64,000 nt of DNA from Apostichopus japonicus (taxonomy: Eukaryota > Echinodermata > Holothuroidea > Aspidochirotida > Stichopodidae): the NCBI RefSeq assembly GCF_037975245.1, contig NC_092564.1, positions 4,429,484 through 4,493,483 on the forward strand. The letters are read 5' to 3'. Below, piece by piece: positions 1 through 64,000 of the stretch. The notes beneath the pieces are model-generated. The model did not search any database. It saw only the letters and a list, made by a program, of their open reading frames with translations, and was not told the origin of the DNA. Within the stretch, counting starts at the first letter, position 1. Each line of letters begins with the position of its first letter. Position numbers and translations under genes: made by a program.

Positions 1-736
1 TATTTAAACAAAGCACCAGCATCGAAAATAAAACAAACACTTCTACAATGTGACTTCCTGAAAGATTGATTTTAGCTTGAAATGTATAATAGCAGTACTG
101 CAGACAACTCCTTTTAAATAATACAGCACTCTTATTTTAAGAACTAAGAAATCTTGTAAGAATTACTTACATTAGGCATAATAGCTTATAGACAAAACAA
201 ATTATGTGGAATTCTCGCTCAACCCGAAAGATTCTCTCTTTTTTCTCTCCAGAGCTAGTTCCAAAGGTAGTGCAACCGTAACTAAGGAGACCAGTAAGAC
301 CAAATATCACCTCCTATCCTACCAAAGCTTTTGTGCAATATTAGGTGCAAAGTATAACACGTTCTGTGATAAGCAATAAAACGAATGGAGAGGCATTCAT
401 GTGAATCGATGATTATTCATGAAGGTGTGAATTCGGCCCATTACTGTTTGCTTTGTTAGACAGACATATTCTTATGGGCGTTTGTCGCAATAGACAATGT
501 GCAATACGTAAATCCCGATTGTACGAAAATAACTCATTCACGTTAAGAACTTCAATGTTGACGTATATGTGGCAACAATCAGTTTTGGCAAATTCTACTT
601 AGCAAGCAATGCAGAAAACTTGTGAATATGTTGGGTGGTTTTGTTTGGAAAGGTCTAAAAGTTATGTCTTCAGATGTTTTCAGGTATACGGTAACATCCA
701 TTTGTGTCACACTCAATAAGACGTGATGCAGCCTGA
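1..736. other. intergenic, nothing recognised
   Basis: AT-rich sequence ending at the hAT-like insertion. No ORF, RNA or repeat I can support. Confidence 0.6.
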
Positions 737-1993
737 CAGGCGCGGCGGAATGGGAAAATTATTGGGGGGGCTAATATGTGGAGACTATCTAAGCGGAGCG
801 CCACCATCGGTTGGCGCGGAGCGTACAAGAAAATTTTGGGTTTTTCAAACCCCCCAAATGGCCGGAAACGGCACTTCCCGAGTGTTTTATGCTGCGACTA
901 CCTAGCCCTAAAACATGGATCTCAAGCCTGCAATTTCTCAGATTGCACGTAAAAATCTATGAAAACAATATTCGATGGTGTTTTAAGAGAGTAGCTATTA
1001 CTAGACGTGTACTCGCAAAGACGTTTTTGAGTGTAGTAAATTACTACTTGCAATTAAATGCAATAATTACAAGGGCGTCGGAAGCTATTTTTGATTGGTA
1101 CGGTGGTTCAGAGTGTGGCCAACTATCATAATTATCGCGGGGGTCGTTTGGTAGGTCAAACTACGCTACGCGCCACCATGGTTGGCGCGTAGCGTAATGG
1201 AGAAAATTTGGAAAATATGCCTCCCAGATTGCAGGAAATGGCACTTCCCGAGCTTGAAAACAAGACCCCTGCCATGCCAGAGTAGTCACATTTAGCCTAC
1301 TTGCCGTCATCATTATTGAAAATTATTGAAACATATACCTCCGAGATTTTTTTTTTCTCCATTTTTTAGTCCTACTATTTTCTTTTTTTCTTTTTTTTTG
1401 CGTCGTGAATATTGGTCCGGCGTTCGCCGGACCTGCCCGTACCGGCTCCGACGCCCCTGAATTAAATAAATGTCATAAGAAAAAACAGAAAGCATTTCTT
1501 AATGCCAACAAATGGGTAATTCCAAAACCATGTGCAGTTGCCAACAAATTTCTATGACCTAGCACTGTCATCATGTCATGAATGCATGTACCCTATACAG
1601 TACAGGTGAAATGCTAAGATTGTGTTTTTGTTCGTTTAATAATTGATTGCGTTTAAACATAAAGCCATGTTCCAAGCCTTGCGTGTACTCGTAGTGTAAA
1701 CGCAAATGTTGATGAGTGTATAGCGTTTAGCTCATTACCCTCTTATTTAAAACACTAATATTCGATGAGGCATGATACAGATAATCAATAATCATATTTA
1801 ATTATTACACCTATATAGTATACGTGTGCATCGGACAGATCGACAAGTATGCATTAAAAATAGGCAGATGCACGTTTCGGAGCCTTGGTAAATATTGGGG
1901 GGGGGGGCTTATCATGCATTTGCCCCCTCAACTTTTTCATTGGGGGGGCTGAGCCCCCCCCCCCCTCAAGCCCCCCCGGTTCCGCCGCCACTG
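737..1993. mobile_element. 1257-bp hAT-like non-autonomous transposon
   Basis: The ends CAGGCGCGGCGGAA and TTCCGCCGCCACTG are inverted with 12 of 14 matches. Perfect 8-bp target duplications CAGCCTGA lie at 729-736 and 1994-2001, the hAT hallmark. Inside are two copies of the GGAGCGCCACCAT palindrome module and long G/C runs near the right end. No transposase ORF. Confidence 0.85.
1162..1196. repeat. 35-bp near-perfect palindrome inside hAT-like element
   Basis: TACGCTACGCGCCA-CCAT is mirrored by ATGGTTGGCGCGTAGCGTA, with one unpaired base. Related palindromic modules occur at about 785-825, 54885-54930, 55040-55082 and 55663-55707, each followed by a conserved GGAAATGGCACTTCCC-like block. 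Confidence 0.8.
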
Positions 1994-2978
1994 CAGCCTG
2001 ACGGACAATCAACAGGATGGTCACTGTGGCACTGACAACATCAAATCATGCATCAGTGTCCATTTTCTGCAGTACCTTCTAAGTCAACTCAGGCTACTTA
2101 GACCGTTATATAGCTAAAGAAATAGCTTAAATGCTATTGTGCTTGTTTAGGTATCTGGATTTTTGTTAATTCACCTTAACCTTGGCTAAGTGAACCCGTC
2201 GTGCTATGCGTACTCTCACATTCTACATCACAGAAGAACTTAGGCTCAGGATCATAATCATCATGTAGTTACACCAGTAGTGCAGCCTCTGACTTTACAG
2301 CCATAAATAAATTATGGATATGATTAGTTCTCCTTTTTTGATGTTCAAATAGCTTTCTTGAAAACTCAAAACACGGGATTAAATAGTTTTCTGCATCTAT
2401 CTGTTTTATAGGGGGAAATACAGTAGCAAAAACATTTCAACTATATATATATTTTCTTTTGGCTAGAGTTATTCATATGTAATGTGCTGATGGATGTCGT
2501 AATTTTGAATTTACAGTAAGAGTTGATATACCATCCAAAAAAATACAACGCTACTTACAAACATACTACAGTGCCTTCCGTGCAGTGCCTCTCTTGTGTT
2601 TTAAGAGTGCACGTAGTAACTATACAGTAAAAAGTAAAACTATTTCCTTGTCTGATTGTGATTGCAATCATTGGTAAAAGTTATTGCCTTTTTATGATTG
2701 CCAACTCCTGTGGAAAGAAGTAAACATCATACTGACCTTTGTGAGACCTTACTTCTGGTTCACTGTGTAACTATACCGTGGCGATACATAAATCAATATG
2801 ACGTGACGTGTTATCGGGTTCACAGTAATAATAATATGATGTCATACGCTAGTCTGATCCTAGGTAAAATTCCAGAAACTGTTTACGTTTCGACTCTTGT
2901 TGGAACAACGTAATTCACTTCTACGAGTATGTACTCACCGTCATACATTAGGTTCAAGTAAATCAACTAAATGGAAGT

Positions 2979-3233
2979 GTATGGCTGGCTATCAGTCTCA
3001 AATCGTGGGGAATCGACATATAACGATTTAAATCGACATAACAACTTAATTCGACTTATACCATTTTAATTAAATCGACATATACCGAATTAAATCGACA
3101 TATACCAATTTTCATCGATGATATGTAAAATAAATCGTTAAAAGTCAATTTAAATCGACATCAACCACACACATGTCGAAGGAAATCGGTGTTTGTCGAT
3201 TCCCCACGATTTGAGACTGATGGCCCGCCATAC
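2979..3233. mobile_element. 255-bp MITE-like element with ~40-bp inverted repeats
   Basis: The first 40 bp (starting GTATGGC, then ATCAGTCTCAAATCGTGG) return inverted at 3194-3233 with two mismatches; the inner 28 bp are perfect. Flanking direct repeats GAAGT at 2974-2978 and 3234-3238 are a 5-bp target duplication. The interior is a degenerate array of AAATCGACATATA. Confidence 0.88.
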
Positions 3234-3238
3234 GAAGT

Positions 3239-6230
3239 AAGCCCAAGACTATATGTTCCACCCAGTGTTGTGTTCGACGTATATGAGCATTTAGTTTCCG
3301 AGTATTGCATTAGGTATTGCAGTTGAAAGTGTGGTTTCACCAGTCACCATTTTAGGAGCTGTAAATAGTGTTACTATTTACTTTAATGACATGATTGTTC
3401 CACAAACTTTCTTAGAAAATCAAATCTTTTCCATGCAGGCATCACACAAATCGGAAATAACAGAATTATTAACAGCAATATCTTCCCTCTTGAAATTACA
3501 GTTAAACAGCAAGGAACCGCCATACCTTTGGTTGGTCTCCAAATACCGCTTATCCCAAGTAGATTTTTAACTTGAAATGGACACATGCCGATGTGTCGCC
3601 CTAAGCCACCCCACCCCATCTCCCCCTCCCATTTCAAAAGAACTGAATAAATTGATACTCTTAATTTTATCTGGCATTCCGCCCCAAATGAAATAGAACA
3701 AAATCATCTCAAGTTTTCTCAAGAAAGACCGAAGGACCCGAAAGTATATGAAAAAGAAAAGAGAAATGGAGAAAAACGCTAACGATTTTGTAATATCTCC
3801 CAAGAACGAGACAGGACCAGTCGTCCATTGTGTAAATAAAGAAGACATCGCACGCAACCCATCACCCTTTGTCTTAGATAATTTTATGCTTTTATTGTTT
3901 TATTCAAATATAATATATTATATTCTGTGGTAAACCGTATATGATCGATAGGTTGGTTAGGATAACACAATTATTGGTAGAAATGCTTCTCAGAAGTATC
4001 GATCGTATATCAAAGAGGATAAGCAACAGCTGTACTAACAAACAATATTTTTTTTTTCATCCGGATGCCACAAGTTCGGCAAAATAATATATTTTTCTAT
4101 GGCGCTTTCCACAGCTAATGAAGAAACCTACAGCGCTTAAAGGTATCCTGTATTGACCTCAAATATGCTGGATATTCAAATATGGTCACCTTTGGTTAAA
4201 ATTCTCAAACTATTTTTATTACAATCTTCGAGGAAATTTTCCACACTGGGACATTCAGTCACCATCTTGTGCGTTCCTTAAAAATGTCTGAGAACAACAT
4301 GGAGAGTAAAGATCTCCAGAAAGGTCCTTTTGAAAACTTCTAGCAATTCTAGCGTGCTATAATTTGGGGCCAATACAGACTACCTTTAACAACACTAGGT
4401 ATGTCATGCAGAGTAATATAGCTCTCGGTGAACTAATTCTTTCCTCCAATACGTTGTTTTACTATTTTGTGCTATAACTATTGCACATGCCTTGGAAGTC
4501 GACATTATGTCGATTTAAATTTGCATATGTCAGTTTCTTGAGCTGCTAATGGACAAATCCGTCACATGTACGAGAAATAGACATCTGACGATTACCCACA
4601 AGTCATATTCTCTCGTGTTCCCATTGGATCGTTCAGATTGAGTTCTGATAGGAATCAAAAGGCATATGCAAAAAATAAATTGATAGTGTCTTGTATTCCC
4701 GTTTGAGAACTTTGTTACATGTCACTGTTTATCATATACTTTAATTGGACGTAACTGCGAATGTGAATAAAAATCAAGATATGTGTAATTAAATTGACAA
4801 ATAACAATTTTTGGGGCCCTTTTTCCAAGTTCTCATGCATAAATTAGTTTTAACCACGGTCTTCCAGCAACATCTACACTTTACATAACCAATTCAGTGG
4901 AGGTTCGTCACCATGAAGATGGTTATTAACGAGTTAGCGTTCGTTTAAATTTCTTGAACTACGTTTAAATATGTAGAAGTTTGAATACCGTCCTTACAAT
5001 CAGACACATTTTCTTAACCTTGAACAGCATAATTTGGAAATCTTTACTATGATAAAAGTCTCTTAAAAACTGATGTTCGTGTAGTTCTGGTCGGTCGAAT
5101 ATCATCATCATCGCTATAGCCACCGTTGTCTTTGGAATTGGTAGAACAAGATAACATTATGAGGCGTCATTTTCGTCATTCTAGTCATTTTTCACAGGCT
5201 GGTGGCGCTATATAAATATAACATCAAAGATAAACAACTTATATATGAGCTTCATATAGCATGGGCGGGCAGAAAATAGATCCGTATCAAATCCGCGGGC
5301 CACAACCAGTGCCGTAGTATGCGGGGGGGGGGGGGGAGAGGGCGCAGTAGCCCCTTGAGATTTTCATAAGCCTACGATTATGTGAACGCCTGGACAGTAT
5401 GCGCTATTTCAATTAGTCTTAACGAAATTTTCACATCATTTCTTCTGATTTCAGTAGGGTGCAACGTCTAGGCACGTATTGTAGGAATAGCGTTCGAAAA
5501 GAACACAAGATTTACATCCGATGAGATGGCCGTGCGTTTGTTTTGTTTTCAAGAGTTTTGTAAGAATAAACGGAGAGAGAACCTAAGAACCTGCATGACC
5601 AGTATAGGAGTACAATGTGAAGCTACGGTTCATCAATATATTTATTACGCCTATGTGTTTTATGGAGCCCTATCGGTTTCATTGTTAGGCCCTATATCAG
5701 TGCCCCAATATTTAACTAAGAATAAATATACATAAGCTTTTTTTAACATACCAACTCGGTCCAGAGTCCCCTGCACGGTCCACCCACTCAGCTTATTACC
5801 CTTTTAACTCTTATTGTATTATCTTATTTGCGTATACACATCACTCCATCAACGCAGCCCCCCCCCCCAAGGCAGCCCCCCCCCCCCCCCCCCAAGGAAA
5901 CAATGCATACTAGCACTGCAGTATCTAATGTGCAAATTGGGAAACAAGGAAAAAAACAAAAAGAGGTGAAATCATTATAAAGTCCAAGTCCCTGCACACG
6001 CGATCGATACATGCATGAAAGCAAATGAAATATGTCAAAATACTGAAAGAAAAGTAATTTTCTATGTGTTTTTCAATGGTTAAACTGATATTATTATGAT
6101 CATTATTATTGTAACGACTTTCCCAATAATTATAACCGATTTGGAAGGGTTATAACACGGCAAATGATTGTATGTTATTGGCATGCGATGTAATAACCAA
6201 CGCATGCCTATATGATATGCACATTAACAT
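3239..6230. other. intergenic, nothing recognised
   Basis: AT-rich. C runs at 5860-5892 and the G-run terminus at 5303 are the only marked features. Short ORFs here show no family features. Confidence 0.5.
5303..5350. mobile_element. hAT-like terminus fragment with G run
   Basis: CAGTGCCGTAGTATGCG and a run of about 15 G look like a single hAT-type end. The other end was not identified. Confidence 0.3.
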
Positions 6231-6480
6231 GTTGAACGCGCGCGAAGCGCGCGAAAAATTTGGGTAATATTTTTCGGGCAAGTCGTTACAGCCCCCCAAA
6301 TCAAATTGGGCTCCTACGCCTGTGGTAGTAAACAAAACTTCCCGAAATATTTCATTTGACGTGGGTTTCGCTTTTTTATTTAGAAATTTTATGTAGAAAA
6401 AGGGCACATTTTTAATCTGAGGAAAAGTGGGGGGCACGTGCCCCCTGTGCCCCCCCCCCCCCCGGTTCTGCCGCCCTTGA
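6231..6480. mobile_element. transposon-end-like GC palindrome and G/C-run fragment
   Basis: CGCGCGCGAAGCGCGCG, a palindrome, is followed by TGGGCTCCTACGCC. A long C run and CCGGTTCTGCCGCCC at 6464-6478 resemble the right end of the 737-1993 element. No matching left end or target duplication found. Confidence 0.4.
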
Positions 6481-6961
6481 GAAGAAATATCACAGTGAAC
6501 AGCACGACTGCTAACATAGCGTAGTACAGTCCGTGGCAAAGATTTTCGATCACGTCGAACTCCATTTTTAAAAATAACGGCACCTGTAGTAATGCAGTTG
6601 CACCCACTGTATGAGCAGTCTGGGTCCAACCTTTAATAATTCTCCTTTAAGTGTTAGTGAAATAATGGATATCACAAATTATAGAACGACGATTAGTTAT
6701 CTTTTGGTGATTAGTTCCATGGAGTTTCTTGCGGACTGATATCAACATTTGTTTTGGTATGGGGGGGGGGTTGCCTCAATCCTACCAATTACATGTCTCC
6801 CTAAAGTTGTAAGGGCGTTTTCTTCTTTCTTTCTTGGCTGCAGCCACCAGGAACTTTGGACAGGTGTGACTCGTACCGGGGCTCGTAATCATTGTTTCCT
6901 ACAATCTTATTACTTTAAACTATGAGTGATTCGATCTGCTATTAAACTGATAAGATTTCAT

Positions 6962-7234
6962 TCATCTGAGAGATATTCCAACTTGAAAGATCACATCGAA
7001 CTTTCCCGAGTGCTCGAAGACTAACTGGTTCCAAACCAGGGCGAACTTTGACATATATTGATAACGGTGCAGGGATCCAACCGGCGTCGCTATGGCTTTG
7101 ATACAAGCGGTGCATTTGGCGCCAAGATCGAAACCAGCACCATTCGCGACCGACGGGAAATCAGCGTATTTTAGACCCCAACCTGTTCCACCCTTGCTTT
7201 CTTCCCTAGGTCCATAATTTGTAGTCCGCATCCT
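6962..7234 (-). other. candidate coding fragment or exon, unidentified
   Basis: An open stretch of about 90 codons on the minus strand, about 50 percent GC in an AT-rich background. It includes GPREESKGGTGWG, FDLGAKCTACIKA and SKFALVWNQLVFEHSGKF. The reading frame is closed by TAG just upstream, which could be an acceptor (TAG then AGG ATG). Composition suggests real or recently dead coding sequence. No family recognised. Confidence 0.3.
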
Positions 7235-7312
7235 CTACCGGGCCTACCTGGAGTCACATCACGTTACATTACATTTCTTTTATTCTTGTATTTTCAGGAG
7301 TTGTTCGCTTAA

Positions 7313-7678
7313 AGCATCTGCCCTCCTCATGGCTATTTGACGAAGGAAATATTTTATCCAGGTATTTTATCTGAGACTTTTGAGACAAAAACAGACAATG
7401 AGGATACGAGTGAAGAAGAAAAATTTGTCAGAATACCAGTTTCTATTGAAAAAATTATGCCCTTGTACGATGCAATAATGTACAAGGATAACATTTTAGA
7501 CATCACAACATTTCCAGGTATCATTCTTCTTTTTGTTTTAAAGAGTCAGCGAAAAGGTAAAATTACCTCCCTCCCTCTGACTAACCAAAAGGAAGTAAAA
7601 GAATTCCCAAAGCATTTATCAGAATACTCGATAGTAAAGGCTACTGCAGATACCATGTACAAAAATTACAGCTAAAGC
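7313..7678 (+). other. unidentified open stretch
   Basis: About 120 codons without a stop, encoding acidic and lysine-rich sequence (KTDNEDTSEEEKFVRIPV, SIEKIMPLYDAIMYKDN), ending TAA. Opens after a TTTTCAG acceptor-like site at 7298. It could be a single exon or a transposon remnant; no homology recognised. Confidence 0.25.
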
Positions 7679-10600
7679 TGGATGAAGCAGCAACCATGTC
7701 ACCTCATTTTGGGTGACTGGCTGACTGAATGGCTTATCAATGATTCTTCTCCTCTTTTCTTTACATTATCACAGCTTTACAAATGGTGACCAACTTGGTG
7801 ACAAGCGTGTCAAAGGTCAGAATACCAAAAGCTTCTTAAAGGAAAAGAGCAGGAAGGATGTGTCCTACTCTTTTTAATTCCAGGTTGGTAAAGTTTTATT
7901 CAAACACCCGACAACCCTTTGCAAAGTTCAGGAAGAGGGCATGTATAGAAGAAAATGGTGGCATATTGTTTGCTTTGAAACTGAAAAAAAAAATGATACA
8001 AGAACAGAGTAAGTGAAGGCGGGAAAAAACCCAAGAGAGGTATTGATATAATAACTAAGAAACGGTTGAATCAAAATATCCTGGATCAGTCAGGAAAATG
8101 GAGATGACATGAAACGATGGTTACATGGTGAGGGCACCAACCGCATGACCTTCATATAGAATTAATTTCGGAAATAACTGTTAACAGGGAATTGAGATTA
8201 AGGGAATTTACTGGGAAAAAAATGTCGAAAATCTTTAAAAAAAAAAAACAAGAAAATTATTAAAAAGAAACATGAATGTTTCTTTTCCAGAAAACTTGCA
8301 TGCTATGATCAACCCTATAGATTGCTCAACAACGAAAATTTGATTCCAAGAGATTTTTGAGTCTCAACTGGCTATGAAAGACGTGATAAATTTCCATATG
8401 CCTGTGTCACTGACAAAGAACGGACTTGTGCACTTAAACACAGATGAGCAACATACTATAGCGGGATTATAAACCATGTTTACCTCCTTTTGTGGAAGCA
8501 AAAGCAGGTTGAAATCCAGTTGTTCTTTCTTTCGTCCAATTTGCTCATGTAACACACACGCACGCACCTTAAAGATCTTTCTTAATTGCCAATAAAACCT
8601 GATGGCTTTAATTCCTCCCTTGAATGTTTACATAATACAATTGATCTTTTGTTATTTCAGTGAACTGATAAGTAATTTCACTCCTCTAACTATCTCAACT
8701 GTGTCAAATTGATTAATTGAGCAATATTGATTAATTGATCAATATTGATTCATTCACCAATATTGATCAACTGATCTTGTTTTTCCAGTCAACTTGTTTT
8801 GCAATTTACAGTGTAGCTCAAATCAAGGTGTTCATTAAAACACTAATGTATTTGATGTTTCATATTTGAATGGTCTCTCACAGAACATTTAAAATGTTGC
8901 AGCTGGTATATACCTTCATAACATTCCTCAAGCTTGAGTAATAGAACAAAAACATCACATTTTTGTTTAAAATTTGCATTACAATCTTATGTTGTTTTTT
9001 TAAACATAATTCCTTTGTGAAAATATTTGGAGATTTTTCTATTCTCTGTAATATACTTTTATCTCGGATACAACATTACGACTAGGAATCTCTGTACATT
9101 TACGTCAATTTTATAAACCCACATTTTTTTCGTATTTTTTTTATCCTTATTTGGCTTACATGAAACATTAACACATTCATATCCTGGAAAGCAAAGAGCA
9201 ATACTAACTTAAATTAATTATCAACAGATTGAATTGGATTGATGCACCACATTCAACCTTTCATGTTCTTTTCCTTTCCCATTGTCACCTATCCTTACAT
9301 ACACATGCTGTGAACAACTCTCAAAAGTTATATTTTACATGACCTCCTGTTCCTTAGGTCATTAGAGCTTCTGTGGAATGCATTATCAAGGAAAAGAATA
9401 TCAAACCAAACCAAACTTCCATATGTCCACATTACCAACAGTCAGAGTTCCACTTGTCATCAAGAACTAACCTTCCAATAAAACCTGACCTAAATTAAAA
9501 TAAAAGTAGAAGATATTTCGAAGCAGGTGACATACAACAAACATATTTTTGGTGGTGACATGAGTGGCACTTAGAAACAATTTTGTACCATTTTTTTTTT
9601 TTTCATTATTGTGTTCCTTCTTTTATTTCTTGCAAGAAATTAATCCAAGGGAACAAACTGAAAAGATCCAATTTCTGTCTAATAACATCAAATACTGTTT
9701 AATTATGTTTTGCTTGACCAAAAGCAAATTTTTTTTGGATCAACAAAAAGCAGAATAATTGTCCAGAAATTAATGTATACTTGAAAGCAATCTGTGACAT
9801 CTCCCAAGATGGATGAATCTATATCTGTATCACATCATTTTGTCTTTAGGTTACAGAGAAGCTGTTACACCAGCTGACATGGTAGGGTGTTAATTATGAA
9901 CATACACAGCCAACGTTTGTAACACTGAACACAACACTGTCCACTGTGGAAAAGCATGGAGGCAGTTTTGACACTAATTCCACCAAATTGGATCGGTATA
10001 TCACACAGACTCTGGCACACGAAAGCTTACTAATTATAACAGCGTTGAAGATAGACCTGAAGAGTTTACTGACATGAACCCTGTCATCTTCAAACAGTCC
10101 AAAGAAAGACTGCAAAGGTGGTTGTTTATATTCATTATTTTTCTGATAAATCCAGAGGAAAAAGGAAAGAAAATTGTTGAAAAAATAATTCGGGCATTAA
10201 CCCAAAAGCCCTTATAGGTAAACTAATTGTTGTGTTATGGGTAATTTACAAAATGTCCCAATGTTTGGTTACAAAGAAGATCTTCCAAAACGCTTTTGCT
10301 AATTGAGCAACCACAGGGCAAACAACTGGGGGATTACTGGAGAAGGCCTTCAGATATGTTCCTCAACTAACTGATGTTAGAGGAATTCAGAGGACATGGA
10401 AGCCATGATGTTTGCACATTGTTTATCACCAGAGCCAAATAAGAACCAAAAAGGGTTAAGTTTATAAGTTGGTCCACAAAAATAAGTATGTCAATGATTT
10501 TACGTTATAAATCTAAAAAGAAAAACAAAAGAAAAAAAAGAAAACCTGGTAGTAACAGTTAATCCTCCAATAAATGTATCCATTGTATATATCACTGCTT

Positions 10601-11025
10601 TGATAAACTAATTATAGACCTCAAAATGTTTTAACAGATATGCTAGCTAATTTTCATCTGTATCCTATTATCCCAAATTTTGAACACTCACTTTTCTCCT
10701 TACGACATAAGCTTATACTTACAGCAAACGGAACACTAGCCCACACACCAATTTTTTTGTGTCCTGTTCAAAGACCAAACTTCTTGTAGTATAAAAAGAC
10801 ACTATACGGATTAATTTCATTAACAGAGTAAACATACATCGAGATTCTGTCCTCTCAACAAGAGACATTTTTTTTTTTTTTCAAACGTAGCAAAAATCTA
10901 GCTCGGGGTTAAATGAGAGATCCTTCGAAGCGACATGTAGCTAGGACAATCGACTATATACCACCTCCAGGAAGGACTCTTTACTGGAGGGTGTATAGAA
11001 TTGTTCACAAAATATATGATATAAG
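7679..11025. other. intergenic or distal Rab11 3' UTR, nothing recognised
   Basis: AT-rich, with a short tandem repeat at 8704. No coding signal. Some of it could be the long 3' UTR of Rab11 if distal poly(A) sites are used. Confidence 0.5.
8704..8776. repeat. short AT-rich tandem repeat
   Basis: About four degenerate copies of AATATTGATTAATTGATC. Nothing else nearby. Confidence 0.6.
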
Positions 11026-11031
11026 TTTATT
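11026..11031 (-). terminator. candidate Rab11 polyadenylation signal (AATAAA)
   Basis: Plus-strand TTTATT reads AATAAA on the Rab11 strand, about 200 nt past the stop codon. No transcript evidence; other AATAAA copies lie further on. Confidence 0.35.
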
Positions 11032-11229
11032 TGGTGTTCAGAAGCATACACTAAGAGGTTACAATAATTTTGCCTTTTACAACTTTTTTTTTCTGTTATT
11101 AACTTTTGTACAGGAAAATCAAAACTTTACAGATCCCCGACACTACCTACATGCCCGCCTCTCCAGGGCAGTATTCTGTCCTACTCCTTCATCTCCCCCT
11201 CGCTCTCCCCTCGCTGATGAGGGGACTGC

Positions 11230-19712
<8,483 letters not shown>

Positions 19713-22257
19713 TTTGATGTATAGGTAAATCAACCGGTTCCGCCCCTGAATGAGGAGACTTCCGGAAAGAACCTTGGTATATTCTTGGTGTCCAAAATGA
19801 TTAAAATGGAAGATGGTTTTGTACAAGGACTGATGTGATGCCCTGAATATATTTTGAAGATATTTAGTTACAAAACTGTCATTCTTGCGGTTTGATGAGA
19901 AAGATGCAATAGGATTTCAGTGGCTATTTCATTGACGTTCTGTGTGTGTACGACAACGTTAGAAACTGTAGTAATGAAACGATTGCTATGTATATTGGTG
20001 GCGCAACACAATTTTGCGTTCCAATCATACACGTCATTCTGCAATTGAATGGGCACAACAGATACCGCGAAGTATATCACACCGTTCACTAAACTTGAGT
20101 CACCACGAAAACACCACGTCGCACCCAAATGGTTAGAATAGATTACGATGTAGGCAAACACTTGAATTTGGGTCACTTACTTATAAATTCATGATCTTAG
20201 CTCATCAGATAGATCATAGATAAGAAGTTGTATTGATAACCAAAGACAGGCTCCCTATCACGTTTCTAAAGTGTGAAATGCTGGAAAAAAAACCAATGAC
20301 CCCCTCCTCACCCCCAGAAGGGGTTCTCACCCTCCTTACTGATATTCGTACCCACCTCTCCTTGGTCATTCCCGTTCCTCAGGATACAGACGAAAAGCGA
20401 TTGATACGTGCATGGACGCTATTTTATTGAAATACTACGGAAGCCAGTGAGGGCCAAAGGAAAACTTGAGGTTTGTATGGATTTCCAAATAATTTGTTTT
20501 GTCAGTTTCCGAAAAGGGGTTTTCGTTTCCGATCCGGTAGTCAATCATTATTCAATGAGTAACGTAGGCTACGTCTGCTCATGAACTTTTAACTTCCCAT
20601 TACTTTCAGCTACGACTTTCGTTTGTTACAGGAGTTATTCCAAATTTGAGTTACTATGTTAAATTGGAAGCCATCTGACGTGAAAGTTGTAATCCATAAG
20701 CCCTCGCGGGCTTCTCCCACATCAGTAGCGTCGTAAAAAATAACTACCTGATTAAAACAATTGAAAATAAATTTTTAAAAAGAGAGAAGAAGAGTCCCAA
20801 ACCGCTAACCATCAATATGTAATAGTAGAGAGAACTGTCAACTTTGATATGTTCCTTCAAACACAAAGCCGAAGACTCGATCAAGTCTAAATATATTATC
20901 ATCGAGCAATCAAGTTCTTTTTATTTACAACGTTTATTTTCTATCACGGAAGTGGTTTTTCAGTGCAAAAGATAAATGTAAAATATTTAAACCTCTTAAC
21001 ATAAGCTACAATGAAAACAATGATGTTATTCAAGTTGGTAACAGAGTCAACCGTGTTACTATTCTGTCTTGAATATGAAATGAAAAACAAAGAAAAGGAA
21101 ATGGAGTCAGATCATTTTATTCTTCCCTTTCCTCCATCTTTATTCAAATCATCTTTGCGTTTCTTTTGTTCATCTAAGTAAAGTCTTTTAGACTTGTGAA
21201 AGAAATAAAACATGCATAACTTAGATAACAAGCAACTTATTAACAAGCAGTCTTTTGGATGTCTATTTTATGCCGAAAACCCTCGAAAAATCAGTCGTGA
21301 TCACGTATAAGAATAATGCTCAGCTCATTGGATTCCAAGCAGTAGATGGTAAACAACCAACAGTCGATACCGTAGGCGACTATATTGTCGCCTTAATGTT
21401 ACACAAGGTACCGATTAACAGGCTTTCATTGGCACTGTCACCGATCCAAGGATATCGCTGTTTCGATTGCACGTAGAAGACCATGCAGAACTGACCATGA
21501 GAAGAATATCGTTGTGCTTTGGGTTGAGACATCTTTTGCCCTTACGAAACGTCCTACAAAAGAAAACGTCGAAAAAAGAAACACAGAGTGATGGGCAATC
21601 ACCTCTACTCTGGCATCTCATTTAAACTTGAGAGGGCTGGAAAGTATCCTACGCCCTCACAGATATGTCTCACATTACTTGACCATCATGTGAATTCGGC
21701 AGTACCGGATATATACTAACGGTACATATTGTAATTATTCTTACACATGTTCCATTTAGCCTATGTAGAGAAAATATTTACACATTTTAAAACTTAGCCT
21801 AGTGAATTTCCATTAGAATTTTCTAAAGCTTAACAATCACCCTTTTGAGTCCCAAGTATACTACAAATAGTCAAATAATCGTCAACGTTATGCTCATTTC
21901 AAAAATCATTTTAATGTTACTCTAAATGCAGTTACCAATACACACTGAGACATGTAATATGGTACATTGAGAAATTGATACTAACACCACGTTTGTTTTT
22001 AAATGCAGTCCGTGAGTCATTTGATCGTAAACTAGCGAACGAATTGCAATTTCAACTACTGAACTATATATCGCGTTTGTATTTTACGTTACTTTTACTC
22101 TTTTGGCGTCCCACATGAAGGATGTTTGGGTGAACTTGTTTAGCCATTTCACATAGCATAATTTTGGAATTATTTTGGTCAGGTAATTCCGTAGCAGACT
22201 ACAGCCGACGGGAAAAATTTGGAACTACTTCAATGCCTTGAGAGAACTGGTACAAAG
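19713..22257. promoter_or_regulatory. divergent Rab11/VPS16 promoter interval
   Basis: About 2.5 kb between the start codons of two head-to-head endosomal trafficking genes. It must hold both promoters and 5' UTRs. No TATA box at an expected distance is obvious on either side. An ETS palindrome lies at 19758. An open stretch at 21255-21476 (plus) starts only with TTG and has no recognised family. A CCGGTTCCGCCCCTG at 19734-19748 resembles a transposon terminus. Confidence 0.5.
19758..19767. promoter_or_regulatory. ETS-type palindrome upstream of Rab11 start
   Basis: The sequence ACTTCCGGAA lies about 46-55 bases upstream of the Rab11 ATG and contains the palindromic ETS core TTCCGGAA. ETS sites are common in housekeeping core promoters. 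Role inferred from position only. Confidence 0.3.
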
Positions 22258-22307
22258 ATGGCTCATGTCACTGGTGACTGGAACCCACTAGGGGAGGTTT
22301 TCTACAG
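22258..22307 (+). CDS. VPS16: VPS16 coding exon 1
   Basis: Encodes [16 protein letters not shown] plus two bases. WNPLG and FYRK match the VPS16 N-terminus. Donor GTATTC. The start context AAGATGGC also resembles a YY1 site, common at housekeeping starts. Confidence 0.9.
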
Positions 22308-25300
22308 GTATTCAAGCTTTGGATGTATCGTCAGTGTTAACGGCAGGGGATTAGATGGGAGGGGTCAGTCACATGACGAAACTATGCGTTTGTTGCACCA
22401 AGTACTGTACCTGTAACAACTAACATTTGTTACTCCCTAGACTGTTTACAGCCTAGCCCTGCTCCTTCCTTGTTCTGAAAGTTATGTATATCTATCTAAA
22501 CCAACTAGACTGGTGTTGTAATCATGGTGTGAAAAATGACTAGCAGTAATCTATGTGGAATGGATTTAAAAATAAAAATTGTCAATTTGGCATGCACAAA
22601 GGAGGGAGGGAGGGGGAATGTTTCAGTTTGGGAATTGGACCATTACTACAGTATGGGTGTTCATTACCCTCAACCCCACCACACCCCCTTTATTCAACCT
22701 GCATGCAAAGTGTTTATTAGCAAAAGCTTGCAAGCAGGGCTATTTGTATAGTGAGACCTAACTAATAGTCCAACTTTGACTCAGAATACACCATTTGACA
22801 TCAATTGAAAGAAAATTCTGGAGGATCCTCAAACCCTCTAAATAGGGGCAGTGCCCCCCCCCCCTCAATTATTACATCATTTATTCACCTCTGGCCCTCC
22901 ATAATGGTTAAGGTCCCTATTTTTATCAGTCGTAGAATTTACTGTTATTTATTAGCACAACCTGTGCAGAACTACTTGTGTAGCCTTCAATGAATCAAGT
23001 AGTCTAAGTATGCCTCAAAATGCCTCATTTGACTTATTAATATACAATTTTGTTCAAGGATAGGACCCCCAGTCTATTTGCTTTTTCGTTGCGTATGTTG
23101 AGTACCAGCAAAACCAGCTGTATTAAAAGTGTTCGCTAGTTCTGCATGAAATAGTTACATAGTGTTTGTTTACCTTGTGTAATTGAATTGGATCTTTTTG
23201 CCATAACGATGATAATCTCTCATATTTGTCAGGATTCAAACCTGAATGTTTGCATTTTTAGTTTCTCAACGTGATTTTGTCACTTTATATACTCATGTTT
23301 TTATCTAGACTTTTACTTTTGTACAACTCTATTTTACGTGCTTACCCTTTGTTTTTTGTTTTTTTGTTTTTTTAGGTTTAGGTCTGTTTTATAGTTGTGT
23401 TTTTAGCTTTTTGTGTTCATATTTTTACATACTGTATATACTGTTTAATTTTCGTTCATGTGTTTTCTAGACTATTTATTTCTTTGATTTCTCTGTCTTT
23501 TTGTTTTTGTTTTTGTAAAGCGCCTAGAGGCCTTTTGGTATTTGGCGCCATATTAAGAACTTATTATATTATTATTATTTGGGTCAACACTGTGTGAATG
23601 AATAACTGCCAAGTACTGTTTGTCAAGGGTGCCATGCGTTTGAGGCCTTCAATTACTGCACTTACCTAAGTTGATCAATGATAGGCCTTAAAAAACAGCC
23701 CATTTTGTATTTCAATTTTATTTTTGAACTCTGTTCCATGTGTGCGTGCACCGCACAAAAAGAAGTTTTATTGAATATGTTGCTGATTTTGTAATAAAAT
23801 CAGAAAAGTAGTTTTAACGAATGCAACAAGCGCTGACAACTACAAATTGCCATTAATTACAATTTTAGTTTCGTTAATACCTATATTTTGCCACTCTTCA
23901 GTCTGCACAGAGAAGGACAGTCAGTAGATTTAAGATTCAGATTTTGGTTGTGTGGAGTTCTACACAAAAGTTTCATTTGAACCATGAAGAGAGTATTTTA
24001 ACCCAAATACAGATGTTGTTTTTTTCATAATGAAGTGAATAAACACACTTTTTCAATTGGCATTGCCACCCTTGCCAGGCTGGCCTTGCACATCATTTTT
24101 GGGGTTTAAATGTCCTTCCCTTTTCTGATGTTAGGATTTTTTTCACATACATGTGGTGTCATGAGTACTTTGAACTTCCAGCAGTAACAATAAACTAACA
24201 TCTCACTTTGGTTTGCCCTCTATTGTCAAATATTTGCTCTTTCGTTGTTCACGATTTTTCTGTTGCTGTCTATTAGCTACTGAGTATATGATCGCTCTTG
24301 TAAGATTGCAACCAATACCAATGTAAACTTTCCTCTTTTCTTGTTTTGATTAAATTTTTTTGCAGAAAAGTTGAGCTGTACAATATGCAACATCACTGGC
24401 AACAGAAGGCAGACATACCAAGATGCAAGATTGCGGCTGCTTCATTTGGAGGGCCGATAGGTGAGTGATTTGTAAAGGAGTTAATTATTAGTATAAAGTC
24501 TTCATTGCCTATTCTAGCATTATGATTCATTCTTGTATTGGTAACCTTGAGTTGTTGAATTTTTAGCTGTATATATGTTTGGAAAACTTTAATGCCTTTG
24601 TGCTGTTCACCTTTTGGATGTTAAATACTGGATCTGTATTGTAAATGTGATATGGACAACGGGTAGGTACAGCCTGTTTAAGTGGCAAAAGCTTAAAGTT
24701 TTTTGTAAAGAAAGTGTCGTGATGGTCCATGGAGGCAGCAAACGTATTTTGGAAGGTGAAAGACTTCCCCACCTTCATTTCATCATCATAATGATCATGA
24801 CCTAAGACCTGGTTATGACATGGTTAGGCCAAGATTACTACTATGCCTTTATATTTACTTTACAATGCCTGGCATATATCTTCAGAGAGAAATATTATGT
24901 ACAGAATTCTTGTGTATTAAAGCCAAAATACCTGTGCAACAAATGGCTTTGAAAAGATGTATGTATTATTTGAATTATTGCTTAATTTATTAAGCAACGT
25001 CTTTTTATTTTTGAAACAGCTTTGATGCGAGATGACCGGAAGACTTCTAATGCACCCCCTGCCCGCAAGCCAGACATATTCATCTTTTCTTCATCTGGAA
25101 AGCCCATATCTTTCTTCAGGGTGAGCATAAAGGTTATATTAGGGATATGCACAAGTGGCTTTTATGGGAATCCTATAAAGATTTTTAATATGTATGAACC
25201 ATCTGTTTTATTTTGTATACCTGTTTTGCAAAACCTTAGATGAAACTATGAATAAATCTTTTAACTGTCTCTCAAAGAGAAGAGTTCTGCCCTGCTATCT

Positions 25301-28300
25301 TCTACCAGAATATTAGTGTCTTAGTTTAGGGCCCATTGGTTGCTATGATGCAGTAGGGGAGGTTAACTACAGTAGGTCTGTGTGCAAACTTGTTTTCCAG
25401 TCACACAGCTAAAAGATAAACGATTTTGGTTCTAAATGGAAAATTTTGAAATAAAGCTGTAAATCTTCCAAGGATCTAATACATCAAATTTATTTTTTAT
25501 GTTAAAACCTTTATCAAGTCAAACCTAAGTGTTGAAGCTACACTGCTATGGTAAGAGGAGTTTATTGCACTGCGAAACACCATGAAGTTTTTGGTTCCGT
25601 CAAATACCATAAACAGTGCAAAGAAATCACCACCAATACATTTAACCAATTACGTTCCTCATTTTAGTCTTTGTCTTCTTTGTTTTGGTTTGACAGTGGG
25701 AAAGTGGTCAGTTGGTGGACATTGGCTGGTCTAGCACAGAAGACTTGCTGTGTGTGCAACAGGATGGGACAGTTTTGACATATGACATATTTGGCAAGTT
25801 TCATGGCAGATTCAGTATGGGTCAGGTGAGTTAGCTTCTTTTATTGTTAGTACTTTCTGTACAAGTCCAGTTTTGTGAAAACAAAACAACATTTGCTTTG
25901 CCGTAAAAGGGGACATGGACCAGTGATTGAAGTTTACTTAATACATTGTTGTGTAGACATGCGGAAGTAATTAACATTACTGAGAAACCATACGCTTGTT
26001 TGACCACAAAGTTTGCTAACGTTGACTCCCAGAATTATCTCACCAGCTAAAGTAAATCTCATGCAGTTTAGAGAGTTGCAGGGTTTTTACAGGGTTTTTT
26101 AAGACCCAGGAAACAGAATGTTTGCAGCTTGTTACTTTCAGGTTAGCTCTGAATTATTTGATTATATGCTGCTAAAGAAACTTCTATTGGGACATGAAGC
26201 TACATGAATATAAAGCATGCTTTCATAATTTGCTTTCGTTTAGGTTCCGTTTAGCACTGAACATATACAAAACTTGACACAGGTTGGTAGGTAGCCTTTC
26301 TAGGATGTTACCTTGAGGTATGTGTTCCTTCAAAGACACACCCATGAGATATCAAATATCTTCCCGCAGGTTGCAAGAGACAATGAAGTTATAGACGCTA
26401 GGATTTTCTACAACCCGACCAGCGGAACCTCTGGAGTTGTTGTTTTGACGGGAAATTACAAGTTCTATGTTGTGAGTAATGTCAAGAACCCCCAGAGCAA
26501 AAAGATGGCCGATGTACCAGGTAGGTTTCCGGGAGAAAGTTGATGTCAAGCAACTTGTTAAAAAACAATTATTTAGAAAGAGGAGATAGTATTGAACAAA
26601 CCTGAACAGTAAATTTCACTCCAAAGTGCTTTCATCACCAGATCTTTTGGAACAGCAAGTATCAAGGAGTGACATTGATGTATGTTTCCCTCTATGAAAA
26701 TGCATCGCAGGGAATAATTTTAAGTGTTCGAATATTTTTTGAAAGCTGTGACTTTTATCTCTTATTGAATGCTATGGTTTCTATGCACAAACCTGCTATG
26801 CATGTGGAGCTTTTGTAGCAATGGGATGATTTGAATAGCATTGCGATGCGATACTGGATAAATTATGCCCTGCATGGTGCTACATAAATTGCCCAATCTT
26901 TTTGTACCAGTTGGCACTAGCCCTCAATGAAACATACCTACAAATCATGGTTATTTGTTAATGTCAAAAGTAACGATCTTCAGAATTGTGTGTTACCAAA
27001 CAGCATCACTATTTTACATTCATACTTGGCCATATCTGGTTCCTGTACTTCCCATCGTGATGGAATTTGGTACTTTCAGATTACAAGCACAACTGACAAA
27101 TGGGTACATGATAAACAGCACAATATTACCCATTCATGACGTATCATTTTCACGGTGACAGCACACAGTCTTGGAGAATGAACCGCAATGTTTTCTTTAC
27201 TGAGACTCAGGGATGTGCCCACGCTGGGCGGCACTGAGTGGCCCTGCCCAGCACTAAAAATTACCGCACAGCACTGTCTTAAAAATCGTTAACCCCTCCC
27301 AGCACTATTTTCATCTAAAATCCCGACATTCCTAACAATATATTCAACATAAATTGGGCCTAGCCTATGCCAAAATCATACAGACTAATAATGCATCAGT
27401 TATGCATGCGAGAAACATAATTTACGGCTCTCAATCAGTCCAATCTCTTTGAAACAAACTAATAACTGTTACCAGGTACGTAAAATTGCACTAAAAATTT
27501 TTTTTAAATGTCAATTGTTAGCAAAACTAGTACTTGTGTATGTGCTTAAAAAGCTACACAAGTACCAGCATTTGAGCACCTTCAAAAATCGAAAAATTTC
27601 TCAAAGGGGAGGAGGACACCCCCTCCCCCTTAGACCCTGCTCCACGGCGGCGATCAGTATACCTGGCACTCAGGAAATCCTGGGCACATCCCTGGAGACT
27701 GTTGATGATCACTTTGCATACTCCTAAGTAGTCCTTCCAATGGAGTGGAGAAGGGTCAAGCAATAATGAGTTCCACTGGACTATACACAGCTTCAATCTC
27801 CCCAAGATTTGGAATGCAGTGTTGAGTTTTGCAATGGCCCCATGTTTGCTTTCATCAACAAAAGACAATTTCATGTCAATCACAGCTATTTTAATAGTAA
27901 GAGCCTTCCCTCTAACTAACCCTGCATTCTAAATGACAATGACATGTGACAGAGGGTACCTACATTAATTCTGACTGCACATACATGGGATAGATCACGC
28001 ACAACATCGTTGTCAATGTTTCTTTCAAACTATAATTTAAAACTAATTTGACATCACTTCCTTTTGTGTTCCCCTACACCATGAATTCTGTTTAATTACA
28101 TTCTTGTCTTATTGTTTCATTTGTTCTCTGGCAACAGGCTTGCTGTCTCCTCCAAGTTGTTGGACAGTCATCAGTAAAGATAGAGATACCTTTGTCATGC
28201 TCACAAAAGACAAAATATTGTATGTTATAGACCCTGGGTACTGCCAAGAACAGGTAAATTAATGAGATGTTACACTGGCTGAATGTCATTATTTACCTCC

Positions 28301-31300
28301 CCCTCCGTTTCTCTTTTCCCATTTTTTGTGCTTCATAATTTACAAACCATTTTCTCTGTGGGGAAAAAAATACAATTCTTATAAACATGTTGCCTTATTC
28401 ACAAGTTGCCTTATAAACATGTTGTATATTAAAACATGTTGCCTATTGATGAAATTATAAATGAAGAAAAAAAATAATGCCAACCAAGCAAAACATTCCA
28501 AACATATCACATTTGAGCGATAACTCAAGTATAATATTGTAAAAATAGGAAGAAAAGTTTTTTTTTGTTTTAATGAAGTCTGCCATCATAGACCTGCTGT
28601 GATCCATATTAATATTTACTAGACATTGGAACAAGCCAAACTAGATATTAAGATATTCAAACAACCATATATGTGGAGTAAGGAAAACAGTTATTGATCA
28701 GGAGGTTTCAATTGACAGTGTGGATAAATTGTTCTCCTCTATATAAGTATTTCCTTGATTGCTACCAAAATAGCCAGATTTAAGTTACAGCTACTTTGAT
28801 TAAACAACAACCTGACTGGGTGTCTCTCCTACCAAGAAAGCTATACCAAGAAAACTAGAATATTTGTATCGTTACATTTGCAAAGGTTGTTACAGCGGAT
28901 GTCTGAGACTATCACCATTTACTACAGATTTGATGAAAATTATATTGTAGATGTACCTAGAATAATCATTTATTGTGTTTTCACCAAAGATATTTATAAT
29001 TATGACCACAGGGTCTGGAGAATGCAAATGGTGCCTGTATCGAGATGGCTCTTTCATTTGATAATCAACGGATTGCTTTATTCACCGACCGAGGAGACAT
29101 CCACGTCTTCACATCAGATCTTCAAGTAGGTTCATGTTCTTTGTAGAAGTCATCTCAGCTGTTAGGATTAGTCGTTTCTCTTCTTGTTAACTGTGAAGAA
29201 TATTTAATCAAGACATTGTAGTGATGGTAAATCCTTGGGCAACGTGCAGTCTACAGTGGGTGAATTTTCATCGTGTGTACTGACTGTGAAACCAGTGTAT
29301 TATATTGGTCAGTAATGTTAGGGAAGTCAATCAGTGTGGACACATTCAGGCCAGGTTATGTTGTTACCATATCAGGCCCTAGCAAGTGGCTCTAGAAGTA
29401 TATTATAGGCAAGTTAGGTGTGGCCAGCCCATATTACCACATGCAGCCATGGTTATATTGACAAGGTTTTAGTCTCGTAACAATTGGGGGGGGGGGGGTG
29501 GGGGAGTGCCATGGTCCAATGGAAAAAGGCAGTGGTATTAGAAGCAATGAAACGAAGCATCCTTTTTCCAACTCTTGATATAAATATGTTTCCAAAAAGA
29601 ACTTGATATGTTAAACATAGGTCTCATAGCAAAGATTTGTACTTTGTGTTATTGCACAGAGGTATTCTTTGCAAGCCTCATAGACTCATTTCTACTAGCT
29701 TCATTTACTGTATAAAATATTTTGATGTTCGAGACAGAAAAAGAATGTTAGGACATTCAAGGAAATCTCATCCATGCCTTTATTCTTTTTTGTATAAAAA
29801 TTGGTACCACGCAGGAACAGCATATGCTAATATTTTCTCCTATGGCTACATTTTGAAAGTCTAAAACTTTGAAAGTCACAGTTACAGTTTCAAGAATTTT
29901 TATGTCATGTAAAGAATATTTGAGAGCAGAAACAGTGTGTGTGGTTTTGTTTTTAATGTTTTAGCTAAAGATACCAATGATATGGCTCGGAAACAATGCC
30001 ACTCACTTAATTTTTTTTCTCATCTTTCATTTTTATGACTTTCAGCGAAAACTCTGCGAGTTTTCTACGAACAGTCAGATTAGGCCAAAGCAGCTTGTCT
30101 GGTGTGGTAATGGAGCAGTGGTGGCTTACTGGGAGAATCTCCTATTGGTCATAGGAATGAAGAAAAATTGGATCAAATATCCTTAATATCTTCATATCTA
30201 AATATCATAATATCTTAAATCTTAATATCTTGATATCTTATATTGGAAAAATTGGATCAAATATCCTTAATATCATAATATCTTTAGATCTTAAAATCTT
30301 GATATCTTATATTGGAAAAATTGGATCAAATATCCTTAATATCTTATTTCTTAATATCTTATATATTAATATCTTATGTATTAATATCTTATATCTTTAC
30401 ATCGTGGCTTTTTACTGTTTGATCAGTAGTCAGTAAAATAATAAGAATTACACAAAGATTGCGGCACTAATTATAGACAATATGCAGTGGGTGAAAGATG
30501 GATCATGAAGCATAGACAGTGGGAAACAATATGTTGTTAAACCAGCAGTGGGTATAAATTGATCTCACAGGTGAAACTTCATACCCAACCCACATACCAC
30601 AACACTTAAAGAATGTACCTAGTCCCATGAAAACGAGAAGGAAATATTAAATTATGTAGAACCTCAAAGATCAGAAAGTTTTACTTGCAAGTAATTCGTT
30701 TGTTATGTTGAAATCTCATAACATTGTCAGGCAGGTGTACCAACTCCACAGAGTAAATATATAGATATCATGTTATTCATTTTTGCAAAATTCGGTATGG
30801 TACATTGATAGAGCTTTGAAAGATGCATAATTTTTTTCGGTCACACTCACCCATCTGTGTAAGAGAGCAATGATCACTTAATTTGACTACCAGAATTGAG
30901 CCAATCTTGGCACAGTAGGTAGACATAGCAAATATTAACAAACTCTGTGAAATGATAGATCACTGCTTGGAGAAGTGGGATAAAAGTCCTTAATTTTCTC
31001 ACCAAATTAATTACAAAAGAAATTCTGCTGATAGGGAAGTCGCTGCCAAATTGTAAACCTATGTGGCTTGTTTAGTAGAACAAGAACAAAACATTAAATT
31101 TATTGCAAAGATATTTTACAGGAAGACATGACATAATTTCCTTAATCACAATTGGTGTACATATAATCTTGATCAGGAGGCATTTCTCGTTGCGGAAATG
31201 GACGGTTTGAGGATACTACAACCAGATATCCAAGAATTTCTTCAGGAGGTGCCAGGTGAGTATTCTAGACTACTTGTGTTCCCTCAGAAGACATAGAGGT

Positions 31301-34300
31301 AATAGTAAGTTTCTTATTTGGGTGCAACCTAGATGAATATTCAATAGTTAGTCTTTATGTCCATCTAACTATCCACAGCCTTGCTAGGAAATATCCATAT
31401 GAAATGTTCTTCTGAAGGATACATGCTTGGGAAGTGAATGTAAATGAATGTGTAATTTCTATAGTATAGATCCATATGATTTAGCCTAACTTGATGATAA
31501 GGTGCTATTTCAAAGTTTATAAAAGCTTGACATGGTTCAAATTGTAGGATGTAGGAACTGTTAATTCTGACATCATATTAAGAGGAGGCTACCTGATAAA
31601 GTTAGTGAGCAACATTAATGCTTGCATTTTGATTTTGCAATAATATTTTCATATAACAATTAAGAAAGTGACAAAATTCTTCTGAAATTTGTTTTTACAG
31701 ATAATGTAGCCGGCATTTTTAAAGTCGCTTCCATGGCAAGTGGTGCTCTGTTGTATGAAGCATCCAGAGAATTCCAGGTAAGATAATCTGATGGTTGAGC
31801 TCTGAAGTATGAAAGGAATACTGCAGTATCCAGTTTAAAAAAGGAATACGTAGTACAGAGAATTGAAGTATGACTGCAATACTGAGGTATCCAGTTTAAA
31901 AAGGAATATGTAGTACAGAGAATGGAAGTATGAATGGAATACTGCAATATCCTGTTTAAGAACGAAACTATGTAGAACAGAGAATGGAAGTATGAATGCA
32001 ATACCGAATACTTAATTTTAAAACAAATATGTAGTACAGGGAATGGATGTATGAATGAAATACTGCAGTATCAAGATTAAGAAAGGAATATGTAGTACAG
32101 AGAATGGAAGTATGACTGCAATACTGCAGTATCCAGATTAAAAAGGAATGTGTAGTACAGAGAATGGAAGCATGACTGCAATACTGCAGTATCAAGATTA
32201 AGAAAGGAATAAGTAGTACAGAGAATGGAAGTATGACTGCAATACTGCAGTATCCAGATTAAAAAAGGAATACGTAGTACAGAGAATTGAAGTATGACTG
32301 CAATACTGAGGTATCCAGTTTAAAAAGGAATATGTAGTACAGAGAATGGAAGTATGAATGGAATACTGCAATATCCTGTTTAAGAACGAAACTATGTAGA
32401 ACAGAGAATGGAAGTATGAATGCAATACCGAATACTTAATTTTAAAACAAATATGTAGTACAGGAAATGGATGTATGAATGAAATACTGCAGTATCAAGA
32501 TTAAGAAAGGAATATGTAGTACATAGAATGGAAGTATGACTGCAATACTGCAGTATCCAGATTAAAAAGGAATGTGTAGTACAGAGAATGGAAGCATGAC
32601 TGCAATACTGCAGTATCAAGATTAAGAAAGGAATAAGTAGTACAGAGAATGGAAGTATGACTGCAATACTGCAGTATCCAGATTAAAAAAGGAATACGTA
32701 GTACAGAGAATGGAAGTATGACTGCAATACTGCAGCATCCAGATTAAAAAAGGAATATGTAGTACAGAGAATGGAAGTATGACTGCAATACTGCAGGATC
32801 CAGATTAAGAAAGGAATATGTAGTACAGAGAATGGAAGTATGACTGCAATACTGCAGTATCCAGTTTATAAATATGTAATACAGAGAATGCACAAAACAG
32901 ACTCATCCTTCTTATTCAAATAAATAAACACCAAGATTTATTATTTCAGATCAGAAAGGACAACTTAGTTCATTATTTCATTTTCTCTACAAGTATATAT
33001 GTTGAATTGTGACCATTGATATTGATGATGTAAGTGAGAAAAGAGTGAAATGTACAATTTACTTATTGCAACTGTTAATTTGTGAAACTTAGAGAAGAAA
33101 TTGTGCTTATTGGTTGACTGGTATTACATAAATTTCCTTCAGTAACTAATTACCACTGATTACCAATTTGATCTAAGCTAGGGGGTGCTACTCAAAACAA
33201 GTTTACAATGGATCAGTAATTGACATCTGTTCCAAGTGTTTGAAAACATATAGATAATTGTTTACCAAGTAGATAATGATAATGAGGTATTGTATTTTGA
33301 TTTTCAGAAAAAGAGTCAGAAGGCAGACGAATACATTCGTCTTATTCATGACGACCTGCCCAACGCAGTGAAGCAGTGTCTGGAAGCAGCTGGAGAAGAA
33401 TTTGAACCAAATACACAAAAGTCTCTTCTAAGGGTATGTATGTATTTGTATGTAGTTTAGATCCTCCTGCAAGCAGGAGCTCGCAAAGAAGCCTCATTGG
33501 CTTATCAAAGCCGCAAGCTGACCGAAGTCAGTCTCTTACATTCATATTTAACGTCCGTGATTATGAATTGTTAATTGTCAACAACTCTGTAACTGGACGA
33601 AATACATTAATCTGGGAGTGACTCGAACCGGGGACCTCATGATTGAAAGGCACCGGCATTAACCACTGAGCTAACACTCCTTAAGGGTAAGCCATAACCA
33701 TACTCCTCTTAGAGATCAATTTTATTGCAGAATTGGATGTATGGGAGATTTTCTAATTTGTCTTGACTTTTTAAAAAGACTAAATTTTAGATTTCAGAGG
33801 TGAGAAAGTGCTTTACCTTTGTATTGTCTTAAACGTGTTCCCTCCCATCTTGATTCATTGTTCAGACTTTCCAATTTTCTTCTCTGTTAGTTTTTAAGGC
33901 AGCATCTGCATAATTGTTACACGCTGAGCTAGCTTACTTGTTGATGGAAATGAATGTTCAGTGGAAGATAAACCTTGTATCTCTTATAGTTGATAAGAAA
34001 ATTGCCATATTTGACCTAGTTTATTCTTCTTTATTTGACAACTCCTCATACTAAATATTTGCACTACATGTTTACAGCCATTTTACTACTTTCGAGTAAT
34101 TAGTTACTAACCATGTTCCTCCAATGTGGCATGTTTTGCTTCCCACAGAGTTTACACAGTCAACTTTTTTTTTGATACAGCTTCTCTATTCCTTTAATTT
34201 CTCATAACATCACAAATTATTATTAATATTTGGTTTTTTGAAGGGATTTAATTGAACAGCATCGAAGAAAGATAAGAGTGAAGAAATATGTGAATATATA

Positions 34301-37300
34301 TGATGTGCTATAGTTGCACAAATTTGAGTGTTTTGGGGTTAAAATGCTCACCAATATATGAGCCATTATTCTAAGATTGCCCAGTCTGAGTAGGAAAAGC
34401 TGAATGTAGCATGGCTGCATCTGGATGATGGGAATTGGGATGCCTGGGGTGGAAATACAAGGTCGATATATTATATTGACATGCTGAATTTTTCTTTCCC
34501 ATTGTCTGTCTGTTTTTAGGCCGCCTCTTTTGGGAGATGCTTCCTGACTAATTCTAACCCGTCTCAATTTGTGAAGATGTGTCAGACACTGAGAGTACGC
34601 AATGCTGCCTATGATTTCACTGTGGGAATACCTCTTACTCTAGTTCAGTATCCTTATGAACAATACAGAATGTATTTATAATTAAACTTTGAAATAAATA
34701 AAGAGCTTGTAATAAAGAAGAATTTTGGGGGGTCATAAAAGCAGATTGTCGAAAGTGACGTTAAATTTGAAGTCGCATGCTGCACGACCAACCCCATCCC
34801 TCATTGTGCCACTGATTTAAGAACGTCCAAGTTTTATAATATTTATACAGTTTACATAAAAATTGATGCAATAATATGCTGAATATATTATTTGCCACTT
34901 ACAAATAGATGGGAAGTCTTTGGAAAGTTCTAATCAAATCTTGTGGCATTTATTACATTGCTTTGTCTGTGAAATACCTCTACCCACATGAGTCCATGAA
35001 ACATGTCACTTAAGAAACAGTTCTCATCTTTTAGAGGAGGGTCTTTATGCTTCCATTAGCTTGAATTATTCCTGCATAAAATTTCTAGATATATGGTATT
35101 ATTGAACCTACTGTAAAAAAACAAACTTATGCAGTGAATCTTATCCATTAATTCCTCATGTGTATAATCAAAAATAAATGGAAATATAGTTTTGTTTTTA
35201 TATTTCTTTAGTTTTATCAAATACATAAAAGAAACTTTTCATCTTTGTAAGTAGTTTCTGTATAGAAAATTATTCATAAGTTATTGTGTCATTGCTTTGG
35301 TTGTCTCTAATAATGTATGACAACTTAGAATTTAGTGCCAATTTAAAATTTATCATTACCAACCCGTTCCTTTCTTAAGATATCAAGGCACAATTGTTTT
35401 ATAAAATACAATTTGTCAGTAGTGATTTACAACTTACTTTCCACTTTTAGAACCTTAACAATTCCTGTTTTCAGATTGAATAGGTTATCTGTTGAAGTTT
35501 TAATTGACAGGTATGTTGCTCACTTCAATTCTCATGGGTTCTTTTTATTCTAGTCCTTAGTCAAATTGTCCATGAATTGCACATTAGGAATAGAATGCTT
35601 TCACCATAAAGAGGAACCCTTGATACCTGTACTGCAAAGGAGCAAATGCTTTGATGAAAAAGATCCTCATTATTAAAGAAAAGTTTGTGGTGCCTACTGA
35701 AACCGTGAGGATTATAAATCTCAAAATTTACTTTGAAGAAATAAATGACCTCATCCATAATACATCTGATATCCCATAGCAAATTGCTCTGCAATCAACC
35801 AATTGTCTGCTCATATGTAAACATGTATAATAAGTATTTCTTCGACAAAATGTGGATAATACCAGCACTTAATGATAGACAAAATCCACAATCGTTGTTA
35901 AAAAAAAAAACCTTATGGTCAGTACTCAATTATTTCATGTTTTGTAAATTTAATGCCTGAACCTGCACTTTAGTAATCTTGTGCACCTCTAATTCATAAT
36001 TTAGGGGGAATAAGTTGGAAGTTGTTGCTTGAATGAATCAAGTTTCTAAAGGTTAGCTAAAAGTCTGAAAATGTTCTTATGTTTGGTTTCTTTCTCCGTA
36101 GATTAATAAGAAGAAGAGAATGGGAACTTGCCATGAACATTAGCAAATATCTAAAACTTTCAGACAGCGAGAGTAGAATTTTAACCCACTGGGCTTGTTA
36201 CCAGGTAATTCTTAGTCATGTAGCATTTGTCACATATATGCCATGATCGTTATGCTTTTCTTTGCAATAAATGAGGTAAATACAGGGTTACCATCTGACC
36301 AAAGTCACAGTCAAATTTCAAAATTTGGCCCATATTTTAGTCCTTTTGGCTGCCAAAAAGAAATTTTGCCTGTTAGAGAAATTTGGTCGAATTTTATCTA
36401 AAGCTACTCTAGCATGAGTATTTCAAGCATATTCATAAAACAGAAGAAGCTTCAGAAAGACCCATGTGATTTGCATGTCAAACTCGTATATACTTTTTGC
36501 CAAAATGGCAAGAGTTTAACACAAAACTTTGGAAAAGTTCGAAGTGGAAAACCTTTAGCCTATACCTATATATGTAACTTTGAGGAAAACTTTATGAACC
36601 TTAGCTGGTCCTAACCTGACCATTTTAGGATTTCTGGTATATTTTTGTTTAACACTGGATTGAATTTGACCATGGAAACTCTAATCTGGTCAAGTCTCAG
36701 GACACGTTTGACCATGAAGCACTGTTTAAAAATCTTGCGATCCTGGTTTTGCTGAGTAGGCTAAGAGTTTTCCTAAAGATTTATTTTAGGTTTCATACAA
36801 GAATAAATACAGAAACATGGCAGTTTAGCCTAAAATGTCTTGCTATGAGCAGAACTATTACATTAGACTGATCATTTTTATTTAAATTTTGTTTTTAAAT
36901 TTAATTTTCTGTTTCATATAAAGAAACAAGAAACATGGCAGTCTGGTCAAAGGCAAACCTATATATTATATTTTATTTGAGAAACTGTTACAACTCTAAT
37001 TGACTTAAGCTGCAAAAGGCTCTCTTTATTGTCATTACTGTTGACAGTTTGTTTACTATTGGAATGTTTTTGTGCTCAAAACTTTCTTCACAAATTTTAA
37101 CCATGCAATGTTACATATTTTGGGACTTTGTATCACCCATAATTTTCATATTTGATGACAATGTTACTACTTATACTACTAGTAGATATTATTATTACTC
37201 TGAGGAGGGACAGAGCCATCTTTTCCACATCTTGACGTTGCATTTGACTGTCATTGCGGCACTGTAACGAGATACATTTATGTACTGATTAGTACTAATT

Positions 37301-40300
37301 AGTCTCTTTGTCTGTCAATTAACAGGTGGAACTTAAAAAGAAGAGTGATAGTGAGATTGCAGCTAGTATCAAGAGTAAGCTCGGTGATGCCCCTAGCATC
37401 TCGTACTCAGAAATAGCCAAGAAGGCATCCGAGATATCCAGAAATGAACTGGCAGTTAAGGTGAGGATGTTATGGAGCTATTCTTGGTCTCCTGCGGATA
37501 ATGGTGAAGAATTGTCCCGGGTCTGGAATTCGTCTGGATAAAATATCAAAATTGCATCTTACGTAAAGGAGGCCCTGCCTATTCCGTTATCCTTTACACC
37601 CTCAAGAGCAGCCTTCTTTTTTTCGTGCAAAATTTTAAGCGATATTTCGATGGTATAACATATTAAAATCCTATAGCAATGAAATTCATTAAATTTAACT
37701 AGTCAAATTTTATTTCAAAGAATGAAATAAACCCTTGCAAATTTAAGTTTGTCAATTTGCTTTTTGCCAATTGATTAATACTGATCGACCCCAATCTCGT
37801 AATAGGTCAGACATTTACTACAAAACTAATTAGGCAAAATATATAATTGTTGTAACGTTTGTTTACTCTATTCATTCTGTATCACGACCGTCTTGTTTCA
37901 GTTACTCGATTATGAACCAAGGGCCTCTGAACAAGTTCCTCTGCTTCTAACAATGTCCAGCACTGAAGCGGCATTACGTAAATCCATAGAGAGTGGAGAC
38001 ACAGATCTGGGTGAGTCCATTCGATTCAACTTTGGAAACTTTACTTCCTTTCTGGAGTATCTCAACTTGGATTGAGCAGCAAATCAATTAATATTTCACA
38101 ATATTAGACAGCTCAGCAGTTCTTATGGAGCCCATCTAGTAACTTAAGTTTTTTTTTTGGCTTTGGATACTCAAGAGTTGGTCAAATTAGCCACCAAATG
38201 TAGGCCTTTAATAATCCAGTCGATCCTCAACATTTTTGTCACCAGACACTTTTTCACATTAATGCTTTAACTGCATGTAAAAACACATTGATAATCTCAA
38301 AATGAACTTTGTTGTCTTAACTTTTTTCTTAAATTTAATATTTTCTCATCAGAATCACCGCAGAAAAACCTTTAAGGCTACAGCCACAAATCTCATTCAA
38401 TTAGTTAGCTTGTGCCCCCACATGGAGTCATTTCTTTTAAATGTTGTTTTCTTTTTCTTGTTGCATAATCCATGCAGATTTAACATGTTCTTTTTTAGAA
38501 ATCAATACAGATGTTATTGGTATGGTCTTTATGAAATTAATGCCAAATTGAAAATAATAAGCGAATATGTTGGATGCAGCAAAAATGTTACAGTCTTACT
38601 ATTGTCTTCCAGTGCACTGATTGTTGATTCAACATGTCCCTGTTTTCCTTTTAATTTTTTTAATATTTTTGCAATTTTTGTTTGTTTCTTTCTTTCTTTT
38701 TTGTAGTCCATACAGTTTTAATCAGACTTATGAAGAAAATGAAAATGCAGGATTTTCTGATGATGTTAACCAATTATCCAGAAGCCCAGAGTCTGTACAT
38801 GCAATACTGTAGACAGGAACAACCACAATCACTGATTGACTTACATTACCAAAATGATAACTTCCAGGAAATGGCCGGATGTCACATCAGAAATAGCTAC
38901 GAACAGAAGGTACAATTTCATAATTAGCATTGATTACCACAGATGATATTAAAAATAGAAATAATTGTAAGGGATAGGTTTAAGTCAGTGCCCGGTGAAT
39001 CTGAAATATGATCATTTGAGAGTATTCTATTGCTGTTCAAGTTTCTTGTATAGTTTTAAATGGTAAGCATACAAATCTATGTGTAAAAATATGGCTAAAA
39101 CATTACAATATGCTAGAATTCTGATGATGTCACAGTATGTGGATAGTTGTTAACGTACAGATATGTGTGTACAAATATGGCTAAAACATTACAATATGCT
39201 AGGATTCTGTTGATGTCACAGTATGTGGATAGTTGTTAAAATGTTAACATACAGATATGTGTGTACAAATATGACTTAAACATTACAATATGCTAGGATT
39301 CTGTTGATGTCACAGTATGTGGATAGTTGTTAAAATGTTAACATACAGATATGTGTGTACAAATATGACTTAAACATTACAATATGCTAGGATTCTGTTG
39401 ATGTCACAGTATGTGGATAGTTGTTAAAATGTTAACATACAGATATGTGTGTACAAATATGGCTGAAACATTACAATATGCTAGGATTCTGTTGATTATT
39501 ACAGTTTGTGTATAGTTGTAAAATGTTAACATACAGATAATTATGTGTGTACAAATATGGCTAGAACATTACAATATGCTAGGATTCTGTTGATGTCACA
39601 GTATGTGGATAGTTGTTAACATACAGATATGTGTGTACAAATATGGCTAAAACATTACAATATGCTAGAATTCTGTTGATGTCACAGTATGTGGATAGTT
39701 GTTAACATGCAGATATGTGTGTACAAATATGGCTAGAACATTACAATATGCTAGGATTCTGTTGATGTCACAGTATGTGGATAGTTGTTAAAATGTTAAC
39801 ATACTGATCTGTGGGTACAAATATGGCTAGAACATTACAATATGCTAGGATTCTGTTGATTTTTACAGTTTGTGTATAGTTGTAAAATGTTAACATACAG
39901 TTATGTGTGTACAAATATGGCTAAAACATTACAATATGCTAGGACTCTGTTGATGTCACAGTATTTGGATAGTTGTTAAAATGTTAACATACTGATATGT
40001 GGGTACAAATATGGCTAAATCTGTTCAGTTTGCTAAGGTTCTGCAGATTTCATCTTTCTTATACAGTTCTAGAAAGTAATCATACCCATCTGTGTGTGCA
40101 CATTTGGGAAAAATACTGCAATATGCTAGAATAACATTGGTCATAAAATGTTGCAATATGTTAGGAAAATTCTTCTTTTCATTACCTGCTTTGCAAAGAA
40201 GTTGTTTTATCCACTTTCCCTTTATTATAACAGACCCTTGCGAAGCAAATTGATTATCTGCGGTCAGCTCAGGAAAATTATACGCGTTCCAGAAATGAAT

Positions 40301-43300
40301 TTGCTGCAAAGGTGAGTAGAAGTTGCCTTGAACCAAACAACAGGACGGTAGTCTTGGTAGAAATTGTACCTAACATTTAGTCACAAATTTGAAATTGTAG
40401 CTTGCATGTCATTTTCAAGTATAACCTATTGACACATACATGTAGTATCAAATTGGAGATTGAGGTGCTCATTCATGCCTCTTCAGATATCTTTCCTTAG
40501 GGATTAAGTTATTTGACTTTCATTCCACTTATTTATACCAGTTTGAAAATGTGCCAAATTATCAAAATACAGTCATAAAAAAAAGAAGAATACGTGTAAA
40601 ATTGTACAACAGCGGATATTTAATACGGCATCACATCACTAAATGCTGCAAAGATTGGTTGAATTGCTATACAATTGCACAGATGTCTAGCAGATTTGTA
40701 CAACAGGAACCATAGTAAATTTTAGGACAGGGTCTTCAGAACGTTTGAATATGCAACACAAAATTTGAACACTAAAAAATAGAAGCTGTAAGACAAGGGG
40801 ATCAATAACTGGTAATTAAAAAATATAAGGTTAGAAAACAGATGTCGGAGGAAGCTGATTTATAATTTTTTTTAATTATTTTTTAAAATATTATTATGAA
40901 GAATGTTTACCCTGACTCCTAGATTTATGGGAAGTTTTTGTCGTCGAATTCAACAACGCTAAGACATACTTATATTAGCATAAACTTACAAAGGATTTGT
41001 TTTGCAACCGCTTTTTTAGCCAATGAATGCCTCTGTTATAACCAATGATGTCGCTGTTGCGTTCTCTTTTGGTAATTTTGTAGTGCACAGATGAACAACG
41101 AAAGTTACTCGACTGTCAGCAACAGATCGAGGAGAAACACGAGGTTGAATTCGTGGGTCTGTCTGTTCATGACACCGCACACAAACTGATCGTCTCTGGT
41201 TTACCAAAGCTTGCAGAATCCATCAGGAAAGACTTCAGAATTCCAGATAAAAGGTGAGAACAATATTGAGATTTGTCCGCTGATCGTATTCTGGAACCTT
41301 TCACTTTGATATTTCTCTTTCCGGGAGATATTTCAAACTTAGAAATGCATCGACATGTTGACGTGGCATATTTAATCACTAAAGAGTGGAAATTAATTCA
41401 GTAATATTCTGCTTTCTCTCAGAGATGCAACACGATAGCAGAGTAACACCATCTATTAATTTTAACGGTTGATTGAGGACTATCCTCAAGTATATTCAAA
41501 TCAAGGAATGTTTTTCTCAAATGTTTGTTTTACATTTTTGCTTCCTTGCCGGAAGCAAAAAGAATCGATGTGGTGGCATGTGTGAGTGTGTATGTATGTG
41601 ACACTTGCTTGTAAACAAGGTAATGCAACAAGGTAATGATGGATTAACTTCATACTTGGTATGTGTCTTATTGCATAACAAGAAGCCTATTGTTTTCTGT
41701 GAAGTTCATCCTCATATGGGGTCAACAGAGGTCAAAGTCTAAAACTTTTGTGAATAGATAACCCCAAAAGTACATCTTTGTTGAACTTCATACATGGTAT
41801 GCAGATTCAGCTTGTTGAGTGCAAGAACTCAATTGAAATTGGTGGAGGTCAAAGGTCATTTGAGTCAACAATTTAAATGAAAGTCTGAAATCTTGTAAAC
41901 TCAATAACACAACAAGTACTTCTTTCTTGAACTTCATACTTAGTATGTAGAGCCAGCTTGCTGAGAGCATGAATCCTAGTGAAATTGGTAGAGGTCAAAA
42001 GTCACATGAGGTCAACAGGCATCAAAGTCTGAAAACCTTTTAAACATTATAACTCCAAAATTAAAGCTACAATTATTCTGTGTATTCTCCAGTGCTATGA
42101 TTTTCGTTTGGTGAACATAGTTTGGTCAAATTCAGTTCAGTTTAGTTCTGTGAAGGGTCTTCAACGAAACATACCTGGCATCCAGGTATTGAAATCTGCT
42201 TTAGAGTTCATACTCTTGCTTCAAATGTGCACTCAAACCTCCTTTAAGTTTCATTTTTTGAGCTTCAAGGGGTCAGCAGGTTATCTCAAATGGGCACAAA
42301 CTGGCTCAAGGGGCCAAATGGTTATCTCAAATGGTTGAAAAATAGGCCATTTTCTCAAAAATATATGTATAAACAATGTCATGTAACTCTCAGCAATTAC
42401 TAAAGGGATTGCTAGCTCAAAGTTGGTAAAATATGTCTATATTTCACCTAGGAAGATTGTTCTTCCTGGATATTGAAACATTTTGGTTTAAAAATTCTAT
42501 AATGTAAATTCCTTGTCAGTGCATGACATGATTGATGTCCACAAGGGATTGCTACAAATCTTTTCTGGTTCTCACTAAATTCTGGGAAAAATTTATCTCC
42601 CTTGCTCTACTTGAGTCAGTAAGTTATTTTGAATTTTCAGCAACTTGTAAGGCAAGGAATCACAAAGCTAACTTGATTTCTGGTTTTGTATAGATTCTGG
42701 TTTTTGAAGATTGATGCTCTGGCAGTTAAAGGCGACTGGTTGGAGATAGAAAAATTTTCCAAAAGTAAGAAGTCGCCTATTGGATATGAGGTAAGCAAAT
42801 AGGACGGTAAATTTCACACATTGTTCTTTCATCACTTGTCAGCAAACTTATCAACTTTGTTCTCATATTTTGCAAGTTTCATGTTGAGCTTCAGATTAAC
42901 CTGTTAGGATGCATTTTTAAATCCCGTACTTTCATTTCATGCTTCAGAGCACTTCTACTGACAGTATGAATATGTTTCTATCAGATAAAGGTAAGGAACT
43001 GTTCATACTGTCAGTACGATTGCTTCAAAGCATGATAAGGGAAGACAGTATAGAGTGGTATTAGCATTAAGAATCAGATAAAGATTAGTAACTGTTCATA
43101 CTGTCAGTAGGATAGCTTCAAAGCAGGATAAGGGAAGACAGTATAGAGTGGTATTAGCATTAGAATCAGATAAAGGTTAGGAACTGTTCATACTGTCGGT
43201 ATGAGTGCTTTGAAGCATGATATGAGAGGACAGTAAAGAGTGGTTTTAGCATGAAGCAATTGTCTCAACTGGCTGGTTCAGATTTGTGACCACATGAATA

Positions 43301-46300
43301 TTAATTAGTGAATGATTAGTAGTTGCAGTGTGGGCTTGGTCAAATGTAAAACAGATGTCTTTTTCAACACTTTTTATTTTGTGATATTGGTATTATAACA
43401 AAAGCTGGCTCAATGTTGTTGAATTTATCAAAGATTGCAACTTTTGTTTTCTTTATTATTTCGAAATGTTTTTAACTTGGCCATATCAATTTAAAGGGTA
43501 TATTAATAGGGAAGAAGAATGTGGATACAAGAGCCAAAAAAGTGAGGGAAAAGCCAGAAATATCTCAGATATTGTTTTTGATCCTTCCCTAAGATTTCTC
43601 ATTCATATTTGCTTGAACAAGAAATTCAGCAATTTTCTGGAATGCCAAACGTATATAACACAAATGTTGGAATTTCTGCTATCAGCATTGATATCATGTA
43701 TCTATATGCTATCGATACTCTATTTTCTCGTCCATTCTCTTTCGCCAAGTTCCTACTTCCTACTGTATCCCCTTTAGACGTCCCTGTGCCCTTCGAATGA
43801 AGTTGCATAGTGTATTTATTTACCACATCAGCAACCTATTTAGTTTGATGAATTTGAATTGTATGAAATATGACATTGCAGATTAGATTAACTTATCAAT
43901 TTTGAAAGGTACATTTTTTACTTACGGTCGGTGGAGGTTTTATTTATAAATTACTTGGTTTTCCACATCCCTCTTGCCCTTTACCTAGTGATAAAATGTA
44001 TGACTTAAAAAAAACAGAATTGGAAATAAAAACAAGTCTTCTTTCCTCCCATTTCATCTGCTGTTTGAAAAGTGAATTGTACATATTGCACTTGAAAATC
44101 ACAAAAAAAATGATATTATAGTTAAAGCAATGTATTAAGTTGGTCTGTACTTTTAGTCACTGTTTCAACCATACTTTATTAGTGATTTTGCTCACAAATT
44201 TTATTCAGACTTAAAGAAAAACCTTCAAGCTAACAAGGGAGTAGATCACTGTTAGTACTAAAAAGTTGGTTTCCTGCAGTTTTTTGCCAAGTTGTTTGTT
44301 GAACCAAACCACTTTCAGTTAAAAAGCCAAAGATATCCAATGTTTGGTGTCCTAAGGGCATTTTTTTTTTTTAAATTGAGAGATTAAACCTATTGATGAC
44401 GTATTTAATATGTACAACAACAAGCCTCTTGCAGTTTTATCTATTAAAATTTCATAAGCCTGACGTTTTTGGTCTCAACAGGATCTTGTTTAGAGACAGT
44501 CTGACAATTTTTTTTTGTGAAAACATACAAATTGAGCAAACAAATGGGCAGACAAATACATCTATTAACATTTGAAGATACACTGGCTATTAACTTACTC
44601 CAGTCAGTCGAAGATGTCACTCAAACAGCATGTAAAAGAATACAGAAGGCATAACACTTGTGACTGAAATGAAAGGAACCAGAGAGGAGGTTTCAATAAA
44701 CTTAATATGCAACTTTCTGGCTACCAAAAGAAACCAAAACAGGGGAAAAGGGGTGGGGGGGTGTGTGTGGTGCGGTAATCAATAACAGAAGAAAGAGAAG
44801 ACAATTAAAGCAATGACTAACATACAGAAGCACAGACCTAGCTGTGATTAGTACGATAACATCTAAGGTTTTTCTTGAAGGAATTCATAGTATGAGGAGT
44901 TTTAATTGTGGTTGTTAAAGAATTGAATACCTATGCAACATCTAGCAGTTAGACTACTAGGCCTATATATAACATTTCCAAAGCAGATGAATGCAGGCCT
45001 AGGGTACTTTGTATGGCAATAACTGCTTCATGGGATGTTGACTAAACATTGCAGGGGTCTAGCTCTTCATCTGAATCTTATGGGGAGATATATAAAACTA
45101 TCATTTTTTAAAAATGAAATGCAACCAATGGCTTCAAAAAGCACACTCTATTTGTCAAAGTATTTGTCAGAACCTTGCTATGAAGGGAAAAAAACTAATT
45201 TATATTTGAAATCAAGGTTGTGTTGTTTTTCATTATTGACCATGCACAGAGGTCAGATTTCCGTAAAAACATTTAACTTTTAATAACTCTCATGAGATTT
45301 AGTTTTACACGCAAATGGAGCAAATTGATTTTCCCAGTATTATATGACTTCCTGGATGAGTATGATAGCGCGACCTTTAGCTGCTCTGAAATTACAAAAG
45401 GTAACTGTTGATTTCATGTACGACTGCTTAGAAAAGAGCAGGTTGTTTTATTTTCATTTCTAAACTGATTAAAACTAACAAACACCGGTATTGCCCACAT
45501 CCCACCCTATCTATTGTCGTTAATAGTGCAATGTTTGGCACCAATTCTGGGAACTGTTTCCTCTAACCCAAATTGGAACAATTAGGTGGCAATTAACCTT
45601 ACTAGCGAGTGGTTCAGTGTAACAAATGTCCTCATAATCATATGTAGGTTAAGGTTAGCATAGAATGGGTCTACTGGAAGTATCTGTTTGCCAAGAAGTT
45701 TAAGTGTTGATGCTTGCTTATAGCAAGGTGGTAAATATGTGTTGCCACCTTTAGTACATTACTGCAATCAATTATCATCTTTTCTTGCTCAAAAGTGTTT
45801 GTCTGTAGATATTGTATGATAAAACACAGTCCTTTCAGTCCATGCAAACCTGTGCTGCACAACATACACTTCAAGTTGTACAAGTTTTGCTAACTTGTCG
45901 GTACCCTAGGTGTGTTGGTAATGCATGAACTTGTGTCTGTGTGTATGTCATCACCCTAACGTTAATTCGTTCGTTCCGTGTGATTTGGTTAAATAATGCA
46001 GACGAAAGTTGAAGTTGAAGGAAACTTGTCAAAAGTGAAAGAGATGGCTTTCAATCTGCCTTCGGCATAGGTATGCGTTCATGAATGTTTATAATTGAAT
46101 TCAGAAAGGAATATTGAGGATACTGTAGCATATATTGTATATATATGAAGATAGTATTTATATCTTAAAAATAAAACTTAAACAAATTATGTAGTTACAG
46201 AAAGTGTAAAACAAAACTTATTGGCCCATTTCCTAGTTTACACAACTTGTTTTATTGCTGAGGCTTTAGTTATGAAGTTTTACTTTGAATTTGTAAAATA

Positions 46301-49300
46301 ATTTGTCAACAACTGTCTTCGTTTCTATTTTTGTCTGTTGTTGATTCTTTTTTATTCTTTTTCTTTGAAATGTTTGATGAACTAATGGAAAATTTGAAGA
46401 AAAAAACTATAGCAAAGGATGTTATAAGCGATTGGGTCGATTTCACTAAGCAGAAGACCATAATTAAAAAGTCTAAACAACAACAAAAACAGCTTAGTGG
46501 GGCAAGTAGGCTGTAGACAACTATTTTGAACATTCCTCTAAGATAATCATGTAATTATTTCCCCTTCCCTCCCCCTTCCCCCTCCCCTTTCCCCCTGCCC
46601 CTTCCCCCTGCCCCTTTCTTTTGGAACATTTTCAGTGCCACAAGTTTTGAAACAATCTTGGAAACCCTCAGTCAAATTGCCTTATATGTAAACAGTAGAC
46701 ATTGATAACTATAAACTGTACTAGGCGTCTACATGGTATGATCAAGTATTACGTACACATTGCAATAAATCTAATCAGCTATGAATATATATAATTTAAC
46801 TAGATGTACTAGGCGTCTACTTGGTATGATCCAGTTTTATGTACACATTGCAATAAATCTATTCCGCTCACTGAACCTTTGAGTCGATTCTCTTCTAAAA
46901 AAAAAAAATTCTCTCAGCATGAAAGCAAACATACAGTCCTGCAGGATTTCGTTGTTCCGCTAATTGGCATTCAAGTAAAGTAGTCTCTCTCTCTCTGCAG
47001 TCTACTCAACTGTGCGTGTCAGATGAATGGGTATAATAATTATCCTGAGATCCGTTCATCTGAAGAAGAAAAAAATATTATAAAAACCAGTGATGCAGTA
47101 TCCACCACACTGACTAAACCTTCATGTTGAGTCCTGAAATGTACAACATTATTATGTTCTGAAAAAGTACGATGAAATTGATATAGACTTCATATGGGAA
47201 ATGAAGCATTTGATACTTCTCGTTGAAAATTGCCAACAAATTCCAGTGGGAAGTGGGAGAAGAGTTTCGGTTATCACAAAGTGCTCTTCCCCCCCCCACC
47301 TCCCCACATTGTCAGGATCTGTATTCTACTGTACATTATTCTGACCCTTTTGAATTTCTTGTATAAGTGTGCAATAAACAGGTATAAGTTGAAATGTGTA
47401 AACCAAAAAAAGTAGTTTGCAGTGGATATGGCTGCCTGCATCCTGTGAAATTGTAAAAATTGTTTAGTGCTACAGTGATCTTTCTTTGTTTATATAGTGA
47501 TGGACTAGTAAACATCATATTGTCATCTGTATCTTGTTTACAGGATAGTGTGATACTTATCAATCTGTCTGAAAAAACATTTGTGAAACCGTTCTGTATT
47601 AAATGACAACTGTTATCTATGAATAGTTTAGATGTAACGTGACACACAGGTACATCTGTCTACATAAAGTTTTAATCACCATGTGACTTGGATGGTGCAC
47701 ACAAAGCAATCTAAAAGTCAAAGTCATATCGAAAATCATCTCGCTTTTAATGCTTCAGGGAGACTAGAAAAAAAAATCTCTTGGCAGATGACTTTGACAG
47801 TTGACTTTAGCTGTTTAAGGGTCACATATTTTTATCCTCCAAGCACTTCATGTTTTCTTCAATGCCCCCCCCTTTTTTTCCTAGTTATTGTTGTTGATAT
47901 TGTATGAATTAGGTGTTTTATCACCCATGTGTTTATTTCCATGGGAATTTAAGATCGTGTTGGGTTAAATGGTGCACATAGTCAAATGTTGTTGATGTCA
48001 CTGTTTGCCAGTTCAAGTAGACCTGTGGCACACTGTATACAGTACAGACCTGGTATTCAAGGGTTTTTCTGCTTGGTGACCCCAATTTTTACCTTGATCA
48101 TGTTGACTACTCTCCATTAGTAGATGATTTGGTCTGGGGCTGGGGAAGGGGTTTAGGGGAAGGAGGTATCCCCCTCACCTTTGAGAATAGGTTTCATGGG
48201 ATTAGGGGTGCATAGTTCCAAAATGGTGTTACATTAGTACTTTTGAAGTCATCATTTACCTTCAACTGTTTTCCCTTTGTTTTTACCTCACTAATATAGC
48301 ACTTTCCTTTTCTCTTTTGAAATGTTTGGCAACCTGCAAAATGTTTTAGTGATCCTAGAAAGGGGAGAGGGGAGGGGGGGAAGGGAACAAAACAAAAACA
48401 TCAAGGTTTCACAATTAATAAATGAAAATATTCCATTTATGTTTGTGGGGTCCATATTCTGTTTCAGGATGATGATGTTAGCATGACAACTGAAACAGAA
48501 GTTTTGCATGACATGAAAACACACATCGTTCAATAGTTTTGTTTACAACATTTTTGCACTTATTAAATTATGTTTAGTAGATTTTTGGCATACATGCAAA
48601 AAATTTCAAACATAATAGTTCTCGAAAACATACATTATTAATATGCAATAAGATCCCTTCATATTCATTTGATTAAGTTAAAAATCAGTGGGACACTACA
48701 GACCTTTGTGATCTCAAGTAGTAACATATAATTGACAAATTTCTATAGCCATTGATTAACTTAATTATCACTATAGGCCCGTGCAGAGGAGTTATTGTTA
48801 TGCCATCTTTATGATTGCTATTAGCCTGAGTATCTTTGCCTTTGTTTTGATATTCATAAATACTTACATGGATAGGCAAGGGTGCATACTGTGGCTTTTG
48901 GTTATCATCCCTCCCCTACCCCCTTCCCTCCCCCAGCAAAAAGATGGCTATATAAGGAAAGCCAACAACTAACAGCTGGATAACTCAGTTGCTAGAGCAT
49001 ATAACGTGTAACCTTGAGTTGACTGACTTGAGCTCATGTTCAACTTAAAAAATCCTCTTCTTTTCCAAGAATTGTTTTTTTTTTATGTGTCAAACTACAT
49101 GTCATGGTTTGACTTTCCCATATTCTTCAGATTTGGCATGGCTCACCATAACCTACTCAAAGTTAAACATATTTTTTAAAAAATCATGTGTTTGTCTTGA
49201 ACATACATAAATGATATGTTGGCATATGTGAGGTGGCCTCTTACTCCACCCTGCAACCCCCCACCCTCCAAATGCATCACCTTATCCATTGTACAGAGAT

Positions 49301-49536
49301 TTGCAATTTTGATGAGGTGGTTTCATATGCCAAATTTAACTTTCATGATGCCTCAGGGGAAAAGCAGATGGCAGCTACACAAACAGGAGATGCCAAACCA
49401 ATTATTTGCCCTAACTGTTTTCATATTTATTTATATATATAAATATATATATATATATATAGCGGGAGGCCCGTGGTTCGAATCCCGGTGGAGGCTGAAA
49501 GTTTTTTCACTGTTCTTGATTTTCCAACTCATTACG

Positions 49537-49607
<71 letters not shown>

Positions 49608-51896
49608 ATGTATATATATGTATATGTGTATATATATGTCTGTACCCTCACAGTGAACTTTACAAAAACATATGTTTAGAAAAAATATGTTTAGTTAAAC
49701 AGGAGGAGTTAAAATCAATACAAATCAATTGATATATATTTGTTATGTATCTTTTGGTATGGTTGTTTGTATTGTTTTTTTTTTCTATTTTCTATTTTTT
49801 AGTTACCTAATGCATGTTTTTTTCTCCTTCCTCAAACAGCCATTTGTTCATGTTTGCCTGAAATATAATCAGAACTTTGAAGCAAAGAAATATGTGTCAC
49901 GGGTGGCACCAGAGAAGAAGGCAAAAGTTCATATCTTATTGGGGTAAGAGTTTTTGTGAAAAGGCCATCGTTGGTTTGATGTCTATCATATGTGACTTGG
50001 ACCTTTGCTGCCATGGTAACCCAATAAAGTGGGTTTAATAAAACAAACATGTCCAGCTTTTAATCTAAATCTGAGAGAGTTGTATTAAGTGACCATTTTT
50101 ATATTGGAAGTTCTAGTTGTTTTGATTCATCTGTGTTCTCCAATTACTCTAAAAAGCGTATCTTTATTGAGAATAATTCTAGACATCATTATGAATATCT
50201 TGTATTCTACCATATGTCATGTACATATGTGTGTGTGTATGTCTGTAAAGTGTGTGTGAGTGTGTCTTTATGACATAATGACAGTACTTTGGGATAGAAT
50301 GATGTCAAACTGACCATGAAAATATTCTATTGGGAGTCAGAGATGGTTGCGCTTAGTGTTAGGGGCTTATATCTTGATAAGTATCGAGTGGGCAGTACTT
50401 TATATGAAAGTCTTGGTATGTTACTTATCGCAGGTGTAGGCCACACTCAGGCATAATGAGAGAGAGGCTAGAGGGCTACAGCTCTTGGGAACAGGGTCAG
50501 TTAAGGGTCGTAAAAAATATAGAGGTGCCTGGGGAGATACAAGATAAATACTAGTGTATTCTTAGACTCATATAGTAATTACTGAAAAAGTTAAGAGGCC
50601 GAAAAATGGGCCAAGTGACATGATTGTATCAGGGCCCTACTTGGCTATCTACACCTCTGGCCACACTCAAGGTTCCATAATCTTTGATTTAATCACATTA
50701 TGTAACACATTTATCAGGGGCTACTAAACATAGTACAATAAGTGAAACACATGTTTTTTCACAGCAATTAATTTATATAATCTCGAAACAGATAACTTTG
50801 AGATAATAAACATCATCTCATTGAATAGCCTAAAAATATGCTATAACATCATATAGGCTAATGGTCGCTCATGCTCAAAATTTCAACCTGCATTTTACTG
50901 CATTCAGACTATTTGTCACCGGAGATATGTAATCATTAAAGTTAACCGATTTCTATGCCTGGGAATTGATTTATGGATCAGAATCCCACAAAAGTACGTT
51001 TGATATTCTAGGATTTTGTCTCTTGCTAAAATGTGTTGATAGTACTGACAATCATGTAAATATTGACATTAACACAAAAAAAAACAAAAAACTATAATTT
51101 GGCTTCCACTTTTTCAAAATGCTGAATTTGGTGTTGCCACTTTAAGGGAGCTCTCTCCTGCCATTCAAGGTTACTTTGTTTAACATTTATTAACTCTCAA
51201 AGTGAACGTGCATTAACTCCTTTTGGAAGTAGTAGGTTCTGTTTGTTATCTGTGTGTTCTAATACAGGCATAGAATTCACTGTACTAATGAGTAAATTGT
51301 ACTGAAGTGTTCTTAAAGTTGCCCATGCAGACAGACAGACAGACTGAAACATTGCATTAAACATATTAGCCTTTCATTACATCTAAAAAACTTCCCACAT
51401 AACAGGGGACTCCAGATTGATGTAGGTCAAGTGCAGTCATATACCAGGGAGTTTATTTTACAGAGACAATTGTGGCCTCCAGACAACTGAACTTCTGAAC
51501 CTGATGGTTTAATCTGTGTCACATACAGACATGTTCATTTATTCCTTATCACATGCAGTACTACAACCTCCATTACATTCATGACAATTTATAAACATCT
51601 TTATTTATTTCCCATGTTTTAAAGTGCAAATTAGCTTCATAATGCCATTACTGGGGACTTTGAAGGTGTTATCATATATTGCAATATTCAGCAAACTTGA
51701 ATTATTTTTTCTTTTCTTATCTTGATTCTTTTTTTCTTTTCTTGTTCTTCATTGTAGATTATATAATGAAGCTGCAGACCTAGCATTCCAACAGAAGAAT
51801 GAAGATGATTTAAACCAGATATTGCGAATTTGTAGCAGCAACAGAGAACTAGCCACCAAAATACAAAACATGAAAGCCCAGCTTAGCCGGCGCTAG
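22258..51896 (+). CDS. VPS16: VPS16, HOPS/CORVET core subunit, 22 coding exons, 828 aa
   Basis: Join: 22258-22307, 24366-24460, 25020-25120, 25697-25825, 26370-26520, 28138-28253, 29012-29125, 30046-30176, 31161-31255, 31701-31777, 33308-33433, 34520-34647, 35475-35510, 36102-36204, 37326-37460, 37902-38010, 38707-38909, 40234-40311, 41084-41253, 42694-42790, 49840-49943, 51758-51896. Total 2487 nt, 828 aa (human VPS16 839). All junctions keep frame and the product aligns with VPS16 end to end. VPS16 is a core subunit of the class C complexes CORVET (early endosome) and HOPS (late endosome/lysosome) and binds the SM protein VPS33A. Domains by family knowledge: N-terminal beta-propeller (about 1-420), then an alpha-solenoid. 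The VPS33-binding stretch should fall near residues 630-730 and includes [19 protein letters not shown] follows at about 736-747. Introns 8 and 12 read as U12-type, all others as U2 GT-AG. ATG 22258 is the first ATG in this open stretch. Confidence 0.96.
23516..23582 (+). mobile_element. retroelement-like 3' tail
   Basis: AAGCGCCTAGAGGCC, TTTGGCGCCATATTAAG and a terminal TTATTATT run, the form of 3' tails of many invertebrate SINE/LINE copies. T-rich, repeat-like sequence precedes it from about 23340. The body cannot be traced. Confidence 0.4.
24366..24460 (+). CDS. VPS16: VPS16 coding exon 2
   Basis: Continues [10 protein letters not shown] and ends AAASFGGPI, matching the AAAPYGGPIA region of human VPS16. 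Acceptor TGCAG, donor GTGAGT. Confidence 0.93.
25020..25120 (+). CDS. VPS16: VPS16 coding exon 3
   Basis: Encodes ALMRDDRK through [18 protein letters not shown], a beta-propeller strand. Acceptor ACAG, donor GTGAGC. Confidence 0.94.
25697..25825 (+). CDS. VPS16: VPS16 coding exon 4
   Basis: 43 codons with [19 protein letters not shown]-like propeller sequence (here [10 protein letters not shown]) and FSMGQ. Acceptor ACAG, donor GTGAGT. Confidence 0.95.
26370..26520 (+). CDS. VPS16: VPS16 coding exon 5
   Basis: Encodes [16 protein letters not shown] through ADVP. VIDARIF and VVLTGNYKF match the VPS16 propeller. Acceptor CGCAG, donor GTAGGT. Confidence 0.95.
27208..27694. mobile_element. 487-bp non-autonomous DNA transposon in VPS16 intron 5
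   Basis: Ends are CAGGGATGTGCCCA and TGGGCACATCCCTG, perfect 14-bp inverted repeats. It is flanked by direct repeats GAGACT (27202-27207 and 27695-27700). The CAGGG termini look hAT-like, but the visible target duplication is 6 bp rather than 8. It encodes nothing recognisable. Confidence 0.8.
28138..28253 (+). CDS. VPS16: VPS16 coding exon 6
   Basis: Encodes [16 protein letters not shown] through [14 protein letters not shown] is conserved in VPS16. Acceptor ACAG, donor GTAAAT. Confidence 0.94.
29012..29125 (+). CDS. VPS16: VPS16 coding exon 7
   Basis: 38 codons: [18 protein letters not shown] and [13 protein letters not shown], matching the ALFTDTG region of human VPS16. Acceptor CACAG, donor GTAGGT. 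Confidence 0.94.
30046..30176 (+). CDS. VPS16: VPS16 coding exon 8 (U12 donor)
   Basis: Encodes [20 protein letters not shown] through GMKKNWI plus AA of the next Lys codon. The frame meets TAA at 30184 and has no usable GT after 30148. The end at 30176 is set by the U12 AT-AC donor ATATCCTT at 30177 and by protein alignment across the junction. Confidence 0.88.
30162..30343 (+). repeat. triplicated exon-end/U12-donor block in AATATCTT-type repeat
   Basis: The block spanning the exon 8 end and donor (GGATCAA then ATATCCTTAATATC) occurs at 30162-30190, 30246-30274 and 30315-30343. This places candidate U12 donors at 30177, 30261 and 30330. Between and after the copies lie degenerate AATATCTT repeats to about 30400. 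Use of either downstream donor would include the in-frame TAA at 30184-30186. Confidence 0.85.
30177..31160 (+). other. VPS16: U12-type AT-AC intron (VPS16 intron 8)
   Basis: The donor ATATCCTTAA fits the U12 5' splice-site consensus at every position. The branch TTCCTTAAT (31138-31146) fits TTCCTTRAY, and its last A is 15 nt from the terminal AC (31160). There is no polypyrimidine tract before the AC. The intron falls in phase 2; U12 introns avoid phase 0. Joining here gives a gap-free VPS16 alignment. No conventional GT-AG pair I could find does so. Confidence 0.9.
31161..31255 (+). CDS. VPS16: VPS16 coding exon 9 (AC acceptor)
   Basis: Starts right after an AC acceptor (31159-31160). Joined to exon 8 it reads [18 protein letters not shown], aligning without gaps to SIQFVLDEDSYLVPELDG of human VPS16. 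It ends with LQEVP; donor GTGAGT. Confidence 0.88.
31701..31777 (+). CDS. VPS16: VPS16 coding exon 10
   Basis: Encodes [20 protein letters not shown] and ends REFQ. IFK-ASMA-GALL is conserved in VPS16. Acceptor ACAG, donor GTAAGA. Confidence 0.94.
31800..32890. repeat. 61-bp minisatellite with 424-bp higher-order unit, VPS16 intron 10
   Basis: About 18 monomers of about 61 bp (spacing checked at 32640 to 32701). Most contain the palindrome ATACTGCAGTAT followed by CCAGATTAAA and GTAGTACAGAGAATGG. Stretches near 31800-32195 recur almost exactly 424 bp later (seven monomers), showing a second-order duplication. The minus-strand ORFs across it are by-products of the repeat. Confidence 0.92.
33308..33433 (+). 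CDS. VPS16: VPS16 coding exon 11
   Basis: 42 codons: [27 protein letters not shown] and QKSLLR, all VPS16 blocks. Acceptor TTCAG, donor GTATGT. Confidence 0.95.
33611..33680 (-). mobile_element. tRNA-derived SINE head (A and B boxes), VPS16 intron 11
   Basis: Read on the minus strand: GGAGTGTTAGCTCAGTGG (A box) and, after the expected spacing, GGTTCGAGTC (B box) and CACTCCC pairing with the 5' GGAGTG. The D and anticodon stems do not pair well, so a SINE head or tRNA relic is more likely than a working tRNA gene. Confidence 0.6.
34520..34647 (+). CDS. VPS16: VPS16 coding exon 12 (U12 donor)
   Basis: Encodes [20 protein letters not shown] through GIPLTLV plus CA of the Gln codon. The donor at 34648 is GTATCCTTATG, a U12-type GT donor. 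Confidence 0.93.
34648..35474 (+). other. VPS16: U12-type GT-AG intron (VPS16 intron 12)
   Basis: The donor GTATCCTTATG matches the U12 GT-class consensus. The branch AACCTTAAC (35451-35459) contains the core CCTTAAC, with its last A 16 nt from the terminal AG (35474). Phase 2. Spliced sequence restores Val-Gln-Leu-Asn in line with human VPS16. Confidence 0.85.
35475..35510 (+). CDS. VPS16: VPS16 coding exon 13, 36-nt microexon
   Basis: Only 36 nt. Completes Gln, then [11 protein letters not shown] and two bases of Arg, aligning to the YKQLTIQVLLDR region of human VPS16. Acceptor TTTTCAG preceded by U12 branch CCTTAAC; donor GTATGT. Confidence 0.9.
36102..36204 (+). CDS. VPS16: VPS16 coding exon 14
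   Basis: Encodes [19 protein letters not shown] and [10 protein letters not shown]; the HWACY block is near invariant in VPS16. Acceptor CGTAG, donor GTAATT. Confidence 0.95.
37326..37460 (+). CDS. VPS16: VPS16 coding exon 15
   Basis: 45 codons: [31 protein letters not shown] and RNELAVK. Acceptor AACAG, donor GTGAGG. Confidence 0.95.
37902..38010 (+). CDS. VPS16: VPS16 coding exon 16
   Basis: [16 protein letters not shown] then SIESGDTDL, matching LLEYEPRSGEQVPLLL and [10 protein letters not shown] of human VPS16. Acceptor TTCAG, donor GTGAGT. Confidence 0.96.
38707..38909 (+). CDS. VPS16: VPS16 coding exon 17
   Basis: The longest exon, 203 nt: [48 protein letters not shown]. Acceptor TGTAG, donor GTACAA. 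Confidence 0.95.
39040..40020. repeat. ~94-bp minisatellite, about 10 copies, VPS16 intron 17
   Basis: The unit carries GTGTGTACAAATATGGCT, ACATTACAATATGCTAGG, GATGTCACAGTATGTGGATA and GTTAACATACAGAT. Successive starts at 39247 and 39341 give a 94-bp period; some units lack the AAAATGTT segment. The first and last copies are the most diverged. Confidence 0.92.
40234..40311 (+). CDS. VPS16: VPS16 coding exon 18
   Basis: 26 codons: [16 protein letters not shown] and RNEFAAK, matching the KNEFAAKA region that begins the VPS33A-binding part of human VPS16. Acceptor AACAG, donor GTGAGT. Confidence 0.94.
41084..41253 (+). CDS. VPS16: VPS16 coding exon 19
   Basis: [31 protein letters not shown], and RKDFRIPDK plus two bases; DFRIPDKR is a VPS16 signature. 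Acceptor TGTAG, donor GTGAGA. Confidence 0.95.
41570..42060. repeat. diverged repeat array with AGGTCA half-sites, VPS16 intron 19
   Basis: A block with TTGAACTTCATAC-TGGTATG, a GCTTG-TGAG segment and GAGGTCAAAGGTCA recurs at about 150-bp spacing (near 41640, 41790, 41935). AGGTCA-A-AGGTCA at 41846-41858 is a textbook DR1 nuclear-receptor element, but its setting in a repeat makes function doubtful. Confidence 0.6.
42694..42790 (+). CDS. VPS16: VPS16 coding exon 20
   Basis: [11 protein letters not shown] through [14 protein letters not shown], matching the near-invariant [13 protein letters not shown] block. Acceptor TATAG, donor GTAAGC. The intron that follows is 7 kb. Confidence 0.96.
42980..43260. 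repeat. three-copy ~92-bp tandem repeat, VPS16 intron 20
   Basis: AACTGTTCATACTGTC recurs at 42997, 43090 and 43182. Each is followed by GCTT-AAGCA and AGACAGTA-AGAGTGGT blocks. The third copy is the most diverged. Confidence 0.85.
44422..44495 (+). mobile_element. dispersed repeat fragment, possibly Penelope-like
   Basis: Contains AAGCCTGACGTTTTTGGTCT and CAACAGGATCTTG, the diverged equivalent of the GCCTGAC-TTTCGAT-CAGGATCTTC block at 52973-53048 and, inverted, at 63926-63994. Confidence 0.5.
46717..46865. repeat. 88-bp tandem duplication in VPS16 intron 20
   Basis: TGTACTAGGCGTCTAC then TGGTATGATC and ACACATTGCAATAAATCT occurs from 46717 and again from 46805. There are a few substitutions between the copies. 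Confidence 0.8.
48975..49045 (+). mobile_element. degenerate tRNA-like sequence, probable SINE relic
   Basis: GGATAACTCAGTTGCTAGAG resembles a tRNA A box. About 40 bp on, GACTTGAGCTCATGTTC is a decayed B box. It does not fold as an intact tRNA. Confidence 0.35.
49461..49500 (+). mobile_element. tRNA-derived SINE fragment (B box) between TA tracts
   Basis: CGTGGTTCGAATCCCGGTGG contains a perfect pol III B box, GGTTCGAATCC, with no A box in the TA-repeat upstream. It is sandwiched between two (TA)n runs, so likely the tail of a 5'-truncated SINE. Confidence 0.5.
49539..49640. repeat. (TA)n microsatellite
   Basis: An uninterrupted TA run from about 49539 to 49601, then TG/TA mixture to about 49640. 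A shorter TA run lies at 49433-49460. Tyr/Ile-rich ORFs here are by-products. Confidence 0.97.
49840..49943 (+). CDS. VPS16: VPS16 coding exon 21
   Basis: [20 protein letters not shown] and VAPEKKAK match [20 protein letters not shown] of human VPS16. Acceptor ACAG, donor GTAAGA. Confidence 0.95.
51758..51896 (+). CDS. VPS16: VPS16 coding exon 22 (C-terminus)
   Basis: [18 protein letters not shown] and [14 protein letters not shown], then TAG at 51894-51896 after LSRR. The last ~45 nt are copied about 151 bp downstream in the 3' UTR. Confidence 0.93.
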
Positions 51897-51945
51897 TTTA
51901 TACCCCTGATTAATGAACTTATCTATATATACATGCACATTAAAT

Positions 51946-51970
51946 CTGTCACAAAGAACACTTGTGACAG
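51946..51970 (+). other. 3' UTR hairpin, copy 1
   Basis: CTGTCACAA and TTGTGACAG form a perfect 9-bp stem around a 7-nt loop, just after ATTAAA (51939-51944), a variant poly(A) signal. Confidence 0.6.
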
Positions 51971-52099
51971 TTCATTGAGGGTACTATTTCAAGAGAGAAA
52001 TAACCACCAAGATACAAAACATTTAAGCCCAGCTCAGCCCGCACTAGTAAATTTATACCCCTGATTATGAACTGATCTATATATACATGCACATTAAAT

Positions 52100-52124
52100 C
52101 TGTCACAAAGAACAATTGTGACAG
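52100..52124 (+). other. 3' UTR hairpin, copy 2
   Basis: The same 9-bp stem CTGTCACAA/TTGTGACAG. The loop differs from copy 1 by one base (C to A) and the stem is unchanged. Confidence 0.6.
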
Positions 52125-52972
52125 TTCATTGAGAGTACTCTTTGTGTTACTAAAAGAATTAAGAGATGACATGAATAGGTTAATTACTCCTTTAAGAGAT
52201 CCATATCTTATGATTGGAGTGAAGATTAAGTTTTGGAAGTTTACTCAGTATATCCAACCAAGGATGAAGTCAGGTCTACTCGGCCTAGAGAGATATTAAG
52301 ACGATAATTTCATTATGAATTTACATATTTATCTCTGTACGATGAGCTATCTCGTGACCTGGAGTTTCTTAACACAATTATAAGATTACTGTGGATTTCT
52401 CAGCAGCTCCACAGTACCTTACTACAGTGTTGGGAGACCTTTCATTTATTTACTATTGTATATATTTTCCCTCTTTGCAATGAGTTATCATGTGATCTAG
52501 AGTTTCTGAGGACAATTATTGGAAGGAGAGTGGCTCTGTGCCATTCTACAGTGTTGGGAGATAGAACTTATGAGTAGCATCCCTCAACCACAATAGAGGA
52601 TACAAAAATCTGGTTGGAAATGAAGAACTGGTTGAACCTAATTGATGATGGCTGATATGAATATGTACATCAGGACTGCCCAAAACGATTTTCTCTACAA
52701 ATTCTTGTTTTCATGAACTTTCATGATCACAAAATTGGGGGGGGGGGTGTGGTGGGGGCAGGGGGAGGCCACTGATACCTGTGTGTTGTTTATATATCAC
52801 TGATAGCTCACCCGGCGTACCGGCTGTGGAAAAGGCTATTAGGGTCCATAAGAATCCCCCTGAAACATGAGTATCAGATATGTAACCTGTGATTATTACT
52901 ACTCAGATTAGGTAAAAGAAGAATTCTAGAGAAGAAAACAAAATTGTTAGCAAACTGTTTATCTACTGCAAA

Positions 52973-53048
52973 AAGCCTGTGTAGGTAAATATGTATAAGT
53001 TAAAAGGCCTGACATTTCGATACTAGCAGGATCTTCTGCAAGCGAAGA
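52973..53048 (+). mobile_element. dispersed repeat fragment, possibly Penelope-like
   Basis: AAGCCTGTGTAGGTAAAT, then GGCCTGACATTTCGATAC and AGCAGGATCTTCTGC. It matches the inverse of 63926-63994 over about 70 bp with moderate divergence. Confidence 0.55.
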
Positions 53049-53687
53049 CGAAATGACATTGATTGAATTTTATCATGGAGGTATTACAAGATGAAATCAG
53101 TTTAAGTTAGTGAATGTCTAAGCTAGAGATATTGACTTTTTCAACTGAAAATGAAATTTGTTGTAATTTTTAGACTTTGGCGAGGAAAATCCATCTCCCC
53201 CTTCACCCACAATCCGTTTCCTCTCACTACCTCAATTATTGTAAATGCTATGTTCCTACTGGAAAAATAGCCCAGGCTGACTGTAGAAATGTGTTTGACG
53301 GGTTATTTTTAGTAGCTATTAAATTGGCAACAGTCAAACTTATAAAGAAACCCTTTACATAATCCTCCTTATTGCAGTCTTGGACTGTATTTTAGCATCT
53401 GTTATTGGAGAAAACTTCTTGAGCCTTCCTGGTATCTGATTTACTCTAAAACTGATTTTTTTTCTCTTTCCTTTTCCATTCAATCTCTGTATACAGGACT
53501 GTGACAGATATTGTTGTCTGAGTTCTTACATGAACTTTTTCTGCCCTTGTTCACCCTTCATTGAACCCATCAATAATAGTATTGTGATACTTTCAGTAGC
53601 AGTGATGAGGTGAGAGAGGTAATCGGAAGAATTTGATCCTCATGTCCAGGACATACCGTGGATGGTTTTGCTTTCATATCGTTCATC

Positions 53688-53693
53688 AATAAA
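53688..53693 (+). terminator. candidate VPS16 polyadenylation signal AATAAA
   Basis: The canonical hexamer lies 1.8 kb past the stop. ATTAAA variants at 51939 and 52093 are nearer. Choice between them is unresolved. Confidence 0.3.
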
Positions 53694-54803
53694 TAGTATT
53701 ATGTTTGAATATCTTAGAATTATGTGTTAAATACAATTTAAGCAGAGATATGACAAGAGTTAATACAACACATAACATCTATGTTTCTTAATAAGTCTAT
53801 GATTATTGTTGTTTGTTTCTTTTTTTTGGGGGGGGGGGTTCAGTGTTTTCACCCCTCGCTTACCCCACCATATTTCTATTGTTTACTCTGTGTTGTAGTA
53901 AAATTCCAAGAATGTGTCTATATGTAGTTGTTTTGGGACTTGACAAACGTTTCTGGCCGAAATGTAATTTTGACCGAAATGTTTTGTACCTCCAATTTGA
54001 GAACAGATGTTACAGTTATGGTGTCTTAGTTGCTAGATTTTTTTCCTTTGGAGGAAAGACAATGCTCCATTATTATCTGCACCAGCGTATTGTAAAGAAA
54101 TCAATTTGGGGTCGGGGAGGGGGGAACATCCTGCGAAAGTCCCCTTGAAAATAAATGAAAGAAAAGAGCAAATATTTTACCTTGCATGTCTATATTTAAT
54201 TCATGAAATGATACTTTACTGGCGTCAAAAACAATTTCGCGTTATTCTGATGTATTATAACTGTATAGAAATCACTTTGGACTGTCCACACCTTTCCCGC
54301 TTCCTTCCGAATCCCTATATAGTTGGGTTTGACCGGATTTCACCGGATTTCGAAATTTTTCTAAAGAATCAGATGTTTACGAGATTTTCGAATAATCAGT
54401 CTTTTGGGGGAATTACGGTAGAACTTTTATTAAAAAATTTCTATCTCTGAAATACGAAGCTTTTCGATAATACAGGGTAAAAAATTTCTTTATTACAGAC
54501 ATTTTTATACTGTACGAAAACTGCCCAAAACAAATTATTTGTAATCTCGAAAAACGTTTTTCGGACTTTCTTTATTGACCGTAAAATGAAACTCTAATCA
54601 TGTAGCGTATACCAGAACGCTGGTAATCATCCAATTAGGTTCCTTTCCGGATTTTGAATTGAAAAACGGACGAGCAGAAACCAAAGTCTAGAAATATAAA
54701 GAAACCCCGTTTTCCTTACCCCTATCTGGCACCCCCCCCCCCCCTCCTTTGCCATCACTCCACTCTCAACAGCTATATTTAAAAGTCACACCTCTACATA
54801 TAG

Positions 54804-56736
54804 CAGTGGCGGAGATTTCTTGTCAGAAGTGGGGGGGTTGCAGGCCATTGATGAAATAAAAAGTCATAACTGCTGGCTCACTATCTAAGTGGAGTGCCAC
54901 CATAAGTTGGCGCGAAGTGCACAAGAATTTTTAGGCAAATATTGCCTCCCAGATTGCAGTAAATGGCATTGCCCAAGCCTTGAAAAGCTGCATTTAACCA
55001 GGGGCGTATGAAGGATTTTCTAACCCGGGGGCGCGTATTACTATCTAAGCGGAGCGCCACCATTGGTTGGCGCGCAGCGTACAAGCAAATTTCTGGTTTT
55101 GGTACCCCCAGATCACCGGAAATGGCACTTCTCGGGCTTGAAACTGACCAACCATATGTACACTTTTGTCTGAGAACCAAGTTTTTTCCAAATACTTTTT
55201 CTCTCATCTATAACCTTTTTGAAGATTGTCACCAGTCACACATCATGTTCGACTTCATCACATATCCTGTGGATCATTGCTTTTGTAGGTGATTCTTCAT
55301 CGCGGCCCACAATATCCGTCAGCCCCACTGTTCAGAATTTGAAAATTCACAATTCTCGTGAATAAATTCACTTCAAAACATACCCATAATGTTGCACAAG
55401 ATATCATCTATGGACAACCGATATAGAAAAACCTCCTTCAAACCCTAACAGACGGGTCAAAATTGCACGAGTATGATGAAGTATGATGAAGAATGTTGGT
55501 TAGGGAATTTTCGAAAATTCAGACGGCTACTAAAAAATTTTGTTGAAGGAAATAAAAATATACCAGATATTTCCGAAACCGAACACTACACACATCGACA
55601 GTTTTGAGCATGGGCGCAGATCAGTCTTGGATAATGGTGGAGACGCGTGTCTGTTCTATGACACTATCTAAGCGGAGCGCGACCATGGGTTCGCGCGTAG
55701 CGTACGATTTTTTTGGGCAAATATACCTCCCAGATCGCCAGAAATAACACTTCCCAGACCTAATGATGCTCCTAAACCTCCTTAAGTTTTAGATCTCATG
55801 GCTTAGAAATTTAGTTTGGAGAAATACATGGGCGTCTGCAGAAAGAAAATCAGGGGACAAATAATCCAAGTAGACTTTTGTGTATACGATGGGTCTGGTG
55901 TCCTCTCCCAGAAAACAAATATAGACTGCAGCAAATGCGATTTCCGTCCTATATTTAACAACTGGATAAAATACAATAAAATGAGAACTGCTGCATGTCA
56001 TTTGCACAATGCTGGATCAAACTGCGCCAAAGTTCAATACAGGGGAACTTGAAATGCAGCTATTGGTCAAGACAAATTGGTGGGGACACGGTATATCATG
56101 TCCCCACTACTGAAAAAGTTGGTGGGGACGCGTCCCGCTGTCCTCATCAGGATCTGCGCCCATGGTTTGGAGGCTGTTTATCGTGGAACGCCATTTTCAT
56201 GCTCACTGATATGATGTGATATCTGCTGTTTGCTTTACAAATTCGAATAATTTTGTCACTGTTCCTCTTTCTCTTCCCGTTTTCTTGCCGTAGTTTCTAC
56301 TCCATCCTTTTCTCTCTTTCTTCTTTTTCTTTTCCTTCCTTCACCTCGTTGAAGTTGGCAAGTGTATACAGTTCCAAAGCTATTCAACAGCAAAACGTTA
56401 TTTGTGTATGTCTGTTGTGGGGTGAAGTTAGCGCTATGAGCTACAAGTTCCAATGCGCAAGGTGGGGGAAAGGGGCTAGAAATAATGTGTGGGTCAATTC
56501 TAACTCGGTTTTCTGTCGTTAATTGTTGATGTAGCCTACCAGGTAAAAGGTTGAAATGACTTTAACAATTTCAAATTTAATAATTTGATTTATTATGCCA
56601 TTTGGAGCACATAACATAGGCTATAACAGAACATTACTGGCAAAAACTAGGGGGGTTGATTGTGTGGGCCAACCCCCCCTCTTCAAAAAGTGGGGGGGTT
56701 AAAACCCCCCCAACCCCCCCTGTTTCTCCGCCACTG
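54804..56736. mobile_element. 1933-bp hAT-like non-autonomous transposon with nested insert
   Basis: The termini CAGTGGCGGAGA and TCTCCGCCACTG are perfect inverted repeats. Perfect 8-bp target duplications ACATATAG lie at 54796-54803 and 56737-56744. Same terminal family as 737-1993. Carries two palindrome modules (54885, 55040), the 55609-56164 insert, and G/C runs near the right end. A CAGGGGCGTATG near 54998 may mark a further truncated insert. Confidence 0.87.
55609..56164. mobile_element. 556-bp hAT-like element nested in 54804-56736
   Basis: The termini CATGGGCGCAGATC and GATCTGCGCCCATG are perfect 14-bp inverted repeats. Flanks GTTTTGAG (55601-55608) and GTTTGGAG (56165-56172) differ at one of eight bases. 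Contains one palindrome module and GGTGGGGAC-type repeats. Younger than its host element by nesting. Confidence 0.82.
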
Positions 56737-56915
56737 ACATATAGGCCTATATATCTTCTTGAAGAAGCCTAAATGTCGGTCCCCGTGGAATATCTGTTTG
56801 GTATCACCTCAAGTTGAATTTCGTCAACGTCTTTGGAGCACATTTTGCATTTACTCGGCAGATTGTGACAAAAACACGTACAAAAATCACTTGTATGGCG
56901 TGGTTCTGCATAAGG

Positions 56916-57310
56916 CAGGGTTGTCCAACCTTTTGCAGAGGAGGGCCACATGGAATGATTATGATGAAGGAGGGGGGCGCATGAACCCTACGCTCGATTT
57001 TTAGATTTTTTGCCCGAAGCCCAAGGCAACAAAATGTGCGCGCGGAGCGCACTGATTTACTTCCTTCCTGATAAAACATGAATTAAGTCCAGCCGCCCCC
57101 CGCCTCCGCTGAGAGAGTGTCACACAAACTGACCTGTATGGAGTTTTTTTTTTGGACCCAGAAGGCTCGAATGATTGATTATATAGCTTAAAATTGTTAT
57201 CAATAAATCTGCTCACTAAAATTTCGCACCGTAAAGCATCTCTGACGGGCCGGACGCAACCCTGCAGCGGGCCGGACTGTGGCCCGCGGGCCGTAGGTTG
57301 GACAACCCTG
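56916..57310. mobile_element. 395-bp hAT-type non-autonomous transposon
   Basis: Ends CAGGGTTGTCCAACCT and AGGTTGGACAACCCTG are perfect 16-bp inverted repeats, with perfect 8-bp target duplications GCATAAGG at 56908-56915 and 57311-57318. The CAGGG-GTCCAA terminus is of the Charlie-like hAT form. Perfect ends suggest recent insertion. Confidence 0.92.
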
Positions 57311-57965
57311 GCATAAGGCATGTCCCTAATCCGATGTCAAAACTGGTAGATGCGCTGTCTTAGAAACAGAACCTTTGACCTCTATGAATTACCATTGTGA
57401 TTCGCATGTGTTTCACTGTTGTCAGAACTGAAAACACACCACTCTATTCATTTCCTCTGTTGTCATCCCAATAATCCAAGTTAGCTTCTGTCGAATTCAA
57501 TCTTTAGTAAAAGCTCAAACCTTTGTTGTTAGTGAACGTTTAAAAGGAACTTCCAATCGATTTTACTTCTTCCTACAGTAGTTGGAATTGGATTGTGAAG
57601 TGTAGGAAAGCTAATGAACCGTTAATCAGTAATGGGGCTGCTCCACCCATTATGTGTAGAATCTAGATATGTTGTTAGTATTAATGCTGACATTTCCGGC
57701 ATCCAGACTCCTTCACGTTTCAGTTTATTTCTTTTTATATCCTTATAGAGGTGTTAGAAAGGTGGTAACACTAATTTACACAATATACAAAATGACGGCA
57801 TTTGTTATATGACTTGCTTTACTGTCGTGCCTCTGTAATTTCGGACAATTCTTTTGTCAATCGAAAGTAAGTACACTTCACTGTTGTCAAAGGGCGTATA
57901 GAACCAGGTCGCATCCGGGTACTCAACAAATATATAGTTCAGTTCATTTTAGTTTAGTAGAAAAA

Positions 57966-58545
57966 TACGGAAGCGTAGAAGGGACATTGCATTGACGCGT
58001 TACCAACTTGACAAAACGACAATTATCTGCAAATTGACGAGTTGACGAGATGGTAACGTGACAAAATTCAGAAAATTGACGTTTTGACGAGATAACGGAT
58101 CTCGTCAATGCATCAATTTTCTGAATTTTGTCATCTTGTCGAGATGGTATACGTAGTAAGTGTGCAACTCGTCAATTTGCAGAAAATTGATGCATTGACG
58201 AGATCCGTTATCTCGTCAAAACGTCAATTTTCTGAATTTTGTCAACTTGTCGAGATGGTAGTAAGTGTGCAACTCGTCAATTTGCAGAAAATTGTTGCAT
58301 TGACGAGATCCGTTATCTCGTCAAAACGTCAATTTTCTGAATTTTGTCGTTTTGTCGAAATGGTAGTAAGTGTGCAACTCGTCAATTTGCAGAAAATTGA
58401 TGCATTGACGAGATCCGTTATCTCGTCAAAACGTCAATTTTCTGAATTTTGTCACGTTACCATCTCGACAACTCGTCAATTTGCAGAAAATTGTCGTTTT
58501 GTCAAGTTGGTAACTCGTCAATGCAATGTCCCTTCTACGCTTCCG
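57966..58545. mobile_element. 580-bp foldback element with long inverted arms and internal tandem repeats
   Basis: The left arm, from TACGGAAGCGTAGAAGG, returns inverted at the right end (CTTCTACGCTTCCG). Arms pair over about 150 bp. The centre has about three direct copies of a ~117-bp unit with AACTCGTCAATTTGCAGAAA and CGAGATCCGTTATCTCGTC, itself palindromic. Flanking TAGAAAAA at 57958-57965 and 58546-58553 is an 8-bp target duplication. Confidence 0.9.
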
Positions 58546-58553
58546 TAGAAAAA

Positions 58554-61191
58554 GGATCAGGAGGGACAATCAAGTCCCCATCAAAGACCCTATGGGAGCC
58601 TATATGACTGCACTCCGTTTTGAAATATACGTACATTTCGATGGGCGAGTATCAAGACTCCGGCGAACGGGAAAGTTCAGACCAAGCTCAAACTTTCCCA
58701 AGAATAATAAATAGCTCAACTCTAGCAGCAAGTCTGAAATATAATCCAAGAGACGGATATCTCCTGCTATATAAATTAGTAACAGTACTTAGCCATCCAT
58801 CCTTTGGCAGCAAAACTCAGCTACCATAAAAAAAAAATCACCATATACAGAATCTAAGCACGAAAAGATATAGTTTGAGCTACACAACGCCAATTGAACC
58901 AGTGCCGCAATCCTGTAACATTTGAGTTGAATACAAACCTGAGAAAGCTCTCATCATCATCCCATATGTTGGATATAACTACATTATAACTGCGTATAGG
59001 CTAATCGGGAACCCATGGCATACAAAGGCTACAAGGGACAGAACTACCGTTTATCCACAGGACACGAAGGAACTATCAGATTGCACTTCCCTGAGAGGTA
59101 CAGTCCCTTCCGCTTCCTGATATCTTAGCCATTCGTTCCTCCTCCCCAGATAAATAATTTTATTGGCTCATTGCATGTCTGTTAGGCTATATTCACCCCA
59201 CCCCTATCCTCACCAGGTATCATGGTTGCCATATTAAAAATTAAAAATCATTTACCTCTTAACAATTTAAACCTCTTAAATTTGTGATGTCGACTACATA
59301 AGTACGCCCTTGAGTTGACTTCTGTACCACTTCACAATGACGGTAACTTATAAAAGTAATCTGTTCACACAATGGAATGGGAGTGAGCAGTCTCCTATAA
59401 TCAAGGTTACTCTTAGTGATATATGTGTGTGGGTGTGTGTGGTCGGGTCCACTGCTCCTCCTGTAATTATTACATGCCTGTTTCGATGATAAGCTATGTC
59501 TCTCTCTCTCGATTAAATCTCAGCACAAACATAAAAATCGATATAAGAGTGTGTAACTGTCAGTAGGTACAAAGAGTATACAAACACTAAGAATGTATCA
59601 GGCGGACGACAAGACGTCCTCTGGAATTTACACAAGTCGTCTTTTAACTACTTTAAGCCTCTCTTAATTGATCGGCTATAGTGTTTACTCGGCAGCTGCT
59701 GGCGAGCTCTCTACCAATATCACTAAGTGGGTAGAACAAACAATGTTAGTTACTGGGAGATAAACGACCGATGAAGGACTTCACGAGTTTCTGCCCAAGA
59801 TATGTTCTATCTTATAGAGGCACACACAATTCATAAATGAACAGAACAGATTACCTGTCAAACATTTAATGAGTTATATGGAAATTACAGTTTTTCCTCA
59901 TCTCATCTCGTTATCTAATGGATAGGATCAACGACTACGGTTAGCAATCTATATAGGAGTGGTATCCAGACTCAGTGTAGCCTATATTTCCACTTCAAGG
60001 TAAATATGAAGTTCTACAAGGTTAATTATAATTTGGGAATAGTAATAATAATAACACGTACTCATTGACGGATCGAGCTTTTTTTTTACGATCGAGTCAT
60101 TTACCTGTACTTCTTATGAATCAGTCATTTACTAGATCATTGTGCTAGCTATACGGGAACAACTTACTTGACAAATATGTAGTTCAAGTAACTTCCTTCT
60201 TGAAATTTCGTCACTCGAGTCATGAAAGCAAAACGGCTTTCCCTCAGTTTGTGTAATTCTAAATGTGTATGCTTTGGTATTGACAAGTAACATACATTTA
60301 CTCAAAATATTTATATAAAAAAAAATCTTGACTATGGAATTCGTCCACACACATTGGATTTATGCTGTGCGAGACGTTACATGAACACAAGTAGACCCTA
60401 GTGATGCTCAGTCCCATTATTCTGTTTGTTTGTGTGTGTTTATGTTCGTTGACAGCGTTTTACGAAAAAAGACAAAAGATATTGATTGCCAATGTAATTG
60501 ATTTATGCATTCAATTTTTATGGCAGTCTCTATTGTTTCCATTTATTTTGTTATTTTTTATTGTTTCATTTAAATCAGATAGTGATTTTATTTAATCAAG
60601 TGACTCTTAATTATTCAAATCAGTGAGATCAGGTTGATTCGACCAACACTGGACTTTGGCAAAGAATGGGCCTGAAGAGAGGGGCGGGTGATACTGCTAA
60701 TGAGACGGGGTTAAATAGGGGACCCGGGGTATAAAGGATAAACAATAATTTATTCTCATTTTCATAATACACATAAGTAAACGAAGACTTCGATAGGTGG
60801 CCTGTACTGTGATATATATTTCTTTTATGGCAGTGCTGGACGTAGCTTTCGATGCCACTGTATATATGTAAAGCGGATATCAATCCTTTCGGTATTTCTC
60901 ATGAAAAGAGGGGAGGGGGGGGGTACACGGAAGAGGGAACATTCCGATCTTTTTAGATACCAAAGATAGGTTCAATTGTTTTTGCTTTGACAGTACCTGA
61001 CTTCCTCGATATATCGATCACCTGTTGGAGGGAAATAATTCCATAAAAGCTTAAATGATCATGTTCATACGTATTTGGGTAAACGCTACCATTGAGTTGT
61101 ATTACTAATATAGATCAGATATAGTGAAAATGCGTACCCAAATCTGTATATTTCGACGTGAGATCACCTTTAACTTTCCTTTCCTTTTTAG
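58554..61191. other. intergenic, nothing recognised
   Basis: Between the foldback element and gene 3. AT-rich with short GT runs near 59430 and a G run at 60910. It presumably holds the promoter and first 5' UTR exon of gene 3, which I cannot place. Confidence 0.5.
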
Positions 61192-61229
61192 GAGCAGAAT
61201 GATTCTAATTTATAGATATCGAATGTAAG
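61192..61229 (+). promoter_or_regulatory. gene 3 5' UTR exon start with 9-codon upstream ORF
   Basis: A pyrimidine tract and TTTTTAG acceptor end at 61191. The uORF starts ATG 61199, has nine codons including a second ATG at 61223, and stops at TAA 61226-61228, one base before the main ATG and in a different frame. This spacing would favour reinitiation or leaky scanning. Confidence 0.55.
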
Positions 61230-61337
61230 ATGTCGGTTAATGCCGTTAATTTGCGATCTGTCCGTCTCAACCAGAGACGCATCGCTGCGATGTTTGGTGC
61301 TTCGAAACAGGTGACCGTGCCTGCTTTACCCGCAATG
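61230..61337 (+). CDS. gene 3 coding exon 1
   Basis: 36 codons from ATG 61230, ending exactly at ATG|GTAAGA. Phase 0. Kozak -3 is A. Confidence 0.78.
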
Positions 61338-63533
61338 GTAAGAGCTGATTACTCATCAAGACCAATTGGTCAAACTGAACTGTTGTTCCTTTTTAGTGAG
61401 ATTGATGTGAGAAACACAATAGGTTGTTTAAGAATGGGCTTTTCTGAAGAACAATTACTATATAATATTTTTCATTTCATGTAGGCCTATCTATATTTTA
61501 GCTATTTGGGGGCGTCGGGCGATGGAAGGGTAGACGTGCTATTAGTAGTTATGCAACTTGAGTCCAACCATACAGACCTGCAGAGGAAATATAATCGGAA
61601 AAGTTGAACAAATATGAATTATATTTCACCGTTAAAAAATACGAGCATATTCTTTAACTTATTGTGTATGCCTCTGTATATGATGATATCAGAAGAAACG
61701 TGGTTACGGAATCTTGATTATTAAGTTGGTCTTTTATGGTTGAACATTTTCCCCGGTGTAAAAGGTTTGGATTTTATAAAGCTCCTGTCTGTAATATGGT
61801 ACAGTATTTATAGGTTATTTCCCAGTACTATAGTTGTGTACTTGAAAATGTAATTATGCTATCTACATGAGAGTATTGTCAACTTTATTAAGCGCCATAG
61901 AACGCAACATTCGGATTTAAATAACAATCACCACAATGGGTGATCTTTTTCATAGCCTGTGTAATGAGATTATGAATTACTATAAAAGTATCATATTGTT
62001 GTCAGTATTGCTGTGGAGCCTGTGGCATAATCTACCAAATTACCGACCGAATTGGATAAATATAAATCAGTCTGGGAAGTGTGAAGTTTAAGTCTTAAAT
62101 GTTTTAAATTGTAATTTTTTCCCCAATATTTATTTCTCTTTTAATTGCAGAACTATTCCGACATTTCTCTGGAAAAGTTATTCAAAAGTGGGTTCTACAA
62201 AAGCATTGAGAACAGCCGAAAGGTGAAAGTGAGTCCTCGGAATGCGCTACAAATCGACAGCAATCATCTCCGCAGCTTCTACAATATGCAGAGAGAAATT
62301 GAAGATGGAGTGTCGAAAAAGATCGAATCCATCCGAAAGCGAGCCGAAGACATTGACGCCGAACAAGTCGAGAAAGATATGAAACCTAGACTGATAGGAG
62401 GAAAGGATAGGAATGGTAAAAAGAGGAAACACATCGGCAAGAAAATGAATCAAACTAGAAACATTAGTAGACCTGTTCTTGAAACGACAGACAGGACACT
62501 ACCAAGCAGCTCAAATCAAAAATGGAAGAAATCTAAGGGCGTTATGTCAACGAATGGTCATTTGGGGGAAGTCAAACAGAATAGCTTCGACTCCACGAAC
62601 TCTGATCAATCACTCAAAGAGAGGCAGAGAGCTGACAAGGAGACCGAAGAGGAGAAGTCGGAGAGGATTCCGTACAGATTACCAAAGTTACAAATACCAC
62701 ACCTGTCGCAGTCGAATAATCTTAGGCAACTCCCCGATAATCCGAGTCCCCGAATCGAAGAGGGTGAGGCGTCCTCGGCGGAAGCCTTTTCTCTTATAAG
62801 TTTAGGAGAGGAATCCAACTCTACTCAATCTACTCAAGAAAATCAGGAGCAGCAGACACGACTGCAACATATTAAGGATGAAAGTGATATCGTAACAACT
62901 TCTCAACAAAGGACTATGGATGAGAAGACGAGACCCAGAAGAAAGAAATTAAAGAGAGAAGGAACAAATCCACTGGTGGCCGGGAGTCTCGATAGATCGA
63001 GAGGAGGAGTATTTGAACTCGAGACAAATGATACAGCTGATAGACCACACACGCCGGAGATGGAAAGAACAAAAGATGATATTGATAAGGAAGAACTAGC
63101 ATCTGTAGAACAATCTATGTCGGTTGACGACGATAATTTCAGCGATACCCAAGAAGAATACCTTGAACTGGATTTGCAAACAACCATCAAATCAAAGCCC
63201 ATCCCAAAGGTAAAGTGGGACCCGAATAGTCGGTCAGATATCATGAGACGGAAGCTGAATAATTTAATGCGGAAAAGAAGGATGGCCCGGCTAGATAGAA
63301 TACGACTGGGAGAACTTCATGAAGAAGAGACTAGGTTAAAGAATTATTCAGACTATACAAGCAACTCGAGCGAACCTCTAGATATAATGGAAGTCTATCA
63401 ATCTGCACCAGAATTTAGTAAACACGGGAAAATAATACATCCTAACAAAAGGAAAAAGCGAGGGAAACTAAAGGGCAAGGCTAGTACTACAAAATCAACC
63501 TCAAATGCATTTTCTTTTTCATATTTCTCGTAA
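61230..63533 (+). CDS. unrecognised basic low-complexity protein, 2 coding exons, 496 aa
   Basis: Join: 61230-61337, 62151-63533; 1491 nt with TAA. Exon 1 gives 36 residues (MSVNAVNLRSVRLNQRRI and so on); donor GTAAGA after ATG; acceptor TTGCAG. The product is very rich in Lys, Arg, Glu, Ser and Gln. It has three basic clusters suited to nuclear localisation: GKKRKHIGKK (about 125-134), RPRRKKLKR (about 297-305) and KRKKRGKLKGK (about 469-479). A helical charged segment, RRKLNNLMRKRRMARLDR (about 402-419), follows VKWDPNSRSD. Acidic Ser-rich stretches lie between. No signal peptide, membrane segment or known domain seen. Probably a nuclear or nucleic-acid-associated protein, but that rests only on composition. 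The second exon is clearly coding: 461 codons open in AT-rich DNA. Additional alternative exons cannot be excluded. Confidence 0.8.
62151..63533 (+). CDS. gene 3 coding exon 2
   Basis: 460 codons plus TAA after a strong acceptor (pyrimidine tract then TTGCAG). It begins NYSDISLEKLFKSGFYKSIE, the most conserved-looking part. Confidence 0.85.
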   Translation, partial: NYSDISLEKLFKSGFYKSIENSRKVKVSPRNALQIDSNHLRSFYNMQREIEDGVSKKIESIRKRAEDIDAEQVEKDMKPRLIGGKDRNGKKRKHIGKKMNQTRNISRPVLETTDRTLPSSSNQKWKKSKGVMSTNGHLGEVKQNSFDSTNSDQSLKERQRADKETEEEKSERIPYRLPKLQIPHLSQSNNLRQLPDNPSPRIEEGEASSAEAFSLISLGEESNSTQSTQENQEQQTRLQHIKDESDIVTTSQQRTMDEKTRPRRKKLKREGTNPLVAGSLDRSRGGVFELETNDTADRPHTPEMERTKDDIDKEELASVEQSMSVDDDNFSDTQEEYLELDLQTTIKSKPIPKVKWDPNSRSDIMRRKLNNLMRKRRMARLDRIRLGELHEEETRLKNYSDYTSNSSEPLDIMEVYQSAPEFSKHGKIIHPNKRKKRGKLKGKASTTKSTSNAFSFSYFS

Positions 63534-64000
63534 CTGCCTGCAGGCTGCAGCCTACCATAACTTCCAATCATCACTACGAAATCTAATATCTTAATACACC
63601 CGAATTGGTCGACTCTCTAGAGTCTTCGATATCCAAACTCGCCTATAAATATAGCTATCGACGGTCACTTTTTTTTATTTGAAAGGTGAAATTGGAGTCT
63701 AGACTTAGGAGTTAATTTATGGTTCGAAACTTCTGTTCGTTACAGTAGGAAGTGATTCCAATATCGAGCTGTGTTATGAACGTACGCTTTGATCTACAGG
63801 CAGCCAATAGGTAAAGATATAACGATCAGAAGGTTGAATTTAAAACGAAGCAAACGAGTCTGTCTCCTTTGAGTTACTTTCACGAAACGTTGGCCTCATA
63901 TTCTGCATTCATATTAATCATTTTACCCTTTGAAGATCCTAGTAGGATCGAAACGCCAGGCCAACTTACTTTTACACATTCTATTACACAGGCTCCCTAG
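63534..64000. other. gene 3 3' flank
   Basis: Short palindromic CTGCAGGCTGCAG just after the stop, then AT-rich DNA and the inverted dispersed repeat at 63926. No AATAAA seen. Confidence 0.4.
63926..63994 (-). mobile_element. dispersed repeat fragment, possibly Penelope-like, inverted
   Basis: On the minus strand: AGCCTGTGTAATAGAAT, GGCCTGGCGTTTCGATCC and TACTAGGATCTTC. The plus strand has a GATCCTAGTAGGATC hairpin followed by GAAACG, reminiscent of helix II and the GAAAC of a hammerhead, but the CTGATGA core is not intact. Confidence 0.5.

Follow-up and report, generated by a model that had tools for sequence, protein, structure and literature searches.

The stretch of Apostichopus japonicus DNA analysed here (hereafter the window, 64,000 nucleotides at its full length) carries VPS16, a core gene of endolysosomal tethering complexes, on its plus strand (Table 1). 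The gene was anchored by tblastn with a working version of the human VPS16 sequence, after which the exon ends were set by splice-site reading. In the joined 828-residue translation, Pfam recognises both Vps16 domains, Vps16_N with 378 bits and Vps16_C with 332.6 bits, and the VPS16 reading frame is intact along the whole gene. Genome-wide searches covered 671,581,487 bases in 35 contigs. Among viral contigs and the contigs of prokaryote genomes, no relative of VPS16 was confirmed (4 and 12 stretches, respectively, matched the peptide pattern).

Several further features lie within and around the gene. On the minus strand, 15757-17762 holds exons that encode a Ras-family GTPase (Pfam Ras), which by eye we take to resemble Rab11, and a plus-strand open frame of 462 codons at 62145-63530 has no Pfam match. 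Tandem arrays are found at 31804-32890 (61-nt unit, 17.6 copies, beginning 27 nt past the intron 10 donor), at 39050-40019 (94-nt unit, 9.4 copies, within intron 17) and at 58069-58454 (105-nt unit, 3.6 copies, overlapping a 150-codon open frame at 58096-58545). At 51839-52143 a tandem duplication, in two copies of about 154 nt with 88% matches, takes in the end of the last VPS16 exon, its stop codon and the beginning of the 3' region; beside the one at exon 8 described below, this is the second exon-tail duplication in VPS16.

Table 1. Coordinates of VPS16 and of the features at its U12-type introns (window positions)
Feature	Position	Strand	Description
VPS16 gene	22258..51896	+	22 exons, 21 introns, 828 codons without internal stop; joined model
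Exon 8	30046..30176	+	131 nt; ends in phase 2, within a codon split AA/A
Core copy 1	30162..30190	+	holds donor 1 at 30177
AT-rich tandem array around the three donors	30172..30397	+	periods 8, 15, 31 and 69
Intron 8, putative U12-type AT-AC	30177..31160	+	984 nt; from donor and branch-site scores and junction scan
Donor 1, ATATCCTT	30177..30184	+	adjoins the end of the coding exon
Core copy 2	30246..30274	+	identical to copy 1; holds donor 2 at 30261
Core copy 3	30315..30343	+	identical to copy 1; holds donor 3 at 30330
U12 branch site, TTCCTTAAT	31138..31146	+	branch A at 31145
Exon 9	31161..31255	+	
Intron 12, putative U12-type GT-AG	34648..35474	+	donor GTATCCTT; branch site AACCTTAAC at 35451-35459

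The junction between exons 8 and 9

A sequence-only reading of this DNA had proposed that a U12-type AT-AC intron separates exons 8 and 9 of VPS16. Our analysis confirms the claim, and the interpretation as a U12-type intron, drawn as it is from the DNA, appears well supported: it accords with the reading frame, the homology, the donor, the branch site, the terminal AC and the U6atac and U12 genes of the genome. The letters at the two ends are as that reading gave them, GGATCAA being followed by ATATCCTTAA at 30177 and GGTGTAC by ATATAATC at 31161. Beyond the junction the frame of exon 8 soon reaches a stop, as claimed (TAA at 30184-30186), and no GT lies between the one at 30148-30149 and this TAA. 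The gap-free alignment with human VPS16 near the junction was likewise seen, using the working human sequence. Because this alignment continues across the junction, an additional frame-restoring exon between 30200 and 31150, which would have spoken against the claim, appears unnecessary.

The signals themselves bear out the proposal at both ends. All eight letters of the donor at 30177 match the exact AT-class donor of the minor spliceosome, and the branch site has the letters claimed for it, its A at 31145 lying 16 nt before the first exon base and 15 nt before the C of the terminal AC. When all 21 VPS16 introns were scored with a hand-set matrix based on the general U12 donor and branch-site consensus, intron 8 scored 13.3 for its donor and 11.8 for its branch site, and intron 12 scored 14.0 and 9.7; the other 19 introns had donor scores of -2.4 to -21.7 and branch-site scores of at most 4.7. 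By themselves these U12 words are not rare in the window. RTATCCTT occurs 8 times on the two strands of the 64 kb against 5.52 expected (a count of 8 is reached by 20 of 100 shuffles), and TTCCTTRAY occurs 6 times against 4.06 expected (reached by 17 of 100). What is rare is their joint placement at the junction that frame and homology demand, for which the chance is about 5e-7, calculated from 4.3e-5 per position over about 30 donor positions and 3.2e-5 over about 12 branch positions.

Two scans, whose scores depend on the working human VPS16 sequence, bear on the place of the junction. In the first, which was free of motifs, 100 donor and 130 acceptor positions were combined into 13000 pairs, of which 2750 kept an open frame; the top group consisted of neighbouring shifts, with two placements lacking known termini at a score of 180 and six, including 30176/31161, at 179. 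In the second, GT-AG, GC-AG or AT-AC ends were required over a wider range, and 30176/31161 ranked first among the resulting 46 open-frame junctions with its score of 179, followed at 165 by an AT-AC pair that has no U12 donor. Since ATAT follows both ends of the intron, five placements, shifted by 0 to 4 nt, give the same mRNA, and known splice termini are found in the unshifted one only.

It could be argued that exon 8 is instead joined by the major spliceosome, from the GT after 30147 to an AG within exon 9, and that the AT-AC motifs are there by chance. The sequence-only reading had itself named a GT donor at 30147 as a competing site. From this site the best GT-AG junction, 30147/31177, does have an open frame, but it deletes 15 residues of the protein and scores 132 against 179. 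The Pfam profile scores, which are independent of the working human sequence, point the same way, Vps16_N falling from 378 bits with the AT-AC splice to 352 bits with the best GT-AG splice (a difference of 26 bits; a protein truncated to 459 residues served as the GT-AG query, and both matches end at profile position 409). Such a junction would also leave a perfect and well-placed U12 donor and branch site unexplained, and we regard it as extremely improbable.

Comparison with solved structures extends the homology across the AT-AC junction. The VPS16 chain 8dit_B aligns through it with an E-value of 3e-9, and a second chain, 7zu0_B, gives a weak match (E 0.19); both alignments have a one-residue gap just behind the junction. 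A retrocopy would be proof of the splice; a search of the genome for one, with the peptide of exons 8-10, gave three matches, each of them a single exon of the VPS16 locus.

The genome contains genes for RNAs of the minor spliceosome, with one match above the cut-off for U6atac (104.2 bits) and one for U12 snRNA (115.9 bits); in the 64-kb window, Rfam at gathering cut-offs gave no match. The U6atac match has an AAGGA stretch able to pair with the TCCTT of the donor, and the U12 match has a GTAAGGA stretch able to pair with the branch site. In the mechanism we propose, U11 and then U6atac would pair with ATATCCTT and U12 with TTCCTTAAT, and the minor spliceosome would join 30176 to 31161, whereupon the codon AA/A would be completed and the VPS16 N-terminal domain read on. 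A gene finder restricted to GT-AG introns is expected to miss this junction and so to truncate or distort the VPS16 protein.

Three copies of the exon end and its donor

The new element at the locus is a tandem donor array. A 29-nt core, GAAAAATTGGATCAA followed by ATATCCTTAATATC, which comprises 15 nt of exon tail and 14 nt of donor, is present in three identical tandem copies, so that perfect U12 donors ATATCCTT stand at 30177, 30261 and 30330, with the copies 84 and 69 nt apart. Splicing from donor 2 would make exon 8 longer by 84 nt and splicing from donor 3 by 153 nt; the two lengths are multiples of three, and both extensions contain the TAA at 30184 plus further stops. The predicted RNA structure of exon 8 with the array was no better than that of shuffled sequences (z -0.93; equalled or bettered by 19 of 100 shuffles).

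The context of the array is AT-rich and repetitive, and the copies could in principle have arisen through an assembly error at a locus that is really single-copy. The assembly, however, comprises 35 contigs for 671.6 Mb, and the spacers differ by substitutions and a 15-nt gap, unlike a simple assembly duplication, for which reason we consider such an error highly unlikely.

Where the copies came from is suggested by their distribution. The 16-nt junction word ATTGGATCAAATATCC has exactly three occurrences in the genome (671.6 Mb), all of them in the donor array; with one mismatch it is found at 39 further places, which brings the total to 42, where the reversed control has 15. Tandem arrays are numerous in the window, where the 34 rows reported by TRF were merged by hand into 19 arrays, 13 of them within the gene span. 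The confinement of the exact 16-mer to this site, together with these 19 arrays, favours local duplication, and most likely the array grew locally from the exon edge. Membership of the junction repeat in a dispersed element is unsupported, all three of its exact copies being in the exon 8 array. A 17-nt junction word matched 8 viral contigs, which we take to be chance. A preference of tandem arrays for VPS16 exon edges was also considered and rejected: 2 arrays reach an edge against a random mean of 2.96 (a mean inflated by two arrays of about 1 kb), and 0.875 of random placements reach 2.

Of the three donors the first is most likely preferred, since the exon it defines is short (131 nt), and it is most likely this donor that makes the protein. 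An mRNA spliced from donor 2 or 3 would carry a premature TAA and would probably be destroyed. In this reading donors 2 and 3 would be by-products of tandem duplication at the exon-intron edge, and the tripled exon end and donor are most likely an unusual but harmless local duplication.

Alternatively, the tripling could be functional in one of two ways. First, donors 2 and 3 could add a poison segment to the mRNA; second, the array could hold U11 in the manner of a USSE. In either case VPS16 output would follow the activity of the minor spliceosome. The identity of the three donors across 29 nt, including 15 nt of exon, would fit such a role, as would the stops carried by the added segments of 84 and 153 nt, and in RNPC3 and SNRNP48 an enhancer that binds U11 is known to consist of tandem U12 donors (PMC5473595, PMC8329584). 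In one version, the array would act as a dose-sensitive switch, in which U11 binds three interchangeable donors, the downstream ones divert splicing into a poison exon, and the loss or gain of a unit always leaves the exon end and donor intact; for this version, too, we see little likelihood. Against a function, finding two ATATCCTT words 60-90 nt from each other is nothing rare in the genome, with 641 such places compared with 396 for the reversed pattern; nor are arrays in excess at VPS16 exon edges. The sequence flanking the core, compared by eye between copies 1 and 2, shows 4 differences in 40 aligned positions beside the 15-nt gap, too few for selection on the core to be demonstrable. 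We therefore judge a functional tripling unlikely.

Several of the ATATCCTT pairs 60-90 nt apart form satellite arrays, among the matches listed. Satellite-like arrays with ATATCCTT every 60-100 nt include, again among the matches listed, those at C2:5020753-5022495 and C2:25765781-25767492.

As a whole, the explanation we prefer, namely that intron 8 is a U12-type AT-AC intron spliced preferentially from donor 1, with donors 2 and 3 left by duplication, is in our judgement very probably correct. With its tripled donor, the locus is a natural experiment on which of several identical donors, at growing distance from the exon, the minor spliceosome selects, a question that otherwise requires built minigenes. 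In the titles and abstract openings among the matches listed, we recognised no tandem U12 donors at a coding exon.

Relation to known U12-type introns and donor arrays

U12-type AT-AC introns are characterised by the donor ATATCCTT, the branch site TCCTTAAC and an AC end (PMC2831892). Intron 8 shares all three signals with this class, with a joining at the AC end that is true to frame and homology, and U6atac and U12 snRNA genes are present in its genome. Its phase, 2, fits the report that minor introns tend to avoid phase 0 (PMC10639083). AT-AC introns make up about 26% of human minor introns (PMC10639083), so the subtype of intron 8 is not unusual. Reading intron 8 as an ordinary AT-AC intron of the U12 type is well supported; what sets it apart from the class is that its donor and exon tail stand in three tandem copies.

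Two papers, one of them PMC12332006, already attribute a U12 intron to Vps16. The mouse primer Vps16_U12_intron runs from the exon codons L-T-Y-T-CA into GTATCCC (PMC12332006), and in the window exon 12 ends L-T-L-V-CA before GTATCCTT, with the same codon and phase. On the strength of this match we take intron 12 to be the known VPS16 U12 intron and intron 8 to be a further one. The mouse intron and intron 12 thus share gene, codon, phase and GT-AG U12 class. The branch site of intron 12 is weaker than that of intron 8 (32 of 127984 window positions score as high). Intron 8 differs from the mouse intron in being of the AT-AC class and in lying 163 codons upstream in the coding order of the window's VPS16, and it brings the U12-type introns of this gene to two. 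Mammalian sodium and calcium channel genes are also described as carrying two U12-type introns (PMC2831892). VPS16 resembles these in number but is a different gene, with one AT-AC and one GT-AG intron.

The closest known counterpart considered for the donor array is the USSE of RNPC3 and SNRNP48, in which tandem U12 donors bind U11 unspliced and activate an upstream U2-type acceptor (PMC5473595, PMC8329584). In both arrangements a U2-type acceptor is followed by perfect U12-type donors in tandem. Unlike the unspliced sites of the USSE, however, the first donor of the VPS16 array appears from frame and homology to be a working donor, and the array, with its copies 84 and 69 nt apart, lies outside the genes for minor-spliceosome parts and hence outside the feedback location of RNPC3 and SNRNP48. 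Because the gene differs, and because the first site reads as a working donor while the second and third may or may not be used, we do not file the array as a USSE; it may work in a similar manner.
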